This document shows positions 1 to 64,000 of a stretch of DNA of 64,000 nucleotides, piece by piece; the stretch's first letter is position 1, and every line of letters begins with the position of its first letter. The position numbers and the translations under genes were made by a program. The notes under the pieces are model-generated. The model was not told where the DNA came from, ran no database searches, and was given only the letters and a program-made list of their open reading frames with translations. Origin of the DNA: Protonemura montana. Taxonomy: Eukaryota; Arthropoda; Insecta; Plecoptera; Nemouridae. Location of the stretch: contig OX387608.1 of the NCBI GenBank assembly GCA_947568835.1, positions 14,422,001-14,486,000 of the forward strand. Reading direction: 5' to 3'.

Positions 1-354
1 CAATGATTGGGATTTTGTCAGTTTGGGGTTTTTGTTTTGGCAACTGGCAACGGCCATCACAAAAGTAACATACTTAATATGAGTATCTATGACATCTTTA
101 AAACCAGCTTTTGAACAGGAATTTTGTACGCGAGTGCCTTGGAAAGACGACGGCATGTATGACGTAAACCTGTCTATTGGGAGCTGAGATTTCAACAACA
201 GCACATCAATAAGAGCCACCTCTCAGGTCAGTAATCACCGCAATATACAATCCTAGAAGTCTTGCTCTCTATTACGTTCCAGAACAAACCCAATCCTATC
301 TGTTGACTAGGTGCCTAGGTGCTTGAGCCTTGTGTTTCTCATCACCATCGGCTT

Positions 355-1757
355 CTACTTCCACTTCCTTGAGAGACCTGCCGTGACGTCGAACAGACTT
401 GGGTTGGTGAACTCTCCACGCATGTCGAGGACGTAATACAGGTATGAGCCGTTCACCTTGATAGGTAGGTGTACCCGAGCTGCTTGCCGCGACTCCTGGC
501 AGCTCATCTGATGGTTGGAATGTGTTGTTTTAACAAAGTTAACATGGATGTCGGTAGATACAAGAGTGATCGCAAAGGAATCATCGAAAACGATTGCCAT
601 ACAGTACTAGAATTTTGAAAGAAAATGTTACTATGAAAGGGTTCAAAATTATATTAGAAGCTGATTTGTTGGATTTCCTTGTTAACGATTCTCAGCTTCT
701 TGAAGGTTGAAAAAAAATCATTATGAGTTCTGTAAATTATACAGTAGAAAGTAGAAAAAATCAGAAATACGTTTGGTCCAGATTGGAATTAAAAGACTTC
801 AATTAACTAGTAAAGGGAAGAACCATTAAGAATCAACTGTAGATCATAATAAACTGCAATCAGCTAGTTGCACAAGTAAACTTGTGAACACATTTAATAA
901 TTTTTTTTAGCGCAGCAAAGATTTTTAACTGCTGGAAGGGTTTTGGCATTCGAACCTGCGTGATTGGCACTGTTGTCATTCGGTTCTTCCCGAACGGGCC
1001 ATATGTTACAAGAGTAACACTCTCCCCTCCTTTCCGTAAAACTACAAACCGCACAGACTTGAGCGTGAAGGCCCAAGCTGATGCCAGGATTCCGTAGCCT
1101 GGAACAATAAGAAATTAAGAAGTTCAAGTACACCCAACAGTAAATTTGATAATAAAAAACTGTGGGTATTGAACAGTTGCTTATTTCAAAACTAGTTTAA
1201 ATTGTATTTTCTAAATATTCTATTAAATAATCTTTATCAAAATATTGGCCTTAGGTAGTTAGTACAGTTAACCCATTGAATGTGATTTAACACCTACCAA
1301 TGATAAAACACAGTAGTGCAATGCCATTTCTGTATTTGTTTTCTCCAAGGTTGATATTGCGCCACCACGGGCGTTCGTCATCATTTTGTTGCTCGATTGG
1401 CGTGTCTTTTAAAGAGGTGTATGCGAAATGGGAGAGATATATCCAGAACAAAAACTGACATACAGCAAAGATATTCAGCATTCGGTAGAAACCTGGGTTC
1501 TCATATCGGAACAGCACAACGTCTTTAACAATGTTTGTATTGACATTTAATGGTGAGCTGCTTAAAGCAGTTGAGAAAAGACGCGGCTGGCAGTAGAAAG
1601 TACTTGAAATATACTTGTTGAAGGGAATAAGAGATTGTTTAAGGAAGGGTTCTAGAAGTCCTGTGCTTAATTTGTACCTGCCGATGGCACTATGTGATGA
1701 GCTATGCGCAAATAACCGTTGAACTATACCACGAGTACATAAAGACTTAGAAAACAT
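355..1757 (-). CDS. TMEM223: Transmembrane protein 223 (TMEM223), three exons
   Basis: Three minus-strand exons read 1757-1298, 1098-956 and 507-355 (stop at 355). Intron boundaries are GT-AG and the phases agree (1, then 0), giving 251 residues. Exon 1 has a basic, Ser/Arg-rich N-terminus compatible with a mitochondrial targeting signal, then a block VVLFRYENPGFYRML and a first hydrophobic segment around LNIFAVCQFLFWIYLSHF. A second hydrophobic stretch spans the exon 1/2 junction (IALLCFIIGGYGILASAWAF). Exon 2 carries VRFVVLRKGGESVTLVTYGP, matching the family block before a conserved FG, and exon 3 ends with VHLPIKVNGSYLYYVLDMRG and a C-terminal LFD. Human TMEM223 is recalled as an inner-mitochondrial-membrane protein linked to cytochrome c oxidase assembly; that role is family knowledge. 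The ATG at 1757 is the only one that opens the full N-terminus. No clear AATAAA lies downstream. Confidence 0.87.
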
Positions 1758-2054
1758 GTTGATACACTTTATCAGAATAAATTTGAATATTTTTTGTAAG
1801 ACTATTATAAAAGTAAAGACGTGATCAAAATGCCGAGTGACTTAACCTAAAAGATGTCAGAACACGCACCTCCCATCAAACCTTACTCCCACCATAGCTT
1901 CCAGATACCCGAACGCCCTACAGCTGGTTGTGGCGAAACTCAAAACCAAATTTCTCACGAAACTTAAATGCTAATCATTTTTGCACCCCTTGCAGGCTGG
2001 AACTTCATGTTCCATGTAGTTACTATTATCGATCTTACTAAACATCGATCTACG

Positions 2055-3170
2055 CAGTGATGTATTGGTCAATGCACGCGGGTGTACGCAGTCCACCCAC
2101 TATTAATTTTATTTTTGGCCGTACCCCCACTTTAAACTTTTGAGGGAACGCAGGTGAACGCACGGGAAAGCAGTATTAAATTATGATTATTCGAAATATC
2201 CTGCACTTCTTTATTTTCAAGGCGAAAATATCCCAGTTAAGGGTTTTATTTCTAATAAACCACTTACATAAAAATAAACCTAGCAAGAATGCCACTGTTT
2301 GCGAACGTACTTAGAGTGGGTAGACTGGAATTATGTCGGCGTCGCGACTTGCAACAAAGGGGTTAGTTAGAACCATATTACTGTTATCACTTAGGGAAGT
2401 CGGTAGCCGCTTTCGCGCCGTCGCACGGCGGTGCAAGCTCTCAGAAGCAAGCCCGCTTCAAATAATAAGAATACGCAGGAAAGACAAAAATACAAACATT
2501 AACCAAAATGCCACATACGAGCCACACTGGACGAGTTAGTTCAATTCAAGATGCAGAAGAGGAAGCAAGTGGATTTGCATTCCCTTTGGGGCCTTGCTCC
2601 TCCTAAAAAACCAAAATTTGGTTTGGGAGAAGTTGAAGACACCACCAACGTCGCATCACGCAGCAGCAAGGAGCTTAATGAAAAAGAGTCATTGTGGAAA
2701 CTGATATAATCTCCTCAACGCGAAAGTACGCGCGTATCTATGGGTAGTTTCAACAAAAATTAAAACCAGTATCCGATTAAAATGATTGACTTTCTTTTAC
2801 CAAATTCCCGAATCCCCACCAAATTTAAAGACTGCAAGTTGCAACAATGTGGGAAGGTGTAGACATGAGAGGGCGGCATTAATTTAATTTTCTCAAAATC
2901 ATTACGTAATTAAAAATGCAGTTCTGACCATGTCATTCCAAGCCCAATTTCATCGTAAACTCGTAGATTGACTCCAAAAGAAACCTTAGAATAAAAATTC
3001 ACTTGGAGCTGCGCCCGAAGCCCCCTATTTTCCACTCTTTCGGTGCATTCGCCTTGGGTCTCCTCCTCCCCCTCCCCCCCCCCCCCCCACCCACCCACCC
3101 CGCCCGCCGACACAAAAAAAATGGGTCATTTTTGCGTACCCCCACTAAAAATTTTACGAATACATCACTG
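2055..3170. mobile_element. hAT-like non-autonomous DNA transposon with 8-bp TSD
   Basis: The element begins CAGTGATGTATT and ends with the exact reverse complement AATACATCACTG. Both ends are flanked by the same 8 bases, GATCTACG (2047-2054 and 3171-3178), the target-duplication length of hAT transposons. A second, subterminal match (GTACCCCCACT on the left around 2120, and again near the right end around 3137) strengthens the pairing. The interior is 1.1 kb, too short for a full transposase, but holds a short transposase-like ORF at 2551-2709 and a run of 15 C near the right end. The intact duplication suggests a fairly recent insertion, between TMEM223 and the tRNA-like cluster. Confidence 0.82.
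2551..2709 (+). pseudogene. Possible N-terminal remnant of a TTF/ZMYM-type hAT transposase
   Basis: A 52-codon ORF starts with an ATG and lies entirely inside the hAT-like element 2055-3170. It opens MQKRKQVDLHSLWGLAPPKK, a basic stretch followed by Gln-x-x-Leu-x-x-Leu-Trp and a Lys/Pro patch. That layout is common at the very start of TTF-type zinc-finger hAT transposases, and also resembles a PCNA-binding (PIP-like) box. The rest is a polar, acidic tail and no zinc-finger or catalytic region follows. The family assignment is an inference from the motif plus the location. It could instead be a chance ORF. Confidence 0.35.
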
Positions 3171-3178
3171 GATCTACG

Positions 3179-3950
3179 TCGACCCAAGACCAGCCTCTTT
3201 GCCCACTTTCCGTCCCTCAGGGAGAAAAGCAAGGTTTTGATCAACGTGATCGATTCTTCACATTGGAAAAAACACGCATAGTTAAATACGACAATATAAG
3301 TGTTGTTAGGAATTAAACAGTCGCAGGATGAGAAGCAAAATGTCACTGGGACAGATATCTTGGGAAACTGTCAGCTGTTCTTAAGCTTCTTCCAATCAAA
3401 AGCACCTGTCAACTGGAATGTAAAACTTATTTTGATTTTATTTATTGGACGTAGCTACCCAATATCTTCCAGGGCGGTCTGAAATCCACTTTGCGTTCTG
3501 TTTTGAACTTGAGATGGTTGTTGGTGTTGGATCGTGGCTTGGATTCGGATAAGAACTTTTGCACTGGTTTCGAGAAAACTCTTTGCAACTGGGTTTTTTA
3601 ATGCTATGGCAAGAACAACTAATTTTCCCGACGTTTACCAACAGTAATTGTTAGGGTAATTATCTAAGTAAAAGTAATTGTTTATATTTTTGTGGTTCTG
3701 TTTGTTATCAGAGAAATGTCAGGACTGCTTTCACTCTTGATAAAGTAAAAGGCATAAGTTAAAAAACTTTGAGAAAATTAGTAGTTCTTCACTTAGCATT
3801 CAAAAACTTAGTTGAAAGTCGTGTTTTCAAATGCGACTTTATAAAAACAAAATTTTGTTTACACAGTTCTTTGTATTCCAAAAACCGCTCACCGCTTATC
3901 CTGTCCGCGAAAAATAAAAAAAGTCCCTAGCCGCTTCCAAAACAGAGGTA
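3179..3950. other. Intergenic spacer, no gene seen
   Basis: Between the hAT-like element and the first tRNA-like element the sequence is AT-rich and single-copy within this window. Open frames here are short and low in complexity, and none resembles a known protein. Confidence 0.6.
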
Positions 3951-4028
3951 TCGGCCGGATTCAAACCCAGGAATAGGATTCCTGTTCCAGCTGTGAAGGT
4001 GGCACGTTACCATTGAGCCACGCTGCCC
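3951..4028 (-). repeat. tRNA-like element (SINE head or tRNA pseudogene)
   Basis: Read on the minus strand it has a box-A-like GTGGCTCAATGGTAACGTG near the 5' end and a box-B-like GGGTTTGAATCC about 50 nt later, the spacing of an RNA polymerase III internal promoter. A run of seven T follows downstream on the minus strand (A-run around 3914-3921), a plausible Pol III terminator. The arms do not fold into a clean cloverleaf, so a working tRNA is unlikely. Confidence 0.5.
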
Positions 4029-4167
4029 TGAAGTCAACAGGTTGGTGGAAGTCGTATAAAGGTACTTGATTTTGGACTTAGTTAAAAAAATCTAGAAAGT
4101 TTTACTTCGGATCGTCTATACCCATCCCTTCACTTGGATTATGTTCCAGGCTTCGATAAACAAAAGT

Positions 4168-4240
4168 AGGACGTGCCGGGAAGCGAACTGCGGACCCCAC
4201 GCAATGAAATTCACGACCATCCCACTGCGCTACGAGAACG
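4168..4240 (-). repeat. tRNA-like element
   Basis: On the minus strand it reads TCGTAGCGCAGTGGGATGG (box-A-like), and after about 30 nt GCAGTTCGCTTCCCGG (box-B-like T arm). It is followed by CTACTTTTGTTTATC, very close to the CTTTTTGTTTAT trailer of the tRNA-like modules in the 4.8-10.1 kb array, which links it to the same repeat lineage. No convincing acceptor stem is seen. Confidence 0.5.
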
Positions 4241-4837
4241 TAAACATTGTGACCGATTTGATATCAAGATGCAAATCTAGAAAACAAGATGTAAATAAAT
4301 CACTTCTAGCAGTAATATTTATATGTGAATCTTGATGGGTAGGCCACCCATCGTACAGGTGTGCGCTTGCGTCATGTCTACAATCCAGGCGTTGGGAGTC
4401 GAAGAACTCGGGGAATTCTCAAACGGAAATCAAGGAAAAAGTGGTAAGTTTCCATCGCAGGTTCAAACAGGGGTGTGCATTCAACTTACCTTGAAATTCT
4501 ACCCCTGTTAACACCCCTCGCGGGTCAAAATAAGTCTCTTGAATTTCCACTAAAAAAATATTGAAAAAATCAATGGACGTTTTTTACGTTTCTTACGTTT
4601 TTTCTTGATTTTTTTAAATTCGCCCATACTGTGGTCTGTGGGGTAGTTTGCACCCCCGAACCACCGTGGTGGTGGTGGTGGTGGTGATGATGATGACGGT
4701 TATGTTTGAACTGTTGATAGTCTTTGTAATGTCAAAACTATTGTTTGTCATTATATAAATCCATGTTTATTTATGTATTTGACCATGTAGTACTCTTATC
4801 TGTCTTGATTATCAATCACACATGAGGAATTTTGTTT
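4241..4837. other. Spacer with a GGT/GAT microsatellite
   Basis: This AT-rich spacer has no gene. It contains a trinucleotide tract at about 4666-4696 (GGT repeats passing into GAT repeats). The tandem tRNA-like array starts at its right end. Confidence 0.6.
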
Positions 4838-5039
4838 TCAGTTAATTTTCCAGGACGGGTTTTAGTTCCAGCCTGGCTACCATCGACGTCACAGGTCATG
4901 ATTTGAAAATTAAATTGATTTTCGATTGGTTATTTGTTCTCAGCTGATGATGACGTCAGCGAAGACTCGCGGCTGACAATTCGAGAAACGAATTGCAGCA
5001 TCCATTGGCTACAAATGTGTCCAATATCCATTCGCTCGA

Positions 5040-5113
5040 TGGCCAAGTTGGTAGGGTCGTTGCATTCCAATTAGGAAGTCCTCCGTTCGCATCCCGGATT
5101 CGGAGGACTTTTT
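5040..5113 (+). repeat. tRNA-like module, type 1 (array copy 1, diverged)
   Basis: TGGCCAAGTTGGTAGGGTCG serves as a box A and CCGTTCGCATCCCGG as a box B/T arm. A hairpin AGTCCTCCG/CGGAGGACT encloses the T loop, and T5 follows at 5109-5113. The same module recurs at 6673-6750, 8269-8345 and 9868-9945. Confidence 0.55.
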
Positions 5114-6672
5114 GTTTTGGAAAAATTTACTAACTGTGGTTTAGTAAGCGACTGTGTTGCTAAGGCATATTTGAAACGTAAGAATTATTGATATTAATAT
5201 CTTCGTTGGTTGCTAAGCAATAAACAGATCGGTTGCATTAGCTTCCTTACGTACTTATGCATGTATTACCGTCCCAAGATTACAATACGCCGTAGCCTTG
5301 TGGATAGCGAGCTCACGTGTCACTTGAGCGACTTGCGTTCGATACCCGGCCAGGCAGCCTTTTGGCTACGTCAAGCTCGAGTCGCTCTGGTGGCAAATCA
5401 TCGAACTAAGTTGCTGTGAGTGCCAGATTCAGCCGACAGTTTGCGCTGGGTCTCTTAACACGACTGCGCGTTCGGTGAAACCTTACAGATAAGAGTCATA
5501 TTTCAAATCTCAGTCGGTGTGGGCGTTTCCCTCCATGCAGCCGACGTCTGTGTGGTGGAGTGCAGTGATGTACTTCGCTGCTGACGTCAGCGGCAAGATT
5601 CGTATCACGGGTCAAAGGCCGAGACTCAAATGAGTCGGCCAATGCGACCAGTTCGAATCCCGCCCATTATTTGGACGCATGGTTGTGTTGAATGACAGTT
5701 CGTTCATCCATGGTGAAATATCCAGGGTGAATAAACTGAACAAGACTTGGAAAATATTTCCGATCTTGAGCATCCATATATGATGAAGTCTATTGATGCA
5801 TTCAAAATATATTTTGATTGAAAATCAGCGATGCAGTGGTCGAGAATTTGTACAGTTTCTCCGCTGCTGTCGTCACAGTTGAACAGTTTATTAATCCCAA
5901 ATAACCATCATATTGTATAGCGGCACGAGTGGTCGAGCGGTTAGGGTGGTCGAATACCAACAAGAAAGTACCGAGTTCGATCCGCGGCATAGCTAGACTT
6001 TTTGTTTATCAATCCACACCAACCTTTATTCTCCAGAGCAAAATTTGTTTTCAGAAAAAATTTCTAGGATGGGCGTAGTTCCAGCCTAGCTACCAGGTGG
6101 CGTCATCATCGCCGTTACAGATCGAGATTTCAATATTTTCGATTACACATTTTTCACTATTGACGATGACGTCAGCAAGCGGTGGATGCAGACCCTTCAG
6201 GTGGTACGTCAGATGTCAATGCATTTGACAATAACTGCATCTAAACGGATGTCAGATGCAGCAGACATTTCCACCGTTTCCTGCACTGAGTGTAAGAGTG
6301 TGAAACGTCCATCCAAGACTGGACCAAGCCTCCAGTGAGGAGTGGGAGTAGCTTTCAGCCACTCCAAGAAAAAGAGCTTCCATCGCTTGCCGAAATCCGA
6401 CGTGGATCAGCAAGACGACAGAGGCCGACTGGTGCAGGACCAGTAATTTGTTTACCCACTCGACCCCCTAGACATGTACCAAGTATCACCGAACCATCGC
6501 TAGTGTGTGCCTTTTTGATGCTAGCGCTACCTGTTGGGTATCAATCGAACTTGATCAATTAGTATTGGGTCGGTAACAGGATACTACTCGATTGGCTGTC
6601 GCAGGCTGGCATTGTCATGTACAAAGACCGTCATGTACCAATTAGTAGGCATGGGATATATAATTAGCTCGC

Positions 6673-6750
6673 TTGGTAGCCAAGTTGGTCAAGTCGTTGC
6701 TTCTGAACGCAGTGGATCTGGGTACGCATCCCAGTGCAGTGGCACTTTTT
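6673..6750 (+). repeat. tRNA-like module, type 1 (array copy 2)
   Basis: Box A is GTAGCCAAGTTGGTCAAGTC. The T arm CTGGGTACGCATCCCAG has a perfect 5-bp stem (CTGGG/CCCAG), and TTTTT follows at 6746-6750. It is likely a SINE-type remnant rather than a working tRNA because the anticodon arm does not pair well. Confidence 0.55.
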
Positions 6751-8268
6751 GGTTTTGGAAAAAATTACCAACCGTGATCCTATAAGCGACCTTGTTACTC
6801 AAACATATTTCAAATGTCAGAATTATTGATATGAATATCTTCCTTGGTATATCTATTTTCAGTACTAGTTCCTGTAATAGCGCCCACCATACGTAGACAT
6901 CTATAGCGTCGTGGTGAGCGTGCTTGCTTTCAACACGGGTGGCTTGCGTTCGATCCCAACTGGGTCTGTTTTTGTCTGCATCAAGCTCGATACACTCTGG
7001 TGGCAAATCATTGAACCAAGTTGTTGTGAGTGCCAGATTCTGCCGACAGGTTGCGCTGGGTCTCTTAACACGACTGCGCGTTCGGTGAAACCTTACAGAT
7101 AAGAGTCATATTTCAAATGTCAGTCTGTGTGGGCGTTTCCCTCCATGCAGCCGACGTCTGTGTGGTGGAGTGCAGTGATGTACTTCGCTGCTGACGTCAT
7201 CGGCATGATTCGTATCACGGGTCAAATGCCGGGACTCAAACGAGTCGGTCAATGCGACCAGTTCGAATCCCGCCCATTATTTGGACGCATGGTGGTGTTG
7301 AATGACAGTTCGTTCATCCATGGTGAAATATCCAGGGTGAATAAACTGAATAAGACTTGAAAATATTTCCGAACTTGAGCACCCATATATGATGAAGTCT
7401 ATTGATGCATTCAAAATATATTTTGATTGAAAATCAGCGATGCAGTGGTCGAGAATTTGTACAGTTTCTCCGCTGCTGTCGTCACAGTTGAACAGTTTAT
7501 TAATCCCAAATAACCATCATATTGTATAGCGGCTCGAGTGGTCGAGCGGTTAGGGTGGTCGTATACCAACAAGAAGGTACCGAGTTCGATCCACGGCACA
7601 GGAAGACTTTTTGTTTATCAATCCACACCAACCATTATTCTCTACAGCAAAATTTGTTTTCAGAAAATTTTCTAGGATGGATGTAGTTCCAGCCTGGCTA
7701 CCAGGTGGCGCCATCATCGACGTCACAGTTGGAGATTTGAAGATTTTCGATTACAAATTGTGCACAATGACGATGACGTCAGCAAGCGGTGGATGCAGAC
7801 GCCTCAGATGGTACGTCACATGTCAACGCAAGTGACAGAAACCGCATCTGAAGGGATGTCAGATGCAGCAGACATTTCCATCGATCCCTGCACTGAGTGC
7901 AAAGAGAGTGAAAAGTCCGTCCAAGACTGGACCCAGCCTCCAGCGAGGAGTGGGAGTAGCTTTCAGCCACTCCAAGAAAAAGGGCTTCCATCGCTTGCCA
8001 AAATCCGACGAGGATCAGCAAGACGACAGAGGCCGACTGGTGCTGGACCAGTAACTTATTTAACCACTCGACCCCCTAGACATGTACCAAGTATCACCGA
8101 ACCAGCGCTAGTGTGTGCCTTTTTGATGTGAGCGCTACCTGTTGGGTATCAAACGAACTTGATCAATTAGTATTGGGTCGGTAACAGGATACTACTCGAT
8201 TGGCTGTCACAGGCTGGCATTGTCATGTACCAATTAGTAGGCATGAAATACTTCTCAAATATTTCGCT

Positions 8269-8345
8269 TGGTGGCCAAGTTGGTAGAGTCGTTGCTTCTG
8301 ATCGCAGTGGGACTGGGTTCGCATACCAGTGCGGGGCCACTTTTT
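8269..8345 (+). repeat. tRNA-like module, type 1 (array copy 3)
   Basis: The 5' GTGGCC can pair with the 3' GGCCAC in acceptor-stem fashion. Box A GTGGCCAAGTTGGTAGAGTC and box B GGGTTCGCATACC are present, with T5 directly after the 3' arm (8341-8345). This is the copy in which an acceptor stem is easiest to draw. Confidence 0.55.
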
Positions 8346-9124
8346 GGTTTTGGAAAAAATTACCAAACGTGATCCTGTAAGCGACCTTGTTGCTCAGACA
8401 TATTTCAAATGTAAGAATTATTGATATGAATATCTTCCTTGGTATATCTATCTTCAGTACTAGTGCCTGTAATAGCGCCACTTATCTGCGGACAGCTATA
8501 GCGTCGTGGTGAGCGTGCTTGCATTCAACACGGGCGGCTTGCGTTCGATCCCCAACTGGGTCGCTTTTTGTCTGCATCAAGCTCGATACACTCTGGTGGC
8601 AAATCATTGAACTAAGTTGTTGTGAGTGCCAGATTCTGCCGACAGGTTGCGCTGGGTCTCTTAACACGACTGCGCGTTCGGTGAAATCTTACAGATAAGA
8701 GTCATATTTCAAATGTCAGTCTGTGTGGGCGTTTCCCTCCATGCAGCCGACGTCTGTGTGGTGGAGTGCAGTGATGTACTTCGCTGCTGACGTCAGCGGC
8801 AAGGTTCGTATCACGGGTCGAAGGCCGGGACTCAAATGAGTCGGCCATTGCGACCTGTTCGAGTCCCGTCCATTATTTGGACGCATGGTTGTGTTGAATG
8901 ACAGTTTGATCATCCACGGTGAAATATCCAGGGTGAATAAACTGAACAAGACTTGGAAAATATTTCCGATCTTGAGCATCCATATTTGATGAAGTCTTTT
9001 GATGCATTGAAAATATATTTTGATTGAAAATCGGCGATGCAGTGGTCGAGAATTTGTTCAGATTCTTCGCTGCTCTCGTCACAGTTGAACAGTTTATTAA
9101 TCTCAAAAAAACATCATATTGTAT

Positions 9125-9207
9125 AGCGGCTCGAGTGGTCGAGCGGCTAGACTGACTGACTGATATGGAGCAGGTCCCGAGTTCGAATCTCGGCGTCGTC
9201 TACTTTT
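9125..9207 (+). repeat. tRNA-like module, type 3 (Leu/Ser-like), best preserved T arm
   Basis: CGAGTGGTCGAGCGGCTAGA resembles the D-arm/box A of type II (Leu/Ser) tRNAs. The T arm CCGAGTTCGAATCTCGG is a perfect 5-bp stem with the canonical TTCGAAT loop. It is followed by CTACTTTTTG. Sister copies lie at about 5919-6005 and 7528-7614 with a different central section. The anticodon region is irregular (GACTGACTGACTG), so a decoding tRNA is unlikely. Confidence 0.55.
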
Positions 9208-10140
9208 TGTTTATACTTTTGTCGGCCACAATCATTTTACGATTTCTACGATTTATCTTTTTTTTTTCAAATAATTTTTCCAGTCCTGGTTAGTTCCAGC
9301 CTGGTTAACAGGTGGCGCCACCGTCGACGTCGCATCGTAGTTTGATTGCAAATTTGATTACAGCTGGTGATGACGTCAGCGTATCGCTCGCGGCGTCTTC
9401 TTCAAATGAAGGTGCTGTAGCCCCAGGCGCTACGGCACAATAACTGGACATGTGAAGTCAGTTGCACCTGGCCTTTTTCACCAATTCCTGCACTGAGTGC
9501 AAGGAGAGTGAAAAGTCCGTCCAAGACTGGACCCAGCCTCCAGCGATGGGTGGGAGTAGCAATCAGCCACTCCAAGAAAAAGAGCATCCATCGCTTGCCA
9601 AGATCCGACGTGGATCAGCAAGACGACAGAGGCCGACTGGTGCGGAACCAGTAACTTATTGACGCACTCGACCCCCTAGACATGTACCAAGTATCACCGA
9701 ACCAGCGCTAGAGTGTGCCTTTTCGATGTTAGCGCTACCTGTTGGGTATCAAACAAACTTGATCAATTAATATTGGGTCGGTAACAGGGTGCTACTCGAT
9801 CGGCTGTCACAGGCTGGCATTGTCACGTACTAATTTGTAGGCAACAAATGTTAGAGGTGAACATTGCATGGTGCCCGGGTTGGTAAAGTCGTCGCTACTG
9901 AACGCTGTGGGTCTGCGTTCGAATCCCGATGCAGGAGTGCTTTTTGGTTATGGAAAAATTAATAACCGTGGTCCTGTAAGCGACTAACTGTTGCTTAGAC
10001 ATAAATGTAATGTAAGAATTCATGAAATGAATATATCATGGGGCGTTTCCCTCCATGCAGCCGACGTCTGTGTGTGGAGTGCAGTGATGTACTTCGCTGC
10101 TGACGTCAGCGGCAAGATTCGTATCACCGGTCTTGTCGTA

Positions 10141-11851
10141 TGCGACCAGTTCTGCATCCTGACGCTGGGCACGACAGCGATCTTCACTCGCCGCCAAACG
10201 GACGTGACGACCACTGGCGAGAGTTTCATGACAACACTCTTAACAATCTTGGTAGGCGATTGTTTCTTAATTAAAAATAGTGTACCGAGCGGGAAACGAA
10301 CCCGGCCCCGTTTCTCCTCCGTTCCATTTTCTTGTATCTAAATATCTTGCACATTTTTGAAGATTCGCCTACACTTAATCTTCTGTGAATATCACATTTG
10401 TTCTGCATTTTGACACAATTGCAACCATATCGTAACTCACCAGAAAAAAAACATTTGTAAAATTGTGAATATAACTTCTTTATTTAAAGTCTTTTCCAAA
10501 ACTAGCAGAAAATTGTTAATCAATCTTACTCTCGTCAGCAACACGTATTTACACACAATAAAACGGTGACAAAAATATGATAAATAAGTCCATGTTCTGT
10601 TAGTTCCATACATGCTAGATACATTATGTTCATAAGGTAAAGGTTAGGAAGGTTAAGGCAATTCAAGGAGGTTTTCATTTGCGCAAATAAATGAAAACCA
10701 CAATTTTGTAAAAATGTTAGCTTGTAAGGTAATACGAATTTATTCTATTGTACATTTAAAGAACTATAACTACTTGGGAGAGGCACTTTGGAAAGGATAA
10801 TGGGGACTGGACCTCACTGCGAACGTCGACACATTCCTGCGAAGCATGTGGCTGCCCAGTCGCCTTTCAAACGATGCCAGAACACTTGTCACCCTTACAA
10901 AACTATCAGATATTAAACAGACGCGCGTGCCTCGGCCAGAATACTTGTCACCCTTATTGATGCCTAACAGATATATTATACAGATGGCTCGACGCACATG
11001 GCTAGAAGCCTGCGTGCATTATGTGCACCTCACAAGCTTTATTGCCCAGGGCTGTGCCAATAATTAAGACTGTGACAGATCGAAACCTTGTCACGTTTCT
11101 ATCATCTGTAAAAAATTCAAGAAGGTACCGCCCCTTCATTTCCGCGCAAATAAATGAAAACCAAATTTTTGTAAATGTTACTTTTTTTTTATCTAGGGCT
11201 GCGCCAAAATTAAAACTATCACCGAACGATAGCTTGTCACGTTTTTCATCATCTGTGAAAAATTAAATAAACCATCCCACTTCATTTCCGTGCAAATAAA
11301 GCAAGGCCAACTTTTTGCTAATTGTTAGCTATTTGCTGGGCAAAAAATAAAATTGTATAGTATGGCAGTTAAATAGCTGGTCTTGTCCTTTATCATCCCT
11401 GGAATAGTCATGGTGTACCACTGTACTTTTATTGTTAAAAAGTGAGGAATTCTGAATTTATGGCTTATGAGTTTTGTACGCTGTTTTGTGGATGCGATGT
11501 GTTGACTGGGTGACTGCAGATCGCGTTTTAGATTTTGCGAGCTTCATGTCCACTGGTCTGGGGTTAGGTTAGTGCAGTGGTGTGTCGTGTTTTGCAGCTC
11601 GTTTCAAGTTAAACTGACGAGTTTTCTAGAGGCTGATTAATATTAGCGAAAAAAATTCACTGAGAAGTGCCATTCAGGAAGATTTTGCTTCTGCTCTCCA
11701 CTCAATTGAATGTTGTATTCCGCCCGATAGACATGTGACGCACTTAGCATAATTACCATCGAGACCTAACCAACAAAATTACTTTGCACCTACCTCCCAC
11801 ACACCTTTTACTTATAACCTCTATATCAGGAAGCGAATTAATATTTGTGAC
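10141..11851. other. Spacer with degenerate short tandem repeats upstream of ELP6
   Basis: A unit of about 144 bp containing TTGTCACGTTT, CATCTGT and TTCATTTCC..GCAAATAAA is seen around 11060-11340. A related half-unit (TTCATTTGCGCAAATAAATG) lies near 10675. The rest is AT-rich. The last 300 bp presumably hold the ELP6 promoter, but no TATA or initiator motif stands out. Confidence 0.55.
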
Positions 11852-14271
11852 ATGGCAACGTTAGTTAACAATGCTGTAGGGTCGGAAATCTCTGGAAAAC
11901 TAATTTCTGTTGAAGAAATGCATGGCAGTGATGCCCATTTTGTTCTGAGCTGCGTAATGGCCCGTGAATGTCAAGCAATATGTCTTGTTGCTTTCCACAA
12001 TACTATAGGACATTACCTAAATGTTAGCGCCAAACTTGGAGTTCCACTGGCATCGCTTCGAGAACAAAGCCTTCTACAATTTATTGAGCCCCTTAAACAG
12101 CTTCATATCTCACGGTAAATACGACAAGAAAGTAACGCACCTACCTAAGTACCTACTACTTCTATAGATTAAGGAATCGTAAAAATTATACATGTAAGCT
12201 AATGAGAACTTACACTCAAGTCTTTTTCACTCATGTCATTTTCGACGTTTTCGTCATTTTCTTGAAGTTTTTTGTTTTGTTTGCTTACCCTACTGATAAC
12301 TGATGGGTCCACCACATTCTCTGATTGGTCATGGTCTAATTGGGGTTTTTGTTCTAATTTATTTTTCATTCAAAACAGGCAATAACATATTCATTGACTC
12401 TTGCTGCATTTCTTCTGTAAAATGTTGTACTATTGGAATTTATTTTCGAAATTCTACTTTGATTCTATCCGCCAAAAATATCTGTAGACTCTAAAATGTG
12501 TGTGCTATTTGAATTAATGTTTCAAATTGCATGGGGCTAAAGTATCTATCGACTTTGCCTAAGATTTGTATATTGCTTATTTTGTGGATAGAAAGAAACA
12601 AATATGCCTAATTTTACAGGCATAAGGATACAATACTAAAAGACCTCCTTGCTGACATCCAAGCAAATTTAAAGCAGCTCTCCAAGAAACCTGGCCACCT
12701 CCTTCTTGTCATTGATGACATCAGTGATTTACTTGACATTGGAATTTCTTCGCAAGATGTCTTGTCATTTCTGCAATACTGCAGCACAGACATGTCCGAC
12801 TTATTTCCCACTCTGTCAGTCATCATCTTGTCGCACATCATTGAAGAGGTGAGTTCGGGGTTATTTGTAGATCAACTGTAACCTGAAAATAAAAACCATA
12901 CTAACAGCACTCCAAATGCCCACCTAGTTCTTTGTTATTTATTTTATGTTGGCTTAGATAAGCATTGCTTTACTAGGTGTTACTTGTCGTGAACTGCCTT
13001 AGTTGTAGTGTTCCTAATAATAAAAAAGGACTAGAATATTAATTTCGATTTTTTACTTTTCGCAAAAATTCCAGGTATTGTGGAAACATAAAGGACAAGT
13101 GCAATTCTGAGAACTGAGAAAGACTGAGAAAGTCTGTCAGTCGACTGGAAAATCCTAATTTCAATTCTAACTGCTTCAATCCTGGTTGTCATTTTCAATG
13201 ACTTCTGGCAATTCTTAACCAAGACAGTCTTATTTTATTCCATGATGAACTGGCTTCTGTGTCTTTTTTTCTCAAAGGGATAGCCATCAAAATTAAAAAT
13301 AATAGTACCTACCACGTAACTTCTTCTTTGTGTTGTAGGACGAAGAAAGTCGGGTACTGGGCGCGTGCCTGGGTCACCTGGCAGACGTGCGTGTTGTTGT
13401 CCGTGGTTTGCCCACTGGCAGCAGCAAAGACGTCTCCGGTTCTATTCGTGTTGTCGACAACTCGACACGAGACGATCTCGGCCGCTGTGGACGCCAGGAC
13501 TTCTACCACTTCCAACTTCTCGATCGGAAGGTTCGTCTTGTGCTGTTTATATGGGTCTACCGAGCTGAGGCCCTGTGTAGAAAAGTGGTACGGTAAATAG
13601 ATTAATTGAACACAACGACAATGCTTCATAATTTTTTGTATATTTTTTTTAATTGACCGGCTTGTAGCACTGAGAGATGTAAGGAGAGAAAAGCATAGGT
13701 ATGGTGTGTGGTGTTTCTTGTACAGTGTTTATTTTTTGTATTTTGATGGGTCTGTAAAACTGGGGGAATGTAGTTTAGTTGGGAGGTTAGTTGTGTGTTT
13801 AATTATTCGACAAATGCCAATATAGGCAGGATTTCATTGTCTTGTATATCTTGCGTCAATGAATTTCCACCTTCGAAATGGAATGTCTTATAAATAGGTT
13901 TTATACCCAGATTTTTAAAATTATTTAACAGTAAAAATAATCTACTGGACATTTAGGTATATATAATGTACTAGGATATTGGTTGCAGGTATACGATATT
14001 ATGTGCCTTGTAAATTTCTCTTTCATAATTAGTAAAATAACGTTTGTCTGGTTTTTACGCTGATTTAATTTTGGCCAAAAAAACTACGTACAAAACAGAG
14101 ACTTGCTATTACTAACAAAACAATCAAACGTTAAAACGTTAAAAAAATGGGATTCAAAAGCCAAATATTCTTTATGCCAAGTTCTTTATCATCAACGACC
14201 CTGAAAACTGACATGTTTATGATTTTGTGTTACAGGTGGATTTGTTTGCACCTGGCAGTGTTCGTCTTTGA
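11852..14271 (+). CDS. ELP6: Elongator complex protein 6
   Basis: Four exons, 11852-12114, 12620-12848, 13339-13530 and 14236-14271, join in phase to 239 codons plus stop; human ELP6 is slightly longer (about 266). Exon 1 carries CLVAFHNTIGHYLNVSAKLG, aligning with the human block CFVALIQSFSHYSIVGQKLG. Exon 2 encodes HLLLVIDDISDLLDIGISSQ, the RecA-fold beta strand with paired Asp. Exon 3 has the arm GHLADVRVVVRGLPTGSSKD, and the last exon ends KVDLFAPGSVRL. ELP4-5-6 form a RecA-like hexameric ring that lets Elongator release tRNA during wobble-uridine modification; as expected for ELP6, no Walker A motif is visible. Splice sites are GT-AG; the third donor (GTTCGT) is weak. AATAAA at about 14930 could serve as the polyadenylation signal. 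Confidence 0.85.
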
Positions 14272-14626
14272 TGTAGACAGACCGAAAGAGAGTGGGTAAG
14301 TCTTGAAACTCACTCAGGTAAATGCATGACACCATTCGATTTGCAGATTTAGTCCCAGAGCTAATGTCAAACTTTCTGGCAATCAAATTAGCCTCTGATT
14401 GTGGTACCAGAGGTGACTACGCAATGGGGCTGCCGTTTTAAGAAACCTCTGCAATTAAATTATTACAACTCAAAATATCTTTAAGTGCAGGAACTCAAGC
14501 AAATTACATTCACAAATCCCTAGTTCTAGTCACACATCCTTAACATCTCATCAAATCTCATCTCCTAAATTAACTATAACTCTAAAAAAATAAGATCATC
14601 GATTACTTTTTTGTTTGTTTTTAGAG

Positions 14627-14755
14627 TGTGTCGAATTTCTGCAAGTCTTCGCCCGAGCGCTAGAAAAACTGTTTATGGAAGAGCTGAAGAAAAGAGCTGA
14701 CAAAATCATTGCACTTGGTTGTCAGCCCCAAGGCTGTTTTCTACGTAGCAACTAG
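14627..14755 (+). other. Orphan exon-like ORF downstream of ELP6
   Basis: After a T-rich tract and AG at 14625-14626, an open frame of 42 codons ends in TAG. It starts CVEFLQVFARALEKLFMEEL and is followed by a basic helix-like stretch KKRADKIIALGC. An amphipathic helix pattern is clear, but I do not recognise the family. Joined in phase 0 it could follow the third ELP6 exon as an alternative last exon, or belong to another gene, or be 3' UTR sequence. It has no ATG before codon 18, so it cannot stand alone at full length. Confidence 0.3.
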
Positions 14756-16540
14756 TTTGGTTCTGCCTTGATGCTCATGGCTGGTCAAAAACCTGGGCGA
14801 AGAGAATTATTGCAACTGATTCTTGGCAGGAGTGCACTTATTTAGGATAAACAGCTTGGGATTAATGACTGAAATCCTGAACAATCTTTTTTGCTGCCCA
14901 AGAATGGTCAACAGATGTAATGCTGATAATAAATGAGGTTCCAAGGATGAGAAATGTCTGTTGTTTTTATGGGCTGCGTTTTTTAAGCTTCTATGTTACG
15001 TAACTTTGATTTTAGTAGGTGCTGCAGCAACAAAGGTATTTTTAAAGTTGTTTCTTAACTCCTTACAGGAAATTTAAAACAGACTGTATGATCTTATATA
15101 AGACTCGTTAATGTTTTATCAGTCTTTTTAAAAAAACTAATATTTCATAGGGTTGTCAAACCGGGCATATTTGGCACTCTTTTTGTTTTTGTGAAAAAAG
15201 ATTGCAGTTCACCAATTTGTTAAAATGCACAGTTTTTAAAAACGACTGGAAATTTGAAAGTGTATTATTACTTCATATCATATTATTACTTCATTATCAT
15301 GAAATTCGTTAGTCAGTACTTCTCGCCATTTGGCGGTTCCAAGTTCTAACTTCTTTCCGGTGTCAGGAAAAGTAGGTCGCAGGTTCAAAGCCCGGTCGTG
15401 CAGCTTTCTGCTGCCCGAGCAAAACCTCCCAGTGTCTTCCAGACCTCCCAGTGTCAGGAAGAGTGGGTCGCAGATTCAAAGCAGGGCAAATAATGTTGGG
15501 AAAAGGTCCAGTCTAAAGCCTAAAGACATAACGTTCGCAGAGAAGTTAACGGGCGCAAATCATAAAATACCTTGTGGGAGTACTTGTCAATCATAAATTA
15601 CAGGCATGAATCACAGAAAGAGTTTAGTGGGAGTACGAGAATCGCGGTGCACTTTTCTGGAGAGCTTCACATAGCAACTAGATACATTTCAGAAACATTT
15701 CTTTGACATTTTCACCCATTTTTGCAACCTGAAACCAACCCAATTTTCTCAGATCTCCTATGGCTCAAGTTCAGACGGCTGCTGCGCATAAACAGTGCGA
15801 GATACAATTTTGGAAAAAAAAAAAAAGATGCTTTGCTGTTTGATGCTTTGATGCTTACCGTTTTTGATGTTTAAATTTGGCTAGGTTTAATTTTTGGTGT
15901 TGATTTGACATGAAACGACCCATCTGCGTTTTTTTTCCGAATGGTACTCGGTGTTACGAAAATTATAGAAGGGTACACTGCTCTAAGGCTATAAAAACGA
16001 CGAGGACCGAAATCGATCCAAGCGTGACCGCTGTCGATTGATAGAATCACAATTACTGCTGGGTCTACATAAGTGCAAGCAGGGACCACACAATGATACG
16101 TTACGGCAGCGCTGATCGCTGAATGGCAGAACAAAAGTGATTAAAAATACTTGACTCGAACTTGTTTGGTATTTATGTTACTAGCTAATTCTCCCCATGT
16201 GCTTCATCATCGGTTTTGATAAAAATTAATTGAGCTTTCATTGAACACAATGTTCGACACAGGTTTCGGGTAATGCTCAAATCAAGAGATGCAATTCTTA
16301 AGTCGGCTTAAACGTGGCCCAGCCATGTGAATCCCAATCTCTAGACCACTTCATTTCTGTTCTAAATTTCGCGAAATGGAAGATGAACGTGAAACCCTCG
16401 TAAGTATTTGAGACATTGAAGTTCTAGAAATTCATGCCCTTGGCTTTTAAGCGCCAGACACGCGCAGGTACTATACTCTGACAAAGCATAACGAAATCAA
16501 GCAAAAAAAGCGAAAATCAGTGGTTTTCAGCCAAAATCGG
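14756..16540. other. Intergenic spacer with a small duplication
   Basis: No gene is recognised. At 15355-15490 a segment with GTCAGGAARAGTRGGTCGCA and GGTTCAAAG is duplicated at about 100 bp spacing. The minus-strand ORF at 15871-16134 has no features I can match. Confidence 0.5.
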
Positions 16541-16800
16541 CTGAGGAGGCAGTCACGCGGCGACCGATACCGCGGCCGAGGGGAGCCAGCGTTGTATCGC
16601 CATCTGGCGCCCGCCCTCTAAGTCGAGTCAGCATCACAATGGATTCCCGCTCGGGGCAAAGTTTTTGATTAAACCTCCCCCAAACCAAAGGGCGAATCGA
16701 TGCCCCATGCATTCCGCGCGTTCAGCACTCTGCCCGACGCTGTCGGCGCTCGACGACGTCGTGGATACGACGCCGGCGTCGGCAGATGCTAACCTACTTT
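16541..16800. promoter_or_regulatory. CpG-rich patch
   Basis: This interval is markedly richer in GC and CpG than its surroundings (for example ACGACGCCGGCGTCGG and CGACGACGTCGTGG). It may be a promoter or regulatory patch, or a remnant of a GC-rich repeat. No coding match is seen. The overlapping ORF 16665-16934 is not similar to a family I know. Confidence 0.25.
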
Positions 16801-16945
16801 CTTATCTGTGGGCGGCTAATGGTGAAATAATTTCACCCTCTTCGGTAGAAAATCTTTCTTCAATAGCTGAAAAAAGACCAGTTTTCTCTGGGATTTCTCT
16901 TCTTGAGAAACAGGGAACATTGGTCAGTGAATAACTGATGCAGTT

Positions 16946-17352
16946 AAACAGATTGACCTGATAAAACATTAGAATCGTCAGACAAAAAGTACAAGAGCAT
17001 TAGCAATTAGCATGGCGATTAGCAAACGATTAACCATTCGTTAGAGATTAGACATTAGACATTAAGACATAAGCACAGGACGTTAGGATTAGCATTTCGG
17101 CATGATTAGCAAGTCAAATAACTAAGAGTTTAGCAGATTGACCTGATAATGAGTCGAAATTTTATAGTCCTCCCACATAAGATTCGTCAGACAAAAGGTA
17201 CACGAGCATTAGCAATAGCAATTAGCAATTAGCATGGCGATTAGAAAACGATTAACCATTCGTTAGACCTAAGACATTAGACGTTAATAAATTAGCACAG
17301 GACGTTAGAATTAGCATGCCGGCATGATTAGCAATCCAGCTAACCAAGAGTT
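16946..17352 (+). repeat. Tandem duplication, unit about 190-215 bp
   Basis: The block GCAGATTGACCTGATAA then CGTCAGACAAAA, AGCATGGCGATTAG, CGATTAACCATTCGTTAGA, ACGTTAGRATTAGCAT and GGCATGATTAGCAA occurs twice in the same order. The second copy has a 25-bp insertion. Internally it is dominated by a short ATTAG motif, so it probably grew by slippage. Confidence 0.7.
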
Positions 17353-18000
17353 TAACATGTACACACAAATTCCTTTTTTTCTCTCAACGTTTTCGCATCA
17401 AATTTTCAAATTTTATTTCATTTCCTGGCGAACCGTTCCCCTTGCTTGCATATTTTCTGCTTTCAGCGTGAAATGCAAAGAAGCCCCGCCTCGCTGACTC
17501 GGGTCAAAGTATCATGTAGAACTCGATCGCGTAGCGCGACGCCGACGCATAGGGACGCCTAGAGGCACCGGATCGATCCTTCGCCCGGGCACCGAACCCG
17601 GGACAGAAGGGCTGCCAACCTCGCAGCCATGCTTACATAAAACGGGGATGGGGAGGCGCAAACTAAGGGTGGAAATCTACGCATCTGCTTCCATTTCCCA
17701 AGTTCTCTTACGCTGAACTTTGGAGCGTACAATGAAGATCAAAACGATGTTTGGTAATTTAAATTGAATCAATCTTGAAACCTCCCTCATTCGCTCAACT
17801 TCGCGTAGAGGGCCAAAAGTGAAAAACATGGCAAGAAGGGACATTGACGTAGATCTGCTTTCAGCAGAGATTTGCGAAATCCAAAAGAAAATTTCGGGTA
17901 TTTTTTCTAATATGTAAACCAAACTACCCGCCACCACACACAATGTAATACAACTGCCATATTTACTCTTTTCTCATATCTGAATTAGACATTCAAAGAC
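17353..18000. other. Spacer with a possible minus-strand tRNA-like scrap
   Basis: Around 17588-17637 the minus strand shows ATGGCTGCGAGGTTGG and CCCGGGTTCGGTGCCCG, which resemble boxes A and B. The element has no clear ends. No gene is seen in the rest. Confidence 0.35.
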
Positions 18001-18009
18001 TGTTCAGAT

Positions 18010-18375
18010 GAAACCATTGACAGAGGGTACATTTTCAAAGGCTAGCGTTAATGTTAAACCTTCTGCTGAGCAAAAGACCGGGAAACACGTGGTAACGGAG
18101 GATGACACCCGATGGCACATAAGACCGTTCTTTTTAACAAACCTCGCTACAGTTAAATAAATACCGCTCAAAATACCGATATTTGTTCGTTGAGGTTACC
18201 ACTTAGCGTTGATAAAGATGAACTGACCGTAAACCAGTTTCAAATGCGAATAATCTGAGAGAAATAACTAAATGAAATACCACTCGAAACGACTGTGACT
18301 CCATTAATTTAGTAGCACCCTAGATTTTTGTCGGTAAATTAGTTAATGATAGTGAATGTCATGGCATTAACATGT
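18010..18375 (-). mobile_element. MITE family A, copy 1
   Basis: This is the reverse complement of the repeat seen at 43490-43862, 45814-46445 and 53708-54054. Shared blocks are AGCGTTAATGTTAAAC, TTCTGCTGAGCAAA, CGATGGCACATAAGACC, ATACCGATATTTG, TTTCAAATGCGAATAATCTG and ATTTTTGTCGGTAAA. Copies elsewhere end in inverted TTGAGTTTATAG; these termini are decayed here. Confidence 0.6.
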
Positions 18376-18640
18376 AGATAGCACAGTTTATTAGAAATGT
18401 TTGCGTGTTTCCGAATCGCAAAATCTTATCATGACAAATGTCAAATTACTGCAGCGTAAAATGACAGTCGATGACAGTCTTCAGCTGATGGCAGTATCGC
18501 CAATGAGACGTGGTCTGACCCATAACAGGTGTATTACCTATTATTGAATATTTGTGCCCATTCCCATACAAAATTTAATATAATAGAAAATGGATATATT
18601 TGGTATCCCATTGACTAGTATTCCAAACTATATAATATTA

Positions 18641-19003
18641 GGGTGACCATCATACACATGATCAGTTCTGTTCGGTAGAGAGGTTGAAGGGATGAAAGTT
18701 AGTATAGCAACTTCATTCGCCTTGCTTGTCAACCTCTCGACAGCATGGATTTGTGGAGGAATCCTGTTGTTCGCGTTGTACCGTCCTTCGGAAGGGACGT
18801 TAAGCCGGTGGTCCCCTTGGTGCTCTTCGACAGAAGTAGGCTACGTGCCGGCACCGGGTTTCCCCTCCTCCCTTCTAGGCTAGGTTAGGTTCATCATCAA
18901 CCTCATCATCATCCACTCGTTCACCGACGCCATTAGACCAGTGCCGCATGGCCAGATGTCAAAACAGTGCGTCATTAAACACCACAAATAATAATACATA
19001 ATA
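18641..19003 (+). mobile_element. 5S-derived SINE, copy 1 (5' truncated)
   Basis: It begins inside the 5S-like head (GGGTGACCATCATACACATG), then has the conserved body: AGAGAGGTTGAAGGGATGAA, TTCGGAAGGGACGTTAAGCC, GTGCTCTTCGACAGAAGTAG and the 3' part ACCGACGCCATTAGACCAGT, ending GTTAAACACCACAAATAATAATA-like. The body contains an inverted repeat GGGAC/GTCCC. It has no protein coding. Confidence 0.8.
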
Positions 19004-21125
19004 TTACTGATGATCTAGTTATTTTGGCCTCATGCAGCTTGTCGTAGACATGCCATAACCCCAGCCTACAAACGATGTTCTCCAGGAGGAATGTGCCGAA
19101 ATGTCAGCTAATGTGCCATGGACCTTGCAGATGGGAGCATGGCTTACGAATGTCACTCCTGTTTGGCTGTCCAATGGGATTGGAAAATATCCTGCATGGC
19201 TGGCAAGGCTGGCTCTCCAAACGTTGCTGAAGTATTTGAGCGGTATAACCGAAATAATTTCCATGTTCGTTTTAAATATGAACAAACTCGTTCTCTGTTA
19301 TGCATCTATGCTTTATAGTTCATGTTATTACCACAAGGATAATATAGGTATTATAAACTCAAAGTTGTGTTGCACAAAAGTCAAAATACGCATCCATCTA
19401 TGGCCATGAGCTCCGACCAAAGCACCTTCTACCCCAATGGACGCAACATTCCTAATTTATTAGGAATAGGTAAAATAGGTAGAATAGGTAAATGTGTACA
19501 AGTGTAATTTGCATGCACTAGGAGAAAAATGTACAAAACAATTTGGGCAAAATATCCCGTCATGTACGTTCCCTAAATGATTCGGGGACGCTCTCAGCAT
19601 ATTTACCCGAAAATTACAAAGCATTAAAATTACGCACCGGCCATTTCACCGAAACACCCAACTGAGCAACATTCCGAGCGACACCGGCGCATATTTAACG
19701 GCTCGTTAACAGAGCACCGGCACATACAACATGGCGACGTACACATTCAGTCGGAAATCATTAGCGTGGAGTAGGCGTCCTTTGGGCGTCGGTTTGACGT
19801 CACCAGGCGCCGGTATTGACGTCAGAACGCACCACGATAAGGTCACAGGTCACGCGTAGACAGCGTACACAAACTGGTGGGGGTACGAGGTCGATCCCAC
19901 TTTGGGGGATGCTTTGGGGGGTGTTGGGTCCATGGACCAATGCAACAGCATCTCCGGAGCGGGAAGAACGGGATGACAGAGGTTTTGGGTCGATTGCAGC
20001 GCTTTACGGTTGGTTTCAGCGTAGAGTTAGCAAACATTTTCGTAAAGTAGTTCCGATTTGTATCACGATTCATGTTCCACGACTTTTGGGAAGGCATGTC
20101 ACAAGGATAAGCGGATAAAGGGACGTTAATTTTGAGTCATGGCGTACAGCGCTTAGCACAGGCGATGAAATACAACATTTTGGTTTGCACATGTGTCTAA
20201 GGTACTTCTGCATGTCGCCTTCAACCTAAGGTTCACTATTTTAGAGCATAGAGAAGCTAATTGATTATTAAATTGAGGTTATTGATACGGTTAGGTTAGG
20301 TCCTAGCATCGGTCAGTGTGTGGGCTAGATATTAAGTTGGGTTTTACCAACTATTACCATGAACCAACAGTTTTACTGATTAAAATAATGAGTTTTTGTG
20401 CTAAATTTGTACCACAGCTCAGAGCCAGGTGTAATCAGGCAACGAACATGATATATTTACGTTTTAATAGAATTGTCACATTTTACACTCCCTTGGCACA
20501 AAGAACATCTTCCTGACATATATTATTTGACACAAGCATCGCTCACTTAATTTTACAAGTCACTTCTTGTACTTCTTGTACCAGTAACCTTGTCCACGGG
20601 TCATGGTGACATTGTTTATTAAACAATGGACAATTGTAAAAAGTCACTAGATTGTAATTTGTATGTTGTTTACCGCGAAACCTATATATCTATGTACAGC
20701 TCATATGTACTAACCAAAATCTAAATATAATAGACAAAATGTAGGTAATTTAAGTCTTTGCTCCATGTTCTATTGTTATATGTATTGTTCTTTGTTGTAA
20801 TTACAGCCCATTCGTCACGATGGTATCCATAGATCAATGGTTGGGTGCATGCTTGGATAATATGTGTGTAATATTATAATGACAATCTCAAAATGGTTAG
20901 GTTTACTTGGCTTAACATGGTGTGAAAGAATATACAAATTGTAAGGGTAATAGAAATAGTGTAATTTCCCGTGGTGATGATAGCTCGGGTAATTTTTGAA
21001 AGATTTATGACAGCAGTTTTCAATTTTTTGTGCCTCCCAACTGAAATAATCGCAAGTCGTTTTGAAACCTCCCCAGCGTTCAAGTCCCGCTTGTTAAAAA
21101 ACATCTTTGAAGGACAAAAACCCCG
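19004..21125. other. Intergenic spacer upstream of Gad1
   Basis: This is mostly AT-rich single-copy DNA with the CRE pair at 19795-19824. Short ORFs (for example 19101-19409 and 19816-20118) show no recognisable domains. No RNA gene was found. Confidence 0.5.
19795..19824. promoter_or_regulatory. Pair of perfect CRE palindromes
   Basis: TGACGTCA occurs at 19795-19802 and 19817-19824 in a GC-richer patch next to a GGTCACAGGTCACG direct repeat (nuclear-receptor half-site-like). These are matches to CREB/ATF consensus only; binding is not shown. The patch lies about 2.6 kb upstream of the first Gad1 coding exon. Confidence 0.35.
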
Positions 21126-21205
21126 AAAAAATGCTCGAACCCGAGCAGATTCCAACACAGGGAAACGTTTCGAAAAGTCGATCACCAGATCGAGCCACGC
21201 AATCT
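21126..21205 (-). repeat. tRNA-like element
   Basis: On the minus strand, GCGTGGCTCGATCTGGTGAT (box-A-like) is followed by CTTTTCGAAACG (anticodon-arm-like) and CTGCTCGGGTTCGAGCA (box B with a T-arm stem), then a run of six T. The layout tRNA-like plus T run matches the other elements in this window. Confidence 0.5.
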
Positions 21206-21229
21206 CTGCTCACTCAGCGTTAATCCCCT

Positions 21230-21400
21230 TATGAGGGAGGGTGAGTCGACGGCTATTGGACGACGCCCGGCTCCGGCGTCAAGTGCGGGGGCGTCGCGGC
21301 GCCGGGATTGGTCGAGCGGGGCGCCGGCGCCGATAGACGACGTCGGCGACGGGTCGGACGATTATGAGGCTGATTTGGGGGGTGATTTGCGACGTCCGAT
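21230..21400. promoter_or_regulatory. CpG-rich patch upstream of Gad1
   Basis: A dense CpG segment (GGCGTCGCGGCGCCGGGATT, ACGACGTCGGCGACGG) lies in AT-rich surroundings, about 1.1 kb before the first Gad1 coding exon. It could be a Gad1 promoter or 5' non-coding exon. It is open in one frame but low in complexity and not recognised. Confidence 0.3.
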
Positions 21401-22039
21401 GCTATTAGTGGGGGAGGAAATCAAATTGCTTGGCTTGATTTGAGTTTATTGTTATAGGGTTTCTATATTTATACAAACAATTTTGTTTATCGAGAACGTC
21501 CGCTTCGTTACTTCCAAAAGGGAAAGAGAATTACTTTTAATTTTTTTCGAAATGTTAGTTTCAAAAAAGAAGAGCTTCCGTTTAAACTTTGAAATCAGTC
21601 GTGTGTAAATCTATGGACGTGGTCAAATACGCAGTAATATGAATACTAAAATAGATAGGTGATTAAAAGCCCATGATGCCTCCGAGGAGCCTAATGAAGC
21701 CGATTACTTAAATTGTCAGCTATTTTAGTCAGAATATGTTTGTCATATCGGTACAACTAAACATGGTATGAACGTTGTAAGGGCCAGTGGAGTGTATTCT
21801 AGGAAGTCACAGCAAGGACACAGATTTAAGAACGCTCGACTGCGATTGGTCATTTTAAAAGTGCATATCTTTCTTGAATCTACACACAGCCAGTGCTAGC
21901 TGCACTAAAACCCTAGAATTTATCACAAAAAATTGCGCAAATACTTCGTAACGCCAATTTATTTGGGTCAACCACCCACCAAATAAAATCTCCGGGACGC
22001 GCCCGGGCCAGAAAATGCAGACAATTAGGTCACGCACAG

Positions 22040-22260
22040 AAACTCATCGCACGCACTGTCCATCGCAACGAGGCTCCATCGATTCGCACCGACGCCACGC
22101 AAAATCGTAGCGCAAAACTACGCGAGAGCGCCGCCCCCGATGGCGCCGCCCCCGCACCAGCGCCGCGGCGCCCGGGGAGCGACGTCGTCGTCGCCGTCGT
22201 CGTCGAGCCAGTGTGCACCAGCGGGTCTGGCCAGCTCGCAACATCAACATCCAACCAACG
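22040..22260. promoter_or_regulatory. CpG-rich patch, candidate Gad1 promoter or 5' UTR
   Basis: This GC-rich stretch includes a CGTCGTCGTCG-type run around 22183-22204 and CCGCGGCGCCCGGGG. It lies 170-390 bp upstream of the exon A start codon. All three frames give low-complexity Ala/Pro/Arg peptides, so it is more likely non-coding promoter or leader. Confidence 0.35.
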
Positions 22261-22431
22261 ACTGTCTGTAGACAACATATCACTAATTGTTAAGTTTCAA
22301 AGAGTTTATCAAAGAATCCACTATTTGTTAGATCTGTACGGTACGGACGAGGCTTTCATTCTGTAGTAGAGTACTAAAGAGCGGTCAACATTGATTCCTT
22401 ACGCGGCCAGGCCACGAGCAAGGTGGTGGGA

Positions 22432-22528
22432 ATGTTCCCTGCTTTGGGAAAATTGTTCAACGACGCGCCTGGCGATGGCCCCGAACGGTTTCCTCTCAGC
22501 GCCAAGACAGCGCTCATGGGATACACGG
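22432..22528 (+). CDS. Gad1: Gad1 candidate first coding exon A
   Basis: It starts at an in-frame ATG ([14 protein letters not shown]) and reads through [16 protein letters not shown] to a phase-1 donor G|GTATGT. The frame is closed by a stop at 22375 and has no other ATG. Joined to 34153 it makes [10 protein letters not shown], the usual start of the conserved GAD region. It shares F-x-L-S-x-K-F-like spacing and the block ERFPLS-x-x-TAL-x-G with exon B. Confidence 0.6.
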
Positions 22529-25500
22529 GTATGTATTTTAAAATGTCTCAAAGATTTTGAATTATTATGATTTTTGGAAAATGGGTAAGTCGATTTGATG
22601 CTCCTAGTCCTTTCGCTTAGGATGGCATGGGCTTCGATTGACTTATGAGCTAGTTCTCTATGGGGTGTATGGAATTGTTCATATCGAAGCAATTATCTTT
22701 TGATTTAGTCGTTTGAATTGTCGGAATATGAGTTATTTTAGCAGAGTTGTGGGCAAGTCACTTTTTAAGTTTTAAGCTACGAAGCTTTTGAATTGTCCTG
22801 CTTTTTGGAACACGGCTGAGTCGATTGGCGACGTTTATCTGGTCCTTTTGAAGAACAGGTTCGTACGATGGGTAGGTCTCAATTAGCCTCCAAGCCACTG
22901 ATCATATGGGTAAGTCACGTAGGAAAATAAAAACCTGGTATCTTTGGAAAATTTGCTGACTTGGGGATGTAAGTCGAGTTTTTCTGGATGGAAATTGGCA
23001 AATTTTTGGGGCTCTGACTTTTAAAAATCGCTATTTCGAATGTGGTAACCTTTTCATCCCAGGTCATTCCACGTTTTGAAGCCACCCGACATGAATTTTC
23101 TCGAAACTTCGGTTTAGTGATTGATATCAATTGATTGGTTGATCGATTGGTTAATCGATGTTTGGATCAGTGTAAAGAACACAAAATCAAATTTCTTTGA
23201 AGAACCTGCCATTTTAACGTTCTAGTAGCAATAGATTTAAATTGGACCTTCATTTCTATAGCTGGATATACTTTACAATTGTGGTATTGGAATTACAACG
23301 CGTTTTAAATGTCGATTCTCAAAGTGAATCAAAGCTAGAAATATAAAAAGGTCGAGCCTTACGAAGGCCAATTTTAAATTTATTGCTCTGCAATCGCAAA
23401 ACATAACGGCATTTATGCGTGCGTTATTTTAATTAGATACAATTAGTGCAATAATAATAGTTTTTTATTGCGTTGATTACATAGTTATATGGCAATCGTC
23501 CTTAACTAAATAAACTTTACCGTATCGACAGCTCAAGGAACTGCATTCCTTTTGAATTGTTGCCTTTTATTTATTTGTTTTTAGTTAGTTTAGTTAGTAT
23601 GGAGAGTATTGTGGTTTTTTACGATATACTTATTGAGTGCATTCACCGAGAAACAGAAAAAGACATAAAATGACTATCATTTGATAAGAGATCTAATTTG
23701 ACTGATACGAAAACAATATGAATTTAGTTAAATTTTTGTATAGGTAAGATAAAAAGGGCTTATAGGAACAGTTTTAATACATGGCGAGAGCTAAAAGAAT
23801 CCACGCAAGGACAGATAACAGGTCTCTAGGCATGAAACCGGGATGAAAACGCATATGAAACAAAATAATTGCATAAAAACACATTTAAACACAGCCGAAA
23901 AATTTTTTTTTGAGCTACCAGTGAGAACAAACGTTGCCCCAAGAGCAAGATCAATTCCGCACGGGTATATTGGACTGGTACAGTCGTTCTTGCCCTGATA
24001 GTCCATCGCTACCTCCGGCTAACCCTGACAGTGCTACAGTAGACAAGCAACCCAAAGACCCCAGTAGCGACACGCATTCTGCGAATAAATCAGCTGCCAT
24101 AGACACAAAACCAAAAGCAGGTTCGGTGGCTTGTACGGGTTACATTTCTTGTTTCATAATGACCATTGCATGTTTAAAAACCTTACAATGTCGACGATAC
24201 CAACGTCGCGGTCGCACAACGTAAGTTTATTAAAAATTATGTGGTAATAACATGTCATGTAACAGATAAAAATACGGATTTGTTGGGTTTAACGACGCAC
24301 TGTTTTGACAACGGACCCTGTTGTATTGGTCTCGTGGTGTTGATGAATGGGAGGGTGATGAACCTAACCTAGGCAAGAAGCGAGGAAGGAAACCCGGAGT
24401 ACTCCTGTTCAAGAGCACCAAGGGGACCACCGGCTTAACGTCCCTTCCGAAAGACGGTACAACTCGAACAACAGGATTTCTCCACAAATCCATGCTGTCG
24501 AGAGGCTGATAAGCAAAGCGAGTGAAGTTGCTGTACTAGCTTTCATTCCTCCAACCTCTACCCCCGAACAGAGCTGTCCAAACAAACGATACTTTGTGAT
24601 TGAGACCCCTAGTTTTAAATTACTAAATACAAAATAATTGCAAGCACCTTTATCGATAGACATGTACATATGACAAGCGACAAAGCTAGTTCCCCAATTT
24701 GCATAGCGGATCGACTTGAATTCGGCATCGCGAATGACACAAGAAACCACTCGATTTGGATTTTAAGCGAACAAGTCGTCAGAAACGAAAGCGATCAATG
24801 ACCTTGCTTTGTACTAATCAACTTCACCCATGCGAAAAAAGATTTCGAGAAGAACTGCCTGGTAACCCAGGGTTAGATTATTCTGGACGCTGACGTTGTT
24901 GATTCCAATATTACTTCACAATTTTCTCCGTTAAAATCACCTTCTCATAACATACCTGGCATAAGGCCACTTCATACTCATGACCAGTTCTGTTCGGGAG
25001 AGAGGTTGGAGGGATGAAAGTTATCACAGCAACTTCACTCGCCTTGCTTATCAACCTCTCGACAGCACGGATTTGTGTAGGAATCTTGTTGTTCGCGTTG
25101 TACCGTTCTTCGGAAGGGACGTTAAGCCGGTGGTCCCCTCGGTATGTAGAAGCCACATACCGGCACCGGGCTTCTCTCCTTTCTTCTAGGCTAGGTTCGG
25201 ATCGGTTCATCACCATCCTCATAGTCACCCACCCATTTACCGACGCCATTAGACCAGTGCCACATGGACTGTTGCTAAACACGACGTATCCATTAGTTTA
25301 GGTTAGGCGTTCGAATAAACCAACTGCAATTAGAAGCGTCGATCTGTCTCAAAATGATCAGAATTTCCTCATAAGCGTCCTAACATATCTAAATCGGCGT
25401 CGTTATATCAATACCGGGGTATTGATCGCTTCGACACGGGAAGATCACGCGATCTCCTCTCAACGGCACCGGTTTTTTAATCAGCAATTATCAAAAGACG

Positions 25501-28500
25501 ATGCCACCAAAAGCTAAGGACCTGAACAGGTCTTTCAGCTCGAACTCGAAGGTTGTTGAGGATTTCTTTTCGTCTGCATTAACATACGCATTGGTCATTG
25601 ACTCTCGAAGAGCGGTGAAGGAAGATGGGTGTTTTCTCTGTGGTCTCCAAGTTCTTCAAGGGGCTGGGCGAAAGAGACGCGGCGGTAGAGAATGACGTCG
25701 CGACGGATGGCGTCGCGTCGGAAGACGTCGAGCGGTTTCCGCTAAGCAAGGAAACGGCGTTGCTGGGATTTCGAGGTATGAACAGTGCTGCGATGGTGAT
25801 GGGTATTTGATTTAAACATTAGATGTCAAAAGATACAATTCATGGTGGCACATTTTATGGTTTAGAATAAACGTTACGAACTCACGATACATAAAGTCTA
25901 TAACTCAGCATGACGAGAATCCTGGAACTGTAGACAAATATTGGCGAAGGATGTGCACTTGTCACTGTAAATTTAGTACTAGCAGTGCGGAAAATCGAGA
26001 AAAACGTTTTAGAAGTTTTCCATGAACCTAACACGGTGGCGCTGGTCTCAGGGCAACAGTGAATGAGTGGGTGACGATGAGGATGATCTGTAACTAGCCT
26101 AAAAGGGGGAGGGGGAACCGGTACCAGCTCGCAGCCAACTTCTGTCGAAGAGCACCAAGGGGACCACCGGCTTAACGTCCCTTTTGAAGGACGGAACAAT
26201 ACGAACAACAGGATTCCTCCACAAATCCATGCTGTCGAGAGGTTGATAAGCAAGGTGAAGCTGTACTAACTTTAATCCCTTTAAACTTTCTCTCAAACAG
26301 AACAGGTCATGATTATGATGGTCTCTCATTTAAAGTACCTATTGGGTTTTGCAATACAATGTAACCGTGTCTTCTGTCTGGATACATGGCTCTGGAAAAT
26401 TTGATTGTGGACTGTTTTCAGTAGCACATCGACCGTTCACATTCCAAAGATCAAGGGTTCTTCACTATATACGATTCGGAAAATATCACCACACCAAGTC
26501 AGGGTCCACGGTGACAAAGAAAATGCGCACAGGGTTTTGAAAAGGGCGCGAGCGACCACAAGCCCACTTTCATGCCACTATAATCGCAGCAATCATCTGA
26601 TAGCGAAACCAGTGCCACCCTTATCGGGTAGAAACTTGTTTTCCGGCACGTTACATCTTTTATTTCCGGTACGAGAGAACCGGATGTCCGGCACCAGCTC
26701 TCCCCATCCACACCCTCTACTCTCGTAGAGATAACGCTACGCCGCTGTTGGGGTTGTAGCTTATACACCACTGGTTTAAACCCAGTTATTGAACTTTTGT
26801 AGGCAGGCGAAAAAGTACAGGGACCGACTTTACTTGATATTTTACTGATTTTTTTTGCTCCCCGACCGTTGTAAGGAAAAACTTATTACTCTAAATTCTT
26901 TACAATTGGTAGAGTCAATTGTTATCATCATGAAATAGTTGAAATTAGCGAATAAATAATCTGATTATGCAAATGACAAGAAAAGAAAATTACACGAAAA
27001 TGTAAAGAAATATTATTCTATGACTTAATTTGAGCGTGCTTTCAGCCGAAGTAGAACCAGCGACACGTAGAGCTGCTGATAAGTTTTTGAAAATGGGTTG
27101 TAAAATTTTAATTAAATCCTCTCATGAGTGGGAGCTTTCTGAAGTCTCTTCGATCGGTTCCGAAGTTTTTGCATAGTGAGATGAGATGAATACATCATCA
27201 CGAAAAATGGAATCTTTTCATTTCTCTTTGAAGAGTGAGGTCCTAAATAGCTTCCAAGGTCGTAACAGCGCTCGTGGAGTGCGGGCGCTCGTGGAAATTA
27301 TGCCGGCTGTTGGAGGCAGACTAGCCGGGAGAGCTTGTCGATCGATGGCCGGACTCAAGAAAATAAATTTTGGAGGTAATCGAGCTATCTTTTCTTAAAA
27401 AACATCGCAAGGTCACATCTACAACTGAGATTTTATGTGGTTGTTACTTTTAAAATCAATTTTACTTCGGGCTAATACAGTTGGGCACAGAAAACCAGAG
27501 GGTGCAACAAATTTGCAGTGAACTCTGCATTTCTTCAGTTACCTAGTTTGAGTTCCCAACTATTCACTTATTATTTCATAGCTTATGAACCCGTCTAATG
27601 CCCAGGGTATAAATTCAAAAGCTTGCAAAACGCAAATTATTTTGAGGAGAAAATTGAAATTGTAGTATTTAACGGATTTTCTCTGTTGAACTTGAATTGA
27701 AAAGTCGACGTTTCGTCGGTGTTGGCGCCGCGTCATCATTAGGAATGATGAAATGACTCACTCATTACTGATGATTTCGGCACCAATGCACCAATGCGAC
27801 TACAACATCTACCCACTGCTCTAAACAATTTCGCCAGAAAATTTAAAATGCAGGTCTTTTTGCTTTTTTGGTTTTTCTGGTGATGACACTAGGGAACTGA
27901 AACCAGCAACCTCCTTTTTGGATCTCTTTTCAAAATTAAAGTTATCGACTTGCCCAAAAGGCCCTTTTTCGAGTGATATAGAAATCGACATGCGCCTTGA
28001 GCTGGATAGCACCAACGGGCTGCTATGTTTTTGTAGTTAGGCTTGCATGACCTAGCGCTCTCCAAAAAACAAAGTGGATTGATACCAAAATCTTTTACTT
28101 CTAAGCAAATCATCATTACTCTGTACCAATCATAATGATGCGCGAATATTAAATGCTACTATTCAACAAACAAAAAGGTTCAAAATTCAACAAGCACATT
28201 CGCAAACACAAATGAAACAGTGTTCAAACTTGGGACTATCTATGAATGACAACTTTGCAATCATATCTAATCCAAAACAACAATCCAAGGATTAACATGA
28301 CATTCCAGGAATGACAATAGTGAGACAACGCCAACTCTCTGGCACCCTACCCCCATTTCCCATCCCCTTAGAAACCCGCACACTCGCCGTGCGTTCTTGC
28401 GAGATGACAGCAGATGTCGGAATGCACCCGCGTTATTGCAAGTGCATTCTTCCGCGGGATCCACCCTCTTGCGACTCACGGTTTAATTAAAAGGCACCCC

Positions 28501-31500
28501 CACGCACCCCATTCCTCATCCCCCAACACCCCCCCCCCCCCCCGTCCTGCTGAAAAAACACCCCTAGCACGCTAGCACAGAGGGGGCAGATAAATATTAG
28601 CTTTCATTAAATGCGGGATTTATTAAATTATCATCCCCTAATCTGTTAGTAATTGCGTAATAAATTCCAGCGGGGTACGTCATTGCAATATGGTGCATCG
28701 TTTCTATCGACGAAGCAATGACGAACCTAGAAAGCGCGACCTCATTCGTTTAACATTTTGCCAGAAGCTTTAGACTTAAGAAATCTCTTTGCCCTTTTTT
28801 CAAGCCACCATGGCCTGGTTTGACCAGATATCCAACTTAGGGCTTGGAAATTACAAATAAAACATATTTTTATGTATGCTTAAGTTTCAGCGTGGTTGCA
28901 ACGGGCCAAAAACACTTGGTTTTTGGTTTCTAACGTTTTGTACTTCAAAGTTTAACAAATGATGTACCTCAATGTTTTGGTCAACTAAATTGTTGAATTT
29001 ATAGTGTATCGACCAGCAGATTTTGTGTTCGTTTTCCAGTTCCTTAAGAGATAAAATCACCAAGGAGAACCGATAATAACATTTCTTAAAGTAAACTACC
29101 TCTCAGCTTGTGTCAACAAATATAAAGACATTGTTTCAACGATCAATTCACAAGAATACACCACTAAAAGATGTCATATCAACGTGCCACAAAAATCTGG
29201 ACGCCAATACATCTTCGGGCAATCAAAACATTCATCAAAACGTCCCAAAAACACACGTGCTCCTTTTGCGAGCCCAAAACGTCGCCCTCACATTGATCGA
29301 TAGCCTTATAAAAAGCTCTCCCTTTGCCCACACGTCCCTTCCCGAACACAGACAGAGCACCGAGATTGATTGTCTATACCCCGTCATTAGTTTCCATACA
29401 CCCTTCAAGCGCTAAGAATAACGGACATTGGGCCAAATCCTCACCGGCTTTACGTCACTACTCGTTTAACGGCGCATCGACGACTCCATCAAAGTATCCT
29501 ATTTCAAAGATAAGCCCTCCAGCCGTGTGGCCCAGGGGCAGGATTGCCCTGGAATGAGGGGGTTGCATCATCGAGGGCTCTCGACGCGGTCCTCTGCCCT
29601 TAGAGAGTCATCCTCTTGGCGGGCTCCCCGAAGCGAGATAATTAACACTCATCCGATTTCTGACAGTTTCCGGGTTCTTGAAGACAACTACAGTGGGACG
29701 AATGTGACTGTGTTTCGAATCGATTTGGAGAATGCAAGTTTTTACTCAAATTTGGAGCAAATTCACCGGTTTTATCTCTTCAGATTAACACAGCAAGTCA
29801 ATTGGGTCTATTTGCCCCAAAATCTGCCTTCTTTCTCTGAATGAACTTACCTATTATTTTCTTAAGATTGAATGAAGTTTTAACTGCATTTCCGGACGCT
29901 TGATGTTGCTCATGATTTCGTCAGTCGAAATGCCCGAGCTAGAAACCTGAAACATTAAATGTCCATGTTTTACAATGCTTGGTTAAGAACATAACTGCCA
30001 GTTAAAGAGTTTTAACCTCTGGTTTTAACAAAAACTATTTGAAATGGGTTTTGAATGCTAAGTAAAGGACAACTAAATTTCGATCAATTAAATTTAGTTG
30101 TCATTTACTTAGCATTCAAAACCCATTTAAAATAGTTTTTGTTAAAACTAGTGCTAAGGAAAAATCAAGTAGACTTGAGTCTAAAAACCATCATTATTCA
30201 TTAACCTCCGGTTGCTTATTTAACTAGGCAATGTTCAACTGGAACTCGGTAAAAATAACAAAATATTTAAACTACTTTCCAATAAAGGCAATTTATTGTT
30301 TAGTCCATACGAAAAATTGTGTGACAATATTTGGGTTAAAAATTAAAAATTCACTCAATTATTTGTCATACAAAGAGTGAAAACTGATTTATGTGTTTTT
30401 TTAGCACCACTAGATCCTGGTAGATTCAGGAATGCTTCATAATTGCTTCAAACTTATAAATTGATTCGATTAATAACAAAAAACTGATGAAACAAAACGA
30501 ACCGATGCGAATTCCACGACAGCAACGTACAATGTCTAATGATAAAACGTAATCGCTCACTAAATCAATTTGGTCCACCGCTACTACAGACCCTTCCACC
30601 CATGAGACACTGATAAATAGATCCTATCACCCGCTAAACCCAGCAGTAAGTTAAACTTGCGACAAAACAAACATCCCGTCCTTCCTGTAAATATTCCAGA
30701 CCACGCACGTTCATACCTCCCCCAGAGTCAACCACCTGAACCCCAGAATCCAACCCCAGCGCCTCTCGAAAAGGGGAAAGGGGGTTTTGATGTAACAGTT
30801 TTCAATGTAGTGAAGATAATGCGGTCGAGATTTGCCGACCCCAGCCACCAGCCGCAGCTCCATCGCATTCTGGCAGATTGAATGACGCCGATTGTACCAA
30901 CACAACCCTCCGATTCGCGCCGAGCGCGGGAATGATATGACGAGATGGGCTATAAAACGGCTTGGGAAACTCCATCGGCTTGAGACCTTGGCAATTAGTC
31001 TTCGTTTCTGCGAGTCTTCTTCCTCGAGACAGCTGGATCAAAGGCTCACCGGGCTGCGGCTTATTTCCCTCCTATTCAGACAAAGAAAGATTTCTTTGCC
31101 CCCGCGCTAGAAGAACGCCGTTTTTAAAGACGTTCAGGCTGATAGGTTCTTCGATTGCCTTTGTGGGTGAAAATGCTAAGACGCCATCGTAAACGCACCG
31201 GGCTCGCTAATTTTATAGAGGGTAATTTAATTAACGGCCAGACGCCATTTTGTTTAGGGTGGAGAGTTTGGTTGAAGTTTTGCGATTGCGTGGCTTGTTT
31301 GTTGGAATGTTGTAAAGCGGAAATCAATTATGTTGCGGGCACGCTGAAGTTTCAACCGCTGTCGAATTTCACTGGATCAGTTTTGGGTGAGGCATAAAGA
31401 GGAAATTGAAAATATCTATGAGAATGTAACCATTGATCACGGAAGTCTGCATACGATATTCAAACTTTCCAAGTGAAGATGAGCGATAGTTTCACAGAAA

Positions 31501-34500
31501 AGTAGCACCATTGAGTTTATAGATATAGAATCAGAGTGTCAGCGTGAATGTTAAACTTTCTACTGAGCGAGCCGGCGATTAATGGTAACGGTAGGTGCCA
31601 CCAGATGGCGCTTCCAGCCGTTTTTTTTAACAAACCTCTACAGTTAAATAATTGCGCTACAAAATATCGATGTATGTTTATCAATTGTTAGGATTCGTAA
31701 AAACTAATTGTCTTAAATGCGATTAATCTGCGATAAATAACGAAATTAAATTTTTAACACTCAAAACGACTGGTGGCATGCACCATTTTTGTCTGTTAAG
31801 TGAACATTGGCGGTTTTGCGAAGACAGGTATATCATCGATAAAAAGCTTAAAATGAGCTCTATAGTTGTACGGTTACGCAGTAACGAGTTTCAATTCAAT
31901 GACGTTACTTGAAAAACTTTTAAAATAATGACCCCTAACACAAAACATGTGAATTGCTATGCATTTTTCCCGCCAACTAACCTACAAAATCTTCAATAAA
32001 TACACCAAGTTCACCAACATTTCTCTGTTCGTGAAAACTCCCTTACTTTTAACTGTAACAGCTAAAAAAAACCCCCGAAAAACCCAGACTAAAAACCCCC
32101 GACAGAAAAAAAGCCGACGTCTCTCAGCAAGGTGCTAAACCGGCGACCCCAGCCGCAGAGGCATCCCGACGTAATCCTCGATTTTAACAGCTCGTCTGCA
32201 CCCGACCCGTCGAAGATGCAAATCCCAAGGGACAAACGTAAACATAGGGCGGCCGCACATTGCTTTATCGGGAAGACCACAACCACTCACCAACACTACA
32301 TGCCGCGACTAAAATGCACTGCATAAACAAACACTGTTTTACTTTCCACTCGGCGACTGTACTTTGATGATAAGAGTGGAATAATAAAAGGGTGATTGAT
32401 GTAATCTTTGGCGCAGTGATTGAATATTGCATGGCAAGTGGCGGTCTCTATTGTTGGCTTTCGATAACAAAGGAGGAGTGATGATGTCTAAGGGGTGGCT
32501 TATCCTCGTTTTAGAAGCACTTAAGATCGAATTTTGAGCATAATTCAAGTAGATTGCGATGGATATGGATAGGTGATATGATGAAGTGTGTGTGCCGAAG
32601 CCATTTTTGGGTCGGTTCTGTTGGTTTGGAGTGTGTTATGACTTGCCTATAGGCTATCAGATGGCCGATAAGGCGACGGCCGAGATGGCCGTCGGATTTT
32701 AGTCTGAGAAACTGCCAGGTCTTGACTTTTCTTATCCGAAAGCTCTTTAACTTTCTTTAGGCTTAGCTGAGCGAAAAAGAAACACTTTGGGTGGCTTTGC
32801 GAACGTTTAAGGAAGCAACGCGTCTTCGTAATCCTCGAGGATTCGACTCTGCCAAGTGCCAGCTTCACTAAATACATCACAATTAATTAGTTTGAGCTCG
32901 AAACAAAGTAAATAGCTAAATGTGTCAACTTGCCAAGACGCTGAAGTGAAAATGCCGCAAAAAAGAAGTAAAAAAGTAGATGAAAACCTTCTCGAGCAAA
33001 TAAAAAACCCTGTGAAACATCGTCAACTAAAAATCCAATTTCGCTCCTTCATTGTTTCAGACTTTTGTAAACGATTGCATTCCCATGTCCCGTCTTCGAA
33101 TTCCGACGACGGCAATTTTCCGTGCCGTTGACCCACTCCCTCCATCCCACCAACATCGATACAATGACTTCGTCCCACTCGCAGGCGAGAAAAGCGCACG
33201 AGGGCGTCTATGTCCCCTCGCTCCCCGATTTGACTGACATACGCTCCTCTACAGGACAGGGGATGGGGGATGAATAAGAGGAGGGTGAATAACACGGGAT
33301 TACGCACCCCTTCCCCCGCCGCCGACCACCCCCGGGGAGATAACATAACGGCCAGATGCTCCCGGCGTGATTAAGTGGAGCTTATAGCCGCCTCCCGAAA
33401 TGCAGACTCGTGCGCTGCAATGTTGTTCGGGGGATACAGATGGGTTGAAACAGCACGAGCTGGCTTTTATAGACAATGCCCGCGTTGCAGAAATTATTTT
33501 CTTGTACGGCCGATGGCCGCAGGAGTCCACTTAACTTAGCTCAGAATTGCTTGAGGAAACTCGTCAAAAAAAAGTCTCAATTTAGTATATGGAATCAAAG
33601 ACGTAGTACGCAATGGTTATGAATTGAAAATGTACCAGTGGAAATTGAATTCCAATGTGGGCAATGACCACTCGTGTGTGAGGTTGACAGTTGGAAATAA
33701 TCTTGGTGATGACCAAAACAGTATCAATATTTCTTTGATTGTACTTAATTTCTGCTCCACAAAGCATAAGCTGATTGATTTTGATGCCATCTGAAGAGAA
33801 ATTAGAGAGATACAATCGATTTTCGGTATCGGGAATTGGATTCGAGTCAGTCCAAGCTCGTTCGGAAGGTTTACAGCTCGTAAAGGTTGAGGTTGAAACG
33901 CTGAGCACGGCAATACAACGCACTGGCACATTTTTAGGACAATTTGTGGTAAACCTACCAAACATTCATCATTACGAAAATGGTTCGGCATTTAATTTTA
34001 GATGATGGGCTCTCATAATAAACAATGCCGATAAAGATCGTTCTGTGAAAATCAAGAAGAATCATTGAGTGAAACACTTCCGGTTCCATGTTCACTACCA
34101 AACAATGCTCCACAACACCACTTAACAACCGCTTATCCCGTTTTCTCCACAGACATCCTGCCCATCAACCAGGAGGGTCTTCCGCAGACGCGCGAGTTCC
34201 TCCTCAAGGTGATCGAGGTCTGTCTGGAGTTCATCAAGGACTCCAACGACCGCGATGGCAAAGTCCTCGAATTCCACCATCCCGAGGAGATGATGCAGAA
34301 GCTGGACCTCGAGCTGCGAGACACGGGCGTCAATCTGCAGCAGCTGGTGCGTGACTGCGAGACGACGCTGAAGTACCAGGTGAAGACAGGTGAGTCGATG
34401 GATGATTGAGATCGGTCTTGGCTCGATGCATGTTGCACTTTGTCTAGAGCCTGCGGCTTGCGGAGCTTGTGTCTTGGATTTCTTTACAGGAAGGAATCGA

Positions 34501-37500
34501 CGGGTTTACAGGGATTCAGATACGGATTACCATTTTAAGCAACGGTGGGCAAAGAGGGCTCTTCCTTGAGATAAGTGCGGCTCCCATTGGAAGTATTTGT
34601 TTTCATGTATCTTTTTCACGAATGTCTTACAATATCCTATGTCCATAACAATGACTTATAAGGTTTACATCTTAATCCCTGTGTATTATCCAAAACTCAT
34701 GGATTTTCTAAACAAAAATAACTCTGAACTCAAAACAAAATTGAGGCTGTGCTTCAAACTCTTTCTTCTGTACGCCTTTCAACACCACCACTGCTGTCGC
34801 GAAACGAATCAAAACGACTAAAATTCTAGAAACCCTTCACGAAAATGGCTTAGAGGGCCACTGGGGGCCCTCACTACACATTGTTGGACATGAGCCTCAA
34901 AACAGTGAACCCGACACTGGTAATTGTATAAATAGATCACTCATGGTTACAAAATGATTAAAACAATGAAGAGAATTTTTTTTTTTTATTTTTGGCTCAT
35001 GCTTTATCTGTAGAATCTTTTCAGCCGAAACTTTGGGAAGACCAGACATGCTCCTGGTCTGAAGTGCAGGAAATTTGAAACCCTATAATTCCAACTCTTA
35101 TCCAACCCGGTAAAGGGTCGGTAAGGGGCTAATTTTCAAATGAAAGTCGAACCCAGTCCATAAGAATCTTGGTAAAAAAGTCGTAATTTTGTACAGCAAA
35201 TTTTAATTCAATGCAGTAATTTATGCCAAATCACATTTATAAAAAATCTTTAAAATAAACCACCGAAAGTTTCACAGGATTTGATCGTTTAGTTCCATGC
35301 TCTTCGGATGATAAAACCCGTATGTCTGGAACGCTGAACTCACCGTGCATTGCAAAGTTACTCATTCACTTCGACCTAAAAACCAGCTTTGATGGACGAT
35401 CGAAGAGAACTGCATACCACATAACCCAATTCCCATCGTCGTCTCTTATCCCGACAATTTTCCCCCAGTTTGCCCTACAAACCATCAAACCATGAAACTA
35501 TCGGAAAACTCATCGGAAAAGCTTTCGACTCTGACACTCACGGCACGAAACTGTCACCGCCACAATTTTAAATAATTTCCGGAAATGGCTTGAATTTACA
35601 ATCAGCATTTTGCCACAAAAACGCTTCATGACGAGCACAGAATCAACTGAGTCCAAGTTGCTAAAGTCTAGCCCGTGAGAGAAGACACCAGCACAAGGAC
35701 TGTCCCCAGCATTGCTACAGTCTAGCCCGTGAGAGAAGATACCAGCACAAGAACTGCCCCCTGCATTGCTACAGTCTAGCCAGTGAGAGAAGACACCAGC
35801 ACAAGGACTGTCCCCAGCATTGCTACAGTCTAGCCCGTGAGAGAAGATACCAGCACAAGGACTGTCCCCAGCATTGCTACCAGCTCATAAATGTTATTTC
35901 AGTAATGATTTTAATGGCGAGCTTTAAAAATACTTAGCAAAATATATCACAAGATTGTTATAATTGATAGAAAAAATCTAAAAATAGTTTGACAAACAAA
36001 AGATCTTGGCACAAAAAAAGCATTAGAGCAAAATGAACATGGCAGAAATTAGCGGCGAAGTTTTGTAGTGATTTTTTCTAATGACAGTTGCATTGCAGTG
36101 ACAGTCATTGCAATACGACCGGTGGCGCTTCTGTCGGGAGAATTTGTTCACTCACCAAACGAAGTATCTATATATCACCACATCCCATGCAGACGACGGA
36201 TAGCGCAGCAGTGTAATTGAATTTGTGGTTGGTGTAACTAGCATCCATTCAGCCACTAACTCAATGATAGGGGCACCCGGGCGTCGAGGGGGGTCGGACC
36301 GGGGGATGGGGTGGGAGAGGTTGACAATAGACACAAATCAGGGACTATCAAATGCAGGGTCGATGTATCCCGGGCGCCGTCGAGCGGCAAATCGCTGGGG
36401 ACAAGTGGGTTCTGCGTTGCGTGCTCGGTTCGGTTTTTGACACTTTTTGGGACAGTCGGTTGGGAAATTGGGGAGCTTTTTTTGGTGGAGATTACGGTAA
36501 AGGGTTGGAGGCAAATGAATTAATTTTTTAGTCAGATATGGACCTCACTCTGTGCGCATGGGGAATCAAATTGTGATTTTGAAAAATGTGAAAATAATAT
36601 GCCATGTCAATTTAGTTGAGACGGGTGTTGTTTTAAATTTAAGCGTGCTGGAGATTTTGACTTCCTTATAATTCTACATCGACTGCGGCTTGTCATTGGT
36701 GCAAGATGATGAATTATGGTATTTTCTATCTAAAACCCAATCAATATTTGAAGCCAGCAAGAATTAACGTTGCAGAAATGAGTTACCAGCAAATTACTCA
36801 CCACTTTTACACATTTGCTAGCGGAATCTAATATCAAAAGAACGCAAAATAAAACTTACTAAGAAGAAATAACCACAACTGAACTGGAACCAGGAAGTGA
36901 AAACTCAGTCCCACGTTTCCGCTATCGACAAAAGTCCCGCGCCAGAATCGCACGAGAAAAACTCACCAAAGTTCAGCTCACGTCACGAAATGCACACAAA
37001 AAAACTCGGTCGCTTGCAACGACACATAAAATAAGCACTTTACACTTTCAAACCTGCCAAACTTATTTCCAAACTTTATCAAACTCTGCGTCACAACCTG
37101 GCAACGTGGAAGTTCGCACCAATGCATAAAGAGAAGCCACGTAAGAGGTGCATGGCTACATATCCCGAGGGAAGAAATACTCTAGACTCCCTGAAGCACA
37201 TTCCTAACACCCCTGCAGCTCATCGATGCCTATTAGCACGATATCTACGGTAGAGAAAGAGAGATAGAAACCAAGGCGAAGGTGCCGACCCCCAGACCCC
37301 ATCGGAGAGACGGAAATCCCAGCTTATCGTTGCAAAAAGAGCTTCATTCCTCAACATGGCTACGGTAAAACTCCTAATGGATTGTGTACACTCCCGTATC
37401 TGCAGCCGATAAAGAAGTGCCACTACACACACCACCCCGACCCCCCCTTAATGTGCCACTCAAACACAGCCGTCGATGACAGGTACACCCCCTGGCAAAA

Positions 37501-40500
37501 AGGAACACCACGTACGCCCCTCAATGAGTGATATATGTAGCCAAAGCTTGGTCTTTTATTATAAGGGGTTTAACACTTTCACTTTCAGAGAGTTAATGGC
37601 ATTGACGGATGATTGATGGGTGGGAGAGGGTTTCGTCGATGCGACGATGCGTCGTCGTACGGGAATTTGCGAGTGAAAGACGTGCAGTCGGGCTTGGCGT
37701 AATTATCCAGGCAATTGGATGATGTAAGTGGAATGTGCGACCTCTCTCGGATCTAATTTCTGAACGGTGTTCCTGGTTTTTGGTAAATGGGGTTGGGTTT
37801 GGGTGATCGACGGGGATCGAGAACTATTGGGGAAGGATTAGGATGGGGAAAGGGGAAGTATGATCAAGCTTGGGGCTTGCATGGTGGATTTTTGTGCACT
37901 TTGAAGATAATTAGTACCATGTATAGTCATACAATGCGTAACCGTCGAGGAAGAGGAGCACATTTTCTTCTCTGACCGTGAACAGAGAAGTTTTCAATCG
38001 CTTGTAAAGTACCGAACATAAATGTAGTTAAAAATATACTTATTTCATTCGGCAATTTTTATCGACTTTTTAAGTCAAACGCTTGCATGCTCTGCCAGAT
38101 AAAGTGACGAATAGTTGTCATGTTTAGCGATCTCCGCTTGAACCTTGCGCATTAAAAATACCAGCACTTTTTTGTAAGCTTTAAGAAAGAGGAGATGATT
38201 TTTCCCGCGTATTGTTTAATCGATAATTCACCCACAACGCTCATCCAATCAGTTTAGCTCTAAAATTGTCTTTCTTAAAACAAAAATTCTCATTCAACTC
38301 CAGCAAGCTCTCAAGATTACAAGAGAAACGTTAGAAATTTAAAAATGTACTGTAATTTGCTTGTAATATTTTCTTTGACTAGCACCAACCAGGTCACAAT
38401 GAAAAATCAAAAAAATCTAGCCCAAGTTCCCACAAGAATCCCCATTCCCCAACTAACCAACACTCAGCCCGCGACGCCGACTCCAAGTTGAGCTCGCCTC
38501 GAGGGTAGAATGGAGCCGTTACTTCCGCTACGACGGCCAGCAATAGGAAGTGACGTCTAGTGTATAGCATCTGTAAATACGGTCTAATACTCCAGAAGAT
38601 TGTTTCCCTGTCCCCCTCCATCCAGCATCATCCCGGTCCTGGGAGCACGCTTGCCTGCTTCTGTGGTAGCCGAGGTCTCTCTTCCAGAGATCAAACGTCC
38701 CCAACAGACATGGCATTTTATCGTGGAGCATGCTGGTGTAATGGAACCATAGGGCGGAAATAATAAAAAGTGTTTTTTTTTGTTTTGCGTGCTTTTCCAT
38801 TATCTGTATGCTAGATCACGGGAGTATAAACGGAACTAAGCAGGGAAATGTTTTAAGGATTCAAAACCGAGGTAACTCTAGAAGAGTTATGTTTCAGGTT
38901 CCATTAAAATAGGTTTTCGATTACAGTAAAATCAGGACTGATGACAAGTTTTTGTGGAACTATAGGTAGTGCACTTTCTTAAATGGATGTATTGAAACTT
39001 TTGGTCAATTCATTAGGCACCCAATGTACATTTTCATTTGATTCTTAAATAAAAAACGATCCTAAACTTCACAGAAAACTTAAAAATGTTTGATTTTGAA
39101 TAGAAAAACTCGCAGACAACTTGAATTTGAAGTTGCTGATATGTCGATATTTCTCTTTCACACCTGAGCTAGGCATGTTAAGATTACCCAGGGACAACTC
39201 GAAGAGATATCTACACAAATGAACACAAATAACGCAAATTTGAGATAAAATAACTTGATTTTGTATTCATTGATGTATTGTTGACTGTATTAGAGTATTG
39301 ATTTATTGTTAGTAACTAATAAATACAATGTAGTTTGAATATAAAACGTAGGTATTGGGTACGTATGTATAGATGTATGTGTTAAGTATGTAGTATGTAT
39401 TGTGTAATGTATGTATTATGTAAAAAAAAACTGTATACACTTGAAGTTGAGGTCTTTGTCTAGTTACAAATAAAACTGAATCAAATGAATAGACAGAGAT
39501 TCGGGAGCGACAGGAGTTGATTCAGGACGTCATTCTCTATCCCCCAGGTCACCCGCACTTCTTCAACCAACTCTCCAACGGCCTGGACCTTGTCTCGATG
39601 GCCGGTGAGTGGCTGACAGCCACCGCCAACACCAACATGTTCACCTACGAGATAGCCCCAGTCTTCATCTTGATGGAAACGGTGGTCATGGAGAAGATGA
39701 GAGCAATAATCGGGCCAGAGTGGTCGAAAGGGGACTCGATCTTGGCGCCCGGAGGATCCATATCCAATCTGTACGCTTTTCTGGCGGCGAGGCACAAGAT
39801 GTTCCCGTTGTACAAGGAGAAGGGGATGAACAGTATCCGGGGGCAACTGGTCATGTTCACGTCAGATCAGGTGGGTGGCTTGACGGCGATTGTCTAACTG
39901 TCATTTGGGTTATGGAGGTTAAGTAAGGTTATGTTATGTTATGCTATGTTTTGGTTAGGTTACCTCAGTTACAATATGCTATTCTGATGATTTAGGCATT
40001 GATGATAAAAGAGGGATGTAAATCATATGCCAGTCAAAAAGGAACTATTTCTAAAGGTTGAGAGATCGAACTGTGGACAAAGATGAGCCTAAAACGGAGA
40101 GGGGGTTATTTACGACAAGGTTAGAGTCTTCAGAATCCGTCTTTCTAATTTCTTATGCTCTGCACGCCACTCTTTATAATCTGTCTAGTTTCTCAAATTA
40201 ATCTTAAACTTTATACACTCTCTAGTTTCTTCGGTCTATGTTTTGGCACCCTTCTCTTAACTTTGCATAAAGGCTCTTTGCCGTTCAAGCAATTTGAAAT
40301 ACTTTCTTGAGAAACTCGTTTTTCTTCGTCTCGTTCTTTTCTTTCCGTCTATTTGCATGCTATTTTTACAGGACGCCCTCTAACTTTTTCACCACCAACA
40401 CAATGAGAGTTTTCTTTGCTAAGGTTAGATAAAGTAGACATGAGTCTAAAAATCATAATTTAAAAAAAATTTTTTTCAACAAATATTTAAAACAGTCTGT

Positions 40501-43500
40501 ACCCGGACTGCTCAAGGACTGTCCCCCAGTAATGCAGGGGGGCAGTCCTTGTGCTGGTATCTTCTATCACGGGCTAGACTGTAGCAATGCTGTGACAGTC
40601 CTTGTGCTGGTATCTTCTCTCACGGGCTAGACTGTAGCAATGCAGGGGACAGTCCTTGTGCTGGTATCTTCTCTCACGGGCTAGACTGTAGCAATGCAGG
40701 GGGACAGTCCTTGTGCTGGCATATTCTCTCACGGGCTAGACTGTAGCAATGCTGGGGACAGTCCTTGTGTTGGTATCTTCTCTCACGGGCTAGACTGTAG
40801 CAATGCAGGGGGACAGTCCTTGTGCTGGTATCTTCTCTCACTAGCTAGACTGTAAAGTAACACGTTGGCCTCTGCATGTCACCTTATCCAATCTTTATGG
40901 GTTTTCATCTTTTCCAGCATTCCATCTTGTAAAATAAAATGGTTTCCTCTACAGATCTGCACGAAAATCGCCTCCCAATCTTGGTGTTTGTGTATAAAAT
41001 CTTTTAAGACACTTTTTTTCTTATGAACCGACTTTCCATCAAATATTTGTACAACTTTCACTTCCACTTCCGCCCACTAACCCCGGCTTTGGGAACACTT
41101 GGGAAAACACTCCAACACCACGTCGCTGCCGTTCTTCAGGCGAGGAAGTGTCGTCGTGGACGGGCGTCAGAAAAGTTCACAACGACACTTCCTCGGCTAG
41201 ATATCTGCACATCGCTCGCCGCCACCACCGATCCTCCCAAACGCCCTCCCCTGCCGCCACGAAACACCAGCCCCTGTCCCCTTACAACCGTCAACGTTTC
41301 GAACAAATAATCCGTTCAGTGAGATGACATAATTTCCCGGCACAGGCGCCACCGGTCTATTTGAGATTACATGCGGGCCAACTGTCATTTTTAAAAGCAC
41401 TCCAAATCATTTCCGCTGACATCCGCCTTTTTTTCTGCAGTCAAGTTTCTAGCGTGCCAAGATGTTTGGTTTTTCGAGCTGTTGTACGAATTTTTCTTCC
41501 AATAATAACAATCCTGGGAATTATTTTTCAGATTTGATAAGTATTTTGAAATCCCGCCATTGAAATCACAACTAAAATTTAATTTATGAGTTGGTACAGT
41601 GTAGCAATCCAGGGGGACCGTCATTGTCCTGACATCTTTTCTCACACGCTACACTGTATATGCTGTATACATCGGCTAGATATGCATAAACCTTGCCGCC
41701 AAAGACAAGCCCCATTTAGCCCCGTCCCTTGGCCCTCTACCCTTCGTTTGACAATGCGTCGTTGAACCACACGGATGTGTTTCAGTGTCACTACTCCATC
41801 AAGAGCTGCGCCTCTGTCTGTGGACTGGGAACCGACAACTGCGTGGAGGTGCCTTCCGATGACAGGTATGCCGTGCTCATGATACTACTTTTGTTGGAAT
41901 TGATTATTTATCTGATTGGTTAGTTATATTATAAAAAAAAATCCGTAAGAATAAAAAAAATACGTTTTTTGACCCCTAGCACTTGCCAATATTACATTGT
42001 ATTGCTGGAAAAAAATCTGTATTCTCAGTATAATATTCGTTGATCATACAAGCTCATAAAAATGCTTTTAAATCAGAAGTTTAGTTCAGAAATATGGCAG
42101 CACGTTAACCAAAGAAATGTGTCACGTTTTGAGCGAATTCCTATGTTATTTTCGCGTCAATGAAGATGCCGTACACTCCGAATAAAATACTAGAGTATAT
42201 TTTAGAAATTCCAGCGACTGCTGGGCACACTTCCAGACTTTCTTTGTGCATCAAAGTCCTAAAAAAAATGGTTTAATGTAATCTTTTAATACAGGAGATA
42301 ATTTAAAATCTATGTCCATGTCCAGGGCCCGCATGATCCCGTCCGAGCTCGAGCGACTCGTGCAGGAGCGTCTCGCCAAGGGGCACATCCCGTTCTTCGT
42401 CAACGCCACGGCGGGCACCACCGTGCTCGGTGCCTTCGATCCCATCGACCCAATCGCAGACATCTGCGAGAAGTACAAAATGTGGCTGCACGTAGATGTG
42501 AGTCACCTTTCTTTTTGGTTGAACGTCGCCATAATCTCGCAGTCTCTTGCTAGGTTCGTCCATGATTAGTTAAATGGTCCCAAAAGAACACCCATCCAAC
42601 TAATGAGACCTTACCCAGAGTGGTAATTTTGGCGGTGCTACCATGATGTTACATAATACAAACTGTTAGGTTATGTATCCCTGGCCAAGGGTGGCACTTT
42701 TCGGCGCTAGGTCGCGGTTATAACTGCTTGGTGCTGTGGCATGGTGGTGCTACTGATAGTAATACCAGGGATACGAAATGACCGCTCTAGGTCCAATAAT
42801 CCAGGTGTAAATCTAGAAACAAAACTGCTATCACAGAATTTAAAATAGTTCAACTTTCTTCTAAATTGTATGCAGCTGTAAAGTTGGTGCTCTTCCAGAT
42901 TTCAACAACCGTCTGTGTTTCTTAACTTTGGCAGCTTGTGAATGCATAAGAGTATGTGGTGGCCATTGCTAACACAGCGGCAATCCAGTACCTTGATAGT
43001 TCGTTGCTATTTAGGAAAAAAAAATTAAATCTTTCCACTTCTTCGCAACTAACACCTTAACTTTTCACTCATTTTCTTTGCCAGGCGGCTTGGGGTGGAG
43101 GCCTGCTGCTGTCCAAAAAGTACAGACATCCAAGACTCGACGGCGTGGAACGGTGAGTTACCAAGCTTTTAAATTATTACTGAACGTTTTCTCAAGTCCA
43201 ATTTCAGACAGCTACACATTTTTTTCATAAAACTCATAGATAGTCTGCTTCTTACCAACAAGTCTGAGTTGGACTGAATCACTGAACACTTACAAATTGT
43301 TTGTATTTAAACTAAATTCACCTTGACGACCATTGTCTCATTAAAAGGGGTAATCTCCTAGATTATCACTCAAATTTGGAGTAAATTCATGCCCCAGTGG
43401 CATTAAAACAATCTCAAAACTTGAACGATGGTTAGTGAAAATACAGTATACAGATTTAAGAGCAATAGTGTTTAGCCGTACTATCATGTAGCGCTAACGT

Positions 43501-46500
43501 TTAACTGTCTTCGCTAAAAATGACCACCAAATGACTACTAAACCGACAAAAATGGAGGATGCTACTATAGATGGAGTCACAGTCGTTTAAAATGTTACAC
43601 ATATTTCACTTTATCTCGCATATTACTCGCATTTGAGATTGGTTTACGCTTTAATAATCTTTATCAATGCTAACCTCAACGATTTATACACATTTATCGA
43701 TATTTAAAGTCGTAATTGTTGAATTGTGGACGGTTTGTAAAAAAACGGCCGCAAGCGCCACCGAGTGGCACCTTCCGCTACCACGAGTTTACGGCTCGTT
43801 TCCTCAGCAGAAATTAAAACATTAACGCTGGTCCTCTGACCAAACCTTTTAAACTCGACGGTTTAAATCCTAATCATAATGGCATATCTCTGGCTTGCGC
43901 TCTGAACCAAACCCAACCCCCAACTCGAAGAGAGACAGCGCTGAACGCAAATTAGAACCACGCACAAAACAGCTGCAGATCAGTTCACGACTCGACGCAC
44001 TCGCATCGACCCCCCCACCCCCCCTGGAATTTCCGATATTTAATCTCGACGCCGAGCGTCGCGACGCCAGCTGCTGTCTGGTACAACCTTCTCCCACCCC
44101 CGCCCGTGAAATTTTACCCTCTTCCCTGGACCCGTATTGCAACAGCGTTGTGCGTTATTTGACCCTCGTTTAAAATGCAAGGGTGGTGTTTGGCGGATTG
44201 ATTAAATATGTTGTTTTCTGGGTTGATTGACGATGGGATTTAATTGGCTTTTTTCAGGCTCAAATCTCCTTCATCTAACCTTAGCATCAGTTTCAAAAAT
44301 TTACTTTTTAACATAGGAAAAGTTGCAAAATGATGGGAAAATTTTGTTAATTATTTATTTAGTAGTAATTATAAACCCAATTGACTGGGCAAGAGTGATT
44401 GTGTATCTGACAATTAATAAGCATCTTGTCTAATCTTCGTTGTCCGTAAGATAATAAAATGAACCCCAGCTACGCGAGTAAGCGTTGGTTAATCATGTTT
44501 CTGCCAGAGAACCATTTTTCTCGCGTCAAATTCACACTTTTGTAACAAATTGTGAAATTGTCCGATTTTGGGCGAGACGAGGAACAATTCCCTGATGTAA
44601 TGAAGTGGTTGGGTTCCTTGCAGCTCAGCGTCAGAGCAATTTAAAAATAAAATGTGATGTAGTTAATATATTAACGTGATTTTCATCAATCTTTGACAAG
44701 AAAGCCGCAACTTTGTTTTGTAGTTAGGAATATTTAGACAGAGAGAGAAGATCTAAGGGATCCCAGGGGCTCTCTGCGTTACACTTATGGGAGAAAACAC
44801 CAGCATTTCCTCCAAATTTTTGCCCTTGGTGCTATTCGACAAGAGAAGTATATGTGTCTACACCGGGCTTCCCCTCATATCTCTTAGGCTAGATTAGATT
44901 CATCATCACCCTAACAATCACGCACTCATTCACCGACGCCATTAGACCAGTGCCACTGGGCCCGCTGTCAAAACAGTGCGTCGTTAAACATAATAAAATC
45001 AATCAAGCTTTATTTAAATAAAAAAAGTTTCAGAAAATTGTCATTTCAATGTGTCTACCGCTTTCCCTGAGCACAGAAACTAGCCAAAACCAGGCAAAAT
45101 CTAAATCTGCAACAAAAGAACACCCCGTTCGCCGTCTGACGTCATCGTCGCCGCGTCGCCTCTCAGTGCCCGTGACGCAATTGTGCAATTAGCCTGCGCT
45201 TGTTTGGTAGGTGCATGATTAATGCGTGACATTACAAATCAATTAGCCCACTTTGGCGGTGACAAGTGCCCTAAGGGGGGGTAAGTAGGATCAGGGGGGG
45301 GGGGGTGTGCGGTGGAAGCGTCGAGGGGGCTGTAATTAATACGATTTGCGAGGGGTAGGGGACGCGTGAAAGTTTGTCACTTTACAAGGGATACGTTTTT
45401 GGGGGTGGTTTAAAAAAGAGGTTTGAGATTTTTATTAAATTCCCTGAGTCAGCTAGAGTGATATTTGAGGGTTTGATGGTCAGGCACATGTATATCATTT
45501 TGGGATTGGAAACTAAATTGCAACGCGGTAAACTATTGCAGGGTTTTTTGGTATTTTTGGTGATTCCAAAACAGAGGTGAAACCAGCAAGCGATGGATGG
45601 ACTAGCTCCCATTCCGAAGTTAACTATAGGCGAGTGTATTTCTTCGCAGTTGAATAATAATTGTTATGCGATTTACAAGTACGCTAGACTCTTATTTTAT
45701 TCGCTCATAACCTCAATTTCACAAACACAGATTCTTTAGAATTTTTTTGAGATAATCGATTTTGAGCAGAAGTAGTTTTCGAACTAATTTTAAATTGGTT
45801 AAATATTGTATCATTGAGTTTATAGCTGGCCAGAGACTCAGCGCTAATTTTAAACTGTCTTCACGAAAATTGCTGACCGAACTGCTTCACTTTCAAAAAT
45901 GGTAGTCGCCCAGAGATGGAGCGACCGTAATTTTGAGTGCTGAATTATTTCCTTTTGCTATGGTTTTTAGACTCGTGTCTACTTAATTTATCCTTAGCAC
46001 TAGTTTAAAAAAAAACTATTTGAACTGGGTTTTGAATTTGCTAAGTAAAGGACAACTAAATTTCCCCACGTTTCGTAACATGTACTAGTTACTTCTTCAA
46101 GGACTGCTCTATCTCTTGAAGAAGTAACTAGTATATGTTACGAAACGTCCGGAAATTTAGTTGTCCTTTACTTAGCATTCAAAACCCATTTCAAATAGTT
46201 TTTTGTTATTTCTCACAGATTACTCGCATTTAAGACTGGTTTTCACTCAACGTTTAAAGATTGCAGTGCTAATCTCGACACGTATCGATATTTTGAGTCA
46301 CAATTATTTAATTGTTGAGGTCTGTAAAATGCCCTGCCACCAGCACCATCTGGTATTATCCTCTGACACCACGTGTTGCCGGCTCCTTTGCTCAGCAGAA
46401 ATATTAACATGAACGCTGGCCTTCTGATAAAACCTATAAACTCAACGACATTGGCATATCTGATTGCAGTGCCAACTCGATTACGTGGAACCCGCACAAG

Positions 46501-49500
46501 CTGATGGGAACTCTGCTGCAGTGCTCGACGATACACTTCAAGGAGGATGTAAGTGCACTTTAACAGGAAACATGTAACCAACTGAACCACACAACGCGAT
46601 GCTGCTTTATTTGCTTGGGAAACCCTTCCCTAACTCGGGATCGGTTGCCTACTGCTGAGAAGGGGACGGGATAGTTATTGAGTGGGTGACTAAAATATCA
46701 AATACTCGATATGTGTAAAATAGTTACAGGTTATCGACGTCCTAAATACCTTCACGCTAGTTTTAGAAATGATAACTAAAAAATGCATTTAAAAGTAGCT
46801 CACTGGGCCTATTTGGTTGCCCAGCCTGCGTCAGTAACTGCGATTTCCCCGGGTTTTCCATCGAAGAACTACTAGTTAAAATGGCCGATCACATATTCTT
46901 CTTGCAACATCAACCCTTAAGTGCCAATAGGGTAGTTTTTCAAGTAAATTCTTGAAATTGGCAATTTTCTCTAATGGTTCAATTTCTGAAAATGATTTTA
47001 CACACGACCCGTTTTGCCTTTTCTTGTCAGCGTCTAGAGGAACGGGTCAATGACGAAAAAATTGTAGACTTCTTAAAAAGGGACAGACCCCATTAACCCG
47101 TGCCCGGCATCGGGCAGTTCATCACAATGTAATAGTAATGGGTGGGTGAAACAAGGGTTGTCATGGCAATCTAAAACAAGTAACCCGTGCCCGGCATCGG
47201 GCAGTTCATCACAATGTAATAGTAATGGGCGGGTGAAACAAGGATAGTCATGGCAATCTAAAACAAGTAACCTGTGCCCGGCATCAGGCAGGCAATAGTA
47301 ATGGGTTGGTGATTCAGGGGTTGTTACGGCAATCTAGAAAAGGTATCTTCTGCCAAGCTGACATTGCCTGGATAGCAACAGAAATCGATGCTATAGTCGA
47401 TTCGCGACTTAGATGAGTGGCTCTTGTTTCAGGGACTGCTTATGTCATGTAACAACATGGAGGCCGAGTACCTGTTCATGCAGGACAAACTGTACGATGT
47501 CAAGTACGACACTGGCGACAAGGTCATTCAATGTGGACGCCACAACGACATCTTCAAGTTGTGGTTGCAATGGAGAGCAAAGGTGAGTCGGTCGCACGCC
47601 ACTGGCGAGCGGTCAGAACACATGATCGATGATTGACGACGCACTGTTTTGACAACGTGGTAATGGTCTTATGGCGTCGGTGAATGAATGAGATGATGAG
47701 GAGGATGATGAACCCAATCTTGACTAAATAGGGATGATAAGAAACCCGGTGTCAGCTCGTAGCCTACTCATGTCGTAGATAATCAAATGCTTGACGCCCC
47801 TTCCGAAGGACGGTACAACGCGATACACAGGATTCCTCCACAAATCCATGCCGTCGAGAGGTTGATAAGCAAGGCGAGTGAATTTATACAACTTCATTCT
47901 CTACAACATCTTGAACCTAGGAACCGTAGCGGCCGAACGGAACCACTTAGTTTTAGAGAAATCTTTCAATACACGAGGTTATTTGTACGTCCAAGCAATA
48001 AGGAAATATCGTCGACATGAGCTGAGGAAACTTCAAAATCTGAACATCAAGTGGTCAAAATGTATCAGGTATTCATTTCAAGTATTGAACATATGCCCTT
48101 TTGGTACCTATTGTATTATCAAATCCTCGACGGACATAAAAAACATCAATTTAGGCTAAAATCCAGCGTAAAACAGTCGATAGCTTCTGGCCGGAAATCA
48201 TCTTCAAGTCGGCTTACAGTTACCAATCACCGAGACCCACATCATTGTTACTCTCCGTTCAGGGCACCGACGGCTTCGAGCGACACATGGACCGGCTAAT
48301 GGAGCTGGCCGAGTACATGGTGAGACGCATCAAACAGCAGCCCGACAAGTTCCATCTGATAATGCAGCCAGAGATGGTGAACATCCCCTTCTGGTATATA
48401 CCACAGAGGCTGCGTGGTCAGCCACACACGTCTGCGTGGGAGAAGTCGCTGGGAGAGGTACGTGAGATATTTGTCTTGTAAAGAAAGCTTCGTAGCTAAA
48501 ACCCCTGGGTTTTGTACATTCCTGGGTAAAAAAAATGCATAATAGCAGTTCAGTCTCAACAAGCCCTTCGACGAGCCCTTCAGCAGTTCAACCCTTTCGA
48601 CGAGGGTTGAAAAAACACTGGCTATTCACAAATATCTGCCTCCTCCTCCCCGCCCTTCACACGCACAATTGATTTTAGGCACCCGTTCCATTTGCACCCT
48701 ATCCGGTATACGGTAAAAAAGTCGCGTGAAAAACATAAATATTTGTGTAAGCTCAACTTTCACCTCCTGGTCAAGCTTTTCATAATTTATTTCACTCACT
48801 TGAGCTTTCACTATTAATGAAGTAGCTAGAACTTGTAACGACACATTATTATTAATATTTGTGGTGTTTAACGACGCACTGTTTTGACAACTGGCCATGC
48901 GGCACTGGTCTGATGGCGTCGGTGAATGAGTGGATGATGATGAGGATGACCTAGCCTAGAAGGGAGGAGGGGAAATCCATTGGTGGCACGTAGCCTACTC
49001 CTGCCGAAGACCAAGGGAACCACCGGCTTAACGTCCCTTCCGAAGGACAGTACAACTCGAACAGCAGGATTCCTCCACAAATCTATGCTGTCGAGAGGTT
49101 GATAAGCAAGGCGAATGAATTTGCTGTTTTAATTTTCATCCCACCTACCTCTCTCCCGAACAGTACTGGTCATGTGTATGATGGTCACCCATCCAATACC
49201 TGACTCAGCGCAGTGTTGCTTAACTTCGGTGATCTAACGAGAATCTGTGTTACCAACACGCCAAACAGTTCGGTGACGATACATTAGAAGAACGGTCCTA
49301 CTTTTCTAACACCCAACGAATGAAAGGTTTTGTTTCGATCACAAGCATGTCCCAATACTCTCGTTAGTGCGTTTCGCTGCTCTTTTCATCCATTTAAAGC
49401 TCATTCTTCGATTGTCCCTGGGTTTCATTTACCTAAAACTGTTAAACATTCATCGAAGCTCACTTATCTAGCGGCTTCTCAACTTCCACATGAATTTTGA

Positions 49501-49799
49501 AAAATTTTTTGGGCATTTTATTTTGTTCCAAAACACTTTAGAGGAACCAACAAAACCAAGCCACTCTCGAATTGAACCACTATCGTGTCCCGATCTCTGT
49601 ACCCCGTTGTCTGACCTCCCTCCAGATCACCCCGCTGCTGAAGGGTCGTATGATGACCGCTGGAACCTTGATGGTCGGCTACCAGCCGTCAGACTGGAGG
49701 CCCAACTACTTCCGTAACATCATCTCCAGCGCAGCGGTCACCGAGCAAGACGTCGACTTCCTCCTCGACGAGATGGAACGTCTCGGGCACGACCTCTAA
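22432..49799 (+). CDS. Gad1: Glutamate decarboxylase (Gad1), PLP-dependent
   Basis: Nine common exons follow one of three first exons: 34153-34389, 39548-39870, 41786-41865, 42326-42497, 43085-43152, 46470-46548, 47433-47582, 48263-48457 and 49626-49799. All junctions are GT-AG and in phase. With exon A the protein is 524 aa, with B 542 and with C 517 (Drosophila Gad1 is about 510). It converts glutamate to GABA and CO2. Visible signatures are [35 protein letters not shown], the cofactor-pocket block [40 protein letters not shown] (PLP-ring Asp) and the Schiff-base lysine in TWNPHKLMG (K336 in form A). The C-terminus [11 protein letters not shown] fits the family. The gene spans over 27 kb because introns 1-8 hold SINEs, MITEs and minisatellites. 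Which first exon is used in which cell is not visible. Confidence 0.95.
22529..24280. other. Gad1 intron sequence between exons A and B (first part)
   Basis: AT-rich intron DNA with no recognised repeat until the SINE at 24287. An open stretch at 23925-24120 was considered as an exon and rejected, because it has no ATG and a stop lies just upstream. Confidence 0.5.
24287..24585 (-). mobile_element. 5S-derived SINE, copy 2 (head missing)
   Basis: In reverse orientation it reads from TTTAACGACGCACTGTTTTG through AACCTAACCTAGGC, AAGAGCACCAAGGGGACCAC and GGCTTAACGTCCCTTCCGAA to CATGCTGTCGAGAGGC, ending before the 5S part at about 24585. It lies in the Gad1 intron between exons A and B, 0.4 kb from an oppositely oriented copy. 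Confidence 0.8.
24962..25295 (+). mobile_element. 5S-derived SINE, copy 3
   Basis: This forward copy begins within or just after the 5S head (CATACTCATGACCAGTTCTG), with AGAGAGGTTGGAGGGATGAA, TTCGGAAGGGACGTTAAGCC and ACCGACGCCATTAGACCAGT. Its 3' end is shortened (GTTGCTAAACACGACG). It is 330 bp upstream of Gad1 exon B. Confidence 0.8.
25625..25775 (+). CDS. Gad1: Gad1 candidate first coding exon B
   Basis: The ATG at 25625 opens [20 protein letters not shown], followed by a short acidic region and [16 protein letters not shown], ending at a phase-1 donor G|GTATGA. It contributes 50 residues plus the first base of the Asp codon in DILPINQ. The C-terminal half clearly resembles exon A, so one exon probably arose from the other. 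CpG and GC content are higher than in the flanks. The exon lies between SINE copies in opposite orientation. Confidence 0.6.
26035..26322 (-). mobile_element. 5S-derived SINE, copy 4
   Basis: Reverse copy with GTGAATGAGTGGGTGACGAT, AAGAGCACCAAGGGGACCAC, GGCTTAACGTCCCTTTTGAA and CATGCTGTCGAGAGGTTGAT, ending at CAGGTCATGATTATGATGGT. The 3' terminus and most of the 5S head are missing. It lies 260 bp downstream of Gad1 exon B. Confidence 0.78.
27300..27375 (+). CDS. Gad1: Gad1 candidate first coding exon C
   Basis: The ATG at 27300 ([20 protein letters not shown]) leads to KINFG and a donor G|GTAATC, again in phase 1, giving NFG-DILPINQ when joined to 34153. The frame is open back to an ATG at 27186, which would add 38 residues; the downstream ATG looks more natural because the extra part is low in similarity to anything. 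This exon does not share the ERFPLS block of A and B, so it is the least certain of the three. Confidence 0.42.
27376..30021. other. Gad1 intron sequence
   Basis: AT-rich intron with a run of 15 C at 28529-28543 and a TA-rich, homeodomain-site-like patch at about 28595-28690 (TTCATTAAATGC, GTTAGTAATTGCGTAATAAA). No exon or mobile element is recognised. The ORFs at 29110-29844 show no family features. Confidence 0.45.
30022..30148. repeat. Foldback hairpin element, copy 1
   Basis: A near-perfect inverted repeat has left arm 30022-30080 (starts GTTTTAACAAAAACTATTTG, ends GGACAACTAAATTT), a 9-nt spacer, and right arm 30090-30148. It is followed by TAGTGCTAAGG and GTAGACTTGAGTCTAAAAACC, which also borders the second copy at 46 kb on the opposite side. 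It has no coding capacity. Confidence 0.85.
30149..31510. other. Gad1 intron sequence
   Basis: Single-copy intron DNA. A GC-richer portion at about 30700-31150 has several short ORFs without recognisable features; TATAAAA at about 30951 sits next to it, so an internal promoter is possible but unsupported. Confidence 0.4.
31511..31860 (-). mobile_element. MITE family A, copy 2
   Basis: It begins with TTGAGTTTATAG, then AATCAGAGTGTCAGCGTGAA, GTTAAACTTTCTACTGAGCG, CCACCAGATGGCGCTTCC, AAATATCGATGTATG and CTTAAATGCGATTAATCTG, in the same order as copy 1. The far terminal repeat is not clear. It lies inside the Gad1 intron. Confidence 0.62.
31861..34152. other. Gad1 intron sequence up to the common exon
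   Basis: A GC-richer segment at about 33060-33480 and AT-rich flanks. Overlapping ORFs on the minus strand at 33582-33991 and the plus strand at 33775-34005 are unlike any family I know and lie on an intron of a plus-strand gene. Confidence 0.45.
34390..35658. other. Gad1 intron sequence
   Basis: AT-rich intron DNA with no recognised element. Confidence 0.5.
35659..35885 (+). repeat. 54-bp minisatellite, array 1
   Basis: About four copies of a 54-bp unit with GTCTAGCCCGTGAGAGAAGA, ACCAGCACAAGGACTGTCCC and CAGCATTGCTACA. The GTCTAG starts at 35666, 35720 and 35774 prove the period. The same unit recurs in reverse orientation at 40534-40856. Confidence 0.9.
35886..39547. other. Gad1 intron sequence
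   Basis: No repeat of the families seen elsewhere. A GTAT-rich simple-sequence tract is at about 39355-39422, shortly before the exon at 39548. ORFs at 36225-36523 and 37220-37975 are not recognised. Confidence 0.5.
40534..40856 (-). repeat. 54-bp minisatellite, array 2 (opposite orientation)
   Basis: About six copies of the reverse complement of the unit at 35659-35885 (CAGTCCTTGTGCTGGTATCT, TCTCACGGGCTAGACTGTAG, CAATGCAGGGGGA). Spacing is 53-55 bp. A single decayed unit follows at 41595-41660. Confidence 0.9.
41595..41660 (-). repeat. Degenerate single 54-bp minisatellite unit
   Basis: ACAGTGTAGCAATCCAGGGG then CGTCATTGTCCTGACATCTT and TCTCACACGCTACACTGTA match the 40.5 kb array with several changes. 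It has the same orientation as that array and sits 125 bp before the exon at 41786. Confidence 0.7.
43490..43862 (+). mobile_element. MITE family A, copy 3
   Basis: Blocks in order: AGCGCTAACGTTTAACTGTC, AAATGACCACCAAATGAC, CTCGCATTTGAGATTGGTTT, CACATTTATCGATATT, GCCGCAAGCGCCACCGAGTG, CCTCAGCAGAAATTAAAACA and TTAACGCTGGTCCTCTGACC. It lies in the Gad1 intron after the exon at 43085-43152. Confidence 0.68.
44818..45000 (+). mobile_element. 5S-derived SINE, copy 5 (3' fragment)
   Basis: Only the 3' half is present: TTGGTGCTATTCGACAAGAG, CACCGGGCTTCCCCTC, ACCGACGCCATTAGACCAGT and CAAAACAGTGCGTCGTTAAA. The tail runs into AATAAAATCAATC. Confidence 0.72.
45110..45265. promoter_or_regulatory. Candidate intronic enhancer with CRE and homeodomain-type sites
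   Basis: It contains a perfect TGACGTCA at 45137-45144, a GTGACGCAATTGTGCAATTA stretch (C/EBP- or bZIP-like), and GATTAATGCGTG and AATCAATTAGCCC (homeodomain-like TAAT cores). This is motif matching only; conservation across species is not known to me. Confidence 0.3.
45814..46445 (+). mobile_element. MITE family A, copy 4, with both termini, carrying an inserted foldback element
   Basis: Left end TTGAGTTTATAG and right end CTATAAACTCAA are inverted repeats. Interior blocks match copies 1-5 (CAGCGCTAATTTTAAACTGT on the left; ACTCGCATTTAAGACTGGTT, CTCAGCAGAAATATTAACAT and GAACGCTGGCCTTCTGA on the right). The foldback element at about 45966-46208 interrupts the middle. The right end is 24 bp before the Gad1 exon at 46470. 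Confidence 0.75.
46008..46208. repeat. Foldback hairpin element, copy 2
   Basis: The left arm runs AAAAACTATTTGAACTGGGT ... ACTAGTTACTTCTTCAAG and the right arm CTTGAAGAAGTAACTAGT ... AACCCATTTCAAATAGTTTT, giving a stem of about 95 bp with a very short loop near 46107. The outer 60 bp of each arm equal the arms of copy 1 at 30 kb; the inner 35 bp are extra. The side segment GACTCGTGTCTACTTAATTT ... TAGCACTAGT lies to the left at 45969-46003. Confidence 0.85.
47094..47342 (+). repeat. 87-bp minisatellite, three copies
   Basis: TAACCCGTGCCCGGCATC starts at 47094 and 47181, and a diverged copy at 47268, so the period is 87 bp. Each unit continues GGGCAGTTCATCACAATG and TAGTAATGGG and ends TCATGGCAATCTAAAACAAG. 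It lies 90 bp upstream of the Gad1 exon at 47433. Confidence 0.88.
47632..47905 (-). mobile_element. 5S-derived SINE, copy 6 (no 5S head)
   Basis: Reverse copy: GACGACGCACTGTTTTGACA, TGGCGTCGGTGAATGAATGA, CGCCCCTTCCGAAGGACGGT and AATCCATGCCGTCGAGAGGT. It ends near GAATTTATACAACTTCATTC without a 5S part. It begins 50 bp after the Gad1 exon 47433-47582. Confidence 0.78.
48847..49275 (-). mobile_element. 5S-derived SINE, copy 7 (near full length)
   Basis: It runs from the ATTATTATTAATATTTGTGG tail and TTTAACGACGCACTGTTTTG through the body to the 5S head in reverse: GGTCACCCATCCAATACCTG, GTGTTGCTTAACTTCGGTGA and TCTAACGAGAATCTGTGT. The complement of that head matches 5S rRNA (GATCACCGAAGTTAAGCAAC and TTGGATGGGTGACC). 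Confidence 0.85.
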
Positions 49800-49982
49800 G
49801 TACCCACAAACGCCCTCCCCCTGGTAGAATCAGTGTCCATGTAGTCGTGTTCTATATTCATCGTCGACGGCGTCGGTCTGATGGCTTTTAGGGCGACAGT
49901 TGGGAAGGTACCGGCCAAAACATACGGCGAAATGAGAGTAATTTTTCAAAATTACAGCTAATAAGTCATCCTTAAAACGTGC

Positions 49983-49988
49983 AATAAA
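49983..49988 (+). terminator. Polyadenylation signal candidate, proximal (Gad1)
   Basis: AATAAA lies 184 bp after the Gad1 stop codon. Confidence 0.45.
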
Positions 49989-51889
49989 GAAATCTGAATA
50001 AAGATTGCCAAGAAATTTCCAGATAAACTGTCTGTTAATGTATTGGCATCAGTTTAAAAAGTGTAGACGAATATAAATGTTAAAGTAACAAGCCGCTTAA
50101 GTCACCCGTGTCTATCTAGGTATTGTATCGCAATCAACTGACCTTTATCCTTACTCTATCAAGAAAATCCTTTAACATCTAACTCCTGGTGTTGTCTACT
50201 GCGTCGCTCTTGACGTTGATGGATGTCGCCAGGGTATAGGCACAAGATGTTAGTGGTTGTCGCTGGTAAAGTAGGGAAAAGTTCAGCTGGGTCAGAACCC
50301 AGTGCCATTTGGGTTATACTTTGGTAGACACGTGCCTTATGTAAAAATTATTTACAGAAAGGATTACTCGATTTCTCTGCCCCAAAAAGTCGCAGACCGA
50401 TGCTTTTCCCACTCAACATTCCAAACTCAAAGAACCAAGCTGTCATTTGGAAGGTCTAAATATTATAAATGAGGGTGTTGGGATCTTAGCCCTAAAAACC
50501 CCCGGAATTAGCTAGCCTTCTGTCGCCTCTTAACAAAAATATAGATGTTATTCGAATAATTTACCAGTTTTAAGCCTAAAGCTCGAGAGCGAGCAATATT
50601 ATATCACGAGAGACACCGAGATTAACATAAATATACACATATATATATTATTTTCTAGCTGCGCTGGATTATTATTTATATATAAATATATATTAAATAA
50701 TAAAAAAAAGTATATTAGAAAAAAATTTTGGTTGCAAATCAAGTTGTTTAACGTATAAAAAAAAAACTAAAGCTGTTGCGTGTTAAGGTTTCTAACTATA
50801 CGTTTTGCCATCGTTGTTGAACTATATTGAATGTTTAGACGTTAAAATACACAATAACAATACAAACTTATGATAAGCGAGCGGTCCGCCGCTAGATCAG
50901 TGGCGGATCGATTCGAATAAAATGCTGTTGACGACAATAACTAAGGATAATAAGCCGTGTAAAATGAATTAAGAAGTCGATACGACGAGGGTGTCTAGAG
51001 GAATGGCCGGGTTCGACCATTCTGAAGTGTAGCCGCGCAATAATGAACAAAACTTTATCAACAATACTGTAAAGCTTGTAATATAACAAAACAAAACAAA
51101 AAAAACGACAAGGTTAATTACACGAAGGTGAAATTGATGTAAATATGTGTAACGAGTTGAGTGCGCTCGCAGGTTTGTCAACTTTGCTGCGAGCGCCAAA
51201 AAAAAAAAACTGAAATCCAACAAAGATCAAAATGTCTTCCAATATAAGAGCAAAGATCTGCGTAAAATTTATGCAAAATAGCTATTAAATATCCGTGTAA
51301 GTGTATGTTTAACTTAAGTCTTAGACGCCTTTTCTCGCTGGGGACGATCTCGAAGCTACAGGAAAGGCTCAGTATCCCAACAAAACGGGTTCAATTGTGA
51401 ATGCCTTAATGTTTCCGTCTTAAATCCCATTTCTTCCTTGAGCACCTATTCTTACCTATATAGGTCATGTACTGCCCATCCATTTATTTCATCTCTGGCT
51501 AGAGATGAAATGAGTGGCAGCATTTCTGGCCTAAATAGGCGTTTCAGGACAGAAAATAAACCACATTGGCATCGTTTAAGATTGAGAAATCATTGATGGA
51601 TAGTCCTTCGGTAAATTTCAACTCGAGAGAACCGTGGACTACTGCTCTAGTCCGCGGTTCCCTCGTCGCTGCCGACGAACTTTGGTCGCCAACTCGCGTT
51701 TAGCTAGAGTCGACTCCACGCTGAAGATACTGCCATAAGATGGATGTTGTGCTGTGTACATACTGTATGTCGATAAGAAAACAAATAAACTAGTAATCGC
51801 CAGATCACTAACCGTAACAATAACAGCACTTAAATAGCAATGATAGCAGCACGTTAGCTCTGTAGTTGAATGTATGAATCTGTTCCACA

Positions 51890-51895
51890 AATAAA
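51890..51895 (+). terminator. Polyadenylation signal candidate, distal (Gad1)
   Basis: AATAAA is followed within 30 bp by a GTGTTTTTCTTTTATT-type U-rich element, a common downstream signal. It would give a 2.1-kb 3' UTR. Confidence 0.45.
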
Positions 51896-52017
51896 GCAAT
51901 GCACCCAAAAGAAATCAAGTGTTTTTCTTTTATTAAAAATGAGATGGCAATTCCTGATACCTTCACAGAACCAGCCATGTTCATGCAGGTTTTATATTAC
52001 AATTTCACTTTTGTACT

Positions 52018-52605
52018 GTTTTGTGGCGTTTAACGACGTACAGTTTTGACAACGGGTCCTGTCACACTGGTCCAATGGCGTCGGTGAATGAGTGGACGAT
52101 GATGAACCTAACCTAGCCTAGAAGGCAGGAGGGAGAACCCGATGCTGACACGTAGCTAACTCTTGTCGAAGAGCACATAGGGAATCGCCGGCTTGATTTC
52201 CCTTCCGAAGGACGTTACAACGCGAACAACAGGATTCCTCCACAAATCCATGCTGTCGAGAGGTTGACAAGCAAGGCGAGTGAAGTTGCTGTACTAACTT
52301 GCATCCCTCCAACCTATCTCCCGAACAGAACTGGTCATGTGTATGATGGTCACTCATCCAATACCTGACTCAGCGCAGTGTTGCTATACTTTCATCCATC
52401 CAACCTCTCTCCCGAACAGAACTGGTCATGTGTATGATGGTCACCCATCTAATACCTGACCCAGCGCAGTGTTGCTTAACTTGCATCCCTCCAACCTCTC
52501 TCCCGAACAGAACTGGTCATGTGTATGATGGTCACCCATCCAATACCTGACCCAGCACAGTGGTGATCTCACGAGAACCGGTGTCAACAAGCAAAACCGT
52601 CCTGT
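52018..52605 (-). mobile_element. 5S-derived SINE, copy 8, with triplicated 5S promoter segment
   Basis: The body is as in other copies (TTTAACGACGTACAGTTTTG, ATGCTGTCGAGAGGTTGACA). The head segment CTCTCCCGAACAGAACTGGT plus CATGTGTATGATGGTCAC plus CATCCAATACCTGACYCAGC occurs three times, ending near 52380, 52472 and 52560, spaced by about 90 bp. Only the last is followed by the rest of the 5S part (GTGATCTCACGAGAACCGGT). Confidence 0.82.
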
Positions 52606-53707
52606 GTAGCCACGTTTGCCGGAGTCTCTGCAACTGTACCTTAGGGTATTATCTCTTACCATGATTAGGGCAAGGTTAATGGCAGCACAAAACTAGATAA
52701 CTATATATTCTGGAAGATATGCCTAGTATTATTCATTCTTCTTTTCTGAACTATTACAGTGAAACTAGCCCGAAAAATCAACATTTTTTCAAAACTAACT
52801 ACGGTCAATTGCGTATCCAATACCAGGAAGTCACGCTACAATTGATCATTTTTCCATGTATCAAATAGCTATGCAAATATAGGAAACCAGCAGTCCAGAG
52901 CTAATCCTTCATTTCCTTGGCACTCATCTCCACGCGCATGTCCGCCATCGATGTTTTCCCCGGCTTTTCCGGGGCGTGTCAGCTAGTTTCCCCGACGAAA
53001 AATGGCCGTTTTCCCGGGCGTCGATCGCAGCGAGCCACCCCCTCTGACGTCACGTGAACATTACCCCCCCCCCCCCCCCTCCTGCAGAGCTATCTGGTGC
53101 AACACGCCGCCAGGGTCGCTACTTGTTGGCTACGTCGATAGTTGAGCAACAATGCTTTGGGTCTGGGATTGAGTGGGTGACTTTTACATATCGTTGACGT
53201 TACTGCCCTGTAGTGTGAAGATTTAATTTCCAGGCAAAACTGTAACCATTAGGGAAACGCAAAGAAACAAATCGCAGAAGGTTAAGTCTGTGTTTATAGA
53301 TAGAGAAAAAGTCTACAATTCTGATTCTGTATTCCCCAAGCATGGTTGGTATTTTCAAAACCTCTGATATGGGACACTATTAAACTCTTTATGGTAGCAG
53401 TCTTTGTGCATAATATACCAAACAGGTGATCGCAATACAGCACTTGAACATAACAATAAAGAACCCCTAGATAGAGTTTTCCAAATCAATAAAATCTTAT
53501 GCAAATGTGTATGTTTTTCCCTATAAGAAATTAAGAAAAAAAGCCTTTACTTGGATATCTTTGATCTGAAAAATCTGCAAAACTCTAAAACTGAGAGGTT
53601 ACCTATACTCCTGCCCTTTGTCAAATTTGTCAAAAGAAGAAGGCGCCAATAAAAGTGCCAAAACCAGAGCCGAAGAGTCACCGCAGCCCATTGCCATCCG
53701 AACAAGC
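52606..53707. other. Intergenic spacer between Gad1 and FAH
   Basis: A CpG-richer part at about 52930-53050 holds TGACGTCA (53045-53052) and is followed by 16 C at 53064-53079. No gene is recognised; a small regulatory role is possible but not shown. Confidence 0.45.
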
Positions 53708-54054
53708 GAACAATGAGCGCTAATTTTCAACTGTCTTCGCGAAAAATGACATCCAAATGACCACTTTACCAAAAAAAATGGTGGTTTAGAGAGTTAACAT
53801 TTGTTAATTCACTCTTATAACTCGTATTTGAGACTGATTTACGCTCAGTTAATCTTTGTCAATGCTAAACGTAACGATTCATAAACATGTATCGATATTT
53901 TGAGTCGTAATTATTCAATTTTACAGGTAAATTAAAAATGACGGCTGCAAGCGCCATAGTGTGGCACATACCGTTAGCACGTGTTGCCGGCCTCGTTTGC
54001 TCAGCAGAAAGTATATCATCAACGCTGGCCCTCTGACTAGATCTACAAACTCAA
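53708..54054 (+). mobile_element. MITE family A, copy 5
   Basis: It begins near CAATGAGCGCTAATTTTCAA and ends CTACAAACTCAA, a one-base variant of the family terminus. Interior blocks: AAATGACATCCAAATGACCA, TCGTATTTGAGACTGATTTA, ACATGTATCGATATTTTGAG, GCTGCAAGCGCCATAGTGTG, CTCAGCAGAAAGTATATCAT and AACGCTGGCCCTCTGAC. Confidence 0.7.
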
Positions 54055-54750
54055 TTAACAGCCGAGAGGCTGTCGATGTCAAATTCAGTTTATTTTTTTT
54101 AGAGAAACAACGAACGCTACAACCTCGGGGCAAAAGTGATCAACGTTGACATTCTTTGGCCTGAGTGTTTAGAAAAATATGGCGTATAAGAATAACACAA
54201 ATAGATGTTTCGAGCCCTAGCACCGTTTAGCACCTAATAAATTGGGCTGCTTGAAAAAAAAAGATGCACGGAATAACATTCGTTAATCATCGATGGGCAA
54301 AATAAATAAACTACTTTTAATTAATTAGTTTAATTTAAAAAGCACATGACGTTAATCAAAACAATGAGTCGGAGGTTTTGACAAAATTCCTATGCTCCTT
54401 TTCGGGTGAGCTCCGGCTGGAATCTTAATTTTAATTTTTTTTTTTAAATTTTTTCAGTGCCTTTGCGCACTGTTGACCACGCGTTTATTCTTTCCTGATG
54501 AATCCAAGTTCACTTCAAAAAAATTAAGTGGTAAACACCAATTAACTAAATACCCAATCATGAAGGATCCATTTCTCTCCAGTCTCGAGCAAGAATGGTA
54601 ATGCATGTCGACGCCGCCTGCAGCGCCACTTGACGACCACCGCTCGCAACGCCCATTACGCAACACATGCTTGTCGACCTTGGCCGTCACCCTTCGCGTC
54701 GCGACCACGTGCCATAGCAACGAGTCTCAGTCAACAGGTTGTCAAGCAAC

Positions 54751-57700
54751 ATGGGCCCGCAAAAGAAGAGCTTCGTGCCAGTGTCGGAAAACTCGGATTT
54801 CCCACTGGAAAATCTGCCTTACGGCGTTTTCTCGACAGCAGCTGACGTGAGTTTGAATGGAGGGTAGTCACCACTGGATTATTTTGTATTATAGGTTTGA
54901 ACATGGTGTTGAAACAAGACTGCTAGAGTTAGTATTATGAATGACTAGTCAATAAAACAGAAGAGACTATGTACACTTACTCTTAGTTCTACTCATTGGA
55001 TATCCGTAATTCTCATCAATTACACTAAAATCCTCTCAAAAATGATGTGTCCAAGTAGCTCAATTGGTTACAGCAACACCCGCGACAGGTGGAGATCGGG
55101 GTCCGAATCCCCGTTAGAGCATCAATTTTTGAGAGGTGTTTTGTGTGTTCCTAATAATAAAAATATCTGCATGCCAAATGATCTACAGCACAGACGAGGT
55201 TTCAGACTAAATTTTCATTACCTATTTGGGGTTTTTTATCAGTATTTAAATTACAATAAAAAATCATTTTTGTGGAGTAATAAATCCACGAAGACCACAA
55301 TATTGTCCCTCATGATCTACGGTCTCTAGATAGCATGCTACCCTAGAGTTTAGAGCTATCATCCGTATCTTCATCGCAACTTGATTCAACAACGACCCAA
55401 CCCAAACAACACAGCGGCGGTTCGGCGTCGATTCCAGCGTCGAGCGTTTACAGCGACGCTACGATGGCTTCACATTTGAATGTGTCCCAACTCGCGGGAC
55501 GGGAATCTGGTTTCCGTCGTACATGAATATGCAAATTGCAAAACGTTGTATACAGTCCGGTAGGCACCGGCCGACGAGGCAGAGGACCAAAACAGGTCTT
55601 ATCACATCGGAACTCGAAGGCCGCACCGGCCAGCCTCCAGTTTGTGTTAATAATAACTTGTTTGGTAAATTACGTAAAAAAGTGTTGTCGGATTCGTCGA
55701 AAAAAAATAATTGTCAAGTTGGTCGAGAGAGATTGAAAAAATTATGTTGCCTTGCTCAATGGTCGAGAGAATAAGTCTGTGGACTTATTATATATTAGGT
55801 GAATCACCCTAATGTGGCTCTTGCCATTATTTTGGGGGTGTTATTATTATTATTTGTGGTGTTTAACGACGCACTGTTTTGACATCTGGCCATGCGGCAC
55901 TGGTTTAATGGCGTCGGTGAATGAGTGGGTGATGATGAGTATGATGATGAACCTAACCTAGCCTAGAAGGGAGGAGAGGAAACCCGGCGCCGGCACGTAG
56001 CCTACTCCTGTCGAAGAGCACCAAAGGGAACCACCGGCTTAACGTCCCTTCCGAAGGACGGTACAACTCGAACAGCAGGATTTCTCCACAAATCCATGCT
56101 GTCGAGAAGTTGATAAGCAAGGCGAGTGAAAGTTCTGTACTAACTTTCATCCCTCCAACCTCTCTCCCGAACAGAACTGGTCATGTGTATGATGGTCACC
56201 CATCCAATACCTGACTCAGCACAGTGTTGGTTAACTTCGGTGATCTAACGAGAACCGGTGTTTCCAACACGGCAAACCGTTCGGTTTTTTGGGGTGATTA
56301 AGGGGAACCAAATGTTTTTAGCCGAGGGCAGTACCGTAATTACCGACGGAGCAGGCGGGGCGACCGCCCCCGGGCCCAGAAGTTGCCCAAAAACTTGGGC
56401 GCGTGTCGCCCGTGGCCACGACCCACGTTAAATTTATTAGCTGTGTTTGACAAAATAATCTTAAGGTTAATAGTGGCATTTCAGGCACTCGTACTACCTC
56501 GTTGAGGCTGTGGGACTAGCCTACTCCTAGTAATGGTTGCATAGTATGTTGCTACTACCGCTGAGTGCGTAGGCTACACACTAACGCTACTGCCTTACTC
56601 TTTGTCGGCCCAAAAGACAGAATTTGCGTTATTTCGGTGGGTATAGGTAACTTATTTCTACCCTATCGTGGGACAAAAATGCTTTAACATATAAAGTATT
56701 TCAGTAGTCACTGTTCACTGGGCTACGGTGGTTGACGGAAGTCACCGCGTATGTAAAGGGAAGCTACCCCTGGGCAAATGTAATTCGTGACTGGAAACAT
56801 CTATTTGTCACCTTTCACCTTGGATCGCTTTCGGTGATCCCGATTAATTATTAAATCGCAAAGAATTTTTTATTTTTAGTAACCATACATTTTTTAAGTA
56901 TCTTTTTCAGCACTCGCAAATAAACGTATACAAATGTGTGCGATACAGAAACATTAGACTGGTCATTTTTTTCAGAACCCTTCCGTTTTGTATGGGGGCG
57001 CATTTTTCCCCCGGGCCCAGGTACACCTAGTTACGCCACTGGCCGAGGGGCACCAAAATTCTAAATCGGGTATTAAATACACTAAGAATAAATTTAAACT
57101 AATCAAACAAAAGTTAGCTGACAGATGCTGAAAGCTGAGATGCAGCTTAGCATGTTCACGCAATCCAGCTCGACGGCAACAAAGTTACTTTAATGCATCT
57201 CATCATGCACTTGCCATGCATTTGGCTTCACGCTAATGCTAAGTGTGCGGAGAGAAAATATGTTTATCTTAGCAGTGATGCAGTACAGAAAAACCGAACG
57301 GAAAACTGCGATTTTCCGGGGGAAACGTGGGGGAATTTTTGGATTTTGCTCAATTTTTGCAGAGATACTTAATTCTTGTACCATTTTCAACAATGCCAAA
57401 TTTCTGACCCCTTTTGCATCTTTTTTTCTCGGGGTGCTGTAATCTCATCGCACGGATTTTATCAACAGATCTTCTAGTAAAATTGGTTAAATTCCATAAA
57501 ATGACCCAGTTCCCTAGCCCTCCCATAAGTCGTACAACAAGAGGATACAGCTTGGCAGCGACTGCGTACACCCACGTGTATTGACCACTTCATCACAGAC
57601 TAACATCGTAGTGAGCCCAACTGGTTCCCACGATACTTATCATCCGATGTTATAGGAGACCCACCGCATCGGGGTGGCCATCGGTGAGTTGATCCTCGAC

Positions 57701-60700
57701 CTCAAGGAAGTCCGTCACTTGTTCGATGGCCCCGAGTTGGCCGCGCACCAGGATGTCTTCGCACAGGTGAGTTAACTGCTGGGACCACACATTACGACAC
57801 GACTCCTCTAAGTCAAACACTTTTAGCAGCCGTTGCTTGCTCAGTCTGACAAACGTGGTTGTGTTTCAGACGACGCTGAACGCGTTCATGCGTCTGCGCC
57901 GCGTTGCTTGGATCGAGGCTCGCGCCACGCTCCAGCGCTTGCTCGGTGCCGACGAAGCCGTCTTGCGCGATGATGCGGCGCTCAGAGTCAAGTGCGTTAC
58001 GCAGAATACATTCAAAGTTTTCTTAAATAATATTTAATGTTGCAAAATTTGAAAACATTAAATACTATCAAGCTTAGGAATTGTAATGGGAGGGATTCAA
58101 CGTTTGGCAGCCATGGAGATGCTGAGATCGCCTGACAGAGCTTCTCAATTCTGCTATCTTATGTTACCACGGGTATATCATGGCCTAGGATAGGAGGTTC
58201 AATGGTAGATTCAATGTTTGTAGGCCATGGAGATGCTGAGATTGCCTGACAGAGCTTCTCAATTCTGCTATCTTATATTACTACAGGTATATCATGGCCT
58301 AGCATAAGAGATTCAATGGTAGATTCAACGTTTGGTAGCCATGGAGATGCTGAGATTGCATTTAAAATCTGCTATTGTATGTTATTGCAGATAATAAATT
58401 AGTTCCGTCAAAGAAACTGTCGAGGGCCTGTATCACAGCGATCACAATCGGCTTTGTTTCCCTAGGGCGCTGGTGCGACAGGCTGACGCCAGCATGCACC
58501 TGCCTGTCGTCATCGGCGACTACACCGACTTCTACTCGTCCATGAGCCACGCAACCAACGTCGGAATCATGTTCCGAGATGCCAACAACGCGCTGCTGCC
58601 GAACTGGTCTGTACCCAACCCATTTATATTTTCTATTGCTGTTGAGCAGTGGTATGAATTTAATTAACTAGCTATAAATTAAATGTTTTGTTTTTAGTAC
58701 GAACTATTATATTCTTATTAGAAACTGTGGTTAGACAGGATTAGCTATTTGACGTGGCTTAGGAATGAGCACTCGTCTTATTCGTTCGAATGGACCGTAC
58801 TGAATGACTATCATAAAAAAGATCAAGTAAATGGGCAAAACCGTCTGTTTGAAGCTCCTCGAATAACTTACAGGCCTACGTCTCAAAAGTTGAACATAGC
58901 CTAAGTTTAAAAATACCATTTGCAGCCCACTGAGGTCACTCTTTTTACAGGGAATGGATTCTCGGCCAAAAAATGTTTACTCTTTTGTACTGAAATCTTT
59001 CTAGTATAGTCCCCGAGTGTATTGAAAATAGAATTAGAGCACAGCAGTAGCTGTCATGTTCGAAATATCAGGTCCCAGCCCAGTCGAGTTCTAAAACCAA
59101 ATCATCACAGAATGCAAAATGCATCAAAGTGACCGCCAAACTAATCGCAATCGCAGGAAGCACTTGCCGGTGGCGTACCACGGCCGAGCGAGCTCGGTGG
59201 TTGCGTCTGGTACTCCAATACGACGGCCCAATGGCCAGACGCTGCCGGTGGAGGGCGCCGCTCCCGTCTTTGGCCCGTGCCGGCTCATGGACTTCGAGCT
59301 TGAGACGGGCTTCTTCGTCGGCGGGCCTGACACCGCGCTCGGGGAACCCGTGCCCGTGGCGAGGGCGCACGAGCACGTGTTCGGGATGGTGCTGGTCAAC
59401 GACTGGAGCGGTCAGTGGGGCTAGGTGCCGGCTTTTCACATGCAGTGACAGTTTGAGAGACACGCTGACCCATTTTAAAGAGTGTGACAGATCTTAAGTA
59501 CTTGTTTTTTATGGATTGGAGGAGAAAAGTCGAACAAATTGTTCTCCCGTTCAATCTGCTGTAAAACTGGCCAAAAATCACGGAGAACGCTTGAAAAGTG
59601 CCAGTACAACAGTGCTAAGAGACCCTACACGAACCACAAGCCAATGATATTTCTTCGAGTCAAAATTCCAACCTGCTTTCCAAACCTTGGCTAATGAATA
59701 GCTAGGTTTAGCAACATCTCAACGGTCAACCTATTAAAGATAGAAATTGATAGACTTTCGTCATCAATGGAGAGTTTTAGCATCTACATATTTTTTCAGA
59801 TTGCGGTAAATAATTCCACCTATTCGCCTTCAAAAATGCCATGCCTTATTAACACACGTTTTAATATTTTGGTTGCTTTTAGACTCATGTCTAAAAAACC
59901 TTTTAATATTCTTGTTTTAATTTCCTTCTTTCCTTCTCATCTAGTTTTCTAATCTTATGCCAAAAAAACTCTAGTCTGATTGTAAAAATATGCCAAAAAT
60001 GGCTAAATAAAAAGCACGCAGACAGTAATTTAAGAGAAACGTTTCTGTTGAAATCAAAAATCACAAAATATCCCAGATTCTGCTTATTTCCAAGACAAAC
60101 ACATTGGTTATCTGTTCCCGCTAACCCAACGCACTTTGTTTTTATAGCGCGAGACATCCAAAAGTGGGAGTACGTACCGCTTGGTCCGTTCGGTGCCAAG
60201 AACCTTGGTACGAGCATCTCGCCGTGGATAGTGACGTTCGAAGCACTGCGCCCGTTCATCGTGGCCAACCACGCCCAGGAGCCGACGCCGCTGCCGTATC
60301 TGCGCCACGACGACGCGTTCAACTACGACATTCATCTCGAGGTCGACATTCGCCGTGAGTCGTGTCTGGCTGGAAAGCAAAGCGTTAAGAAATTACAATC
60401 ATTTTGTGACCTCAAAATTTAGAAGTTTGTTCCCAATCTATGAATTCCAATTTGAAGAATCTGGAGGGTTTTAGTGTTCTTAATAATATAACGTCCTCTT
60501 CATTGCAAGCATTTCCAAGCTAAGTACAAATTAAACTGTAAACTATTTGCATTTAGAGAAGATGATAATCATGATAACAATCTGAAAGTTAGCTCTTGAA
60601 GAGGGTGAGCTGCGCATTTGAAATTTACAGTTCTTTCTCAACGTGTTCTTAATTGGGTGATTGACATCGTGCCCTTGTTGATTCTTTATTGAACGCAAAA

Positions 60701-62072
60701 ATACTCATAATTGGCAAGACGTTTTAGTAATAGACGTGCAAATTTACTCTCACAAAGATTTCAAAGTTTTTGAGAGAAAATTTGCAAAAAAAAAAATTGG
60801 TATCCTATTCTCCAGGTCTTATCATTTTCAGCCACATTTCCAGTAGCTTAGTAAAAATACAAGACAGTGACAAGGTAATAAATAGGAAATCAGGTTTATT
60901 CATTGCTGATCCCAGACAGCTTTGACTGATTGACGCCTGAAGCCAAATCGTCAAAAAAATTAAAATCGCCATGAAATCTACGCAAGTTGCCATCCCAGCC
61001 ATGTCTAAAAAAAAACCCAAACATTGACAAAAAAAAAAACCCTAGAAATAACCAAACTTTTTGCGTTTTGTCGAGCAGCGGAAGCGTCTGGTGTCGCAAC
61101 TACGGTGACACGGTCTAACTACCGCAACCTGTACTGGACGGCCAAGCAGCAGCTGGCACATCACACTGTCACAGGGTGCAACGTTCGGGCGGGCGACCTC
61201 ATGGCCAGCGGAACAATCAGCGGACAGGTAATTTCATTTTTAAGAACAATATTCTCACAAAAATATGTTTCCATTCCAAGAATCATACCCAGGTAGCCCT
61301 AACTGCCAGGGGCCTTACCCAGAATGGCCATTTTTGACAGGCATGCCCTTTGTAAAAGGATTTTAATGTATTTTATAGAATGATGGATCTCCAATGAGTA
61401 GAACCATGAGAGCTATGAATACTCATAGTCACTCTGATTCTAGTGACGCTTTACTATACTGCATAGAAATATCCATTCAAGCTACAATTTGAAATCGGAC
61501 ACTCATGGAAAAGTGTCTCGAGAAGTATATCTTTGACCATCATTAATTTATCGTACTGTTCGAATGAATGCTTCAATTTCCCGTTTTCAGTCTGCGGACT
61601 CTTTTGGTTCGATGCTGGAGCTGTGCTGGAAGGGGACCAAGACGGTGCCGATGAAGGACGGAACCACAAGGAAGTTCCTCCAGGACGGAGATGAGGTCAC
61701 CATTCGAGGCAAGCCTTGTATTTGAAGTACTAGGCTAGATCATTTCGACCTCTGCCGTACTTTGCCCAAAATGTTCGGCTTCAGAAATAATATATGACAT
61801 GTTGTGAATTGAGCAACTGCTCTGTTTTCAGTAACAAAGCTCGACTAGCTTGCAATGTACAACGTGCGATGCTAACAAAGATTGACTAGCTCAATGACAG
61901 TGCTATGAAACATAAGAAAATTGAAAAATGTGCTTAAAATTTTTGTCACATACAAATGGTAAACAAAGCTAAAATAAAAATTAATATTGTTTCAGGCCAC
62001 TGCCAGGGAGATGGATACCGCGTTGGTTTCGGCTGTGTTAAGGGCAAACTGCTGCCTGCACATCCTCTGTGA
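54751..62072 (+). CDS. FAH: Fumarylacetoacetase, last step of tyrosine catabolism
   Basis: Nine exons: 54751-54846, 57656-57766, 57870-57991, 58466-58606, 59157-59410, 60148-60354, 61079-61227, 61591-61708 and 61996-62072. They join in phase to 424 aa (human 419). The enzyme hydrolyses fumarylacetoacetate to fumarate and acetoacetate. Metal ligands by alignment with human FAH (D126, E199, E201, D233) are D131 in [10 protein letters not shown]204 and E206 in [13 protein letters not shown], and D239 in VLVNDWSARD. H138, R147, Y164, K259 and E370 match the catalytic or substrate residues H133, R142, Y159, K253 and E364. The N-terminus [20 protein letters not shown] and the C-terminus GDGYRVGFG fit. 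Intron 8 starts with GC (CGAG|GCAAGC), a GC-AG intron. A hAT MITE, a SINE and a tRNA-like hairpin sit in intron 1. Confidence 0.95.
55032..55136 (+). repeat. tRNA-like element enclosed by an inverted repeat
   Basis: The left arm CCTCTCAAAAATGATG (55032-55047) pairs with CATCAATTTTTGAGAGG (55120-55136) with one bulged base. Between them is a 72-nt tRNA-like segment: AAGTAGCTCAATTGGTTA (D arm/box A), CACC-CGCGACA-GGTG (anticodon-like hairpin with no U33), and a perfect T arm GGGGTCCGAATCCCC. It is probably a tRNA-derived mobile remnant or pseudogene rather than a decoding tRNA. It lies in FAH intron 1. Confidence 0.55.
55831..56296 (-). mobile_element. 5S-derived SINE, copy 9, full length
   Basis: The tail (TTATTATTATTATTTGTGGT) and TTTAACGACGCACTGTTTTG lead through the body to the complete 5S-like head in reverse (GGTCACCCATCCAATACCTG, TTAACTTCGGTGATCTAACG, AGAACCGGTGTTTCCAACAC, GGCAAACCGTTCGG). 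Probable imperfect target duplications of about 10 bp, TTTGGGGGTG at 55831-55840 and TTTTTGGGGTG at 56286-56296, flank it. It sits in FAH intron 1 next to the hAT MITE. Confidence 0.85.
56329..57041. mobile_element. hAT-type MITE, 713 bp, with 8-bp target duplication
   Basis: Left end CAGTACCGTAATTACCGACG; right end, as reverse complement, CAGTGGCGTAACTAGGTGTA. These are imperfect hAT-style inverted repeats; the subterminal CCCCCGGGCCCAG (left) and CCCCCGGGCCCAG (right) also match. GCCGAGGG flanks both sides (56321-56328 and 57042-57049), the 8-bp duplication of hAT elements. No transposase is present. Confidence 0.85.
58090..58355 (+). repeat. 114-bp tandem repeat in FAH intron 3
   Basis: GATTCAACGTTTGGCAGCCA starts near 58095, with sister starts at about 58208 and 58322. 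Each unit continues TGGAGATGCTGAGATYGCCT and TCAATTCTGCTATCTTATRT. The third copy breaks off after ATGCTGAGATTGCA, about 110 bp before exon 4. Confidence 0.82.
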
Positions 62073-62111
62073 AGCAAACATTTTTACAATTTGTCAATGG
62101 CAAAGGACACC

Positions 62112-62117
62112 AATAAA
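62112..62117 (+). terminator. Polyadenylation signal candidate (FAH)
   Basis: AATAAA lies 39 bp after the FAH stop codon. Confidence 0.5.
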
Positions 62118-63034
62118 ATCTGAGGGGCCAGGAAAAATTATTCCAAGCCTTTTGACCCAACATGTTTTGATCAAATTTCCTTCCTTTCCAACAGATTTCA
62201 ACATTATTTAGACATTCCCTGCAACTACATTCTGTAGTTGGGTAAGGGTGAAAAGTTTGGGGAAGTCTGGTTTTTATAAAGAAACATCTTTGAGGTTTTT
62301 CAGCATAGCCCTTGCATTACAGCAATTAAGATGGCTCAAAAAGACTGCCAATTATAGTTATTCCCGATGACGATTTTGGGGAAATTTGGACAAATTTGTT
62401 ATTATTAGCACAATTCAATCAAATTTCAAGTATACTATATTGCTGTCTATAAATCAATTCATAAATATGTAAAACTAATTAAAAAAAAAAACACCCAATC
62501 AAAAATATATTGGGCAAAAATCAATACAAAAATCAAGTCCCTCGTGACCCAAATAAACAAGCAGTGCCATGGCAACGGCCAATATAAGACGTCAACGATA
62601 GGGCCATCACTGGACATGCAACCTCAAAGATCAATAAATTCAAACATGCATGAGTTTGGTAAATCGGTTCTTGTGGCACACATGAATAATTTGTGTGCGT
62701 GACACGAATGTAGGGTGGATATGTGGCAGGTGAAAGCTCTCATGCGTGAAGGACATGGCTAGAGCCAGCTGTTAATGAATATTGATTATTATTTTGTTGA
62801 ATTTATTCAAAATTATGGGGGCTGCCAGTATGGTCTCTAGTTGCCTAGACATTAGATGGGTGGAAACAACGGTTATACTAAATATCATGTGGTATTTGAA
62901 AGAGAAAGAGTGAACCATAATTTAAATCAAACTACATGTGTATTTGAGTAGAACAGGTTTGTTTGGCACTGATTGACAGTAGCAGCAAGACGAAGGATGG
63001 GAGTGTAACGTGTTTGAAGTGGATCTGCAACTCG
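62118..63034. other. FAH-FAIM intergenic region
   Basis: AT-rich, with no repeat from the families above. It should hold the FAIM promoter and 5' UTR. In-frame codons extend upstream of the FAIM start to 62963, but that part is low in similarity. Confidence 0.45.
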
Positions 63035-63758
63035 ATGGAATCACAAAGAATGCTGGAGGATCTGGTCGGGTTCTGGGACGTTCCGTTGAGTGACAAAATC
63101 CACCGCGTGGAGTTCTGTCACGGTACGATCACCGGGAAGCGGGTGGTGCGAATCGACGGAAAGGTGATTGCCAACGTTAGCTTCGGTTTGTTAGGTGTCG
63201 AAACTCTGAATGCGTTTCGCAGTGTTTTGTTGTGTGATTTGAAAGCTGTTTAACTTTTCAATCACAAGTGTGCATTGCTCTTTTATCTGCCTGATTGTTT
63301 TTTTAGAGAAGGATTTTTTGTGAATAATTTAACCCTGCAGCTGAACTTTAATAATAGAATAATATTTTTCATAATTTTTATAGTAATTGAGTGGTATATG
63401 CTGATATACTGAGGTGTAGAAAAAAAGAAATGTGACTTTACGAAGTTGAAAAATCTGGTTATGTGAAATGCAGATTTGTATGTCTCCTTGTCGAACAATT
63501 TCAGCATCTATTCCAACCAGCTTTTCAGCTTAAGTTAGTTGCATTTCTTTCTTTCCATTGCTTGCTTCTCATATATTCTTACTTAAAATGTACTGAAACC
63601 ATTTCAAATAATGGATGAAGTTTTCAGGTATTCCCTGATTAGGCTCGGGCAAAAAGTTGAAATTTGTTCTACGACACGCATTTTATTACCATGCATAAAA
63701 TTTACCGTTCCAGGAGGTGGTCAATCGAGGATGGATGTTCAAGCTTGTTGGTGACGAG
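63035..63758 (+). CDS. FAIM: Fas apoptotic inhibitory molecule (FAIM), 5' part
   Basis: Two exons, 63035-63163 and 63714-63758, both phase 0 with GT-AG borders, continue beyond the right edge. They encode 43 and 15 residues. DLVGFWDVPLSDKIHRVEFC followed by HGTITGKRVVRIDGK, then EVVNRGWMFKLVGDE, align with the start of human FAIM (LVAVWDVALSDGVHKIEFEH, GTTSGKRVVYVDGKEE and EWMFKLVGKE). FAIM is a small beta-rich cytosolic protein that opposes Fas-driven death in vertebrates; its role in invertebrates is less clear. The ATG at 63035 is chosen because it lies just before the conserved block; an in-frame upstream ATG would add 24 residues. Confidence 0.85.
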
Positions 63759-64000
63759 GTAATTGATAGAAATAAAAAATAAAGTAAAGTAAAGTGCAAA
63801 GTTGAGTCTTAGCAAGTAATGTTCCTAAAGTTACAGTGGAATCTAATTTGTCATAATCATTTTCACTTTTGGCTCTAAAAAAAAACCCATGATTTTTATA
63901 TTTTGCACTATTAACGGATAAGTGTTTTGAACCAAGAGTTTCAACTATCTTTTTTACCTCCGATCAGCTAACTAGCGTCACCATAGCACCAATCAGTGAC

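Follow-up and report, generated by a model that had tools for sequence, protein, structure and literature searches.

A dispersed 1.6-kb tandem repeat of Protonemura montana that retains Pol III promoters and terminators, CTCF-like words and CREB/ATF-type palindromes

Organization of the tandem array

The window analysed here is the whole stretch of 64,000 nucleotides of Protonemura montana DNA. Its comparison with itself revealed shifts of about 1.6 kb, positions 5032 to 8433 matching 6669 to 10034 at 85% identity, and confirmed that a unit of about 1.6 kb is repeated 3.3 times, as proposed in the initial annotation. The tandem array extends from about 4805 to 10132 on the plus strand, with a divergent unit at its left end and a truncation at its right end, and each unit carries three unlike modules with A and B boxes. 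It had been delimited earlier at 4838 to 10140. The array itself stands, but these exact limits do not: when it was compared with 22 other arrays, the matched stretch started at 4802 to 4830 in 9 of them and ended at 10132 in 13, and in most of the remaining comparisons the match continued into shared flank blocks. The shared match ends thus place the limits nearer to 4805 and 10132. Flanking duplications were looked for at 4838 and 10140, and none was evident; the best word shared between 4790-4860 and 10121-10170 was 6 bp long. These places are the ends of the array; a larger element, if there is one, may extend beyond them.

All modules lie on the plus strand. Module A is found at 5036-5114, where an A box and a B box are followed by T5-G, and at 6673-6751, 8268-8346 and 9868-9946. 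Module B occupies 5286-5364, 6897-6975 (box A at 6904, box B at 6947) and 8492-8570 (box A at 8499, box B at 8542), the limits of the last two copies being set by eye; module F occupies 5916-6004, 7525-7613 and 9122-9209. In the second copy, the starts found here (6673, 6897 and 7525) fit those given previously (6673, 6899 and 7528). The T5-G described at each module end is present everywhere except in the first copy of B, which ends with T4-G.

Two further stretches, to which no strand was assigned, are conserved: C-D-E (7026-7500 in copy 2) and I (7886-8231 in copy 2). Within the former, segment D (7146-7345, plus strand) has TGACGTCA as part of a predicted stem, followed by a B box that lacks a terminator, and its consensus structure gave z values of -2.7 to -5.8 in overlapping windows. 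This fourth B box, at 7260 and equivalent positions, is found without terminator in every full unit. In segment I, a hairpin is predicted on the minus strand (8034-7983), directly before a T5 run (7981-7977).

Promoters and terminators are retained and the tRNA fold is lost

Conservation was assessed on 38 units from 20 arrays, that is, 114 modules. A B-box core followed 21 to 28 nt further on by a T run was present in 108 of these modules, compared to 15 of 2,280 random control windows, and T4 was retained in all but one (113 of 114). Held-out units gave the same result, with core and T run in nine of nine modules. By sequence, each tandem unit thus contains several Pol III type 2 promoters with terminators. 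It is solely the combination of box spacing and T run that distinguishes the modules: a loose scan for A and B boxes over the whole window returned 47 matches for about 34 expected, which is little over chance.

Intact tRNA genes are absent. ARAGORN made no tRNA call in the window, and neither window positions 1-16000 nor six other arrays gave a match to the Rfam tRNA model at E up to 10. At gathering score, no Rfam family matched in the array, and the only two matches, both to 5S, lay outside it. Weak Rfam matches at E up to 10 (7 and 8 per list, some of them inside the array, such as a mir-598-like match at 7144-7210) were all far under the family scores and were attributed to chance. Pairing was then considered for the acceptor and T stems, leaving out the acceptor value of F, in which box A was misplaced. 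Acceptor pairing was 0.43 in A (n = 43) and 0.41 in B (n = 30), not above shuffled partners. T-stem pairing equalled that of shuffled partners in A and F, and was slightly above it in B (6 of 500 shuffles reached the same value). In the two stems considered, a selected cloverleaf, as in a tRNA gene cluster, was not found: acceptor pairing is at chance level in A and B, and the T stem lacks clear covariation.

Short words persist in a near-saturated background

The palindrome TGACGTCA, of CREB/ATF type, occurs eight times in the array and 12 times in the whole window, where chance would give 0.82 and none of 100 shuffles gave more than 4; the earlier statement of eight sites, above chance, is therefore upheld. 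Two types, neither assigned a strand, could be distinguished by position. The segment D type lies at 5582-5589, 7192-7199, 8788-8795 and 10101-10108, the last within the 92-bp piece at the right end, and the G-H type at 4951-4958, 6167-6174, 7774-7781 and 9371-9378. The initial annotation had asked whether these sites vary freely among copies. This is not so for the segment D site (7192-7199), which 37 of the 38 aligned units and all three held-out units retain intact. The G-H site (7774-7781) is looser: 19 of 38 units match it exactly at the aligned position, and 29 of 38 have at least one copy anywhere in G-H. Altogether, the G-H stretches of the 38 units contained 45 copies for 0.10 expected. 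This stretch is otherwise near saturation; far pairs differ by 36 to 62% in most 20-nt bins.

A second word, AGGTGGCG, had not been mentioned before and adds to the first description. It is the consensus given for Drosophila CTCF (PMC5462476) and was read from the sequence on the plus strand at 6095-6102, 7703-7710 and 9310-9317. It was found in 32 of 38 units (missing in 6) and in two of three held-out units, which indicates a conserved CTCF motif; the CTCF-like core AG[AG][TG]GGCGC was present in the G-H stretch of 31 of 38 units, for 0.05 expected over all units. TGACGTCA and AGGTGGCG are both short, which leaves room for binding by other factors.

Divergence profile, structure and coding potential

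Aligned on box A, divergence between modules peaked at positions -15 to -1, and also at 30-44 and 60-74, with a minimum at and after the T run; positions 0-29 diverged little compared to their neighbours on both sides. On the plus strand, hypervariable stretches were located directly upstream of module A (copy 3, 8249-8263), module F (copy 2, 7517-7526) and module B (copy 3, 8477-8491). This upstream peak is similar to the footprint that mutation leaves at active Pol III genes, as described for tRNA genes by Thornlow (2018) according to a sentence in PMC8113476. The excess of leader over G-H divergence was not significant when the pairs were compared by sign test (13 of 18, P = 0.10), and it was seen in one of three held-out units, where the peak is less clear. 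The spectrum of 84 polarised leader changes displayed a weak strand asymmetry, which was not used as evidence.

Consensus folds were predicted at D (plus strand) and I (minus strand), with z down to about -5. A few other windows likewise reached alifold z values of -3 to -5, and some of the z values obtained at 7625-7820 were discarded as artefacts, the energies being near zero. Changes on both sides of a pair were absent from D; in I they were seen in five cells, which belong to four pairs. Segment I may hold a structured minus-strand RNA. A protein-coding role was rejected for lack of an open frame common to the units: none was open across C-D-E or I in any of the 38 units, a frame was open in segment D in at most 5 of 38, and period-3 unevenness was not significant (181 and 938 of 2,000 permutations reached the observed values). 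C-D-E and I are the best-conserved stretches, and insulator sites do not explain them.

A dispersed family with shuffled flanks

Short core words of the unit occurred 150 and 180 times in the 258-Mb genome, whose COX1, on a 15,885-bp contig, reads as arthropod under genetic code 5. The small arrays that contain them number at least 49 and have up to about nine units. Of those listed, 13 lie within C11:12.5-17.5 Mb and 12 within C4:23.4-25.5 Mb. The flanks on either side were made of shared blocks whose order and orientation changed, and these contained additional tRNA-like modules. One array (L018) was enclosed by a 325-bp inverted pair of 95% identity; three others (L011, L020 and L028) also lay between inverted flank repeats, and L029 weakly so (71 bp, 77%). 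In the few kb of flank examined, inverted repeats of the kind looked for in a TIR DNA transposon thus enclosed 5 of 23 arrays, the window array not being among them. The repeat was not found in the open-licence papers searched.

An insulator-like macrosatellite as the proposed explanation

In its design the array resembles a chromosome-organising device more than a cluster of tRNA genes or an ordinary satellite. We tentatively explain it as an architectural, insulator-like macrosatellite, and put the chances of this at somewhat less than even. Each 1.6-kb unit would provide three Pol III promoter-terminator cassettes, presumably descended from tRNA genes, that recruit TFIIIC and give rise to short, terminated transcripts of about 75 to 90 nt; such transcription is suggested by the conservation of the T runs and by the shape of the divergence profile. 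With, as a rule, a single CTCF-like site and between one and four CREB/ATF palindromes per unit (mostly two or three), repetition up to about nine units would create a dense cluster of architectural factors that could anchor a loop or form a chromatin boundary. The transcripts would probably be by-products. Binding of TFIIIC, CTCF and ATF/CREB proteins, like the boundary function, is hypothesized from the motifs. The initial annotation had put forward both a Pol III array and an insulator, and these readings gain support because boxes, T runs, TGACGTCA and the CTCF-like word persist while other parts of the unit are near saturation.

The literature bears on this explanation in both directions. 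TFIIIC and CTCF occur together at Drosophila domain borders (PMC4226948), in K562 cells ATF3 was present at 100% of the human tDNAs bound by multiple factors (PMC7567086), and CTCF is reported from almost all arthropod transcriptomes examined. A lack of direct association between TFIIIC and dCTCF in Drosophila, also reported in PMC4226948, counts against the explanation. So do, in our own data, the mobile-element-like shuffling of shared flanks, the G-H palindrome being exact in half of the units, the gaps in AGGTGGCG in both samples, the non-significant leader excess, and the best-conserved stretches C-D-E and I, for which insulator sites give no explanation.

Spread as a mobile element is a serious rival, owing to the shuffled flank blocks. 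The array would then be the variable-copy interior of a larger multi-module element that spreads and rearranges, its Pol III boxes and factor sites serving the element's own expression or its escape from silencing. The dispersal of the arrays, the extra tRNA-like modules in their flanks and the inverted repeats around some of them fit this possibility, which we nonetheless consider on the unlikely side: units share no open frame, the ends of the window array have at most 6 bp in common, enclosing repeats were seen at a minority of the 23 arrays in the few kb of flank examined, and a T run directly past the B box would be expected to stop a SINE-type transcript. For the same reason of a T run adjoining the B box, the earlier suggestion of fused SINEs is unsupported. 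A further idea is that of a naturally assembled, spreading boundary cassette, a repeat family with TFIIIC, CTCF-like and ATF/CREB-like sites in each 1.6-kb unit, clusters about 0.05 to 1 Mb apart along chromosome regions, and Pol III transcripts without a tRNA role; this we regard as possible but rather doubtful.

The low divergence of positions 0-29, the consensus folds of D and I and the retained T runs could also point to a family of small Pol III RNA genes in which the sequence itself matters, for instance the 5' half of the transcript, with D and I adding structured RNAs. This is unlikely given the stem pairing at or near shuffled levels, the few or absent two-sided changes in D and I, and the lack of Rfam matches at gathering score in the array. 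Still far less probable is an ordinary functionless satellite homogenised by gene conversion, whose conserved and variable stretches would reflect uneven conversion. Tandem neighbours can indeed be nearly identical (two neighbouring L016 units are only 0.13% apart), but 8-bp words persist amid far-pair differences of tens of per cent, and the boxes and T runs are conspicuous in all three unlike modules and again in held-out arrays; conversion tracts are not expected to single out boxes and terminators.

If the insulator-like explanation is right, the family would offer a repeated natural test object for whether chromosomes are organised by Pol III promoters regardless of the RNA made, and whether boundary elements are spread by repeats. 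The 49 or more arrays, which differ in copy number and in the sites they carry, could be compared with Hi-C data from one species, and the divergence profile would be a sequence-only sign of germ-line Pol III use.

Comparison with known systems

tRNA-derived SINEs have A and B boxes, a body and a tail, and occur as single dispersed copies. The modules share with them the tRNA-type boxes of a Pol III head. Unlike SINEs, they are in tandem and have a terminator directly behind the B box, leaving no room for body and tail; with the T run 21 to 28 nt past the B core in nearly all modules, a SINE body and 3' tail in one transcript were not found.

DXZ4 is one large X-linked array. Macrosatellites of its type resemble the present array as tandem repeats, and PMC4041453 compares them with the 1q23.3 tRNA repeat. 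tDNA/TFIIIC insulators and Drosophila architectural clusters also resemble the array, with TFIIIC alongside CTCF and, in human tDNAs, ATF3, at sites linked with domain borders and enhancer blocking (PMC4226948, PMC7567086). Those are single loci or tRNA genes, whereas here a repeated unit brings such sites together, as read from its motifs.

The human tRNA variable-number tandem repeat at 1q23.3 has a conserved CTCF site (Darrow and Chadwick 2014, PMC4041453). Both repeats combine several Pol III genes or promoters with a CTCF motif in tandem units of varying copy number, and in both most of the unit lacks the conservation seen in the motif. The 1q23.3 unit is GC-rich, 7.3 kb long, restricted to one locus and endowed with five tRNA genes, compared to 1.6 kb and at least 49 loci here, where the cassettes are no longer tRNA-gene-like and TGACGTCA palindromes are present. 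CTCF binding was demonstrated at 1q23.3 and is suggested here by the motif. The insulator-like reading draws on the analogy with this repeat, from which the array differs in having no functional tRNAs.

Structure and distribution of the unit

The array occupies approximately positions 4805-10132 of the window (G000:C11:14422001-14486000 in the 258 Mb genome) and contains 3.3 copies of a 1.6-kb unit. Each unit carries three unlike tRNA-style modules, A, F and B, all on the plus strand, each with its own A and B boxes and ending in a T run plus G; modules A and B are mostly 79 nt long, and F is 88-89 nt. When the window modules were scanned with box weights, the two boxes were 43-44 nt apart in 7 of 10 cases and 35 nt apart in one, and two modules were missed. 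Over all arrays, where spacing was counted from slightly different bases, the commonest value was 45 for A modules (32 of 43) and 44 for B modules (23 of 30). Segment D is the site of a fourth B box per unit, without terminator. In the window array, the CREB/ATF-type palindrome TGACGTCA is present twice per unit, and the CTCF-like word AGGTGGCG in three of the unit copies.

When one unit served as query against the genome and only the best candidates were scored, 23 arrays were recovered, with 130 matches among them. A 29-mer from segment I, allowing 3 mismatches at most, occurs 150 times in the genome (81 plus, 69 minus; reversed control, 0), and one from segment D occurs 180 times (91 and 89 by strand; control, 0). 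Grouped by eye, the matches listed form at least 49 arrays, each with one to nine listed units (3 on contig C2, 5 on C3, 16 on C4, 4 on C5, 13 on C11, 1 on C12 and 7 on C13), a lower bound for chromosome spread as well. The alignment set consisted of 38 complete units between anchors, from the window and 22 further arrays; 20 of these 23 arrays contribute, as L019, L029 and L030 have no complete anchored unit.

Promoter boxes, terminators and the tRNA fold

A T4 was found at the expected place in 38 of 38 A, 37 of 38 F and 38 of 38 B modules. A B-box core with a T4 14-34 nt further on was present in 34, 36 and 38 of the 38, respectively (actual distance, 21-28 nt), compared to 15 of 2,280 windows drawn at random from segments C-D-E and I. 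Pairing in the T stem, calculated on distinct modules with a few rows misplaced, was 0.80 for A (n = 43), 0.72 for B (n = 30) and 0.68 for F (n = 46), against 0.80, 0.69 and 0.68 with shuffled partners; the slight excess of type B was reached by 6 of 500 shuffles. Acceptor pairing was 0.43 (A) and 0.41 (B), compared to 0.44 and 0.44 when shuffled, the F value being dropped. Judged on the T and acceptor stems, the tRNA fold is not kept in the modules. ARAGORN predicted no tRNA genes in the window, and the Rfam tRNA model had no match at E ≤10 in window positions 1-16000 or in six other arrays.

Words conserved within diverged stretches

Among unit pairs at least 20% apart, analyzed in 20-nt bins, divergence was uneven along the unit. 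Differences in segments C-D-E and I were mostly 4-16%, rising to 25% in individual bins. Most bins of the G-H stretch showed 36-62%, but those around the CTCF-like site only 20-22%; differences amounted to 62% in the bin upstream of module A, 50-57% in those upstream of B and 36% in that upstream of F. Two words survive in G-H: TGACGTCA has 45 sites, spread over 29 of 38 units, where 20 shuffles predict 0.10, and AG[AG][TG]GGCGC occurs in 31 of 38 (0.05 expected). At the alignment position that corresponds to the second TGACGTCA of the window, the exact palindrome is found in only 19 of 38 units; G-H pairs 81-83 bp apart were found in 14 of 38, ten of them with a spacing of 82. Altogether, 9 units have one palindrome, 15 have two, 13 have three and 1 has four. 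The segment-D palindrome is intact in 37 of 38 units and ranks in the top 1.3% of the segment's 8-mers. AGGTGGCG, the Drosophila CTCF consensus as used in PMC5462476, is on the plus strand in 32 of 38 units and on the minus strand in 1.

Segments C-D-E and I, the best kept by divergence, lack coding signs: in none of the 38 units does an open frame cross C-D-E or I, and a period of three was not significant in them. Consensus folding of 25 units, compared to 25 column shuffles, gave z-scores of -2.7 to -5.8 in the bins covering segment D (plus strand) and of -4.8 and -5.5 in two bins of segment I (minus strand), while some other parts of the unit also reached -3 to -5. No two-sided base changes were found in the predicted segment-D pairs; segment I has five cells with such changes, in four pairs (8051-8037, 8028-7989, 8020-7996 and 8017-7999). 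Base-change support for both folds is thin.

Divergence around the modules

Eighteen non-overlapping pairs of close units were aligned in a single fixed frame with box A as the reference point (type A one base off), and the main features of the profile were common to all three modules. Substitutions per site were 0.03-0.09 from -60 to -16 of box A; 0.26, 0.23 and 0.14 in the successive 5-nt bins that span -15 to -1 (for F, the third of these is not raised); 0.05-0.08 at 0-29; 0.09-0.15 at 30-44; 0.04-0.07 at 45-59; 0.09-0.13 at 60-74; and 0.01-0.04 from 75 on. Raised divergence therefore extends from just 5' of the module as far as the T run, sparing the boxes and the 5' part. Pol III transcription-associated mutation, combined with selection on the boxes, would give such a profile, and PMC8113476 reports that mutation is raised in the DNA flanking tRNA genes. 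Pooled changes in the leader, the hypervariable stretch directly upstream of a module, were 167/810, compared to 350/3,759 in G-H without the kept words, a strong difference, but the pooled sites are not independent observations. Compared pair by pair, leader divergence was above that of the remaining unit in 14 of the 18 pairs (P = 0.03) and above that of G-H in 13 of the 18 (P = 0.10). This last, non-significant result counts against the Pol III mutation reading, as do the weak strand asymmetry of the polarised mutation spectrum and the divergence just 3' of the T run, which is not raised. Leader divergence may instead reflect diversifying selection.

Two neighbouring units of array L012 (starts 3007 and 4651) show 28 aligned differences in all, and 7 of these fall in the roughly 9 nt that precede module A; this cluster, which aligns to window positions 8250-8257, is more suggestive of a single replaced block than of separate mutations.

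Three complete units from L036 and L037, arrays not used before, were held out. A B core with T4 at 22-24 was found in 9/9 modules, the segment-D TGACGTCA in 3/3 units, the G-H TGACGTCA pair 82 bp apart in two of three and AGGTGGCG in 2/3. Compared with the nearest old unit, leader divergence was above the rest of the unit in 3/3 and above G-H in 1/3.

Neighbourhood of the array

The DNA around the array is gene-bearing, with ORFs of the TMEM70/186/223 family (1287-1757, minus), of a pyridoxal-dependent decarboxylase (39517-39897, plus) and, below cut-off, of a fumarylacetoacetate hydrolase-like protein (60048-60422, plus). Both window flanks contain tRNA-like A/B-box modules on the minus strand (3967-4020 and 4189-4232; B box at 10302), and modules of the 4189 and 10302 types are also present beside other arrays, in their flanks. 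At 55056-55130 (plus) there is an isolated module whose A and B boxes have tRNA-like spacing and which has a T run. Two 5S rRNA matches, 49155-49273 and 56165-56285 (minus), enclose a 91-bp tandem repeat (52296-52562) resembling, by eye, the 5S-like 91-bp repeats that flank array L028. Minisatellites of 54 bp at 35658-35880 and 40531-40854, approximately 5 kb apart, have units that by eye look like reverse complements of each other. The COX1 of this genome, translated with code 5, was read as that of an arthropod. Elsewhere, a mitochondrial COX1 copy on nuclear contig G000:C4:5760925-5762262 scores 455.5 bits, equal to the C34 copy, which points to a recent transfer or an assembly matter.

Possible roles and known parallels

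Docking sites and terminators appear to have been preserved by selection, whereas the fold needed by a tRNA does not, so that recruitment fits better than a tRNA-like product. The unit would recruit the Pol III machinery and architectural factors, and we tentatively favour, from sequence and at somewhat less than even confidence, an architectural role as the leading one. RNA genes are an unlikely leading role; an additional short RNA gene is nonetheless possible in segment I, because the predicted minus-strand hairpin 8034-7983 stops just before a T5 run (7981-7977) adjoining its 3' side. That the array is, above all, a passive satellite seems very improbable.

A mobile-element core is a less likely but serious candidate for the leading role; the initial annotation had suggested a larger mobile element made of fused SINEs. 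The sequences flanking the arrays are built from common blocks whose order and orientation vary, and other tRNA-like modules occur in them. Inverted repeats bracket 5 of 23 arrays: a 325-bp pair (95%) encloses L018, and L011, L020, L028 and, weakly, L029 are placed between inverted copies of flank repeats, some of which are minisatellites. Sequence to the right of the window array (10151-10344) is found again, in inverted orientation, to the left of seven arrays. No constant outer ends were found in the flanks examined. The architectural and mobile-element readings may both be true.

TFIIIC is described with CTCF and other factors at Drosophila domain borders, where insulator strength scales with occupancy, although the same source reports that a direct TFIIIC-dCTCF association was not found (PMC4226948). 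In human K562 cells, ATF3, a CREB/ATF protein, is reported on all tDNAs of the multi-factor group, and CTCF on 40% of them (PMC7567086). CTCF is reported in almost all arthropod transcriptomes examined. We found no description of this repeat in the open-licence papers searched. Its closest likeness is to the human 1q23.3 repeat, in which human and mouse units are reported to share tRNA genes and one 24-bp CTCF motif (PMC4041453): both combine tandem Pol III promoters with a CTCF site, here a CTCF-like word by sequence. The human repeat is thus an already known case of Pol III genes arranged in tandem together with a CTCF site; the P. montana arrays differ in being many, small and dispersed, in having lost tRNA coding and in their built-in TGACGTCA, and these features are new relative to it.
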